Both the position numbers and the translations under genes were made by a program. From NCBI GenBank assembly GCA_025054715.1, contig JANWYH010000007.1, forward strand, positions 100,138 to 140,276: a DNA stretch of 40,139 nt. Reading direction: 5' to 3'. The DNA comes from Pyrinomonadaceae bacterium (lineage in GTDB: Bacteria; Acidobacteriota; Blastocatellia; Pyrinomonadales; Pyrinomonadaceae). Within the stretch, counting starts at the first letter, position 1. Each line of letters opens with the position of its first letter. This document shows positions 1 to 40,139 of this stretch, piece by piece. The notes under the pieces were generated by a model. That model did not search any database, had not been told where the DNA came from, and saw only the letters and a list, made by a program, of their open reading frames with translations.

Positions 1-718
1 TAATTATTATAGCAGAATGAAGAGCTTTTTCAAGTATTTTGAGCGTTCTTTCCGGCTTTGAACTAAAAGGTGCAGCATGTTGAACGATTTCAAGTAGTCC
101 CTGTCCCTTAGTTAAAAACTTTGGTCTCCAACGTGCCCTTGGCTTGTATTCGGTTATAACAACAAGTCCTATAGGAATAGGTTCTCGACCGATCTTTCCG
201 TTTACGAATTCAACCGGAATATCAAACTGCCTTCTCTCATCAATGATCCCACGCAAGGATAAAAACTTCGGAAAAGGCTCCACCAAACCATCTTCTCTTA
301 CAATTGCATATTCGTCAGAATAATAGTCAGCTCCAAGCTTAACTAGTTCAGCTGTCAAAGTAGTCTTTCCCTTGTAACTGTAGCCCGGTATTAAAATAGC
401 CTTTCCCCTCCACCCAACAACTCCAGAGTGAACAAAGACAAAGTTTGATCTAGCAGCTACCTCCCTTCTTAAATACCCTTCAAAAACAGAGAAAACTACT
501 TCTTCATCACCGCAATAAACTTCATCACCGCAAACGAAAAACCTTAACGCCTCTCCCTCTCTTTCCAAACGAAAATCTACATCCACATCACACTCACCGA
601 GAAAACGAAATCTTCCCCCAAACCCCTCCATAAGCCTTTTCTCAAATAAACCCCAGTCCTCTTGAGGGATATTCACTCTTACTCTTACATCAAAAATTTC
701 TAAAAAACCTATAGGCAT
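1..718 (-). CDS. HprK-like P-loop kinase, 3' end off the window
   Basis: An open frame starts at an ATG at 718 and stays open for 239 codons to the left edge, so the C-terminus is missing. Residues 112-120 read GYSYKGKTT, a P-loop. They are followed by YYSDEYAIV at 132-140, the acidic pair expected after the P-loop in the C-terminal domain of HPr kinase/phosphorylase and its relatives. The first 90 residues are not the usual HprK N-domain. The start overlaps the end of the upstream WecA/WbpL-like gene by 10 bases, so it is translationally coupled to the glycan operon. HprK-related ATPases without a PTS role are known beside PqqD-like and nucleotidyltransferase genes, but neither lies within view here. 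Kinase fold is fairly sure; the substrate is unknown and a role in polysaccharide assembly or its control is inferred from position only. Confidence 0.75.
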   Translation of the reverse strand, partial: MPIGFLEIFDVRVRVNIPQEDWGLFEKRLMEGFGGRFRFLGECDVDVDFRLEREGEALRFFVCGDEVYCGDEEVVFSVFEGYLRREVAARSNFVFVHSGVVGWRGKAILIPGYSYKGKTTLTAELVKLGADYYSDEYAIVREDGLVEPFPKFLSLRGIIDERRQFDIPVEFVNGKIGREPIPIGLVVITEYKPRARWRPKFLTKGQGLLEIVQHAAPFSSKPERTLKILEKALHSAIII

Positions 719-1668
719 CCACCTGAACTCCTTTCTCTTCTCTCCTTGTAGAAAACTAGAAACAGAATTAAAAAGACGCTCACAGGTAAAGACAAAGTGT
801 AAAGAAGACTACCCTTAATTAGATAAACAAAACCAAAGAAAGTATTTACAACAGATAAAAAGCCGTACAAAAAAGTCACCTGCCCGTGCGATAAACCACT
901 TATTACTAACCGCTGATAAAGATGCGATCGATGAGCTTGCCAAAATTTTTCGCCATTGTAAATCCTTCTAAAAAGAGTAAACGTCGTGTCAAAAACAAAA
1001 AGAAAAACACTCATTAAGCCAAATACAAAAAGCCTTCTGTCCTGAACAATTAAAGGTAACGTAGCAAAACCGTAACCCAAAAACGCACTTCCAACATCAC
1101 CCATAAAAACCCTCGCGGGAGAAAAGTTATGAAGTATAAACCCCAAAACTGTTGTCACCAAGAAAAGAGACACCGTTTTGATAAAACTTAACTCAAAGAA
1201 GAAACCCACGAAAATCCATCCAGTTCCGGCAGTCAAGGCTTGCATTGCAGCAATACCATCTATACCGTCCATAAAGTTGTAAGCATTTATAAGCCACGCT
1301 ATCCAAAAAATGCCCAGCAAAGAGAAAAAACTAAACTCAGTTGAAAAGTAGACAACAAGAAAAGCACCAAGAAAGTGAAAAAATAATCTAATGCCAGCAG
1401 GCAAAGACCATAAATCATCAATGAAGCTAATTGAGCAAACCAGTAAGGCTCCTAACGTAAACCACACGTTTTGTGTCTCAAAAAAGCTTCCTAAAAGGCA
1501 TAAAACTACAAAAATCACTCCTGCTCCCCTAGGTGTCGCTCTCAAATGAGAGCTCCTTTCGTTCGGCACATCAATCATAACTCTTTTTTTGATAGCAAAT
1601 CTTCTAAAACCTTCTATGCCGACAAAGGAAAAAGTAAAAAGAACAAAGCTAATTGCCAATGTCTCCAC
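709..1668 (-). CDS. WecA/WbpL-like polyprenyl-phosphate HexNAc-1-phosphate transferase
   Basis: A 319-residue integral membrane protein of the MraY/WecA/WbpL family, which moves a HexNAc-1-phosphate from a UDP-sugar to undecaprenyl phosphate and so starts lipid-linked glycan synthesis at the inner membrane. Family signatures are visible: RGAG at 47-50, DDLWSLP at 84-90, NFMDGIDG at 131-138, FMGDVGS at 188-194 and HRSHLYQR at 246-253. Hydrophobic segments fill most of the rest. The start is a GTG with a GAGGTG ribosome site 7 bases upstream; it overlaps the end of the WbuB-like gene by 20 bases. Being the last transferase gene of the run fits many O-antigen loci, where WbpL-type initiators sit at the distal end. 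Sugar specificity (GlcNAc, FucNAc or QuiNAc) cannot be read from the sequence. Confidence 0.88.
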   Translation of the reverse strand: METLAISFVLFTFSFVGIEGFRRFAIKKRVMIDVPNERSSHLRATPRGAGVIFVVLCLLGSFFETQNVWFTLGALLVCSISFIDDLWSLPAGIRLFFHFLGAFLVVYFSTEFSFFSLLGIFWIAWLINAYNFMDGIDGIAAMQALTAGTGWIFVGFFFELSFIKTVSLFLVTTVLGFILHNFSPARVFMGDVGSAFLGYGFATLPLIVQDRRLFVFGLMSVFLFVFDTTFTLFRRIYNGEKFWQAHRSHLYQRLVISGLSHGQVTFLYGFLSVVNTFFGFVYLIKGSLLYTLSLPVSVFLILFLVFYKERRERSSGGCL

Positions 1669-2854
1669 CTTTAAGCACCTCGAGATAAAGCTTCAAAGCT
1701 TCCTGTAGGTTATATCTCTCTAAGGCTATCTCTCTTGCTCTTTTCGAAAAATCTATTAGCTTTTCCCTCTCGTTGAAAATCTTCAAAATAGTCTCCGCTA
1801 AAACCGGAGCTGAGCTAGGCTCAACTTGCCATCCAACTCCTTCCTTTACTATCAGATCAACCTCCGAACCGCTCTCAACTATTGCTAATATAGGTTTTCC
1901 CGCTGCTAGCAAATTATATGTTCTAGAAGGCACCGATACTCCCCACATGCCTCTTACAAGCGACACTATCCCAACGTCACAAGCATTTAGAAAATCGATC
2001 TGATCGGTTCTTGGTCTCGGCTTAAGCAACGTAACATTCTTTAGCTCTCTAGTAGCTACCTGCCGTTCTAACCACTCACGCTTTGCTCCATCTCCAAGAA
2101 AAATAAAATGGATCTGCTGATGTTCTTTCAAAATCTCAGCACAGTCTATTATGCTTTCCAAATCGTTCGGATGACCCATATTTCCAGCATACAAAAAAAC
2201 GAAATGATTCTTCAGACATAGCTCATTTAAAAGTTTATTTTCTTTCTTTTCTTTCGGCTCAACAGTCTCTAACTCTGCCCAGTTCGGAATGTAAACAGAA
2301 TCAACACCCTTCCTTTTTAATAGCTCCAACATGTCTCTTCCAACAACGATCACTTTTTCAGCTTTGGCGTAAAGCCAGCGATTTGCGAGATTTATCAGTT
2401 TTACAAATATAGAATTTGGTTTCGCCTTGCCAGAAGCTATCAAAACTTCCGGGTAATTATCGTGTATCAAAAGAACATAAGATGCTTTTTTTGCTAAACA
2501 ACAAACTGCAACTACAAATGGCAAATTCGGCGGAGTAGTTACAACAAGCACCTTATCACCTTTGCGAAATTTTATCAGGGCTTTAATAAAAACAGACACC
2601 CCAAAAGAAATCATGTTAAGAACGCGCAGTGGGATAACGTTTTTATCAAACCTTGTGCTTCGCAGTCTAAAGACCTCAACCCCATTTAAGATTTCATGCC
2701 AGCTAGCCTTCTTTCCCCTTGCAAGGTAGTTAGGTTGACCGCATAGAACCTTCACACAAAAATGCTTACTCATTCCCTCGGCTATCTTCGTCAAATAGTA
2801 TCCGGTTGAAGTCATCTCGGGATAATAAAGCTCTGTAACTATCCACAGCCTCAT
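1649..2854 (-). CDS. WbuB-like GT4 glycosyltransferase
   Basis: A 401-residue GT-B fold glycosyltransferase of family GT4. The N-terminus (WIVTELYYPE, then STGYYLTKIAEGM) is typical of the WbuB/WcaI-like group, which often transfers 6-deoxy-HexNAc residues such as L-FucNAc. The C-terminal donor-site region around residues 300-330 includes SVPSRTYNLLAAGKPILAI. The start codon overlaps the stop of the 2-epimerase gene as ATGA. Sitting between a UDP-HexNAc 2-epimerase and an initiating transferase suggests it adds the second sugar of the repeat unit, using the 6-deoxy-amino sugar made by its neighbours. The acceptor and the exact donor are inferred. Confidence 0.85.
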   Translation of the reverse strand: MRLWIVTELYYPEMTSTGYYLTKIAEGMSKHFCVKVLCGQPNYLARGKKASWHEILNGVEVFRLRSTRFDKNVIPLRVLNMISFGVSVFIKALIKFRKGDKVLVVTTPPNLPFVVAVCCLAKKASYVLLIHDNYPEVLIASGKAKPNSIFVKLINLANRWLYAKAEKVIVVGRDMLELLKRKGVDSVYIPNWAELETVEPKEKKENKLLNELCLKNHFVFLYAGNMGHPNDLESIIDCAEILKEHQQIHFIFLGDGAKREWLERQVATRELKNVTLLKPRPRTDQIDFLNACDVGIVSLVRGMWGVSVPSRTYNLLAAGKPILAIVESGSEVDLIVKEGVGWQVEPSSAPVLAETILKIFNEREKLIDFSKRAREIALERYNLQEALKLYLEVLKGGDIGN

Positions 2855-3942
2855 ACGTGTTTTCTTATGCTGACGTAACCTAGAACAATTTTCGAAACGA
2901 TCTGAGAAACATTTTCAATAAGGTATTCCCTAGGAGGATTCCACTCATTTATTTGTGAAAGTACTATTTTAGTCGCCTTTAAGATACTTTCTGGTTCTGC
3001 CCCACTCAGGATATTGCTTCCTGATTCGATTGTTTCAGGTCTTTCGGTCACGTCCCGAATAGTAACATTTGGTATCTTCAGTATGGCACACTCTTCTTGT
3101 ACCGTTCCACTATCGGTAAGCACGGCATACGCATTTTTCTCTAACTTTACAAAATCAAAGAAACCAGGAGGAGTCATTAAAAAAAACCCATCAGTGTCAA
3201 GCTTAAATTTTTCTATTTTGTCGGCCGTTCTTGGATGCACGCTCAGAAGAACCTTTCTTCCAAACGACTCGCTAATTTTCTTTAGCCCCTCAAATATCTT
3301 GCTCAGCCTGCTACGATCGTCTACATTCTCGGCTCGATGAAGCGTGACTAAAAAATACTCGTAAGGTTTAAGACTTAAGTTTTTCAAAATAGCACTGTTG
3401 TCTATTTCTTCAGCGAAAACCTTCAGTACCTCGTTTATCGGATTTCCTATGACGAAAATTCTTTCTCTTTCTATTCCTTCTCTAATTAAATTTTCCTTGC
3501 TTCTTTCCGTGTAAGGCATCAATACGGTGCTTGCATGATCAATTATACGGCGATTTACTTCTTCTGGAACGCGATCGTCATAACATCTATTGCCAGCTTC
3601 CATGTGAAAAACAGGAATTCCCCTTCTTGCAGCTACAATTGCCGTAAGAGCACTGTTTGTATCTCCTAATATCAGAATCCTATCAGGTTTTACTCGCTCA
3701 ATTATTTCATCTGCTTTATACAAGATCTCGCCTACCTGTTTTGCAAAACTTGTGGCGTGAACCCCAAGATGGAAATCCGGTTGCCTTACCTGCAGCTGTC
3801 TTAGTATGTTATCACTTAGACTCGCATGATAATTTTGCCCTGTATGAACCATGATGTGTTCACAGTTTTGATCCAAGAGTTTCACTGTAAGACTAAGCCT
3901 TATAATTTCAGGCCTAGTTCCGAATATAGTCATCACTTTCAT
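2851..3942 (-). CDS. UDP-HexNAc 2-epimerase, WecB/FnlC (WbjD, Cap5G) type
   Basis: Non-hydrolysing UDP-N-acetylhexosamine 2-epimerase of 363 residues. Motifs: FGTRPEIIRLS near the N-terminus, HTGQNY, LILGDTNSA, HMEAGNRCYDDRVPEEVNRR, LMPYTERS, NPINEV and DSGTVQEE. The wording HMEAGNRCYDDRVPEE and LMPYTERS is closer to the FnlC/WbjD/WbvD subgroup, which acts on UDP-2-acetamido-2,6-dideoxy-L-sugars, than to plain WecB. A longer in-frame start exists at 3966, but the ATG at 3942 is preferred: it overlaps the upstream stop as ATGA and begins right before the conserved strand (MKVMTIFGTRPE). It should act after the RmlD-like reductase encoded just upstream. The end product (UDP-L-FucNAc or UDP-L-QuiNAc) is not decidable from sequence. 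Confidence 0.87.
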   Translation of the reverse strand: MKVMTIFGTRPEIIRLSLTVKLLDQNCEHIMVHTGQNYHASLSDNILRQLQVRQPDFHLGVHATSFAKQVGEILYKADEIIERVKPDRILILGDTNSALTAIVAARRGIPVFHMEAGNRCYDDRVPEEVNRRIIDHASTVLMPYTERSKENLIREGIERERIFVIGNPINEVLKVFAEEIDNSAILKNLSLKPYEYFLVTLHRAENVDDRSRLSKIFEGLKKISESFGRKVLLSVHPRTADKIEKFKLDTDGFFLMTPPGFFDFVKLEKNAYAVLTDSGTVQEECAILKIPNVTIRDVTERPETIESGSNILSGAEPESILKATKIVLSQINEWNPPREYLIENVSQIVSKIVLGYVSIRKHV

Positions 3943-4802
3943 CGCTCGGTTAACCCCTCGTACCAAATGAAATCTTCTATCATTTCGTCTAGCATCTCAT
4001 CCCAGGTTCTCGGAACGAAACCAGTTACCGCACGAAACCTTGATGAGTCGAGGCTTCTATTGATACAAACCTCGTCGCAAGGCTCTATCTCCACTTGAAA
4101 GTTAAGTTTTTCTTTTAGCTTGCAAAGAAGCTCATACTTGCTTATTGGGCTAGATGATACATGAAACAGACCACTTAAATTCGGATAAGACTCTATCAAC
4201 CAGCAGACTATTCCGCTAAAGGTTATCGTTGGGAAACCGCTAAAAATTGCTTTTCTATAACCCTTTATTTTTTCTCCCTTTTTGCTTAAAAACCATTCAA
4301 TTAAACCTTTTCGCTCAGTTATTTCCCTCCCGATGATGGAAGTTCTCAAGGTAAGACATCCCTCCGAATAAATCTCACCAAGATATTTGCTTTTCCCATA
4401 AATGTCAGTCGCATCAGCCTCATCTTCTTCTTTGTAATTACCTTTATCTCCTTTGAAAACACAGTCAGTGCTTATGTGTATAAGGCGAATTCCTTCGTTG
4501 GTACATAACTTTGCTAATAAATGAGGAAAGATTGAATTTATCTTCAGTGATTTTACCACATTTTTAGACTCTGGAAGCTGCTTGACTAGTCCAACCGAGT
4601 TTATTACAACATCAGGTTTTAAGGATTTTACAATACCTTTCACCAGACTTTCATCTTCTACATCTATACCACCTATGAATCTCACGTTGTTAAAAACGAA
4701 ACTATCTCGTCTAGCTGTTGCATAAACATCCATCTTCTTGCTCAACACCTGAACAAGCTTGTGACCTAGCATTCCGCTACCACCGAAAATTAACACTCTC
4801 AT
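3939..4802 (-). CDS. RmlD-like NDP-sugar 4-keto reductase
   Basis: Extended short-chain dehydrogenase of 287 residues, the usual length for RmlD. The Rossmann motif GGSGMLGHK is at 7-15, STDCVFKG at 111-118 and the catalytic pair Y135/K139 in YGKSK. RmlD itself makes dTDP-L-rhamnose, but no rmlA, rmlB or rmlC is nearby. Instead the next gene is an FnlC/WbvD-like 2-epimerase followed by a WbuB-like transferase. This matches the WbvR-type role known for UDP-L-RhaNAc/L-QuiNAc synthesis better than rhamnose synthesis. The dehydratase that would start that path (FnlA/WbjB/CapD-like) is absent from the window. It is the first gene after a promoter gap and carries the shared 39-bp leader element 15 bases before its ATG. 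Confidence 0.82.
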   Translation of the reverse strand: MRVLIFGGSGMLGHKLVQVLSKKMDVYATARRDSFVFNNVRFIGGIDVEDESLVKGIVKSLKPDVVINSVGLVKQLPESKNVVKSLKINSIFPHLLAKLCTNEGIRLIHISTDCVFKGDKGNYKEEDEADATDIYGKSKYLGEIYSEGCLTLRTSIIGREITERKGLIEWFLSKKGEKIKGYRKAIFSGFPTITFSGIVCWLIESYPNLSGLFHVSSSPISKYELLCKLKEKLNFQVEIEPCDEVCINRSLDSSRFRAVTGFVPRTWDEMLDEMIEDFIWYEGLTER

Positions 4803-4817
4803 AAATTAAAGCTGTGT

Positions 4818-4880
4818 ATTAGATGTCGAAGTGCCGACAGTTAAACCTTTACTTTATGTTTAAAAGATTCCTTATATCAA
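4818..4880 (-). promoter_or_regulatory. Promoter and shared leader element, copy 1
   Basis: Reading the minus strand, TTGATA (4875-4880), an 18-base spacer and TAAAGT (4851-4856) form a plausible sigma-70 promoter for the RmlD-like gene. From TAAAGT onward 39 bases (4818-4856) match the second gap of the locus at 30 of 39 positions. The shared core reads GTT-Y-AACTGTCGGCA. Inside it lies an inverted repeat TGTC-N8-GACA (4824-4839), here extended to TGTCG/CGACA. It would fall at roughly +6 to +21 of the transcript, a position suited to a repressor operator or a nascent-RNA hairpin. The rest of the gap (4881-5016) is very AT-rich with no further signal I can name. Confidence 0.5.
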
Positions 4881-5016
4881 TGTTTTATTTTCACTCGCTT
4901 AAAGTTTTTTATAAGTATTCAATCTATCTTGTATTGTATTAAACTTTTATTTTTTACAATTTAAATCACTTTGATTCAAGTAAAAATTTATATCTTTTAA
5001 GTAAACACTTTAACTT

Positions 5017-6036
5017 TTACAATTGATTGACCTCATCTAAAACTTCTATGCAAGCTCTGTAAACTTCCTCCGTGCTAACCAACTCCATGCACTCATGAAA
5101 TTCTCTCGGACAAGCCCGCTGATAACAAATCTCACAAAAAACTCTTTTTCTTATTATTTTATGTCCCTGCCCAAAAGGATCCCATCGTCCAGGATGATCA
5201 ATCGCCGAAAAAATAGCTACACATCTAGTTCCAACGGCAGAAGCAAGATGCATGGTCCCGGTGTCATTACCGAGATAAAGTTTGCATCTTTCGATAATTG
5301 CCGCATCCATCCTAAGCCCAAATTTACCTGCTAGATTCCTTCCCCTTCCCCAGAAGTTTACCAATCTATCTGCCTGCTCTCTTTCTTTAACCCCTCCGAA
5401 CACTAATGGAAAAACATCCCTCTTTCTTATAAGCCGATAAACAACCTCTGCAAATCTTTCTTCCTTCCAGTTTTTAGAACTCCAGGCACTAGATGCCATA
5501 ACAGCTATAAGATTTCCATCTGTGTTTTCCCTTATCCACTTTGAAGCACGATTCCGCTCACTTTCTTTTAACTTCAAATCCGGCCTTAAACTCTCTCTCG
5601 GTGGAAGTTTAAGTTCTTCTTCTTCGTATAAGCAATCTAGAAGATAATCATATTCGGAACAAACGTGCTTAAACTTTCGATCAAGTAGCCGAACTTTTTC
5701 AAGATGCTTAATGCCATAAACCTTACGCGCCACTAGCCGAAAGAACAACTTGTCCCTTTTGATTCTTAATACATCCCGATTCCTGTTCATCAAATAAAAA
5801 ACAGCATCAAAACTTTTACCTAGAATCTTTACTATCTCGGAAAATTTTGCATAACAGATCAAATCATCGTAAACTTCTTCAGGTAGCAGCTCTCTAACCG
5901 TTCTTTCAGTTTTCCCTTTTAAATCAGTTAGGTAAACTATGTCTGCATCAGGAAAAGCTTTTCTTATTGCCCATAAGGCAGGCAAGGCTATTATCATGTC
6001 GCCTATTCCACCTATTCTATAAACAAGTATTCTCAC
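5017..6036 (-). CDS. GT9 heptosyltransferase (WaaF/WaaC family)
   Basis: A 339-residue GT-B glycosyltransferase of family GT9, which transfers heptose from ADP-heptose to lipid A core or related glycans at the cytoplasmic face. Visible marks: MRILVYRIGGIGDMIIALPAL at the N-terminus with the catalytic-type Asp at 13, ASSAWSSKNW near 181-190, and the nucleotide-site motif GNDTGTMHLASAVG at 256-269. Four cysteines (301, 304, 309, 316) after HPGRWDPFG are common in this family. The start is a GTG whose last bases overlap the upstream stop (GTGA). It directly follows the ADP-heptose biosynthetic genes, so the donor is very probably ADP-heptose. Whether it decorates core LPS or the polymer repeat unit is open. 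Confidence 0.88.
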   Translation of the reverse strand: MRILVYRIGGIGDMIIALPALWAIRKAFPDADIVYLTDLKGKTERTVRELLPEEVYDDLICYAKFSEIVKILGKSFDAVFYLMNRNRDVLRIKRDKLFFRLVARKVYGIKHLEKVRLLDRKFKHVCSEYDYLLDCLYEEEELKLPPRESLRPDLKLKESERNRASKWIRENTDGNLIAVMASSAWSSKNWKEERFAEVVYRLIRKRDVFPLVFGGVKEREQADRLVNFWGRGRNLAGKFGLRMDAAIIERCKLYLGNDTGTMHLASAVGTRCVAIFSAIDHPGRWDPFGQGHKIIRKRVFCEICYQRACPREFHECMELVSTEEVYRACIEVLDEVNQL

Positions 6037-6974
6037 AATATTCTCTCAAAAAGCTTTTTCTTTGTGATTACCGAAGTCCCAACTTCTTCTACTACAGCTC
6101 CAGCCGCAACGTTTGCTATTCGAGCTGCCGTTACATAATCTAACCCACAACCTATGCCTAGAGCTAGAGTCGCTATGACCGTATCTCCTGCGCCGGTTAC
6201 ATCATAAACCTGCCTTGCAAGTGCTGGAAGATGGGTAAATTCTCCATTTTTCTCGAACACAACCATTCCTTCTTCTCCGAGGGTTATTACAACACACTCA
6301 ACGCTTAGGCTTTCAAGAAGTCGCCTAGCACACTTTCGAATGTCAGACTCAGGGCAAGCTTCAAAAGCTTCTTTTCGATTCGGAGTTATAATGGTAGCGT
6401 CTTTATACTTGCTAAAATCTCTTCCTTTTGGATCAACCAATATCTTCTTGCAGTTTCTTCTTGCTAGCTCTATCACCCACCTAGTCAATGAAAAACTCAA
6501 AAGTCCCTTTGCATAATCAGACAAAACCACTACATCCACTGGGTCTATGATTTTCTCAATTTGTTCAGCAATATTTTTTTCCTCCTCATCTGAAAGCCCT
6601 GAAATGCTTTCTCTATCAACCCTTACAACGTGTTGATTATGAGCTATTATTCTGGTTTTAACAGTAGTTTTCCTGTCGTCTTCAATCAGAAAACAAGACT
6701 TTATGCCTTGTCGTTCTAAAGTTTCTCTCAACAGACGACCTTCTTCATCTTTCCCTAAAACTCCTACAAGGTAAACTTCTGCCGCACCTAAATTTATGAC
6801 ATTTGATGCGACATTTGCTGCTCCACCTGCTGCATGAGATGTCTTCTCTAAATACACTACCGGAACAGGTGCTTCAGGCGAAATTCTTTCAACCCTTCCC
6901 CACCAATAACGGTCAAGCATGACATCTCCTACAATCAGCACTTTTATCTGACTAAATTTCTCTTCTAAATTCAT
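6033..6974 (-). CDS. hldA: D-glycero-beta-D-manno-heptose-7-phosphate kinase (RfaE1 half)
   Basis: PfkB/ribokinase-family kinase of 313 residues. VGDVMLDRYWWGRVERISPE at 15-34 is the RfaE domain I signature, followed by the paired glycines and substrate loop at 50-54. The catalytic site VTGAGDT is at 259-265 with base Asp264. It phosphorylates heptose-7-phosphate to the 1,7-bisphosphate in ADP-heptose synthesis. In enterobacteria this domain is fused to RfaE2 as HldE; here it stands alone because RfaE2 is fused to GmhA in the gene upstream. It overlaps that gene by 23 bases and the GT9 gene by 4, so the three are one coupled set. The phosphatase GmhB, needed next in the pathway, is not in the window. 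Confidence 0.92.
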   Translation of the reverse strand: MNLEEKFSQIKVLIVGDVMLDRYWWGRVERISPEAPVPVVYLEKTSHAAGGAANVASNVINLGAAEVYLVGVLGKDEEGRLLRETLERQGIKSCFLIEDDRKTTVKTRIIAHNQHVVRVDRESISGLSDEEEKNIAEQIEKIIDPVDVVVLSDYAKGLLSFSLTRWVIELARRNCKKILVDPKGRDFSKYKDATIITPNRKEAFEACPESDIRKCARRLLESLSVECVVITLGEEGMVVFEKNGEFTHLPALARQVYDVTGAGDTVIATLALGIGCGLDYVTAARIANVAAGAVVEEVGTSVITKKKLFERIL

Positions 6975-7953
6975 AATCGATAAGCTCGCACCATATGTGT
7001 CCTATTGTAATGTGGGCTTCCTGAATTCTTGAGGTTTTCTCTGAAGGAACAACAACCGCCTTATCACACAAACCCGCAAGTTTTTTGCCTTTGCTTCCGG
7101 TTAAGGCAATCGTTACACAGCCTTTCTGACGGGCTTTCATTACTGCACGCAAAACATTTTCGGAGCTACCGCTCGTGCTTATTGCTATTAAAACATCTCC
7201 TGGATCGGCTAATGCTTCTATCTGACGAGAAAAAACTTCGCTAAATCCGTAATCATTAGACAAGGCAGTCAAAATAGATGTGTCCGTAGTAAGAGCAATA
7301 GCCGGAATAGCTCGTCTTTCCATTTCATAACGACCAACAAATTCAGCTGCTATGTGCTGCGCATCGGCAGCACTGCCTCCGTTTCCGCAGATTAAAATTT
7401 TTCTCCTGTTTCTCACAGCGTCAAGAATTACTCTTGCAGACTCCTCTATATGCTCAACGCAAGAAAGAAGTCCATAGAAAACTTCTATGTGCTGTCTTAT
7501 AAGGTCACTAGACTTCGTGTTTTCTTTCTGTTTCGGTTTATTTGCTTGCAGAATTCTTTCAATTATCAGGGTGGTCGAAAACCCATCCTTAAGAGGAAGA
7601 CATCTGACACTTCCACCGTAACTTAAAACAAAATCTGCTCCTACTATCTCTTCAAGTCGCCAGTCACCGCCTTTAACTAAAACGTCGGGCTTTATTTTTT
7701 TTATTAGATTCTCTGGCGTAGTTTCATCAAAAATTATCACCTCATCTACAGCTTTAAGCCCTAATAAAACCTCGCGTCTTGCTTCTTCAGTCAGAATAGG
7801 CCTTCCCACACCTTTTATTTCTCTTATCGAACGATCACTATTTATGCCTACTATAAGCTTAGTTCCTAAAGACTTTGCTCGATTCAAAAAATCTACATGA
7901 CCAGGATGGATCAAGTCAAAACACCCATTTGTAAAAACTATTACTTCCTTCAT
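6952..7953 (-). CDS. rfaE2-gmhA: RfaE2-GmhA fusion: heptose-1-P nucleotidyltransferase plus sedoheptulose-7-P isomerase
   Basis: One continuous 333-residue frame holds two enzymes of ADP-heptose synthesis. Residues 1-135 are a cytidylyltransferase-fold domain: TNGCFDLIHPGHVDFLNRAK at 8-27 with the HPGH site, VGINSD at 35-40 and GGDWRLEE at 95-102, as in RfaE2. A short charged linker (137-150) leads to a SIS domain: CGNGGSAADAQHIAAEF at 189-205, ISTSGSSENV at 258-267 and RIQEAHITIGHI at 309-320, matching GmhA including the QE-H-H metal/catalytic set. The domains catalyse the first and last steps of the pathway, not consecutive ones. Start is ATG overlapping the upstream stop as TAATG with an AGAGG site. 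No frameshift is needed, so the fusion looks genuine. Confidence 0.92.
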   Translation of the reverse strand: MKEVIVFTNGCFDLIHPGHVDFLNRAKSLGTKLIVGINSDRSIREIKGVGRPILTEEARREVLLGLKAVDEVIIFDETTPENLIKKIKPDVLVKGGDWRLEEIVGADFVLSYGGSVRCLPLKDGFSTTLIIERILQANKPKQKENTKSSDLIRQHIEVFYGLLSCVEHIEESARVILDAVRNRRKILICGNGGSAADAQHIAAEFVGRYEMERRAIPAIALTTDTSILTALSNDYGFSEVFSRQIEALADPGDVLIAISTSGSSENVLRAVMKARQKGCVTIALTGSKGKKLAGLCDKAVVVPSEKTSRIQEAHITIGHIWCELIDYEFRREI

Positions 7954-9458
7954 TACCTCTTCCTTTGAAAAAGCTTTCCAGAAAGATTAACAAACCAAAG
8001 ACTTATAACAACAACCAATAAGGTTCTTATTATTGAAGGAAAAATCGTAGCATAAAACGATTCATAAGAAACAACTGTAAGTAACGGATAGTAAGCTACT
8101 TTTTTCCACATAGCAGGGTATTTAGTTTCTATAAGCGTTGAGTATATGAGTCTAAAATAAGCTCCGACGAGGATCATCCCGAGCGGAATCCCCAATGGTC
8201 CAAAGTTTCTGAGTAAATCACCAAACGGAGTTATGGTAAAAGAGTTTTCACCATAGTTGAAGTATAGATCGCTATACGCTCTCGCATCTGAGGTATTTGG
8301 CTTTTCTGGATACAGAAAACGCGGGACGAAAGAGTACAGCAGGTCATTGAAGATATTGTTTTCTAGACCGTAGGCTGCTTCATAAGGAGCCAGTTTTTCG
8401 TAGTTTGAGACTACTACTGCTAGAGAACTTAAGTTTTCAATTCTTTCGGCCAATGCTCTTGCTCCATCTTCCAGGACTAAATCTAAGTCTTGCTTTGAAA
8501 GGTATTCAATCGTAGCGGCTGCTTGACCTATGTAATCTCCTGCTTCTATTCTTGCCTCAGAACCTTTTATGTTTCGGAAACTGGTTCCATATATAGCACC
8601 CAAAAAGGCAGCGATTGATAAAACCACCCCTAAGATAACTATCTGGATGATTTTTACCTTTTTGCCAGCATAAAAATAGGCTGCTGCTATGGGAAGAAGG
8701 CTTAGCATTAGAGCACTTCTACTTCCTATTAAAACTGTTCTAATCGGGATTACTACTATCAGAAAAGCTGCAATCAGATAGTAAACCGCAGTTTTATTCT
8801 TTTCACTAAAAAAGGCTAGCCACAACAAAAAAACGCCTTCCGTAAGAAGCACTTGCAAGAAAATCAGCAGGCCATCAAATATTTCCACATTCTCTGCTTT
8901 CTGATACCCAAGCAGTCCCCTTAGAAAGCTTAAGATATTTACACCAAAGCCCGCAATTATTAAGCCTATACCGCCAAGTAAAGTCTCAGAAGGTTTCCAA
9001 TCAATTTTTGGAAGCTTCTCATCCAAAAGCCTTGCGGCTTTCCTGCTTATTGGACTTGCAAAACCTATTATTAAGCCAATGTAACCTAAAGCAACATATA
9101 TAAGGCTAAGTGGTAGATTTTTCTTTTGGTCCTCAATAAAAGCTAAATAAAACGGATCAGACCATCCAAAACTTAGAATAACTCCACCTAAGACAAGTGC
9201 TGGGAAGATATAGAATAGACTCCCAAAAATCAACGGATGAAACGGGTCAAAGCTCCCTTTGTAAAAGTAGTAGAATACGGGGGATAGTACTACCACTCCA
9301 GCTAAAAAGCACCATGGCAATAGATAAAAATCTCCAAAAACTTCCCCGTCTAAGTCAATCCACAAAAAAGTAAAGCTTAAGACGAGGCAGGTAAGCCAAG
9401 CCGTTACAGAAGCTAGCAACAATTGATGTCCGTCTTTCACAGTCTTTCTTTTAACCAT
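7953..9458 (-). CDS. wzy: Wzy-like O-antigen/polysaccharide polymerase
   Basis: A 501-residue polytopic membrane protein with about a dozen hydrophobic segments and a large hydrophilic loop around residues 290-390, the usual shape of Wzy/O-antigen polymerases. Sequence conservation in this family is poor, so the call rests on topology and on its place in a locus that has Wzx, Wzc and OPX partners but no other polymerase candidate. It would join lipid-linked repeat units on the periplasmic face. The ATG at 9458 overlaps the epimerase gene by 22 bases. A GTG at 9440, overlapping that stop as GTGA, is an equally possible start and would shorten the protein by 6 residues. Confidence 0.72.
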   Translation of the reverse strand: MVKRKTVKDGHQLLLASVTAWLTCLVLSFTFLWIDLDGEVFGDFYLLPWCFLAGVVVLSPVFYYFYKGSFDPFHPLIFGSLFYIFPALVLGGVILSFGWSDPFYLAFIEDQKKNLPLSLIYVALGYIGLIIGFASPISRKAARLLDEKLPKIDWKPSETLLGGIGLIIAGFGVNILSFLRGLLGYQKAENVEIFDGLLIFLQVLLTEGVFLLWLAFFSEKNKTAVYYLIAAFLIVVIPIRTVLIGSRSALMLSLLPIAAAYFYAGKKVKIIQIVILGVVLSIAAFLGAIYGTSFRNIKGSEARIEAGDYIGQAAATIEYLSKQDLDLVLEDGARALAERIENLSSLAVVVSNYEKLAPYEAAYGLENNIFNDLLYSFVPRFLYPEKPNTSDARAYSDLYFNYGENSFTITPFGDLLRNFGPLGIPLGMILVGAYFRLIYSTLIETKYPAMWKKVAYYPLLTVVSYESFYATIFPSIIRTLLVVVISLWFVNLSGKLFQRKR

Positions 9459-10348
9459 TTTGCAAAACGTTCTACACCCTCGTCAAATTCAACCTTTGGA
9501 CTCCACATCAGTTCCCTTTTAGCTAGTTCTATCGAAAGCACGTTAATCGGCACATCCAGTCGCCGTTTCTTCCCTGTATATATTTTCTTTATCCTTTTTG
9601 CTAGCACTTTTTCTATCGTGTCTAGAACTTCGTTCAGGCTTCTACCGTTGCCGGAGCCTATATTAAAGATTTTCTGTTCTCCTTCGTAGGCCATTACCCT
9701 TAAAAAAGCATCTATCACATCATCCACATGTATGTAATCTCTTACGGTGCTACCGTCTCCCCAGATCTCTATTTCTTCGTCACGCAGCGCCTTTGCAAGA
9801 AACACGGCGATTGCTCCTTGTGCTGAGTTAGTTTTTTGCCTTTCTCCAAAAGCGTTCGCAACTCTTAATATCCTGTATTCTAATCCGTAAAGATGATGAA
9901 AGAGCGATAGATATTTTTCACAGGTGAGCTTTGTAATTCCGTAAGAGCAGATTGGATTCGTTGGGTGGCTTTCCTTTATTGGAATTTCAAGAGGCATTCC
10001 ATATACTGTCCCACCAGAAGATATAAAAATCACCTTTTGCACGTTTTCTTCTAGACAAAGTTCTAGTAGTCTTATTGTCCCGATGACATTCGTTTGAACA
10101 TCAAAGATCGGTGATTCGTTTGAGCTGCTAGGTAGAGTTGTGGAAATTAGATGGAAGCACGTATCACAGCCTCTTAAAGCTTGTCTTAGACTTTCTTCAT
10201 CTAGAAAGTTACCCTCAATTTTTTCAATCCTTGGTATCTTACTTCTTATGGTTTTATCAAAACACTTTACATCGTAGCCTTTAGCTAGCAAAGCTTCCGT
10301 CAAATGTGATCCTATGAAACCGTCACTTCCTAAAACTGCACACTTCAT
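9437..10348 (-). CDS. NAD-dependent nucleotide-sugar epimerase/dehydratase (GalE-like SDR)
   Basis: Extended SDR protein of 303 residues. Dinucleotide-binding motif GSDGFIGSH lies at 7-15, ISSGGTVYG at 109-117 with the catalytic Ser/Tyr environment, and Y136/K140 in SYGITK form the YxxxK pair. RVANAFGERQ, RDYIHVDDV and FNIGSG complete the family pattern for UDP-hexose or UDP-HexNAc 4-epimerases. It is ATGA-coupled to the methyltransferase upstream. It presumably supplies a UDP-Gal, UDP-GalNAc or uronic-acid epimer for the polymer; the substrate cannot be told from sequence, and a dehydratase role is also possible. Confidence 0.82.
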   Translation of the reverse strand: MKCAVLGSDGFIGSHLTEALLAKGYDVKCFDKTIRSKIPRIEKIEGNFLDEESLRQALRGCDTCFHLISTTLPSSSNESPIFDVQTNVIGTIRLLELCLEENVQKVIFISSGGTVYGMPLEIPIKESHPTNPICSYGITKLTCEKYLSLFHHLYGLEYRILRVANAFGERQKTNSAQGAIAVFLAKALRDEEIEIWGDGSTVRDYIHVDDVIDAFLRVMAYEGEQKIFNIGSGNGRSLNEVLDTIEKVLAKRIKKIYTGKKRRLDVPINVLSIELAKRELMWSPKVEFDEGVERFAKWLKERL

Positions 10349-11010
10349 TTTAATTTAGCAATTAGAACTCTGTTGCTTCCACGCTTATTTCCTTTTACAA
10401 AAGGGTAAAGCATTGCTGCTAGGACGCCAGAAAGCCATCCCTTTATGTTATGTTTTCCAAGGGTGAATTCATGAAGAACGTATTTATCAGAAATTTTTTC
10501 AAAGCTAGCTTCTTCAAGTGCCATGTCTAGTTTCCAACTGAACACGGGTGTTATATGCGCCGACCTAATGGTTGAATACTCATCAAAATAAGCTAACCTT
10601 CCCTTTATTAGGAACATGACTCGTGAATTTATAGCCTCAACGTTCGGAGTAGTTAAGAATAAAAGCCCGTCCTTTTTGAGAAGTCTTGCACATTCTCTGA
10701 TAAAGGCAAACGGGTTTTCCAGATGTTCTATAATTTCTATCGCTATGGCCACATCGAAGCGACCAAAATCACGGACTATACTTTCTGCAAATCCAACTTC
10801 ATCAAGATTAACGCTCAGGAAGGGAGCTTTTATTTTCCAGTTTTCTCTATCAACTCCTACAACTAGGTCACCTCTTAGAATTGCCTTCTGCGCAAATGCG
10901 CCTTCTCCTGCTCCTAAGTCAATTACTTTTGCGCCTTTAGGAACCTTCTTCTGGTACTCGTCAAAGACTATCTGGTGTAGTTTTTCTGGCGCCTTTGCTG
11001 AAACTTCCAT
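10345..11010 (-). CDS. Class I SAM-dependent methyltransferase
   Basis: Rossmann-fold methyltransferase of about 221 residues. Motif I is VIDLGAGEGAFA, followed by VVGVDREN, FDVAIAIEIIEHLENPFAFI and LLFLTTPN (motifs II to IV). The frame can be extended to 11100, but that would run 88 bases into the previous gene with an uncharacteristic Arg-rich sequence. The ATG at 11010, two bases after the upstream stop, is chosen. A hydrophobic C-terminal patch (GWLSGVLAAMLYPFV) may contact the membrane. Members of this group in glycan loci often O-methylate sugars or cap chains, but nothing here fixes the substrate. Confidence 0.8.
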   Translation of the reverse strand: MEVSAKAPEKLHQIVFDEYQKKVPKGAKVIDLGAGEGAFAQKAILRGDLVVGVDRENWKIKAPFLSVNLDEVGFAESIVRDFGRFDVAIAIEIIEHLENPFAFIRECARLLKKDGLLFLTTPNVEAINSRVMFLIKGRLAYFDEYSTIRSAHITPVFSWKLDMALEEASFEKISDKYVLHEFTLGKHNIKGWLSGVLAAMLYPFVKGNKRGSNRVLIAKLK

Positions 11011-11012
11011 AT

Positions 11013-11675
11013 TCAAGCGATTTTGCAAACGGCTATCACTCCGTCGGCAAGTTGACGCGATATTTTCACTGCAACGTCGTTTACGAAATTGTAGTACCAA
11101 GGGTTATATATTCTATGCTCTGGACCTATGTCGTAGAAATAGAAATTTTCTACTTTAAGGCCTGCACGCTTTACGATCAGGTTCAAAGTTCTGTATGAGT
11201 AATAAGCAACGTGATCTGGATGCACTGGTTCGTTTTCGCCACCCTTACCCCTTAGTGCATATATTGCGAATCTTAGTCCGGAATAAGCATTTATTGTAGT
11301 AATTATAAGTATAGTCTCGCTATTCATAAATCGCTTTATTCCGTTTAAGAAGAGGCCCGGATTGGACAGATGCTCTATGACTTCACCCGCTACGATGACT
11401 TCAAACTTTTCATTTAGGCTTGATTCTTCTAATTTTTCTAGATCTCCTTTATAAAGGTTTTTAACTCCGTGATGCCGAAGCTCCTCTATTCCTCTTTCGT
11501 CCGCATCAATTCCATAAAGTTCTCTACAAATCTGCATTAGTTGGAAGTGGAGCAGGCTTCCGTCCTTTATCGAGTTTTCAGTGTATGGAAAATTTGTGCA
11601 TCCAAGGTGTAAAACCTTTTTGTCTTTGCACATCCTTTTTATAAACTCAACTCTATGCACGAGCTCTATTCTCAT
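11013..11675 (-). CDS. Class I SAM-dependent methyltransferase
   Basis: A 220-residue methyltransferase-like protein, distinct from the one downstream. The SAM-site strand reads VLHLGCTNFPYTEN, a variant of the usual GxGxG loop. It is followed by LYGIDADERGIEEL (acidic ribose-binding end) and FEVIVAGEVIEHLSNPGLFL. The region HPDHVAYYSYRTLNLIVKRA resembles glycan-locus methyltransferases. It lies two bases after the flippase gene and two before the next methyltransferase, so the pair is probably co-made. Sugar or phosphate methylation is inferred from context; the altered glycine loop leaves some doubt about activity. Confidence 0.78.
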   Translation of the reverse strand: MRIELVHRVEFIKRMCKDKKVLHLGCTNFPYTENSIKDGSLLHFQLMQICRELYGIDADERGIEELRHHGVKNLYKGDLEKLEESSLNEKFEVIVAGEVIEHLSNPGLFLNGIKRFMNSETILIITTINAYSGLRFAIYALRGKGGENEPVHPDHVAYYSYRTLNLIVKRAGLKVENFYFYDIGPEHRIYNPWYYNFVNDVAVKISRQLADGVIAVCKIA

Positions 11676-11677
11676 CT

Positions 11678-13147
11678 CTAACCTCTCTTGGTAATGACCT
11701 TTATTTCTTTGATGTCTATCAAACCAACGGCAAATGCCATTGTTAAAAACATAATAGATGAAAACAATAGAAATACAAGGATGTTACTAACTTCAAGGAC
11801 CGTCAAAGTCATTTTTAAGACCAACATTCCAGAAAATACAAACAGAAGCTTTATTATCAGCGATAGCCAAAACTTTAACAAAACTTTCCCAAACGCTTTC
11901 TTCTCAAAAGTAACAGTTATAAAAAACAAGGCAAGTGTTCCTAAGAGCCGCCCTATAGCTATACCTTCTACGTTATAAAGCGATGATAAATAGATCATTG
12001 AGGCAATTGAAATGGGAAAGCTGATTCCATATGACAAAAAGGATATTTGTGGTTTACCGACACCGTCGAAAACCTGCCAGCAGACGCCGACAATTGTAAT
12101 AAAGAAATAAGTTAGGACGTGAAAAGCCAAGATCGCTGTGCATTCTTTTGCTAGATCGCTCCCTAGCCAAAAGCTGAGAAATTCATCTTTTTCTAGTAGA
12201 AAAAAGCCAGTGAAAAAGAGTGAGATTAACGCTGCAAATTTTATGGATTTTGTATAAACATTTAGAATTTGCTCGGGCTTTTCCTTTTTTATCTGGCTAG
12301 TCATAGGAAAGACAAACTGACTCAAACTGGCAATAAAAAAATGCATTTGAATTCCGACCATCATTGCCAGGGCGTAATAACTGAGGCTTTCCGCACCGTA
12401 ATTTCTGGTTACCAGTATTCTCTCAAATAAGAATAAGAAATTGCTAAGTAGCTGATAGCCAAATGTTGAAGCTCCATACTTGAAAATCTCTTTAAACGCC
12501 CAGATGCTTGGCTTGAAGCTTATAGTCTGCAGCAACCGCTTAGCTGCAAGATAAAAGGTAGCTGCTGAGAAAAGATTTGCAACAAAATTCCAGAAAACCA
12601 GATGTATAAGACCGTATCCGGCAAATGCTAGGGCTATGTTACCTAGATTGAGAAGCAAGCCAGCAGTTACATTAACTTTTGAGTATATTTCAAACTTTTG
12701 AAAGCCTAATACTGTAGCTATGAAGGTTTGCGCTAAGAACAAGATTGCTACAGACATAGCAGCAAAGTATAAAGCAAGTTTTACCTCTTGGTGCCATTTG
12801 TCTTCTATTAGCAACAGGTTCTTTATGAGGGGCTCATTGAAAATCAGTATAGCTGAGGTTACCACGAGAGAGAAAACAAAGTTAACTGCGAGGCTTGTTG
12901 AGATGAGACTTATAGGTTTTTGCTTTTCCTCACTTGCGGCTATGTGTTTTGTAATGGCTCTCGTTGTATTGAAAATGAAAAGGTAACTTATAAATCCCAG
13001 TATTAACGAATACAAGCCATATTCCTCTACACCAATTTTAACGACCAGGATGCGTGCCGTAAAAAAACTTATCACTACGGGAACGAACCAGCCGAAAAAA
13101 CCATTGATGGCGTTTTTTATAGCCTTTCTTGCGAGGGATTCTGTCAT
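11678..13147 (-). CDS. wzx: Wzx-like lipid-linked oligosaccharide flippase
   Basis: A 489-residue MOP-superfamily membrane protein with 12 to 14 hydrophobic segments. The N-terminus GFFGWFVPVVISFFTARILV with VGVEEYGLYSLILGF after it is characteristic of polysaccharide flippases. It would move undecaprenyl-linked repeat units from the inner to the outer leaflet of the inner membrane, feeding the Wzy-like polymerase. The start overlaps the GT4 stop as ATGA. No other transporter (no ABC pair) is in the locus, supporting a Wzx/Wzy mode of assembly. Confidence 0.88.
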   Translation of the reverse strand: MTESLARKAIKNAINGFFGWFVPVVISFFTARILVVKIGVEEYGLYSLILGFISYLFIFNTTRAITKHIAASEEKQKPISLISTSLAVNFVFSLVVTSAILIFNEPLIKNLLLIEDKWHQEVKLALYFAAMSVAILFLAQTFIATVLGFQKFEIYSKVNVTAGLLLNLGNIALAFAGYGLIHLVFWNFVANLFSAATFYLAAKRLLQTISFKPSIWAFKEIFKYGASTFGYQLLSNFLFLFERILVTRNYGAESLSYYALAMMVGIQMHFFIASLSQFVFPMTSQIKKEKPEQILNVYTKSIKFAALISLFFTGFFLLEKDEFLSFWLGSDLAKECTAILAFHVLTYFFITIVGVCWQVFDGVGKPQISFLSYGISFPISIASMIYLSSLYNVEGIAIGRLLGTLALFFITVTFEKKAFGKVLLKFWLSLIIKLLFVFSGMLVLKMTLTVLEVSNILVFLLFSSIMFLTMAFAVGLIDIKEIKVITKRG

Positions 13148-14304
13148 TGGGATTCGTAGATTTCAACCATTCTTTTGCTAATTTTCTCTGCATCGAATTT
13201 TTCTTCTACAAGGTGTCTTCCTGCTTTTGCCAGCCTTTGCCTCATGGATGCATCTTCAATGAGCAAGCTTACTGCATCTGCTAGTCTATCCGCTAGCATG
13301 TTGTGGTCGTTTATCAAAATACCTGTCACTCCGTGAATTATTGCTTCTGGGATAGCTCCTACTGCAGTTGAAACTACTGGTTTTTCCAAAGCCATTGCCT
13401 CTAGTATTGCGATAGGAAGCCCCTCTTTTTTGCTTGGTAAAACGAAGATATCTGCCTCACTAAGCATTGCTAAATAGTCTTCCCTAGTAGGTATTTCACT
13501 TATTAAGGTAAAGTTTTCTTCTAGCTGATAAGCAGGGATTTTTTCTGCATCCTCGCTGCTTAAAGGTGTGTTGGATAGCCAGATAAAAGTTACGTTTTTA
13601 TGCTTGGAAAGAACTTTTTTGGCTGCAGTTAGGAATTCCCATCTCCCCTTTCGATCTATGAACTGTCCGGCACATATTATTTTAAGCTTATCTGTGGGAA
13701 AAAATTTTTTTCTTGACACCTTCTTGATTTCTTCGACGCTTATGCCTGAGTATATGACTTCTGCTTTTTTGAATCCGTAGCTTTCAATCCAGCTGCGACT
13801 CAACTCGTTTGATGCAAAGATTTGAAAGTTTTTTTGCTTACTTAACAGCCAAAGTTTTACGCGCCATAAGATTTCTCGCCATTTGCTTGTAGAAGCAGGG
13901 TTGTGAACCGTAAATAAAACCTTGTTTTTTCTAGAAAGTAGGTAAAGAAACAGAAACGATTGCCAAGGGGCAAAGTCAATATGGAAGATAACCTTCTTTT
14001 CATCTCCTAACTTTGTCAGGTATCTATAAAAGACTAGTTCGGATTTAAGTTTTCTGTAATGGCGTCGTAATTTACCAATAAGACCTTTAGCTACAGACGT
14101 ATCAAGAACCGAGTTTAATCTGGCATATTCTATGTTCATCGAGTCAAGAATCTGAACCATCTGGTTGTTCGTGATTTCATTTGGCATTACAACAAATACC
14201 TGGTGCTTTTTTAAAGCTTCTTTCATTAACGAGAGGAAGTATATTTGTACCCCGCCCCACTCTTTATAATTCCATGCATAGACGATTTTCTTGATATTAC
14301 ACAT
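13144..14304 (-). CDS. GT4 family glycosyltransferase
   Basis: Retaining GT-B glycosyltransferase of 386 residues. The acceptor domain carries WGGVQIYFLSL at 16-26. The donor domain has ICAGQFIDRKGRWEFLTA at 210-227 and the EX7E motif E294-GLPIAIL-E302, followed by KPVVSTAVGAIPEAI. It is the first gene after the promoter gap and starts at an ATG directly attached to the shared leader element, with no obvious Shine-Dalgarno sequence between them. Translation initiation here may be weak or dependent on the leader. The donor sugar is not readable. Confidence 0.86.
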   Translation of the reverse strand: MCNIKKIVYAWNYKEWGGVQIYFLSLMKEALKKHQVFVVMPNEITNNQMVQILDSMNIEYARLNSVLDTSVAKGLIGKLRRHYRKLKSELVFYRYLTKLGDEKKVIFHIDFAPWQSFLFLYLLSRKNKVLFTVHNPASTSKWREILWRVKLWLLSKQKNFQIFASNELSRSWIESYGFKKAEVIYSGISVEEIKKVSRKKFFPTDKLKIICAGQFIDRKGRWEFLTAAKKVLSKHKNVTFIWLSNTPLSSEDAEKIPAYQLEENFTLISEIPTREDYLAMLSEADIFVLPSKKEGLPIAILEAMALEKPVVSTAVGAIPEAIIHGVTGILINDHNMLADRLADAVSLLIEDASMRQRLAKAGRHLVEEKFDAEKISKRMVEIYESQ

Positions 14305-14365
14305 TAAATGTCTGACTGCCGACAGTTGAACTAAAACTTTAGGTAAAGTTAAAGTAGTTACACAA
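14303..14365 (-). promoter_or_regulatory. Promoter and shared leader element, copy 2
   Basis: On the minus strand TTGTGT (14360-14365), an 18-base spacer and TAAAGT (14336-14341) occupy the same relative positions as the promoter at 4818-4880. The 39 bases from TAAAGT onward match that copy at 30 positions, including all of AACTGTCGGCA and the TGTC-N8-GACA inverted repeat (14309-14324). The element runs into the start codon of the GT4 gene, so the leader would be only about 25-30 bases. The -35 match is weak (3 of 6), which could mean an activator is needed. The conserved spacing of -10 box and repeat is the main argument that this is functional. Confidence 0.5.
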
Positions 14366-15272
14366 GTTTATTCCTAAAAACTTCTTTAAGTTCTGGCTCT
14401 TTTTGCCTCTCCGCCCAATCACCTTCTATGTTTTTCCTAAGCCAAAACCTTATAAGAAACATTAAGAAACCCACTAAACCCTTTATTTTTGACGGTGCTC
14501 CGAACCAGTAGGCATAGAATCTTCTTCTTAAGTTCTGAGGTTTCTTTAGGTCAATAAACAGAAAATCTATTTTTTCTCTCAAGCATAAGTCTTTGACGCT
14601 CTTTGGAATGGTGTTTGGTTGGACAAACACTTTAGCCCTTGGATCTAATATGAGACGCCATCCCTTTTTGCGAAGTCTGGGAGTATATTCTGCATCACCA
14701 AAATTTGGAAAGCGTCTTGAATCCATAAGTCCTGCTTCTTTTATAGCTTCTGTAGGTATGAGGATACAGTTACCTACTATTAGCTCAACTTCCCATGGTC
14801 GTTCAGGCACACTCCAAACTGTTTGATGTCGCCAATGTCGCCATCCGCCGAGCCATGTTTTCCAAACGGGTGCGACCTGAAACACCTTGTGGGGCTGATC
14901 CCAGAGAAGCAATAATGCCCCGACTATAGATTTTTCGTTTTTTTCAGCAGTTTCTACCATGTATTGCAGGAAGTCTACATCAAAAATTTGATCGTCATTT
15001 ATCATCAAAATGTATTTTGGGTTGTGCTTAAAAGCTGCGTTTATTCCAACGTTCATTCCCTCTGTATACCAAAGATTTCCATCTCCTTTGACTATCTCAA
15101 CCTCGGGGAATTGCTCGGATATTGCTTTTGAGGTTCCGTCGGTTGACCCATCATCAACCACTATGATGTGAACATTTAGACCTTCCTTATTTACTTTTGC
15201 CAAGCTTTTAAGGCAAAGAAGCGTAATGTCACGTCTATTGTGAACAGTTGTAACAACGCAAACTCGGATCAT
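14358..15272 (-). CDS. GT2 family glycosyltransferase, rhamnosyltransferase-like
   Basis: Inverting GT-A glycosyltransferase of 304 residues. VVDDGSTDGT at 38-47 is the nucleotide site; GDGNLWYTEGMNVGINAAF at 63-81 and INDDQ at 91-95 hold the DXD-equivalent metal site. NFGDAEYTPRLRKKGWRLI supplies the C-terminal acidic cluster. The GNLWYTEGMN wording is frequent in rhamnosyl- and hexosyltransferases of capsule and O-antigen loci. A hydrophobic stretch near 262-276 may bind the membrane. It is ATGA-coupled to the dehydrogenase gene and is the last gene of the first sub-operon. Confidence 0.86.
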   Translation of the reverse strand: MIRVCVVTTVHNRRDITLLCLKSLAKVNKEGLNVHIIVVDDGSTDGTSKAISEQFPEVEIVKGDGNLWYTEGMNVGINAAFKHNPKYILMINDDQIFDVDFLQYMVETAEKNEKSIVGALLLLWDQPHKVFQVAPVWKTWLGGWRHWRHQTVWSVPERPWEVELIVGNCILIPTEAIKEAGLMDSRRFPNFGDAEYTPRLRKKGWRLILDPRAKVFVQPNTIPKSVKDLCLREKIDFLFIDLKKPQNLRRRFYAYWFGAPSKIKGLVGFLMFLIRFWLRKNIEGDWAERQKEPELKEVFRNKLV

Positions 15273-16660
15273 GATTTAACAGCTTCAGAAGGTTTTTCCT
15301 TTGTTCCAAGCCAGATTTGCTTCAACCTCTTTGTGTTTGCTGTATCATCATTGCTTTTTCCGAAAGCAATGTAATTGATATGATCTTCGTTTTCGAGTTT
15401 CTTCATCATTCTCCAGAAGTCTATGACGGTAACTTTTCGATACTGATTCTTGAAGTCTTCGGCTTCGAGTTTTTCAAATTCTGGATGAGGTGTCGCTATT
15501 AAAACTGCTTCTGCTTGGTTGAGACATTCTTTTAGGTTATCGAGCACTACTATATGTCCATGAAGTTCCTGAAGTGCCATTTCTCCTGCCAAAGGATCAT
15601 ACCCGATGACTCTGTAACCTGCTTTCGACAGAGCTTCGGCTATATAAAGAGACTGAGATTCTTCCGTAACATGAGAAAATGGTTTGTAGGCAAGTCCGAG
15701 TATGGCAACGGTGCTGTTCGGTCTGAGAATTTCTTTTAGCTTTTCGGTTACTCTGTTAGGAATCGAACGGTTCATCGAGTCTGTTACTTCGGCAAGCTTC
15801 GCCTGAACGCCTAGCTGTTTCGCGATGAACGAAAGAGCTATGTTATCCCTGGGAAAGCATGGTCCACCGTAACCTAACCCGCCTTTTAAGTATTTGTGAC
15901 CTATGCGACTATCGAGACCTAAAGCTCTTGTGACTACATCGACATCTCCGCCGGGGATGTTCTCGCATATTTCTGCCAGCATGTTTGCAAAGGTTATTTT
16001 TGTTGTCACAAAAGTGTTGACGGCTATTTTCGTAAGCTCAGCCATTTCAATACTCATGCGGGCTGAAGGAGCTTTGTTTTCGACTACCATTGCATAGAGT
16101 TTTTCTAATTCGCTACCGCTTCTTTCGTCAAGTTCTCCTATAAGGGTGAAGTCCGGGTTCAAGAAATTTTCTATCACGCTTCCCAAGGCTATAAATTCCG
16201 GACTATAACAAACGCCAAAGTCTTTTCCCGCTTTCTTGCCGGATTCTTTTTCGAGTATAGGAATAAGAACCTGACGAGTTGAGCCCGGAAGGACCGTGCT
16301 TGTTAGCACTACGTTGTGGTAGTTTTTCTTTTTTGCCAGTGCTCGCCCGATTTCTTTGTATGCCCATGATACGTATTGTAGGGAGAAAGCGCCTCGCTCA
16401 TCACTCGGTGTCGGCACTATGACAAAGGATATATCTGAGTTCAGTACCGCTTCTTCGTGGCTTAGAGTTGCTTTTAGTCTATCTCTGTTAGCCTTTATCA
16501 TTTCATTAAGGCCGGTTTCTTGAACAGGAGCACTTGCGTTATTTATTGCATCAACTACCTTGTGACTTATGTCAACTCCTATTACCTTAAATCCTCGATG
16601 AGCAAAGCAAGCTGCCATGCTTGCTCCTAACTTCCCTAATCCTATAACAGATATTTGCAT
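15269..16660 (-). CDS. UDP-glucose/GDP-mannose dehydrogenase family enzyme
   Basis: NAD-dependent, four-electron nucleotide-sugar 6-dehydrogenase of 463 residues. GLGKLG at 7-12 binds NAD. Residues K211 and N215 in AELTKIAVNTF and the nucleophile C268 in GGLGYGGPCFPRD are the conserved catalytic set. The C-terminal NAD/UDP-binding domain contains VAILGLAYKPFSHVTEES. The product is a nucleotide-linked uronic acid; UDP-glucose, UDP-HexNAc and GDP-mannose are all possible substrates. The sequence PVQETGLNEMI at 45-55 is common to UDP-glucose dehydrogenases. It has a GGAG ribosome site. The polymer is therefore probably acidic. Confidence 0.9.
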   Translation of the reverse strand: MQISVIGLGKLGASMAACFAHRGFKVIGVDISHKVVDAINNASAPVQETGLNEMIKANRDRLKATLSHEEAVLNSDISFVIVPTPSDERGAFSLQYVSWAYKEIGRALAKKKNYHNVVLTSTVLPGSTRQVLIPILEKESGKKAGKDFGVCYSPEFIALGSVIENFLNPDFTLIGELDERSGSELEKLYAMVVENKAPSARMSIEMAELTKIAVNTFVTTKITFANMLAEICENIPGGDVDVVTRALGLDSRIGHKYLKGGLGYGGPCFPRDNIALSFIAKQLGVQAKLAEVTDSMNRSIPNRVTEKLKEILRPNSTVAILGLAYKPFSHVTEESQSLYIAEALSKAGYRVIGYDPLAGEMALQELHGHIVVLDNLKECLNQAEAVLIATPHPEFEKLEAEDFKNQYRKVTVIDFWRMMKKLENEDHINYIAFGKSNDDTANTKRLKQIWLGTKEKPSEAVKS

Positions 16661-16672
16661 ATTTTACTCCAC

Positions 16673-17503
16673 TCAAATTTTCTTGGCTGTAACACATAGG
16701 TGCCAGCCAATTGATTTTTCTAGTTTTCTAAAAAACTTTTCTGGCATCCAGCGCCAATACCAATTCTTTTCGTACTCGTATTTTACGTACTTTGAGATTT
16801 TATACGGGAAAATATGTTCGACATGCTTTTCTTCTATTATAAAGCCATCACCTATGAGCTCTTCGACCGTTTTTTTTGTGTATGTATAGGTGACTGGACA
16901 TCCTGTTTGAGCTTCTGAGTGTTTTGCTATTATCTCGTCAAGCTTCCAGAATTTGCCTTTTTCTTTGACTAAAATCCAGAAGACTTTCCACGAGTATCGG
17001 TTATAGACCATTATTTTCAACGTGCTTCCGCTTTTTACGTAAAAGTTTCTAATCTGCTCGATTATCTTTTCAGGATGTGGAGAGTGGTGAATTACTCCAA
17101 ACGAGTAAACTAGGTCAAAGGGTTCTGCAGGAACAAATTCGGAAAGCCTTTCAGCATCAGCTTCATAGAATGATATTCTGTCTTGAAGACCAAAGACCTC
17201 TGCTCTCTTGCGGGCTATTTTTAAGGATTCCGTGGAGATATCAACCGCTGTAACGAAAGCGCCGGCACGAGCAAAGTTTATCGTGTCAGTTCCTATACCG
17301 CAACCTATCTCAAGAACCCTTTTGCCTTTCCATTTTTCGAATTGTGCAAACTTGGGTATATGCGGCTCTACAAAGTATTTTCGCCACTCGACCTGATCAA
17401 AATACTCTTTTGTTCCAATTTGCGCTGGTGAGTGCCGTATGTTACAAGGTCTAGAATCCCAGAAGCTTTTTACTTTTTCAATTGGAACCTCTCTGAAATT
17501 CAT
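16673..17503 (-). CDS. Class I SAM-dependent methyltransferase
   Basis: A 276-residue methyltransferase with motif [13 protein letters not shown] at 63-74, TAVDIS at 85-90 and [20 protein letters not shown] further on. An N-terminal block ([15 protein letters not shown]) precedes the fold and is seen in a group of methyltransferases found in glycan loci. It overlaps the GDP-mannose epimerase gene as ATGA and lies 12 bases before the dehydrogenase gene. Methylation of a sugar in the repeat unit is the likely role, inferred from context only. Confidence 0.82.
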
Positions 17504-18492
17504 TTTGCTGTGGATAATACCTTTTGAGATTCTAACTTTTTTCTAACCTGTTCCTCAATCCATTGATAGGTTACTCGCAAACCTTCTTCAAGCGAGACTT
17601 GAGGCTCCCAACCCAAGACTTCTCTAAGCCTTGTGTTATCAGAATTGCGGCCTCTTACGCCTTGGGGGCCATTCACGTGTTTCTTAATTATCTTTATGCC
17701 GGCTATTTCTGCAATTATATCTGCTAGCTGGTTTATTGTCACCATCCGATCCTGCCCTAAGTTTAATGGTTCTGGGTAGTCTGATTGCATTAACCTGTAT
17801 ATACCCTCGATACAATCGCTAATGTAACAAAAGGAGCGAGTTTGTTCTCCATCACCCCAGATTTCTACTTCCGGATTGCCTGTAAGTTTCGCTATGGCTA
17901 TTTTTCTGCATAAAGCTGCTGGTGCTTTTTCACGACCGCCTTCCCATGTTCCTTTTTCACCAAAAATGTTATGAAATCTAACTATTCGGGTTTGCATTCC
18001 GTATTCTTCTCTGTAGTGGATGCAGAGCCTTTCGCTTATGAGTTTTTCCCATCCGTAAGCGTCTTGGGGCATCGCCGGGTATGCATCTTCTTCTTTAAGG
18101 GGTCTGATATTTGCTTCCCGTTGCAGTTCCTCGTTGTAAACACAAGCTGAGCTAGTAAAAAGATACCGTTTTACGCCATTTATTCTGGAAGCTTCAAGTG
18201 TGTGAAAGTTTATCAGCGCATTGTTGTAAAGAATCTGTGCATGGTGTGATGAAATAAAACCCATTCCACCCATGTCAGCCGCGAGTGCATAAACTTCATC
18301 TACATTGCGAGTTGCCTGCAGACAGTTATCCCAGCGCCTCAAGTCAAGAATCTCAAATTCATCTGCATCCGTTTCCGAAAACTCTGGATACTTTATATCA
18401 ACTCCGCGAACCCAATATCCGCGTTTTTTCAGGTAGCTAACAAGGTGGCTTCCTATAAAGCCTCCGGCTCCGGTAACTAAGACTCTCTTCAT
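17500..18492 (-). CDS. gme: GDP-mannose 3,5-epimerase, plant-like
   Basis: Extended SDR protein of 330 residues closely resembling plant GDP-D-mannose 3,5-epimerase. GAGGFIG is at 8-14. Runs shared with the plant enzyme include [48 protein letters not shown] and [12 protein letters not shown]. The plant catalytic residues C145, Y174, K178 and K217 map to C117, Y146, K150 and K189 here, all at the same offset of 28. It should make GDP-L-galactose or GDP-L-gulose from GDP-mannose. No vitamin C genes are near; the neighbours (Wzc, dehydrogenase, transferases) point to L-Gal or L-Gul as a polymer building block. Confidence 0.9.
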
Positions 18493-20939
18493 TCCTCTCC
18501 TTCCTGTTGGTAGTATGAGCTGTAGTAATAGGTTTGGTAGTAATAGTTTTCTTGTGAATTAACGTTTACGTTGTTTAACACGACGCCAAAAATCTTTGAC
18601 CCTACTTCTTGCAAAATCTGTCTTGAGCGGCGGACTATTTGTCTGGAGCTTTTACCTGCATGTATTACCAAGATCACCCCGTCCACCATAGAAGCAATCA
18701 GCACTCCATCCGTAAAAGAAGCTATCGGTGGAGAGTCTATAACTACATGTGTGAACTCCTTTTGGAAAATTGACATAAGATGTGTCATCTGAAGCGACCC
18801 AATCAGTTCTGCTGGATTGGGTGGTATTGGGCCTGAAGGTAGTAGATAAAGTTTAGTCTTTGGGTCTTGGCAGATTGCTGCTAATGCTTTCTCTTCTTTT
18901 GTTTCGCTTGACAAAAGCGTGCTAAGTCCATAGTTGTTAGGGATTTTGAAGATGCTGTGTATTCTTGGACGACGCATGTCTGCATCTATGATAAGAACTT
19001 TCGCTCCAGTTTGAGCAAGGCTTGTAGCCGTATTCACTGCTGTTGTTGTTTTTCCTTCCGCAGGAAGGCTTGAGGTAACAAGCAAAGACTTGGGAGCGTG
19101 TCCTGCCACCGAGAGAAGTATTGATGTTCTTAGCTGGCGGTAAGCCTCTGAAAGCGATGATTTTGAATCGTTATGGACTAGCAACTCAATGCCTGTTTTT
19201 GCAGGTAATTCGTTTTCTTTCGATCCAACTAAAAGAAGCTTTCTTTTTTGTGTCGAGTTCATTGATGGAATAGCTGCAAGAACTGGTAAGCCTAAATAGC
19301 TTTCTACGTCTTCTACTGTTTTTACGGTATCATCCAGATATTCTAGAAACAGCGATAGGCCTACGCCGAAGATACCTGATAAGATCATGACTAGTAAAAC
19401 GGTTGTTAGTCTTCTTGGGCTTATTGGTGTGTCTGGGGGTATGGCTGCATCAACTATGCTTATGTTGTTATCAGTGCCTTGGGCTATCACGTCGTTTGAG
19501 CTTTGTTGCTCGATTAGATTTTTTAGGAATCCGCGGTTTGTTTCTATGTTTTGCTCAAGTAGTTTTATATCGATCGCAGCTCGGTTTTCGCCTTCTGCCT
19601 TTTCGTATTGTTCTTCAAAGGCTCGTCTTATTTTTTCTTCTTGTGCTTTTGCCTGCTCGTATCGGGTTTGCAGGTTCGTAAGGATTTCTTTTGCTGTTCT
19701 GCTTCTGTATTTTTCCAATTCCTCCCTGTTTTTTTCTTGAGCTTTTTCAATAGCTCCTTTAAGTGCTTCTATCTTTCGGTTTATTTCTTGAACCTCTGGG
19801 GCTGACTCTTGATACTCAACTAAAAGTTTTGCTTTTTCTGCTTCCAGATCAGCGATTCTTTTGGCGGTTTCGTTGCTTAGTGCTCGCATGTCGTTTTCGC
19901 GTTCGGTGATGAATCTTTGCAGTTTTTCTTCTGCGAGGGCGCGTAGCCTTTCAGGCTGATCTTTTACGGCGTTGTATTCGGCTTCTGCTGTTTTCCTTAT
20001 GTTTTCAGCCTCCAAAAGCTGCTTGTTTAGTCCGGCCAAGCGGTCAATAACTATTGTTTGTCCTTCGTCCTTTTTTAGAATTCCTGCACTATTTTTCAGT
20101 TCTGCTAGGCGCATTTCGTCTCTTTTTATTTCACTTTGCAGAGCGGCAATTCTTTCCGATAGAAAATCGTTTGTTTTCTTGCTGGTTCCTGTTCTTTTCT
20201 CTTGATTTTGCCTAACAAAAACTTCTGCTATTGCGTTTGTTATAAGCGCAGCTAGTTCTGGGTTTGTGTGTTGAAATCTTATTTCTATGAGCCGTGTGTC
20301 TTTGAAAGTTGCTCTCGATTCTCTAACAGGTTCAACTGCTAGGTTTTTCTTTAGAATTTCAACGAATGGGGCAAGTCTAATTGCTTCTTGCATTTCTTCT
20401 ATGCTTGTTAGATTAAATCCTCGGCTTTCCTCTAGTTCTATTTTTTTTCTTGGCTCTTCTTTTGCAAGTCCGATTGATTTCAAGAAGGCTCGCCATGCAG
20501 AGGCTTCGCTTTTGTTCCTCTCTTCTTGAAATTCTTTGTTTGCTTCTAGGTTTGCTTCTTTTACTACTCTTCTTAGGAGGCTATCGCTGGTTAGTAGCTG
20601 TAGCTGTGTGTTGAAATAGGCAGGGTCTGGATTCGTTACTACTGTAGGTTTATCCGTTACTTGAAGTTGAGGATTTCCTTGTTCTAAGTCAACTTGTACT
20701 CTAGCTTTTGCTTCGTAGATGTTTGGTTTTCTAGCTACGTAAATTGCCGTTAAGATTGTTGACAAGATTACAATTCCTGCTATCAGCCATAGACGTTTTC
20801 TTATGGCGTTCCAGTATTCGAGTAGTCTGATACTTCCTTCGGGCGTTCCTCTGTAGCTCGGGTAGTAGGGGGGTGTTCTTGGCTCTAGTTCTTCCTTTTC
20901 GCTTTTAACTGCAGTTATTATTTCTCGGCTTTCTTTCAT
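18489..20939 (-). CDS. wzc: Wzc-like polysaccharide co-polymerase with BY-kinase domain
   Basis: An 816-residue inner-membrane protein controlling chain length and export. A Wzz domain starts at about 38, with TM1 at 50-68, long coiled coil in the periplasm (roughly 255-450), a Pro-rich PPDTPISPRR at 501-510 and TM2 at 512-533. The cytoplasmic kinase has Walker A SSLPAEGKTT at 623-632, Walker A' VLIIDADMRRP at 648-658 and Walker B VVIDSPP at 732-738. The tail carries eight tyrosines between 799 and 810, the autophosphorylation cluster of this kinase family. The fused membrane-kinase form is the Gram-negative arrangement. It lies three bases after the OPX gene, its expected outer-membrane partner. 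Confidence 0.95.
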   Translation of the reverse strand: MKESREIITAVKSEKEELEPRTPPYYPSYRGTPEGSIRLLEYWNAIRKRLWLIAGIVILSTILTAIYVARKPNIYEAKARVQVDLEQGNPQLQVTDKPTVVTNPDPAYFNTQLQLLTSDSLLRRVVKEANLEANKEFQEERNKSEASAWRAFLKSIGLAKEEPRKKIELEESRGFNLTSIEEMQEAIRLAPFVEILKKNLAVEPVRESRATFKDTRLIEIRFQHTNPELAALITNAIAEVFVRQNQEKRTGTSKKTNDFLSERIAALQSEIKRDEMRLAELKNSAGILKKDEGQTIVIDRLAGLNKQLLEAENIRKTAEAEYNAVKDQPERLRALAEEKLQRFITERENDMRALSNETAKRIADLEAEKAKLLVEYQESAPEVQEINRKIEALKGAIEKAQEKNREELEKYRSRTAKEILTNLQTRYEQAKAQEEKIRRAFEEQYEKAEGENRAAIDIKLLEQNIETNRGFLKNLIEQQSSNDVIAQGTDNNISIVDAAIPPDTPISPRRLTTVLLVMILSGIFGVGLSLFLEYLDDTVKTVEDVESYLGLPVLAAIPSMNSTQKRKLLLVGSKENELPAKTGIELLVHNDSKSSLSEAYRQLRTSILLSVAGHAPKSLLVTSSLPAEGKTTTAVNTATSLAQTGAKVLIIDADMRRPRIHSIFKIPNNYGLSTLLSSETKEEKALAAICQDPKTKLYLLPSGPIPPNPAELIGSLQMTHLMSIFQKEFTHVVIDSPPIASFTDGVLIASMVDGVILVIHAGKSSRQIVRRSRQILQEVGSKIFGVVLNNVNVNSQENYYYQTYYYSSYYQQEGEE

Positions 20940-20942
20940 AGA

Positions 20943-21866
20943 CTACTTCACGAAAATTGGTAAGTTTGCTAATCCACCGGTTAGTGATTTTCCTATTCCA
21001 TTCAGTATGGATTGTGTCTTGTCTTCTGACACTGCGATTATGTCGTTTGGTTGCAGGAGTGGGTCAGTAACCTTGCCGTTGTCAATGTCTTTAAGACTGA
21101 AGACTTGTTCTTCCCATTCCGCTTGACCTGGTTTTTGTCTTATTAATCTTATTTTGTCTTTGTTGCTTGCAGGGGCAAAGCCTTCTGCCGATGCTATTGC
21201 TTGTCTTAGCGTCAAAGCTCGGTTTAGTTTTATTGCTCCGGGTTTTCTTACATTTCCGTAGACATACACTACGTCGGCATCTAGAACAGATACAATGTCG
21301 CCTGGTTCCATCCATATGTTTTCTTTCGCTTGAAGAACATCCCTTACGTTGAATTGATAGAGTGTGTAGTTTTCTCTTGTTTCCTGTGCTTTTCCGTCAC
21401 AGGTTGCAGTGCTTCCGGCTCTTGCTACTATGAGCTTAGTTCCTGCTTTTTCTGTGTCTGGACCGCCTGCAAAGGACAGTAGTTCCAACAGCCTAACTCT
21501 TCGGTTTATATAGAACAAACCCGGTCTTTCTACTGCTCCTATTACAGCGAAGTATTGCGATCTTTGCTCAACTACTCTTACATTTACAAATGGGTTCTTC
21601 AGGTATGTTTTGTACTTTTCAGTGATTTCAGCGGCTAGCTCTCGTTCTGTTTTGCAGACGGCTCTGATGGGTGTATCTATTCTGAAGAGCTTTATGGTTC
21701 CGTCTGGTGAGATGTTTACTAACTGAGTGAGCTCTGGGTGTCTGAAGACGGTTATTTCTAGGGTATCCTGGTATCCGATCTTGTAGCTTTCCTCTTTACT
21801 TTCTTGTGCTACTGTGATGCTAACTGCAAACGCTACTATTAGTAGGTGAAACGTCCTCAATTTCAT
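20943..21866 (-). CDS. Outer-membrane polysaccharide export protein (OPX, Wza-related)
   Basis: Exported protein of 307 residues. A signal peptide (MKLRTFHLLIVAFAVSITVAQ) is followed by the poly-export domain (YKIGYQDTLEITVFRHPEL and NPFVNVRVVE). Two SLBB domains follow, the first around FAVIGAVERPGLFYI and the second around YVYGNVRKPGAIKL. There is no lipobox cysteine, unlike E. coli Wza. An in-frame TTG start at 21893 exists, but the ATG at 21866 is preferred because AGAGGA lies six bases upstream. It is the first gene of the glycan run and diverges from mutS, so the main promoter of the locus should lie in 21867-21981; no clear -35/-10 pair could be picked there. Confidence 0.9.
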   Translation of the reverse strand: MKLRTFHLLIVAFAVSITVAQESKEESYKIGYQDTLEITVFRHPELTQLVNISPDGTIKLFRIDTPIRAVCKTERELAAEITEKYKTYLKNPFVNVRVVEQRSQYFAVIGAVERPGLFYINRRVRLLELLSFAGGPDTEKAGTKLIVARAGSTATCDGKAQETRENYTLYQFNVRDVLQAKENIWMEPGDIVSVLDADVVYVYGNVRKPGAIKLNRALTLRQAIASAEGFAPASNKDKIRLIRQKPGQAEWEEQVFSLKDIDNGKVTDPLLQPNDIIAVSEDKTQSILNGIGKSLTGGLANLPIFVK

Positions 21867-21981
21867 TCGTATCCTCTTTTTTCCGAAGATCAACGTTTCA
21901 AGATAGATATGATAACAGAGTTTTCTAAGTCTGTCATTTTTCAGTTTGATGTTTTCTGGCTTTTACTTGATAATTTCTTTT

Positions 21982-24588
21982 ATGCAGAGTTTAACGCCGA
22001 TGTTAAGGCAGTATGCTGAGATAAAGAAAAAGTTTCCCGGCATGCTGTTGTTTTTTCGTCTCGGTGATTTCTACGAGCTTTTTGGCGAAGACGCTGTGAT
22101 AGGTTCTAGAGAACTTAATATAACGCTTACCTCACGTATGAAGGATTCTTTGAATCCTGTTCCTATGTGCGGAGTTCCTCATCATTCTGTTTCCAGCTAT
22201 TTGTCGAAGCTTGTCAAAAGAGGCTATAAGGTAGCGATTTGCGAGCAGGTTGAGCAGCCATCTAAAAACAAAAAAATCGTTCGTAGAGAGGTTGTGAGAG
22301 TAATTACTCCGGGGACGGCTTTTGACTATGCTGAGGCTCATGAAAATCTTTGGTTGGCTTCTGTATGTGCTAGCGGTGACAGAGTGGGACTTTCCTTTCT
22401 TGATCTTTCTACCGGTGATTTTTTAGCAGCTGAATTCGTCGGCGGAGACTCTTGGCAAAAGGCTTCTAGTGAGGTGGAATCCTTTTCTCCTAAAGAGTTA
22501 CTCTTTCCCGAGTCAATAGAGCCCGTTGTTAGGAGCTTGTTTTCTGGTGAAAGGTTTTCCTTTATAAGGGCTTTCACTCCACTGAATGACTTTGATTTTG
22601 ATTACGGGGATTGTGCTTCACTCTTGAAGAGCCACTTTAAGGTTTTTGATTTGCGTCCCTTTGAGCTGGAAGATAAGGTAGAGGCAGTAAGATCTTCCGG
22701 GGCAGTCCTCCGTTATGTCCAGCAGACTCAGCGGACATTAGCTGAGCATGTCTGTGAAGTAAGGTATTTTGCTGATAGGGACTTTATGATCCTTGATCCT
22801 GTTACCTTGCGGAACCTTGAGGTGGTTGAAAGTCTCGGTCAAAACGTTCGCCGTTCACTTTTTCATGTTGTAAATGAGACTGTCACTGGAATGGGTTCTC
22901 GTCTTTTGAGATCGTGGCTTTTGCGGCCTTGTTTAAGCGTTTCCGAAATAAAAAACCGGCTCGATGCTGTTGAAGAACTTACCGATTCCCTAATTAGGTC
23001 TGAGTTGAGAAACTCTCTTAGTAAAATCTCCGATCTTGAGCGCTTGGTTGGGAAGCTTAACCTTGGTACTATAACCCCGAGAGAACTTCGTTCTTTGGCT
23101 CTCTCTCTTCGGGAGATTCCAAATTTAGTAAAAACGTTATCGGACGCGCAATCACCTCTCATTTCCTACCTAGTAAAAAGTATTTTTCCTATGGAGCATA
23201 TACAAAAGCTCATTTTTGACGCAATAGTAGAAAATCCTCCGTCAAGCCTCTCTGAAGGAAATGTTATAAGACAAGGATTTAACGAAGAACTAGACGAACT
23301 TAGAAAGATATCAATTAACGCAAAGCAAATAATAGCTTCTTTCGAAGATGAAGAGAGAAAGCGCACCGGCATCAACAGTCTTAAGGTAAAATTCAATAAT
23401 GTCTTCGGTTATTTCATAGAAGTTTCGAAAGCAAACCTAAGTCGTGTACCTTCAGACTACGAGAGAAAACAAACGTTGGTAAACGCCGAGCGTTTTACTA
23501 CTAGGAAACTTAAAGAGTGGGAAGAGAAAGTTCTAAGTGCTGAAGAAAGAATAAAAGAGCTAGAAGCTGCTATCTTTTCTGAAGTGCGCAATATCGTTCA
23601 AAAAGAAACGAAGAAGTTGCAAATTACAGCACGTTCTATCGCCACGATTGACTCGCTTCAGGCCCTGGCCGAAGTTGCCATGCGCCGCAATTACTCAAAA
23701 CCCCTTATTCATGAGTCGGACGAATTACAAATAATCGGTGGTAGACACCCAGTAGTCGAAGCCTTTTTGCAAGACCCTTTCGTGCCAAACTCTATCTACA
23801 TGAATAACTCTACGGACAGGCTCCTGATAATAACAGGTCCCAATATGGGCGGAAAATCAACTCTTTTAAGACAAGTAGCGCTCATACAAATTCTCGCACA
23901 AATCGGCTCCTTCGTTCCAGCGTCTTCAGCAAAACTGCCAGTGGTTGACCGTATCTGGACACGTGTTGGAGCCTCCGATGATATAACATCTGGACGATCC
24001 ACTTTCATGGTTGAGATGACAGAAACAGCTACTATCCTTCATAATGCCACACCAAAAAGCCTCGTGTTGCTCGATGAAATCGGTCGTGGGACTTCTACTT
24101 TCGATGGTCTTTCAATAGCCTGGGCCATAGCAGAATACCTTCACAATTCAACTGAACATTCAGCTAAAACCCTTTTTGCCACACACTACCACGAACTAAC
24201 AGAACTTGCCGATCTGCTGCCAGGAGCTAAAAATTACCGGATATCGGCCATCGAAAAAGATGGTAACGTCGTTTTTCTCCATAAACTTGAAAAAGGCAAA
24301 GCCTCAAAATCGTATGGAATTGCTGTAGCTCAGCTCGCCGGCTTGCCACAAAAGGTCATACAGAGAGCACGTGAAGTCCTTGAAAGGCTTGAAAGGTATG
24401 AGTTAGCAGTTTTTGCAAATGAGAAGGGCTTGAAAAAAGCAGCTTCAAAAAGAGTCGTTCAACAGGCAACTCTTTTCTCTCTAATAAATGATAAGATCAT
24501 CGAGGAAATTAGAAGCACAGATTTTGATTCGTTATCAGACGTAGAATTAAGGCAGTTTGTAAAAAAAATAAAAGAGAAAATCGTCTAG
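21982..24588 (+). CDS. mutS: DNA mismatch repair protein MutS
   Basis: Full-length MutS of 868 residues. The mismatch-reading motif GDFYELF is at 28-34. The ATPase domain has GPNMGGKST near 619-627, LVLLDEIGRGTSTFDG near 694-709 and TLFATHYHELTEL after it. In-frame TTG (21946) and ATG (21949) codons lie upstream, but conservation begins at SLTPMLRQYAEIKKKFPG, so the ATG at 21982 is chosen although no Shine-Dalgarno sequence is evident. MutL is not in the window. Codon use changes abruptly near residue 390 (about 23150): T-ending codons before, A/C-ending codons after, with an intact frame. See findings. Confidence 0.95.
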   Translation: MQSLTPMLRQYAEIKKKFPGMLLFFRLGDFYELFGEDAVIGSRELNITLTSRMKDSLNPVPMCGVPHHSVSSYLSKLVKRGYKVAICEQVEQPSKNKKIVRREVVRVITPGTAFDYAEAHENLWLASVCASGDRVGLSFLDLSTGDFLAAEFVGGDSWQKASSEVESFSPKELLFPESIEPVVRSLFSGERFSFIRAFTPLNDFDFDYGDCASLLKSHFKVFDLRPFELEDKVEAVRSSGAVLRYVQQTQRTLAEHVCEVRYFADRDFMILDPVTLRNLEVVESLGQNVRRSLFHVVNETVTGMGSRLLRSWLLRPCLSVSEIKNRLDAVEELTDSLIRSELRNSLSKISDLERLVGKLNLGTITPRELRSLALSLREIPNLVKTLSDAQSPLISYLVKSIFPMEHIQKLIFDAIVENPPSSLSEGNVIRQGFNEELDELRKISINAKQIIASFEDEERKRTGINSLKVKFNNVFGYFIEVSKANLSRVPSDYERKQTLVNAERFTTRKLKEWEEKVLSAEERIKELEAAIFSEVRNIVQKETKKLQITARSIATIDSLQALAEVAMRRNYSKPLIHESDELQIIGGRHPVVEAFLQDPFVPNSIYMNNSTDRLLIITGPNMGGKSTLLRQVALIQILAQIGSFVPASSAKLPVVDRIWTRVGASDDITSGRSTFMVEMTETATILHNATPKSLVLLDEIGRGTSTFDGLSIAWAIAEYLHNSTEHSAKTLFATHYHELTELADLLPGAKNYRISAIEKDGNVVFLHKLEKGKASKSYGIAVAQLAGLPQKVIQRAREVLERLERYELAVFANEKGLKKAASKRVVQQATLFSLINDKIIEEIRSTDFDSLSDVELRQFVKKIKEKIV

Positions 24589-24607
24589 AAAGTACGCTAA
24601 GTGCTTT
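24589..24607 (+). terminator. Possible weak terminator after mutS
   Basis: Immediately after the mutS stop codon AAAGTAC and GTGCTTT can pair as a seven-base stem with one U-G wobble and the five-base loop GCTAA. The following bases (TGTGCTTTATTT) are T-rich but not a clean T-run, so termination would be modest at best. Confidence 0.3.
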
Positions 24608-24664
24608 GTGCTTTATTTCTCTATGGCTTACTTTGCTGGCCCCTCTATGGGAAAGTTTTCCTGT

Positions 24665-24686
24665 GCGCTCGGCAAAAGCTGAGCGC
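24665..24686. repeat. Hairpin, 9-bp arms with AAAA loop
   Basis: GCGCTCGGC and GCTGAGCGC flank AAAA; eight pairs are Watson-Crick and one is G-T. It is the strongest stem in the gene-free stretch and much more GC-rich than its surroundings. No T-run follows on either strand, so it is not a standard intrinsic terminator. Confidence 0.6.
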
Positions 24687-24689
24687 TGC

Positions 24690-24715
24690 GCTAATTCACA
24701 ATAATCTGAATTAGC
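24690..24715. repeat. Perfect 9-bp inverted repeat
   Basis: GCTAATTCA and TGAATTAGC pair perfectly around an eight-base loop. It begins three bases after the preceding hairpin, so the two would stack as tandem stems in an RNA or cruciform. Confidence 0.6.
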
Positions 24716-24773
24716 CCAGTAAGCTCTTCGTTCTTTGAATGAAAGTAGTCGTGAAGCTTTACGGGCAGATAGA

Positions 24774-24848
24774 TGGGCTTTCTTTTCTCTTTTGTAGAAA
24801 ATCCAAAGGTCAAAGTATCTCGCTTTCTTTGGGTTTTCCAAAAGCCCA
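24774..24848. repeat. Nested imperfect palindrome of 75 bp
   Basis: Outer arms TGGGCTTT (24774-24781) and AAAGCCCA (24841-24848) pair perfectly. Inner arms GAAAATCCAAAG (24797-24808) and CTTTGGGTTTTC (24827-24838) pair at 11 of 12 positions. The nesting suggests a long structured element rather than chance. Confidence 0.55.
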
Positions 24849-24865
24849 CACTTGCTATCAAGCTA

Positions 24866-24882
24866 TCAAGTAAGAAACTTGA
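24866..24882. repeat. Short inverted repeat
   Basis: TCAAGT and ACTTGA flank the five-base spacer AAGAA. Short enough to arise by chance; noted because it follows directly on the larger palindrome. Confidence 0.3.
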
Positions 24883-25435
24883 CTTCTTTAAACACCGCCC
24901 TTATTTCCCCTTCGGTAGCGTAGTCCACAGGTCTTTCCGCCTGTCTTTGAAGATTGTTCTTAGTCTGATGGTCCGAAACTCTTGCTAAATGATGCACCTA
25001 TTTTCCTGCGTTGGCTTTTTGTCTTCTTCGTGGACTATGATAGGCTGGTTGGAAGTTGGTCGCCCTTTACGTACCCTGCTTTAAATCATCACCAAGCGGT
25101 CTTGTATGAGACGCCTTTTTCCCTTGCGTAGTCTGATACCTTCGTAGTGAATAATATGCAATAAATAACCAAAATTGCTAATAGACTAAATGATTAGTTT
25201 CCAAGACTTGCTCCAACTACTTACTCAATACCGACATCAGGATGAAGTTAGCAGTGCAATATGGCCGTTGACGAAAACAAAGGTTCGACGGTCTGCAGAA
25301 CGTCAATGTCTGGCTAAACACTCTGGGTTGCATTCGATAGCAAGATTGGTGACCTCAAAGTGCCGCTCTAGCAAACGAAAAGTGAGGCGTATGTTTTGTT
25401 TTCTTTAACAAAGTTTTCCGTAAGTCCTCCAAAGC

Positions 25436-25468
25436 CGTTTTTGAGTGCTAAACTCATTCTCAAAAACG
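25436..25468. repeat. Perfect 10-bp inverted repeat
   Basis: CGTTTTTGAG and CTCAAAAACG pair perfectly across a 13-base spacer. A third related piece, TTTTGAG, follows at 25479-25485 and could compete for pairing with the second arm, giving alternative folds. Confidence 0.5.
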
Positions 25469-25699
25469 CCCGAGAGCCTTTTGAGAAAAATCGGAAAAGG
25501 ACGTAGCCTCCGTATTTGGCAGCATCTGTCTCGCCTCTTACAGTGCATGCCGCTTCCTGCAACTAATTTCCTAAAATTTTCGCGTCCATTTCTTATCCTC
25601 TACGAAATCATACCTAATCCTGACGGTAAAATCTTAATATCTATCGTTGGCTAACCGCTATCGCCAACATCTGCTTCTCCGTGTTTTAAGATAATTTTT

Positions 25700-25727
25700 G
25701 CAAATGATAACATTCATTATGTTATGG
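25700..25727 (+). other. dif-like sequence (candidate XerCD site)
   Basis: The stretch can be laid out as an 11-base left arm ending ATAA, the six-base spacer CATTCA and an 11-base right arm starting TTATGTTA. The inner parts match the E. coli dif layout ATAA-N6-TTATGTTA, and the outer parts do not. It is also an inverted repeat, ATAACAT-N5-ATGTTAT (25707-25725), that overlaps the start codon of the next gene, so an operator for that gene is an equally valid reading. Confidence 0.3.
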
Positions 25728-26323
25728 ACAAAATAAGCCATGGCGAGATATTGAAGAAAATTTGGAAGCACCTTCAGATGGGTGCAGAAAAACGAAATCA
25801 TCCTTTTCATACACCCGTCTTGGCTACAGTATCGGAAAATAACTTACCATCAGCAAGAATTGTAGTTCTAAGGCGCTTCATAAAAGATGAAAGAGCACTT
25901 ATATTCCACTCTCACATAGGCGCGCCAAAAATCAAGGAAATTCAAAACAACCCTATCGTTAGTTTCGTATTCTACCACCCACAAGAAAAAATACAGCTAC
26001 GCGTAACGGCGACTAGCTCTATACACACAAACGACTCCATCGCCGAGGAACAATGGCAACGAACCCAACTACTCTCAAGAAGATGCTATCTAGGCCTTCC
26101 TCCTTCTCAAATATGCGAAAACCCTGCCCCAGGTTTTCCCGAAGAATTCGTCAATAGAAAACCATCAATTGAAGAGACTGTTATCGGACGCAAAAACTTC
26201 GCCGCCATTCTCTCTATAATAAATTCCATAGATTGCCTAGAATTAAATGTCCATGGTCACAGACGATCTCTTTTCCTATGGAGTGAAAACAATTCTTTAC
26301 AAACAAAATGGCTTACGCCTTAA
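25724..26323 (+). CDS. Pyridoxamine 5'-phosphate oxidase-family flavoprotein
   Basis: A 199-residue split-barrel protein. PFHTPVLATVSENNLPSAR followed by VVLRRFIKDERALIFHSHI, the FMN-site stretch GAPKIKEIQ and QLRVTATSSI follow the PNPOx pattern. SRRCYLGLPPSQ in the second half is typical of the PdxH-like subgroup in which the C-terminal dimerisation domain of true PdxH is altered or shorter. FMN binding is likely; whether it oxidises PNP/PMP or another substrate is unclear. No Shine-Dalgarno sequence precedes the ATG, which sits within the dif-like inverted repeat. Its 3' end overlaps that of clpA by 11 bases in convergent orientation. Confidence 0.8.
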   Translation: MDKISHGEILKKIWKHLQMGAEKRNHPFHTPVLATVSENNLPSARIVVLRRFIKDERALIFHSHIGAPKIKEIQNNPIVSFVFYHPQEKIQLRVTATSSIHTNDSIAEEQWQRTQLLSRRCYLGLPPSQICENPAPGFPEEFVNRKPSIEETVIGRKNFAAILSIINSIDCLELNVHGHRRSLFLWSENNSLQTKWLTP

Positions 26324-28712
26324 CATTTTCTTCAAATCTGATACTTAACTCCCCGCCGTCCACAGTAACATACATCTTCCCTCCTTCTGCCAAACTACCA
26401 AAAAGCATCTCTCTTGCAAGTGGTAGCTTCATCTTCTCATGAATAATCCTTGCCATCGGCCTTGCACCATACTTCGGATCAAATCCACGCTCAGCTAACC
26501 AAGTCCTTGCGGCTTCATCCACAACAACCTCTACATTTTTCGCAGCAACTTGTAAATTAACTTCGCGTATGAACTTATCTACTATCATCTGTATTACATC
26601 TAAACTCAGCGGCTTAAAAGCTACCCAAGCATTTAAACGATTCAAAAACTCTGGCGGAAAAGTTCTTTCTATCGCCCCCCTTGCATTTCCCCTTGACTCT
26701 CTTTTACGAAAACCAACCCCTGCAATCGAAAGCTCCCTGGCACCAGCATTCGTTGTCATTATTAAAATAACATTCCTGAAATCTGCTTTCCTACCGTTGT
26801 TATCAGTCAAGATCGCAGAATCCATTACCTGAAGAAGCAAATTAAAAAGATTCGGATGAGCCTTTTCAATTTCATCAAGAAGGAGAACTGAGTGAGGATT
26901 GCGTATTACGGCATCCGTCAAAAGCCCACCTTGATTAAAACCAACGTATCCAGGCGGTGCCCCAATTAACCTCGAAACACTATGAGATTCAGAATACTCA
27001 CTCATATCAAATCTAATGAATTCTACACCTAGAATCCTCGCAAGTTGTTTCGACAACTCTGTCTTACCAACACCAGTAGGACCAGAAAATAGAAAAGAAC
27101 CTATAGGCTTATTCTCACTGTTAAGCCCAGCTCTCGATACTTGAATCGCATCTACAATCTTGTCTATAGCCTCGTCCTGACCGAAAATTACCGCTTTTAG
27201 CTCTTCTCTTAAAGTCTTTAGCTTCTGCTTCTCGTCTGAAACAACACTCCTAGGCGGTATCTTCGCCATCTTAGCTACAACTTCTTCAATCATCGGCACC
27301 GTTATAACCTTCGGACGCTTCTCCTTAGGCATTAGCTTTACAGCTGCCCCCACTTCATCTATCACGTCTATAGCCTTGTCAGGTAAATGCCGATCATTTA
27401 TGTACTTGCCTGCTAATTCAGCCGCTGCCCTTAAAGCTTTATTTGAATATCTTACGTTGTGATACTTCTCGTAAAATCGCCTCAACCCCTTTAAAATCTC
27501 ATAAGTTTCCTCAATGCTAGGCTCACCTACTTCTATCTTCTGAAATCTTCGTATCAAAGCTTTATCACGTTCAAGTGTCTTGTATTCAGCATAAGTAGTT
27601 GCACCTATGCAACGAATCTCGCCAGAGGCTAAAAACGGCTTTAGGATATTCGAAGCATCTAAAGTCGTCCCTGAAGCAGACCCAGCACCTATGACAGTGT
27701 GAATTTCATCAATAAAAAGAATTGCATTACTTTGCTTTTTCAGAGCATTGATAAGAGATTTTAGACGCTGCTCAAAATCGCCCCTATAACGAGTCCCAGC
27801 AACAAGCCCACCCAGATCAAGAGCATAAATCTTTGCCCCTCTTAAAACTTCAGGGACCTCACCCTTCGCTATCCTCAAAGCTAGCCCTTCGGCCAAAGCT
27901 GTCTTCCCTACACCAGGCTCGCCGACATACATCGGATTGTTTTTCTTACGCCTACATAAAACTTGTATAGTTCGCTCTATCTCTACCTCTCTTCCAACGA
28001 TTGGATCAATCTTCCCTTGCCTTGCCTTCTCAACTAACTCCACAGCAAAACTTTCCAAAGGCCCCTCACGTCCTACCTTACCTAGCCTCTCCTCAGCAAA
28101 ATCTTCATCTTCATCGTAAGGAATAAAGTCGTCTAAATCGTGCGGTAAAGGCGGAAAGTCATCCTCAGAATTTAAATCGTCAGAAATATCCTCACCGTAG
28201 AAATCGTCTTCCTCACTATCTCTATTATGCTTGCCTCTCTTTCTAATGCCCTCATCCAAATTGCCTACCTTAGATATGCCATGAGAAATGTAATTTAAAA
28301 TGTCTAACCTTGTAACCCCCTGAGACTTAAGTAAATACACGGCATAAGAGTTCTCGTTTTGAAACATTGCAGCAAGAACATTGCCGCTATCTATTACCTG
28401 TTGTCCACTACTTTCAGCTTGTAAAATTGCATTTTGGACAGTTGATTGGAAAACAGTAGTTAGTTCCGGTAAACTCTGAAACCCCTCAGGCAGTTTCTCC
28501 ATTGCCTCACTAAAGTAATTTTCCAAATCCTTTTTGAGCTCTGAAAGATTCACTCCGCAATTGTAAAGAATATCCCGAGCAACATCGCTTCCGAGCATCG
28601 CATATAGCAAATGCTCCAAAGTTACATACTCGTGCCTACGTGCCATTGCTTCTTCACAGGCAGCGTTCAAGGTCTCCTCTAATTCCTTGCTCAATTTTGT
28701 TTGATTTGACAT
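26313..28712 (-). CDS. clpA: ClpA, ATP-dependent Clp protease unfoldase subunit
   Basis: AAA+ unfoldase of 799 residues that feeds substrates to ClpP. The N-domain (EHLLYAMLG region) is followed by an unusually acidic linker (about 165-207). D1 has Walker A GEPGVGKT at 264-271 and Walker B LFIDEIH at 332-338. D2 has Walker A GPTGVGKT at 544-551 and Walker B LLLDEIEKAH at 610-619. VGF at 666-668 sits where the IGL/IGF ClpP-docking loop lies, so it should still dock ClpP. The start at 28712 is chosen over 28739: it has GGAG eight bases upstream and avoids overlapping clpS. The ClpA identity, rather than ClpC or ClpB, rests on the adjacent clpS and the lack of a middle-domain insertion. clpP is not in the window. 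Confidence 0.94.
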   Translation of the reverse strand: MSNQTKLSKELEETLNAACEEAMARRHEYVTLEHLLYAMLGSDVARDILYNCGVNLSELKKDLENYFSEAMEKLPEGFQSLPELTTVFQSTVQNAILQAESSGQQVIDSGNVLAAMFQNENSYAVYLLKSQGVTRLDILNYISHGISKVGNLDEGIRKRGKHNRDSEEDDFYGEDISDDLNSEDDFPPLPHDLDDFIPYDEDEDFAEERLGKVGREGPLESFAVELVEKARQGKIDPIVGREVEIERTIQVLCRRKKNNPMYVGEPGVGKTALAEGLALRIAKGEVPEVLRGAKIYALDLGGLVAGTRYRGDFEQRLKSLINALKKQSNAILFIDEIHTVIGAGSASGTTLDASNILKPFLASGEIRCIGATTYAEYKTLERDKALIRRFQKIEVGEPSIEETYEILKGLRRFYEKYHNVRYSNKALRAAAELAGKYINDRHLPDKAIDVIDEVGAAVKLMPKEKRPKVITVPMIEEVVAKMAKIPPRSVVSDEKQKLKTLREELKAVIFGQDEAIDKIVDAIQVSRAGLNSENKPIGSFLFSGPTGVGKTELSKQLARILGVEFIRFDMSEYSESHSVSRLIGAPPGYVGFNQGGLLTDAVIRNPHSVLLLDEIEKAHPNLFNLLLQVMDSAILTDNNGRKADFRNVILIMTTNAGARELSIAGVGFRKRESRGNARGAIERTFPPEFLNRLNAWVAFKPLSLDVIQMIVDKFIREVNLQVAAKNVEVVVDEAARTWLAERGFDPKYGARPMARIIHEKMKLPLAREMLFGSLAEGGKMYVTVDGGELSIRFEENVKA

Positions 28713-28717
28713 AAAAC

Positions 28718-29041
28718 TTACTCCGGCTCGACCGTGCAAAGAAGCGGATATTCTCTTGCTCTTGCCAAATTTATAGTTTTCTCCGCCTTCGTTACAGCAA
28801 TCTCATATGGATATACACCTGCTACCCCAAAACCTTCATTATGAACCTTCAACATTATTCTGACAGCATCCTCGTAAGTATGCAAAAAGATATACTGCAA
28901 AATAAATACCACGAAATCCATCGTCGTGTAATCATCATTGTGCAAAATAACCTTGTAAAGCTTCGGCTTTTCGATTTTTTGCTCCCGCTTTGTTGAAACC
29001 TTACGCTCAACAATCACCGACATAACTCTATATTTTGCCAC
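28718..29041 (-). CDS. clpS: ClpS, N-end rule adaptor of ClpA
   Basis: A 107-residue adaptor that delivers proteins with N-terminal destabilising residues to ClpA. The binding-pocket motif LHNDDYTTMDFV and the helix HTYEDAVRIMLKVHNEG are the family hallmarks; the first 27 residues are the flexible charged tail. The start is GTG with AGGAG nine bases upstream. Five bases separate its stop from the clpA start, so the two should be made together. Confidence 0.95.
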   Translation of the reverse strand: MAKYRVMSVIVERKVSTKREQKIEKPKLYKVILHNDDYTTMDFVVFILQYIFLHTYEDAVRIMLKVHNEGFGVAGVYPYEIAVTKAEKTINLARAREYPLLCTVEPE

Positions 29042-29064
29042 AAAAACTTTCTCCTAGTTAACCC

Positions 29065-29829
29065 TTACTTTGGCAAAAACGCAACTATTCGCAAAGGTGC
29101 TCCGCTTCCCCCTTTTATCTTCATAGGAAGCGCTACAACCCAAAAGCCTCTTACAGGTAGTCTCTCAAGCCCAGCTACGTTTTCAAAGGCAGGCACATTC
29201 TCGCTCATCAAGGCAACGTGAGCTTCAAAGTTTTTTGAGCTACCAACATCAATACTGGCTGTGTCTATACCAACAGCTCCAATGCGACGCTCGCGCACCA
29301 GCCACTGCGCAGCTTCACGACTTAATCCAGGAAAATGCCTTTCACCAAATTCATCCATCCCCATATAACTCTTTCTATCGCCCCAATAACGACCATAACC
29401 CGTCTGTATCAAGACTATCGCTCCATCAGGAATCTTGCCATTTGCCTTTTCCCAATTCTCCAAGTCATCAACACTAACCTTATAATCTCCTCTAGCCCTA
29501 TCAGAAACATCTATCTTAACACCTTCTCCAATCAAACGGTTAAGTGGTAGCTGCGAAACCGTCTGTCTCCCTTCAGCAAAATGAATCGGCGCATCTAAAT
29601 GAGTTCCGCCATGCTCAGCCGTGCAGAATCTATACGCTGAATAATAATAACCTCCTTGAGTCCGTCCTTCGTGTATAACCTCTTTCTTGAAACTATCAGT
29701 TTCATTCCAATAAATCGTATCCTCGGAAAAGTCATGGCTTAAGTCAATCCACTCTCCTTTGAGAAGATTCGGCTCGCGAGCGCATGAACAAAACATCAAC
29801 AATAAGCTCAAGCAAACGACCTTTCTCAT
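29065..29829 (-). CDS. Cyclase/kynurenine-formamidase-like family lipoprotein
   Basis: A 254-residue protein of the cyclase family (PF04199-type metal hydrolases). The metal-binding motif HGGTHLDAPIHF is at 73-84, preceded by IDLSHDFSEDTIYW and followed by VLIQTGYGRYW and AVGIDTASID. The N-terminus MRKVVCLSLLLMFCSC has a lipobox-like end (C14 or C16), so it is probably a lipoprotein in the periplasm, unusual for formamidases of tryptophan breakdown. Substrate unknown. Its gene lies 23 bases before clpS and 12 after the upstream gene, within the long minus-strand run. Confidence 0.85.
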   Translation of the reverse strand: MRKVVCLSLLLMFCSCAREPNLLKGEWIDLSHDFSEDTIYWNETDSFKKEVIHEGRTQGGYYYSAYRFCTAEHGGTHLDAPIHFAEGRQTVSQLPLNRLIGEGVKIDVSDRARGDYKVSVDDLENWEKANGKIPDGAIVLIQTGYGRYWGDRKSYMGMDEFGERHFPGLSREAAQWLVRERRIGAVGIDTASIDVGSSKNFEAHVALMSENVPAFENVAGLERLPVRGFWVVALPMKIKGGSGAPLRIVAFLPK

Positions 29830-29841
29830 TTTCCCCCTCCC

Positions 29842-30468
29842 TCAATCAAAGACATATCTGATAAAAATATTCATTCTATCTTCCATCACCTCATACCTAA
29901 TAGCTAGTGCTTTCATCTGAACCTGCCGCTCTTTTACTGAAAAATTAAAAGACAATCTGTCAAGATTTATAACTTCAATAGGGTTGATTTTCCTGTCAAC
30001 CGTCCCTTGAACCATTTTGGCAATTAAACTACCACCAATCCCTCCAGTCCCTGACAAATTAACACTTAAAACCTTTACACGAGCAAAAATAGAACGTTTT
30101 TCCGCTCCATACTCCAGGTTAATCAAAGACTCAGCAACCCCAGAAAAATCCAAACAACCTAAAAAAGGAAAGTTATAACTACCTGTAAAGGCTATTAAAG
30201 CTAAGATTCTCTTTTCACGAAATTGAATCTCAGACTGCCGATCACCGATCCTTTTTCGCAGCTTTACTGTTTCTTTGCAGTCAAAACTTGCCTTAATAAA
30301 ACCTTCTTCCCTAAACTCAGCAATCGAAAATTCGAGCTCTTCTTTGAAAACGGAATCCAGAAGTAAATTAAAGAATCGTTCGTCTAAACTTACTAAAATT
30401 TCTCCTTCTTGCGCTCTTGATGAGAAAAACGCGAAAAGAATACAAAATACTAATGTCAGTCTTCTCAT
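29842..30468 (-). CDS. Exported protein of unknown function
   Basis: A 208-residue protein I do not recognise. A signal peptide (MRRLTLVFCILFAFFSSRAQ) precedes a mixed alpha/beta sequence with alternating hydrophobic strands and two cysteines (in FDCKET and LGCLDF) that could form a disulphide. The pattern, ending in KALAIRYEVMEDRMNIFIRY, resembles lipid-binding or bridge-like periplasmic beta proteins, but this is only an impression. Its start overlaps the upstream TPR lipoprotein stop as ATGA, so the two are likely functional partners. Confidence 0.75.
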   Translation of the reverse strand: MRRLTLVFCILFAFFSSRAQEGEILVSLDERFFNLLLDSVFKEELEFSIAEFREEGFIKASFDCKETVKLRKRIGDRQSEIQFREKRILALIAFTGSYNFPFLGCLDFSGVAESLINLEYGAEKRSIFARVKVLSVNLSGTGGIGGSLIAKMVQGTVDRKINPIEVINLDRLSFNFSVKERQVQMKALAIRYEVMEDRMNIFIRYVFD

Positions 30469-30959
30469 TTCCTTCCATTAAATGGCAATGGTTCTGGTTC
30501 CTCTCCTTCCTTAGGAGGCTCCCGACGAAGCGAAGCAAATATGCTCAGAATTCTATCGTGCATCGCTCGTGCCTCGTTGTCATCAGGCTTTAACTTCAAA
30601 CCCTTTCGGAAATCCCCTAAAGCCGCCCTATACTGTGCCGCCTCTGTTAGCGCAAATGCTCGCTTAAAGTAAGCTTCTGCTAGCCTTTGTTTTGCCTGAC
30701 TGTCCTTCGGATTCTTTTCATACTCTTTTCTCGCCTTTTCAATCTCAGCAGTCATCTCCCTAACATCTATAGGACGAGCCATCGGGCTTTCCGTGCTGTT
30801 TTGCCTTACAGAATCTTCCTTTCGACTTGACACTATCAGCTCTTCCCTTCTAGACTCATCAGTTGTAGTCCTTGCCACGCCATTGTTATCAAAATTCGAG
30901 TTACTGGAAAGACTACATGAAAGATTCAAAGTGAAAAGCAAAACTAATAAGACTCTCAT
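30465..30959 (-). CDS. TPR-containing lipoprotein
   Basis: A 164-residue protein with a lipoprotein signal (MRVLLVLLFTLNLSC), a polar spacer and a TPR-like helical pair (QRLAEAYFKRAFALTEAAQY, then RAALGDFRKGLKLKPDDNEA). The end is Pro/Glu-rich. A TTG start at 30986 is possible, but the ATG at 30959 begins directly at the signal peptide and has GAGGA upstream. TPR lipoproteins usually scaffold envelope complexes; the coupled downstream exported protein is the first candidate partner. Confidence 0.8.
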   Translation of the reverse strand: MRVLLVLLFTLNLSCSLSSNSNFDNNGVARTTTDESRREELIVSSRKEDSVRQNSTESPMARPIDVREMTAEIEKARKEYEKNPKDSQAKQRLAEAYFKRAFALTEAAQYRAALGDFRKGLKLKPDDNEARAMHDRILSIFASLRREPPKEGEEPEPLPFNGRK

Positions 30960-30975
30960 AATCTTTTCTTCCTCT

Positions 30976-32856
30976 TTATTTTTCAATATAAGGTCTTGAC
31001 TGCAATATGTAAATCTTACCTCGCATTATACCCCACTCTATATCCTGTGGCTTCTCGCCTCCGAAAATGTCGTGAATCTCCAAAGCAACTCTTGATAAAC
31101 TCTTTATCTCGCTATCACTTAAAATTCTACCTCTAGCGTCAGCACATCTATCAGGAATCTCTTTTAAGTCTCCTTTTTCGCTAAAAGTAAGGGCATTTTT
31201 CTGTTCCGATAAGGTCAAAAGCGTTGTGGCGTCATAGTCCGGATTGTAAAGAATCTGCTCAGGCACTCCCTTATTGTCGGGTATAAGCGAATTATGACCG
31301 CATACAGCTGAAATGTAAACCACTCGCCGATTTGCTTCGAACGGATCAGCAGTAATCATCACCCCGCCTTTATCCATGTTTATGCCTACCTGCACTAAAA
31401 CGCCCATGTAAACATCTGTCTGGCTGACATAATTACGAACTCTAGCTTCGTATGCCTCAAAATTCCATAAAGAAGCCCAAACATATTTAATCGCCTCTAT
31501 TAACTTGTCAGCATTTCTGACATTTTTCACGCTTGAATAAAGACCGGCACCAGAAAAGTTTGGCAAGTCCTCCGTGTTCGATGAGCTACGAACAAAAACA
31601 GGTCTAGATCGAAGCTCCAACCGCCAGCGTCTTAAAACTTCTGCTCTCAAAGCTGGACTAAATCTTCCATACTGTATCTTCCGCCTAAGCTCTGCTAACT
31701 TTTCCCTTCTTACACGTGGATTGTGAACAAAATCGTAATCATCTATAAGCTCGTAGATGATCTTGTCGAAACCATTGTCTTTCATGAATCTGTCATACCA
31801 GTAAAACGGAATTGCAAAGCCGTCGGGGACTGAAAAGTTCTTCTTGGAAGCCTTAGCTAAAATCTCTCCTAAGTTAGCTGCCTTTGACCCGTAAATCACG
31901 CTATCAGACTTTCTCATCTGAGATAAAGACGCCAAACGCTTAACTTCTAAATTAGCGGGCGGCGCTTGCTCTTCCTCTTCCGGTGGAATTTCAGGGCGAG
32001 TCTGAGGATCAAAGTCAGCAAGACGCTTCAATCTGTATCCTTCTAAAGTTACCTCGAATTCCACCCACCAAGAATGATACTCAGCAAAAAGTTTATCCGC
32101 ATCCTTTATGTAAGCGTTCGGAATTCCCCAACCTTTCGCTAGAATATTAACATGAGACAAAGGTGTGGAAGGCTTTGCAACTATTATCCCGCGAACTGGC
32201 GGAAGACTCATTGGTAATTCCCTAAGAACCAAAATTTCATTTGAACCTATTTCAACCGTATCATCAAGCTTTTCAATCACATGAACCCTGCCTATAGCAC
32301 GACCGACATTGTAAGCTGTAAAGCCTTGATTATTAAGTATCTCGCTCTGAAGCACTCTCGGCAAGCCCATTGATGCTTCTTCTTGAGGCACAGAATTTGG
32401 CTTAAAGTATACCTTGTCAAAAAAATTCGAGTTTATAACGTCATTCGCAAGTAAAATTAGCTCTCTTGTAGCCTTATCTCCTTCCCACAGTTCCCAGGTG
32501 AATTTCCCTACCGTCTTTTGCCATGCTATCGTTCCAACGATAAACCTTCGATTTTCATCTACGTAAATTGGCTTAAAAACATCACTTCCACGCGGAATCA
32601 GGTAATTTGCGAAAAGAAAATCTTTATGAAAGCGATAACGATTCGAGTTTATGAAATATATCTTGTTAGAGTCTTTTCTATCTATCACAAACATCAAATG
32701 TGGCAAAGCATAAGGCGTGTTCGGATGAAAAACGCGTGCAAGCCGATTAAAGTCTTGCAATGACTCTATTTTTAGTAAAAACTTTGTCTCCGCGTCTTGA
32801 GTAAAAGCAGAACTTACAGCTACGAAAATAACTGCTAAAAAAGCAATTCTTCTCAT
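30976..32856 (-). CDS. Exported PEP-synthase/dikinase-like protein with reordered domains
   Basis: A 626-residue protein with a signal peptide (MRRIAFLAVIFVAVSSAFTQ). Residues about 205-275 form a phosphohistidine swivel domain with TPLSHVNILA at 231-240 (H235 as phosphoacceptor). Residues 318-622 form a PPDK/PEP-synthase ATP-grasp domain: YGSKAANLGEI at 322-332, VFVRSSSNTEDLPNFSGAG at 420-438 and DIEWGIMRGKIYILQSRP at 605-622. The His domain precedes the ATP domain, as in glucan water dikinases and opposite to PEP synthase. The PEP-binding TIM barrel is missing. The catalytic motifs are intact, yet ATP is not expected in the periplasm. Substrate unknown; a carbohydrate or protein is possible. 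Confidence 0.85.
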   Translation of the reverse strand: MRRIAFLAVIFVAVSSAFTQDAETKFLLKIESLQDFNRLARVFHPNTPYALPHLMFVIDRKDSNKIYFINSNRYRFHKDFLFANYLIPRGSDVFKPIYVDENRRFIVGTIAWQKTVGKFTWELWEGDKATRELILLANDVINSNFFDKVYFKPNSVPQEEASMGLPRVLQSEILNNQGFTAYNVGRAIGRVHVIEKLDDTVEIGSNEILVLRELPMSLPPVRGIIVAKPSTPLSHVNILAKGWGIPNAYIKDADKLFAEYHSWWVEFEVTLEGYRLKRLADFDPQTRPEIPPEEEEQAPPANLEVKRLASLSQMRKSDSVIYGSKAANLGEILAKASKKNFSVPDGFAIPFYWYDRFMKDNGFDKIIYELIDDYDFVHNPRVRREKLAELRRKIQYGRFSPALRAEVLRRWRLELRSRPVFVRSSSNTEDLPNFSGAGLYSSVKNVRNADKLIEAIKYVWASLWNFEAYEARVRNYVSQTDVYMGVLVQVGINMDKGGVMITADPFEANRRVVYISAVCGHNSLIPDNKGVPEQILYNPDYDATTLLTLSEQKNALTFSEKGDLKEIPDRCADARGRILSDSEIKSLSRVALEIHDIFGGEKPQDIEWGIMRGKIYILQSRPYIEK

Positions 32857-32863
32857 ACAGAAA

Positions 32864-33340
32864 CTATCTTAACAGCTTGTCTATTTTCAAAAAAATTTGT
32901 TCAAGTGATTCTTTGTTTGCCTTCCCCTTTTGCTTCATGATCACAACGCCTTCCTTGTTAATAACATAAATGTTTGCAACGCCTTTTTCATAACCGTAAG
33001 CCATACTCACCTTGCCATCCCAGTCAAGCATAACCGGATACTCCGTTCCTTTTCTTATAAAGCTCCTAACGACTCCACGCATTATAACAGGAACGGCTGA
33101 AAGTTCAGCCACCCCATAAATGTCTATTCTGTCACTATAACGCTCATAAATTGGTCTAATCCAACTTTCGAGTTGACTGGAACCTTCTCTGTCTGCAAAT
33201 GCTAATACCGTGATTTTTTCTCTTGGAAATTCTACTTTATGAACCTTGCCAAATTGATCTTTGAGCGAAAAGTTTTCTGCCTTCATTCCTTCACCAAAAA
33301 AGCCGCTTGCAATCAAAAGAAAACATAAGCTCGCTAACAT
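32864..33340 (-). CDS. Exported redoxin-fold protein lacking the active-site cysteines
   Basis: A 158-residue protein with an N-terminal hydrophobic signal (MLASLCFLLIASGFFG) and a thioredoxin/AhpC-like core: NFSLKDQFGKVHKVEF, ITVLAFADREGSSQLESW, VMLDWDGKVSMAYGY and IYVINKEGVVIMKQKG. Where a CxxC or peroxidatic cysteine is expected there is ADREGSSQ, and the mature part contains no cysteine. It resembles YtfJ-like periplasmic redoxins, so a binding rather than redox role is likely. It heads the seven-gene minus-strand run, seven bases before the dikinase-like gene, and diverges from the glutathione peroxidase gene. Confidence 0.75.
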   Translation of the reverse strand: MLASLCFLLIASGFFGEGMKAENFSLKDQFGKVHKVEFPREKITVLAFADREGSSQLESWIRPIYERYSDRIDIYGVAELSAVPVIMRGVVRSFIRKGTEYPVMLDWDGKVSMAYGYEKGVANIYVINKEGVVIMKQKGKANKESLEQIFLKIDKLLR

Positions 33341-33378
33341 AACTTTCAGATTATCAAAACCTATTCCAAACGGAAACT

Positions 33379-33406
33379 TTGAATTTTCACAAAACCATCG
33401 TAAAGT
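33379..33406 (+). promoter_or_regulatory. Putative promoter of the GPx-lpxD pair
   Basis: TTGAAT (33379-33384), a 16-base spacer and TAAAGT (33401-33406) precede a strong TAGGAGG ribosome site. TAAAGT is the same -10-like word used in the two glycan promoters. If correct the leader is about 10 bases. Confidence 0.4.
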
Positions 33407-33423
33407 TATACCTAGGAGGTTTT

Positions 33424-34035
33424 ATGTGTAGTTGCAAAACCTTTCCCAGTTTAACCCTAATCATCGCTGTTACAGTAATAACCCTTTTAGCGACGGCTTT
33501 CTTCTTTGACCGAAAACAGGAAGCTATCAACCAAAATTCTTCAAAATCTATATACGATTTCACGGTTCTCGACATAGATGGTAATCCCGTAAAAATGAGC
33601 AAATTCAAAGGAAACGTCCTCTTGATAGTAAATGTAGCCAGCAGATGCGGATATACGCCTCAATATGAAGGTTTACAAGCAATCTATGAAAAATATAAGG
33701 AGAAGGGTTTTTACGTTTTAGGCTTTCCAGCAAATAATTTCGGAAATCAAGAACCTGGAACAAATGAAGAGATAAAAGAATTCTGCACCACTCGATATAG
33801 GGTAACTTTTCCAATGTTTGCGAAGATCTCTGTAAAGGGCCAAGATCAGCATCCTCTCTACAAGTTTTTAACCGACAGGGAAACAAACCCGGAATTCGGC
33901 GGTGAAATAACTTGGAATTTCAACAAATTCCTTATCGATCGTAACGGTAAAATCGTTGCTCGATTTTCCTCAAAAGACAAACCGGAAAGCCAGCTCGTAA
34001 TTGAAACAATCGAAAAATACCTAAACGAAAGATGA
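33424..34035 (+). CDS. Membrane-anchored glutathione peroxidase family protein
   Basis: A 203-residue thiol peroxidase of the GPx family. After a Cys-rich start (MCSCK) and one hydrophobic anchor ([20 protein letters not shown]) comes the catalytic domain with C75 in [10 protein letters not shown]109 in GNQEPG and W164/N165 in TWNFNKF, the complete tetrad with cysteine in place of selenocysteine. [12 protein letters not shown] carries a second conserved cysteine. The ATG at 33424 follows AGGAGG by four bases; an upstream in-frame codon at 33379 lies within the promoter region and is rejected. Most bacterial GPx proteins are cytosolic, so the anchor suggests work at the periplasmic face, perhaps on lipid peroxides. 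Its stop overlaps the lpxD start. Confidence 0.9.
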
Positions 34036-35054
34036 AGGCTAGAGAAATTGCCGCTCTTTTTAAGGGTGAAGTCATCGGAGACCCTGAAACGGAGGTCTTC
34101 CATATCGCTTCATTAGACACTGCAAAAAAAGGAGATATAGCTTTCATCGAGTCCGAAAGCAAGCTAAGAGCGCAAACGGAAGCTTCTTGCCTAATAGTTC
34201 CTAAAAACTTTTCTTCTCCAGTTAACAGCACAATCATAAAAGTTGAAAACCCAAAACTTACCTTTGCCAAGCTAGCAGCATTACTAAATAAACCAGAATT
34301 TCCAGAAAAGATAAGCAAAACAGCAATAATTAGCACTTCAGCTAAAGTTGAAGCTAGCTTCGTAGGCGAATTCGTAGTTGTAGGTGAAAATAGTAAGATT
34401 GGTCAAAAAACTATCGTTCTTGATGGCGTAAAAGTAGGTAAGAACGTATCAATAGGTGAAAACTGCAAAATCTATTCAAACGTTGTAATCTATGACAACG
34501 TTACCATTGGAAATAACTGCATTATTCACTCAGGAGCAGTAATCGGAGCAGACGGATTTGGTTTTGTTCGTGATAAAACCGGATACGTCAAATTCCCACA
34601 AGTCGGCACGGTCGTGATTGAAGACGATGTTGAAATAGGAGCTAATACATGCATTGACAGAGGAGCTCTGGATGAAACTAGAATAGGAGCCGGGACAAAA
34701 ATAGATAATCTTGTTCAGGTCGGGCACAATGTCAGAATTGGTAAAAGGGTCATAATAGCCGCCCAAACAGGCATCTCAGGTAGCGTAGTAATCGAAGATG
34801 ATTGCGTAATAGGCGGTCAAGTTGGTATCGGCGATCACGTAACGCTACAAAGCGGTGCTACAATAGGCTCACAAGCTGGTGTCTTGCCAGGTAAAATTGT
34901 CCGAAAAGGTGTCTGGTGGGGAACACCTATACAGCCTCTTAATGAATACAAAAGACTTCACGCTCACTTCAAAAGCTTAATAAGCTTCAAAGAAAGACTA
35001 AAAAATCTAGAAAAACTTGTAAATGAAATCTTGTCTCGTCTAGATAAAACTTAA
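34032..35054 (+). CDS. lpxD: LpxD, UDP-3-O-acylglucosamine N-acyltransferase
   Basis: A 340-residue left-handed beta-helix acyltransferase of lipid A synthesis (third step). The N-terminal uridine-binding domain (about 1-100) is followed by many hexapeptide repeats. The catalytic His is H232 in [10 protein letters not shown], with [20 protein letters not shown] after it. The C-terminal helix ends in a Lys-rich segment. The start overlaps the GPx stop as ATGA. lpxD is more often found with bamA, fabZ or lpxA; pairing with a peroxidase is unusual. Its presence fixes the organism as an LPS-making diderm. Confidence 0.95.
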
Positions 35055-35366
35055 ATTGCACTCTGCAATCCTGTAGAACAAGTCATTCCCTTCAAAATAA
35101 GCTAAAAGAAGCGATTTAGTAAGTATATAGCATCTGACTGATTTCCGGTCATATTGTTAGAGCGGCACGCCAGAGATAATCTTCTAGAATGCTTACTACA
35201 GATAACCTACTGCGAAAACAACAATCTACTTATTTATCACTCATTACTGCTAAAGACTGTCAAGAGAAGTAGATTCTTATGTTATCAGACGCATTGAGAC
35301 GGCTACAACTGTTTCTTTAGGTTATCATTCAGATCGCTAATGTTACTCAAATCCTTTTCTTTTTCT
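35055..35366. other. Convergent intergenic stretch
   Basis: A 312-base gap between the 3' ends of lpxD and the secreted protein gene. It opens with the perfect small hairpin ATTGCA-CTC-TGCAAT (35055-35069) right after the lpxD stop, without a T-run. Beyond that I see no ribosome site, RNA signature or repeat. Confidence 0.5.
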
Positions 35367-37085
35367 TTAGTAGTAAATCTTACCTATCACGAAGCCGTTG
35401 GGTGTGAAGGTTATGTAGATGTCTTCGGCAATATAAACGGAAGCCGTCGGGAAAGTCTGTCTTTTGGATGCAACCTCAAAAAAGTAAACCTCACCCGCAG
35501 GAACGTTCAAAAATCTAAAATACCCAAACGCATTAGTAAGCGTAAATTGTGTGTTACCAGATGCATCAGTTAGATAAACAGCAGCATTAGCAACATACCG
35601 ACCATTGCTTCCTATCACTCTCCCCTGAACCGTAACCGAACCAGCAGAAGGAACTATACAACTGGGCGTTTGAAGCTGACAAAGTCCACCAAAGGTTAAA
35701 GTCGCTCTGGCTTGAGTCGCATTCGCAGTCTCATCGAGAAAAGTAAACTGTGTAGCATTCACACCGCTACCTGTCAATGCTATCTGATTCGGACAAGCAG
35801 TAGGTGTAACTGCTACTCTGTAGCTTATGCTTGCATTTGTAAAAGCCGAAACACTACCAGGATTCCATTCCACAATCCCGCTTCCACCAATCGAAGGCTG
35901 GCTTACAATACTTCCTTGCGTAACTACTAAATTGCCTTGAAATGTTACATTCGCGTTTGAAGTAACGCCAGGCACAAACGAACGAAATGTCCTGTTGGGA
36001 GTAGAGAAAGTAATCGGGTAAGGTGTTTGATTCTGAATCGTAAATGTAAGTGTATAAACCGTCGTTAACCCTTGAGCCGGTGGATTAGGACCTGATACAT
36101 GAGTTAGGTTTTGTGTAACCTGTGGTTTTGTAGGTTTACTACCAGCATCAGTCGGTAAATACAACCTAAAACTTCCTGGCTCAGGTTGACTAGTCGGTGC
36201 ATCCGCAGGATGTCCGTCATCCGTCACAAGACAAGTAACTTGATTTTCATCACCTATTGCAACGTTCTGCGTCCATAATCCATAAAGGCCACTAAAATTC
36301 GGATAAGTTATAAAATTAAAAGCCCAACCGTTATTCCCAGTGCCTGCTGCACTAGCTGAACCAGACATTAGAGTATACGGAATTGTAACATTGTAACTTC
36401 CATCAACTGACGCAAACTGTATCTGACTTAAACTGTTATTATCATTATCAAAATCCATGCTTCTAAATCCGCAACCCCTAATTACATAAGGGTAGAAAAG
36501 ATGACTCTTGGGATTCGGTATTGGTGAGCCTCTGTGTCCTAAACCCAAGTAACTTTCAGCATATACATTATACTCTCTTCCATCAGCGCTTGGGTCACTA
36601 TCATGAGCACGAACACCATAAATGTTGACATCGTCTCCGGTTATAACGCTTACTCTTAATTCCCAATGTCCATTTTGCGGGTTGTTAATATCGGCTAAAG
36701 TTACCCACTGTTGGTTATTAGTGCTAGAATTATTGCCAGTTAACGTTGCTAAGATAGCACCCGAAGGATTCAACAAAACATAATTGGTTTGAGTATCCCA
36801 TGCTCCTCCATTCTGTCTTTCTCCTATTGTGCCGCTAGTCAGTTCGAAAATGTTAGGATCAAAAATTTGAACAACTAATCGAGGGCTAGAAGGAGGAACT
36901 TCAATAAAAAACGCATAATATTTATTGGTAGTTATATATTGACCACCACCTGAAGTAGCAGATACATAATCGCCTTGTGCTCTTGTGTTAGTTTGCTGAA
37001 CGAACCATTGATTTTGTAGGGTTCCACCAGCAAAAATCGCTTCTGCAATCAATAATGAAAGTGTATAAAAAATTACTCTTTTCAT
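35367..37085 (-). CDS. Large secreted protein with C-terminal carboxypeptidase-regulatory-like domain
   Basis: A 572-residue exported protein: signal peptide (MKRVIFYTLSLLIAEAIFA), then a region of short beta strands rich in Asn, Thr and Ser (20-330), a DUF11-like Ig-type repeat (about 335-450, TVYTLTFTIQNQTPYPITF) and a carboxypeptidase-regulatory-like domain (about 483-572, TVQGRVIGSNGRYVANAAVY, FGYFRFLNVPAGEVYFFEV). The last domain in this form ends many surface proteins of Acidobacteriota. No cell-wall anchor or transmembrane tail follows. Function unknown; surface binding or matrix structure is plausible. It has its own promoter (37152-37180) and stands alone. Confidence 0.85.
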   Translation of the reverse strand: MKRVIFYTLSLLIAEAIFAGGTLQNQWFVQQTNTRAQGDYVSATSGGGQYITTNKYYAFFIEVPPSSPRLVVQIFDPNIFELTSGTIGERQNGGAWDTQTNYVLLNPSGAILATLTGNNSSTNNQQWVTLADINNPQNGHWELRVSVITGDDVNIYGVRAHDSDPSADGREYNVYAESYLGLGHRGSPIPNPKSHLFYPYVIRGCGFRSMDFDNDNNSLSQIQFASVDGSYNVTIPYTLMSGSASAAGTGNNGWAFNFITYPNFSGLYGLWTQNVAIGDENQVTCLVTDDGHPADAPTSQPEPGSFRLYLPTDAGSKPTKPQVTQNLTHVSGPNPPAQGLTTVYTLTFTIQNQTPYPITFSTPNRTFRSFVPGVTSNANVTFQGNLVVTQGSIVSQPSIGGSGIVEWNPGSVSAFTNASISYRVAVTPTACPNQIALTGSGVNATQFTFLDETANATQARATLTFGGLCQLQTPSCIVPSAGSVTVQGRVIGSNGRYVANAAVYLTDASGNTQFTLTNAFGYFRFLNVPAGEVYFFEVASKRQTFPTASVYIAEDIYITFTPNGFVIGKIYY

Positions 37086-37151
37086 TGTCTTACCTGTTTG
37101 ATTTTTCGTTGAGAGCGAAACAAGGGCTTGCTTAGCTTCGCCTAATCTTGG

Positions 37152-37180
37152 ATTTTAGTAAAAAGAATTTGTAATATCAA
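37152..37180 (-). promoter_or_regulatory. Sigma-70-type promoter of the secreted protein gene
   Basis: On the minus strand TTGATA (37175-37180), a 17-base spacer and TAAAAT (37152-37157) match the consensus boxes at five of six positions each with ideal spacing. The leader would be about 60 bases and contains a loose GCGAAGC/TTTCGC stem. This is the best promoter by eye in the window. Confidence 0.6.
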
Positions 37181-37239
37181 CAAAAAGTTTTAACAACGTG
37201 GATAGAAAAATTTAATTTGGAAATGATAGCAAAGAGTTT

Positions 37240-38217
37240 TTATTTAGTTTTAAGAAGATGTTCGTATTCGCCGCTTTCAGTCCATTTTAGAATTTCTGAA
37301 ACTCGCCAAACAGGAAAGGGATGTGTAAGTCCTGCATTGATTATATCGGCCCAGAATTTATCGAGCCATTTTTCATCGTAGTTTCTTTGGAATTCACGAG
37401 CTTGCTCGAGAAATTGTTCATAGTTAACCTTTGAGGCGAAGGTTCCTCCACAAAGCTTCATCATTGTTCTGCCAATTACATGTGGATTTTGAGTTACAAG
37501 TAGCGCAGCTCTATCGCATGAAAGCTCTGCTCTTCGCATCCAAGCAAGAAGTGCTCCCCGCATAGCAGCTGTCAGCAACTCTTTAACTATGGCGGCAACA
37601 GGAAGCGAGGCCAAAGGAATTTGAGCAGCGGCTAAAATCAATTGTGCAGCAGTAAGATAAAGAACATGCTCGGCATGAATATGACCGACTTCGTGAGAGA
37701 TTACTGCTAAAATCTCTTCGTCGTTTAATCTTTCAATAAGGCTAGAGTGTAAGACTATTATTGGTTTTTCAACCCCTCCGGTAAAAGCATTTGCAACTGG
37801 ATTCTGTTGAATAAAAAGCTCAGGCATTTCAACTCCGAGCGTAGTGCAGGCGACTTGAAGTTTTGCATAAAGGTCTGGGCATTGCTTTGGAGTAACCTTT
37901 ATAGCACTAGCAGTAAAGAGAACTCTAATTGCTGACTCCCCGGTCACTTCAAGAAGCTTCTTTAGAGCTGAATCAATCCCTGGTATCGCTTTTAAGGCAG
38001 CAAGTGCTCGGCTATCAGCCGGATGAATGTAATCGTGCTTGCTTAAGTCAGCAAACTTCTTATGAGGTTCATTTGATAAGGGCAACCTACAACGACCACA
38101 AATTGCCTGATTGTTTTTGTAATCTTCTCGAACTTGGTTTTTCTGTCCGCAATAACGACATTTAACGAAAAATTTTCTTTCTATCGTAGATTCTCCGTTT
38201 TTAGCTTTTTCTTCCAT
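37240..38217 (-). CDS. M48-family zinc metallopeptidase with N-terminal zinc ribbon
   Basis: A 325-residue HtpX/M48-like protease. A zinc ribbon (CRYC at 20-23, CGRC at 40-43) precedes the peptidase domain, whose site is HEVGH at 175-179 with H183 nearby and the third-ligand helix RRAELSCDRAALL (E231). The hydrophobic stretch 188-225 (LYLTAAQLILAAAQIPLAS onwards) probably dips into the membrane. It is four bases downstream of lemA. M48 proteases and LemA are frequent neighbours. The target is unknown; envelope quality control is likely. The added zinc ribbon is less common than the plain HtpX layout. Confidence 0.9.
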   Translation of the reverse strand: MEEKAKNGESTIERKFFVKCRYCGQKNQVREDYKNNQAICGRCRLPLSNEPHKKFADLSKHDYIHPADSRALAALKAIPGIDSALKKLLEVTGESAIRVLFTASAIKVTPKQCPDLYAKLQVACTTLGVEMPELFIQQNPVANAFTGGVEKPIIVLHSSLIERLNDEEILAVISHEVGHIHAEHVLYLTAAQLILAAAQIPLASLPVAAIVKELLTAAMRGALLAWMRRAELSCDRAALLVTQNPHVIGRTMMKLCGGTFASKVNYEQFLEQAREFQRNYDEKWLDKFWADIINAGLTHPFPVWRVSEILKWTESGEYEHLLKTK

Positions 38218-38221
38218 AGCA

Positions 38222-38839
38222 TCACTTTTGATTTTTTCTCATTGTATTTGGATCGGGAAGCGAGGGAGCAGATTGAGCACCTTCTTGTGCTTGGAAATAA
38301 GGCTCTTCCTTAAAACCGAAAAGCTTTGCTGTGATAACTGTCGGAAATTGATTGAGGCTTGTGTTATATTCTCTGACAGCATTGTTATAGTCTGTTCTTG
38401 CCACAGCTATTCTGTTTTCAGTTCCCGCCAATTCATCTTGAGTCTTCAGGAAAAGCTCGTTCGAGCGGAGTTGAGGATATTGCTCTTGAAGCATCAAAAG
38501 TCGCCCAATGGTCCCACCGAAGCTGTTTGCTGCTTCTATTACAGCTTGGCGTTGTTCCGGTGTTTTCTCTTCACTTGGCGCAGCCTGAGTAGCATTGAGA
38601 AGCCTAGAACGTGCCTCAGCTATTTGGCCGAAAACTTCCTGCTCTTGAATGCCAGCCATCTGTGCTGCCTTCACAAGATTTGGAACAAGATCAGCCCTAC
38701 GTTGAAGCTGAGCTTCAACGTTTGCCCATTTTGCCTTAACGTTCTGTTGCTGGGCAACTAAAGTGTTATACCCACATCCACTGGTAAAAAGTAGAAAGAA
38801 TGAAACTCCTACCAAAATAAAAATCTTCTCCAACTTCAT
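38222..38839 (-). CDS. lemA: LemA family lipoprotein
   Basis: A 205-residue LemA protein with a lipoprotein signal (lipobox TSGC, C22). The family pattern follows: YNTLVAQQQNVKAKWANVEA, QRRADLVPNLVKAAQ, LMLQEQYPQLRSNELFLKTQ, and RTDYNNAVREYNTSLNQFP. Long antiparallel helices are expected on the periplasmic side. Its exact role is not established in the family. Neighbouring TPM-domain and M48 genes are a recurrent association. Confidence 0.93.
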   Translation of the reverse strand: MKLEKIFILVGVSFFLLFTSGCGYNTLVAQQQNVKAKWANVEAQLQRRADLVPNLVKAAQMAGIQEQEVFGQIAEARSRLLNATQAAPSEEKTPEQRQAVIEAANSFGGTIGRLLMLQEQYPQLRSNELFLKTQDELAGTENRIAVARTDYNNAVREYNTSLNQFPTVITAKLFGFKEEPYFQAQEGAQSAPSLPDPNTMRKNQK

Positions 38840-38883
38840 ATAGTAGTCCTCTTCGTTTTCGATTATAGCATTTTTTCAAATCC

Positions 38884-39612
38884 TTAATCCATCTTGTCTA
38901 TCTGCATAACGAAACTCTCTATCTCTTTCATGTAAGCAGCAAACAACTGATTCAATAAAACATCATCATATTCTTTTTCTCTATCTCGCATTTCAAGTAT
39001 TTTGAGAAAAGGCTCTTTATTGATCTGTAAATGTTTGGAAGCTATTTCAACAACATCTCTCTTTTTTACAGGTGGATCAATGCCAAGAAGAATGAGCGAA
39101 GCTCGAAGTAAGGTAATGAAACTCGACACGCTCCTTACCATAAGTTCGGAAAGTCTCTCGGCGGAACCGTAGGCTGAAACATACAATTTCCTTAATCGGA
39201 TCAGCTTGCCTCTAAGTTCATATTCTATCTGGTGCCGTAAATTTTTATCAGAAACCTCAACGTCAGCCAAAATGTCGTCTCCAAAGAGCACTACTCGACT
39301 CTTTTTCATCTGATAAAGTTCTATTGGGAAAACATCAGAAGAAGTGATAAGTTCGCTAACGGTAAAATAAGCTGGAGGACGATGTCCAAGTTTTTGCCAT
39401 TCTCTTACAGCAGCATGAGCTAGAAGTAGATCTTCGGGGGTTATTTTATGTAAAGCTATTATTAGATCATAGTCAGAAACCCCGCGTTTAAACTCACCTG
39501 TAGTTGCTGAACCATAAAGGATAACCGCAGCAAGATTTTTGCCATGTGTGCTCTTAAGATCTTCAACAAACATTTCCAATTCTTTACTTCCAAATTCTTC
39601 TTTTTCAAGCAT
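38884..39612 (-). CDS. Nucleotidyltransferase-domain protein
   Basis: A 242-residue protein with a minimal nucleotidyltransferase fold at the N-terminus: LYGSATTGEFKRGVSDYDLI at 32-51 has the GS motif and the D47/D49 metal pair. The rest is helical (RHQIEYELRGKLIRLRKLYV), like HEPN-type or substrate-binding helical tails. Members range from antibiotic adenylyltransferases to toxin-antitoxin MNT proteins, and no separate HEPN gene is adjacent. It lies 13 bases after the TPM gene and 44 before lemA, so an envelope-linked regulatory role is possible but unproven. Confidence 0.78.
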   Translation of the reverse strand: MLEKEEFGSKELEMFVEDLKSTHGKNLAAVILYGSATTGEFKRGVSDYDLIIALHKITPEDLLLAHAAVREWQKLGHRPPAYFTVSELITSSDVFPIELYQMKKSRVVLFGDDILADVEVSDKNLRHQIEYELRGKLIRLRKLYVSAYGSAERLSELMVRSVSSFITLLRASLILLGIDPPVKKRDVVEIASKHLQINKEPFLKILEMRDREKEYDDVLLNQLFAAYMKEIESFVMQIDKMD

Positions 39613-39625
39613 AAATTTTTACTCC

Positions 39626-40139
39626 TTACCAATCTCCTCCGGCTCCGCCCCCTCCGAAGTCGCCTCCACCACCAAAACCTCCCCAATCTCCTCCATCCCA
39701 ATCACTCCCACCAGACGACCAGCCAGAACCACTACCAACAGGAAAAACAAAAAAACCTGTGTTGTTTCTGCGCTTTCTTTTTCCTATACCCCCAAAAAGC
39801 ACGAACAATATTAAAATGATAATTAGAATAAAACAAATCTCACAGCGGCCGACTTGGAAATTATCCCGTTGTGACGGATTTGATTTTTTATCCTCAGAGA
39901 CCTTTGTTGATGATTGCTTCTCTTGGATTTTTTGAATGTAAGCCTCAATTGTGTCTACAATTCCTTTTGCATAATTGCCTTGACGAAACGCAGGAACTAA
40001 GTATTGCCTCTGAATCTGTCCTACTACGCCGTCGGGCAGTTCATCCTCTAAATCACGACTCACATGAGTAAAATACTTCCTATCATCAAAGGCAATAAAA
40101 AGTAATAATCCAGGATTATCATCTTCCTTTGATCCAATT
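39626..40139 (-). CDS. TPM-domain (YgcG-like) membrane protein, 5' end off the window
   Basis: The frame is open from the right edge. Its first visible residues (KEDDNPGLLLFIAFDDRKYF, then THVSRDLEDELPDG) are the middle of a TPM domain, so the internal GTG at 40063 is not the start. After about 110 residues comes one transmembrane segment (CFILIIILILFVLFGG), then a basic stop and a tail of Gly/Trp/Asp/Ser ending GGGGDFGGGGAGGDW. This matches the YgcG/TPM family, commonly encoded beside lemA. It is the first visible gene of this cluster; its promoter lies outside. Confidence 0.88.
   Translation of the reverse strand, partial: IGSKEDDNPGLLLFIAFDDRKYFTHVSRDLEDELPDGVVGQIQRQYLVPAFRQGNYAKGIVDTIEAYIQKIQEKQSSTKVSEDKKSNPSQRDNFQVGRCEICFILIIILILFVLFGGIGKRKRRNNTGFFVFPVGSGSGWSSGGSDWDGGDWGGFGGGGDFGGGGAGGDW

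Follow-up and report, generated by a model that had tools for sequence, protein, structure and literature searches.

The stretch of DNA analysed here, referred to as the window, comprises 40,139 nucleotides of a Pyrinomonadaceae bacterium and corresponds to positions 100138-140276 of contig C21 in a draft genome of 2.45 Mb and 23 contigs. An exopolysaccharide (EPS) cluster, encoding glycosyltransferases, epimerases, a flippase, a Wzc-like kinase, and a Wza-like export protein, lies to the left of mutS (Table 1). The mutS frame is open over positions 21946-24588, with 21982 as its likely ATG, and the product scores above the cut-off of two NCBIfam equivalogs (PRK05399, 1034.7 bits; TIGR01070, 982.6 bits), confirming the open frame and MutS identity that had been read earlier from the letters alone. 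A scaffold gap of 97 Ns (C21:100041-100137) adjoins window position 1 directly on the left, and gene order across it matches that of a congener, G001.

Table 1. Features of the window and of the neighbouring part of contig C21 (window positions unless marked C21)
Feature	Position	Strand	Remarks
EPS cluster	1-21893	-	left end beyond window; gene order common to relatives
Lagging-strand-like block, left part of EPS cluster	1-9594		extends left to C21 84.1 kb; contains dif
Leading-strand-like block on + strand, right half of EPS cluster and mutS 5' half	9594-23148		
mutS, intact, 868 aa from likely ATG	21982-24588	+	ORF and NCBIfam matches
Strand-composition change point, leading-like to lagging-like on + strand	23088-23190 (best 23148)		
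Lagging-strand-like right flank, mutS 3' half onward	23150-40139		as expected right of a terminus
Spacer of 1.1 kb lacking long open frames, at synteny break downstream of mutS	24589-25723		not repeated in genome
Predicted dif (XerCD target), 28 bp, GAGTCTGATAATTGGTCTTATGTAAAAG	C21:95851-95878	-	motif match at C21:95856-95878

An earlier note on this DNA had described a flip of the + strand from T-rich to A-rich near position 23150, inside mutS, and all of its hand counts were exact on recount (A 36 and T 71 changing to A 77 and T 36; G 28 and C 50 further on, against G 16 and C 9 in one line before the flip). We measured K, the keto (G+T) fraction at fourfold-degenerate sites of the + strand, which ignores amino-acid content. 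Within mutS, K drops from 0.67 to 0.46 at position 23148, with a log-likelihood ratio of 9.5 that was reached in 0 of 500 permutations. An independent codon model, trained on the leading- and lagging-strand genes of the same genome, placed the boundary at C21:123284/123287, and shifting it to the 3' end of mutS cost 25.5 log units, while shifting it to the 5' end cost ~33. The A/T part of the flip is sharp, with fourfold-site AT skew changing from -0.60 to -0.06, and the T-rich to A-rich change is real. The G/C part held for the line counts but was weak at fourfold sites, where GC skew moved from -0.14 to -0.33, a change within error.

As background we took 259 further long genes from the genome; none matched the contrast in mutS, the largest value among them being 6.9 log units, so the flip is not a product of chance. 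On C21, a stronger within-gene contrast was seen only in an lptF-lptG fusion gene, which holds another terminus switch at 84.1 kb. Nor is the flip an intrinsic property of mutS genes, since the 5'-minus-3' difference in K averaged 0.004 across 106 mutS genes of other genomes (s.d. 0.054, maximum 0.13), compared with +0.22 here. One mutS from a further genome (L039 of G050) also showed a strong jump in K, from 0.21 to 0.51 at 21% of the gene; that gene is distant from its genome's dif-like site.

We then placed the flip in its chromosomal setting by reading C21 whole together with samples of the other contigs, amounting to ~60% of the genome. Within this sample, every contig other than C21 carried a single strand bias apart from C16, on which lagging composition gives way to leading composition at 220-240 kb, where dnaA (oriC) lies, and 0 of 250 5-kb blocks outside C21 had a sign opposite to that of their own contig. 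Switches from leading to lagging were found on C21 only, where there are two. The codon model divides C21 into four segments, with boundaries at 84.14 kb, 109.73 kb, and 123.284 kb (in mutS); from the left, these are leading, lagging, leading, and lagging. Asymmetry peaks beside both switches, and the strength of the leading-like signal in the window between 9594 and 23148 grows towards mutS. Between the switches, composition rises from lagging to leading, as at an origin, over about 101 to 121 kb, and a linear ramp described this rise better than a single step (BIC). The mix of GC and AT skew also differs between the C21 blocks. The earlier note had proposed plotting cumulative skew, and the plot does contain a change point in mutS; however, the main extremum, a maximum of cumulative GC skew, lies near 84 kb, inside the lptF-lptG fusion gene, 39 kb to the left of mutS and outside the window. 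The mutS switch is thus secondary and not the global extremum.

A terminus is also indicated by a candidate dif site. By comparing candidate sites across relatives, we derived the two-arm motif GCGTCTGATAAT-nnnn-ATTATGT, which, with up to 2 mismatches allowed, is found in 53 of 60 family- and class-level genomes, above a reversed-pattern control, and which appears to be newly recognised as a class-wide dif motif in this Acidobacteriota group. This genome contains exactly one match, at C21:95.86 kb, 4.3 kb to the left of the window. As a conserved, single-copy, two-arm motif in the terminus region, the site fits what is expected of dif, as judged from its sequence. The two switches flank it, that at 84.1 kb at a distance of 11.7 kb and that in mutS at 27 kb. 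A different dif-like sequence, ATAACATTCATTATGTTA at window positions 25707-25724, is the only perfect match in the genome and was initially read as dif, but it was dropped in favour of the class-wide motif because it is not conserved and its matches in relatives occur near the control rate.

FtsK with a gamma domain is encoded in the genome. A de novo search for KOPS using skewed octamers returned mainly words driven by base composition, so the E. coli-type octamer GGGNAGGG, putative in this phylum, was used alone. The few sites found point right at C21 78.9, 92.8, and 92.9 kb and left at 105.3, 105.5, 107.0, and 126.3 kb, and thus converge on the predicted dif rather than on mutS. A search for the barrier proteins Tus and RTP found neither in this genome but detected the E. 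coli and B. subtilis controls. Among relatives at family and class level, about 20 genomes, mostly of 3-6 Mb, have mutS and the predicted dif on one contig, 12-103 kb apart, so mutS appears to sit near the terminus as a rule in this group. In relatives G014, G023, and G027, skew around dif is weak, intermixed with gene direction, and too weak to place switches.

On this evidence the window belongs to the replication-terminus region of the Acidobacteriota chromosome (2.45 Mb), and mutS holds the second of two switches. The terminus sign suggested in the earlier note stands for the region, given that C21 carries the only leading-to-lagging switches in the sampled genome, the single dif-like site, and the converging KOPS-like octamers, but not for mutS as the main point, since both the skew extremum and dif lie to the left of the window.

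The earlier note had also raised the possibility of an inversion end point, and a synteny break is indeed present just downstream of mutS, at the spacer. However, the switch falls within an intact gene, and the break nearest to it, at least 1.4 kb further downstream, is excluded by the likelihood as the change point (the cost of 25.5 log units given above). Gene order to the left of and through mutS is, moreover, ancestral: the divergent wza-like/mutS pair is kept in about ten genera and lost in G001. We had considered the EPS-mutS junction a novelty of this lineage because G001 lacks it, but this was ruled out by its presence in G014, G023, and ~8 other genera, which identifies G001 as the lineage that changed. 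G014 and G023 both read lptFG-ahcY-metK-dif-parB-parA-nuclease-dnaE-ssb-EPS cluster-mutS, and the order here differs only in that a 7.8-kb piece (C21 88.05-95.9 kb), with the neighbour of dnaE at one end and dif at the other, is inverted. Because order is conserved across both sites, neither switch coincides with a rearrangement junction. In addition, when inversion histories around a terminus were reasoned through on paper, they always kept the falling, leading-to-lagging order and could not produce the ramp. We therefore regard an inversion ending at mutS or in an adjoining segment as extremely improbable.

The inverted piece (C21:88050-95900), which is inverted relative to G014, G023, and G027, carries dnaE, the nuclease gene, parA, parB, and dif.

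A draft of 23 contigs with a gap of 97 Ns adjoining the window gives some reason to consider a chimeric assembly join inside mutS. Such a join is nonetheless highly unlikely, as mutS contains neither gap nor frameshift, its two halves have the same nearest relative, and the neighbours on its 5' side are ancestral.

Mosaic mutS alleles arising by recombination have been described in enterobacteria, and a mid-gene change of signal resembles them; the earlier note had named a recombinant mutS as one explanation. Unlike in those alleles, the halves here share their nearest relative and the change is one of strand-specific composition. In separate trees of the MutS N- and C-halves, split at the switch, this lineage grouped with G001, the only congener included, with support of 100/100 and 100/99. 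Since both halves group with G001, these trees do not support an origin of mutS outside the genus, and the recombinant explanation finds no backing in that form.

An exchange within the genus is a different matter. The EPS genes at C21 108-122 kb (window ~7950-21893) had G001/outgroup distance ratios of 0.41-0.68, while their neighbours mostly fell at 0.7-0.95, and the ratio changes near 108 kb, where skew also changes. For mutS the ratio was 0.99 overall, with 1.06 and 0.93 for its halves. These values suggest that EPS genes may have been exchanged in this genus and that mutS does not share their closeness. Homologous exchange could thus have brought in a stretch from C21:108-110 kb through, or ending in, mutS from a sister lineage with a differently placed terminus, so that two ancestral terminus positions were joined in one chromosome. 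This would fit a ramp that begins in the EPS locus, a usual site of exchange, the unusual closeness of the 108-122 kb genes to G001, and the unlike skew mixes of the blocks. On the other hand, neither mutS half is unusually close to G001, G001 itself has the opposite, lagging composition over these genes, the linear ramp fits better than one step, and the low ratios could also stem from gene replacement in the outgroups. On balance, we consider this explanation of the mutS flip possible but rather doubtful.

The order in which the blocks acquired their composition was addressed using substitutions at codon positions 1 and 2, which provide a slower clock than fourfold sites and whose direction was assigned from G001 together with two or three outgroups. 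On the branch leading to this lineage, changes to keto on the + strand made up 60% of those in the 108-123.3 kb block and 64% in the left arm, while on the G001 branch they made up 36%, unlike the 60% of the 108-123.3 kb block (p = 4e-8). In the 96-108 kb block the value was 52%, intermediate between both references (p = 0.011 and 0.036), even though the fourfold sites of this block are fully lagging-like. This combination is as expected if the 96-108 kb block was leading first and lagging later; the contrast of slow and fast sites comprises a few hundred substitutions, with key comparisons at p = 0.01 to 0.04. Compared with all relatives examined, MutS residues before the switch have gained amino acids with T/G-rich codons and later residues have not, indicating that the composition pressure on this part of the gene is old. 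These data suggest that the mutS switch may be old and that the block on its left side changed composition afterwards.

The rise between about 101 and 121 kb is not explained by movement of the terminus alone: with fixed gene order and inward forks, any shift of the meeting point gives only a fall from leading to lagging. Accounting for it takes exchange with a lineage having another terminus, a series of events whose traces re-equilibrated unevenly, or replication running outwards. In the last case, forks restarted within 84-123 kb, through over-replication at fork fusion or a cryptic initiation zone, would end at 84.1 and 123.3 kb, so that the dif-holding interval between the lptF-lptG and mutS switches would be replicated largely outwards and origin-like skew would be written into conserved genes. 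The sawtooth of sharp switches at both ends with a gradual rise between them, within conserved gene order, has the appropriate shape, and E. coli mutants are known in which fork fusion sets off over-replication (PMC10331603). However, outward forks would have to outweigh the normal inward forks in every generation, the convergence of the KOPS-like sites on dif is that of an ordinary terminus, the search for barrier proteins came back empty, and in the congener G001 the reversed patch spans only 2.5 kb. We therefore judge outward replication very unlikely, although, if real in the reversed interval, it would bear on how wild-type cells keep termination clean. Exchange or uneven re-equilibration, both ordinary processes, are preferred over it, and the unlike GC/AT skew mixes of the blocks favour several historical events over one smooth mechanism.

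Because the composition changes within an intact gene, and does so in the terminus region only, fork direction best explains the mutS flip, and we infer it as the probable cause. Our main reading, to which we assign a probability of about 0.5, is that the flip marks a former (fossil) or alternative terminus position within a mosaic terminus, rather than a broken or patched gene. To the left of the switch, the + strand would bear the mutation footprint of rightward forks and, to its right, that of leftward forks, with the mutS region having been a long-standing meeting point of forks in this lineage. Later, the block at C21 84.1-109 kb, with dif, would have become lagging in composition, so that two switches of the terminus type remained, at 84.1 kb and in mutS, with the reversed stretch between them; the mutS switch would accordingly be the older of the two. 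The change in the left block may have come about by relocation of the terminus together with local rearrangement or exchange at the EPS locus. Counted against this reading are the 27 kb that separate dif from the mutS switch, the lack of a detected Tus or RTP homologue to account for a sharp meeting point, the weak GC-skew component in mutS, and the small numbers of substitutions.

Skew switches of GC and AT near dif are a known kind of terminus signature (Kono et al., PMC3025954; PMC3317982), and in most bacteria dif and the switch points are close although their positions are not identical (PMC3025954; PMC3317982). The phenomenon described here belongs to this kind, although its doubled, mosaic form is unusual. 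Like known cases, it is a leading-to-lagging change in a region with a single dif and with oriC elsewhere; unlike them, it comprises a pair of sharp switches, each inside a gene and separated by 39 kb, that enclose a reversed ramp and dif. In the Tus-ter fork trap of E. coli, dif lies between the innermost ter sites (PMC10331603), and here dif is also found between two sharp boundaries. In contrast with that system, no homologue of Tus or RTP was found, and the composition between the boundaries is reversed, which is not expected from a trap that admits forks.

Two switches inside intact genes, in a genome of very regular asymmetry, provide a rare high-resolution record of a moving fork meeting point, and this record comes from a bacterium with no known fork trap. 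The putative class-wide dif motif and the terminus-proximal mutS make the question testable in relatives. The terminus region also holds a second chromosomal parA-parB pair (C21:94239-95847), which directly adjoins dif here and likewise in G014, G023, and G027. The usual parB and a parS-like site are located near dnaA (C16:219-220 kb), and a partition system beside the terminus was unexpected.
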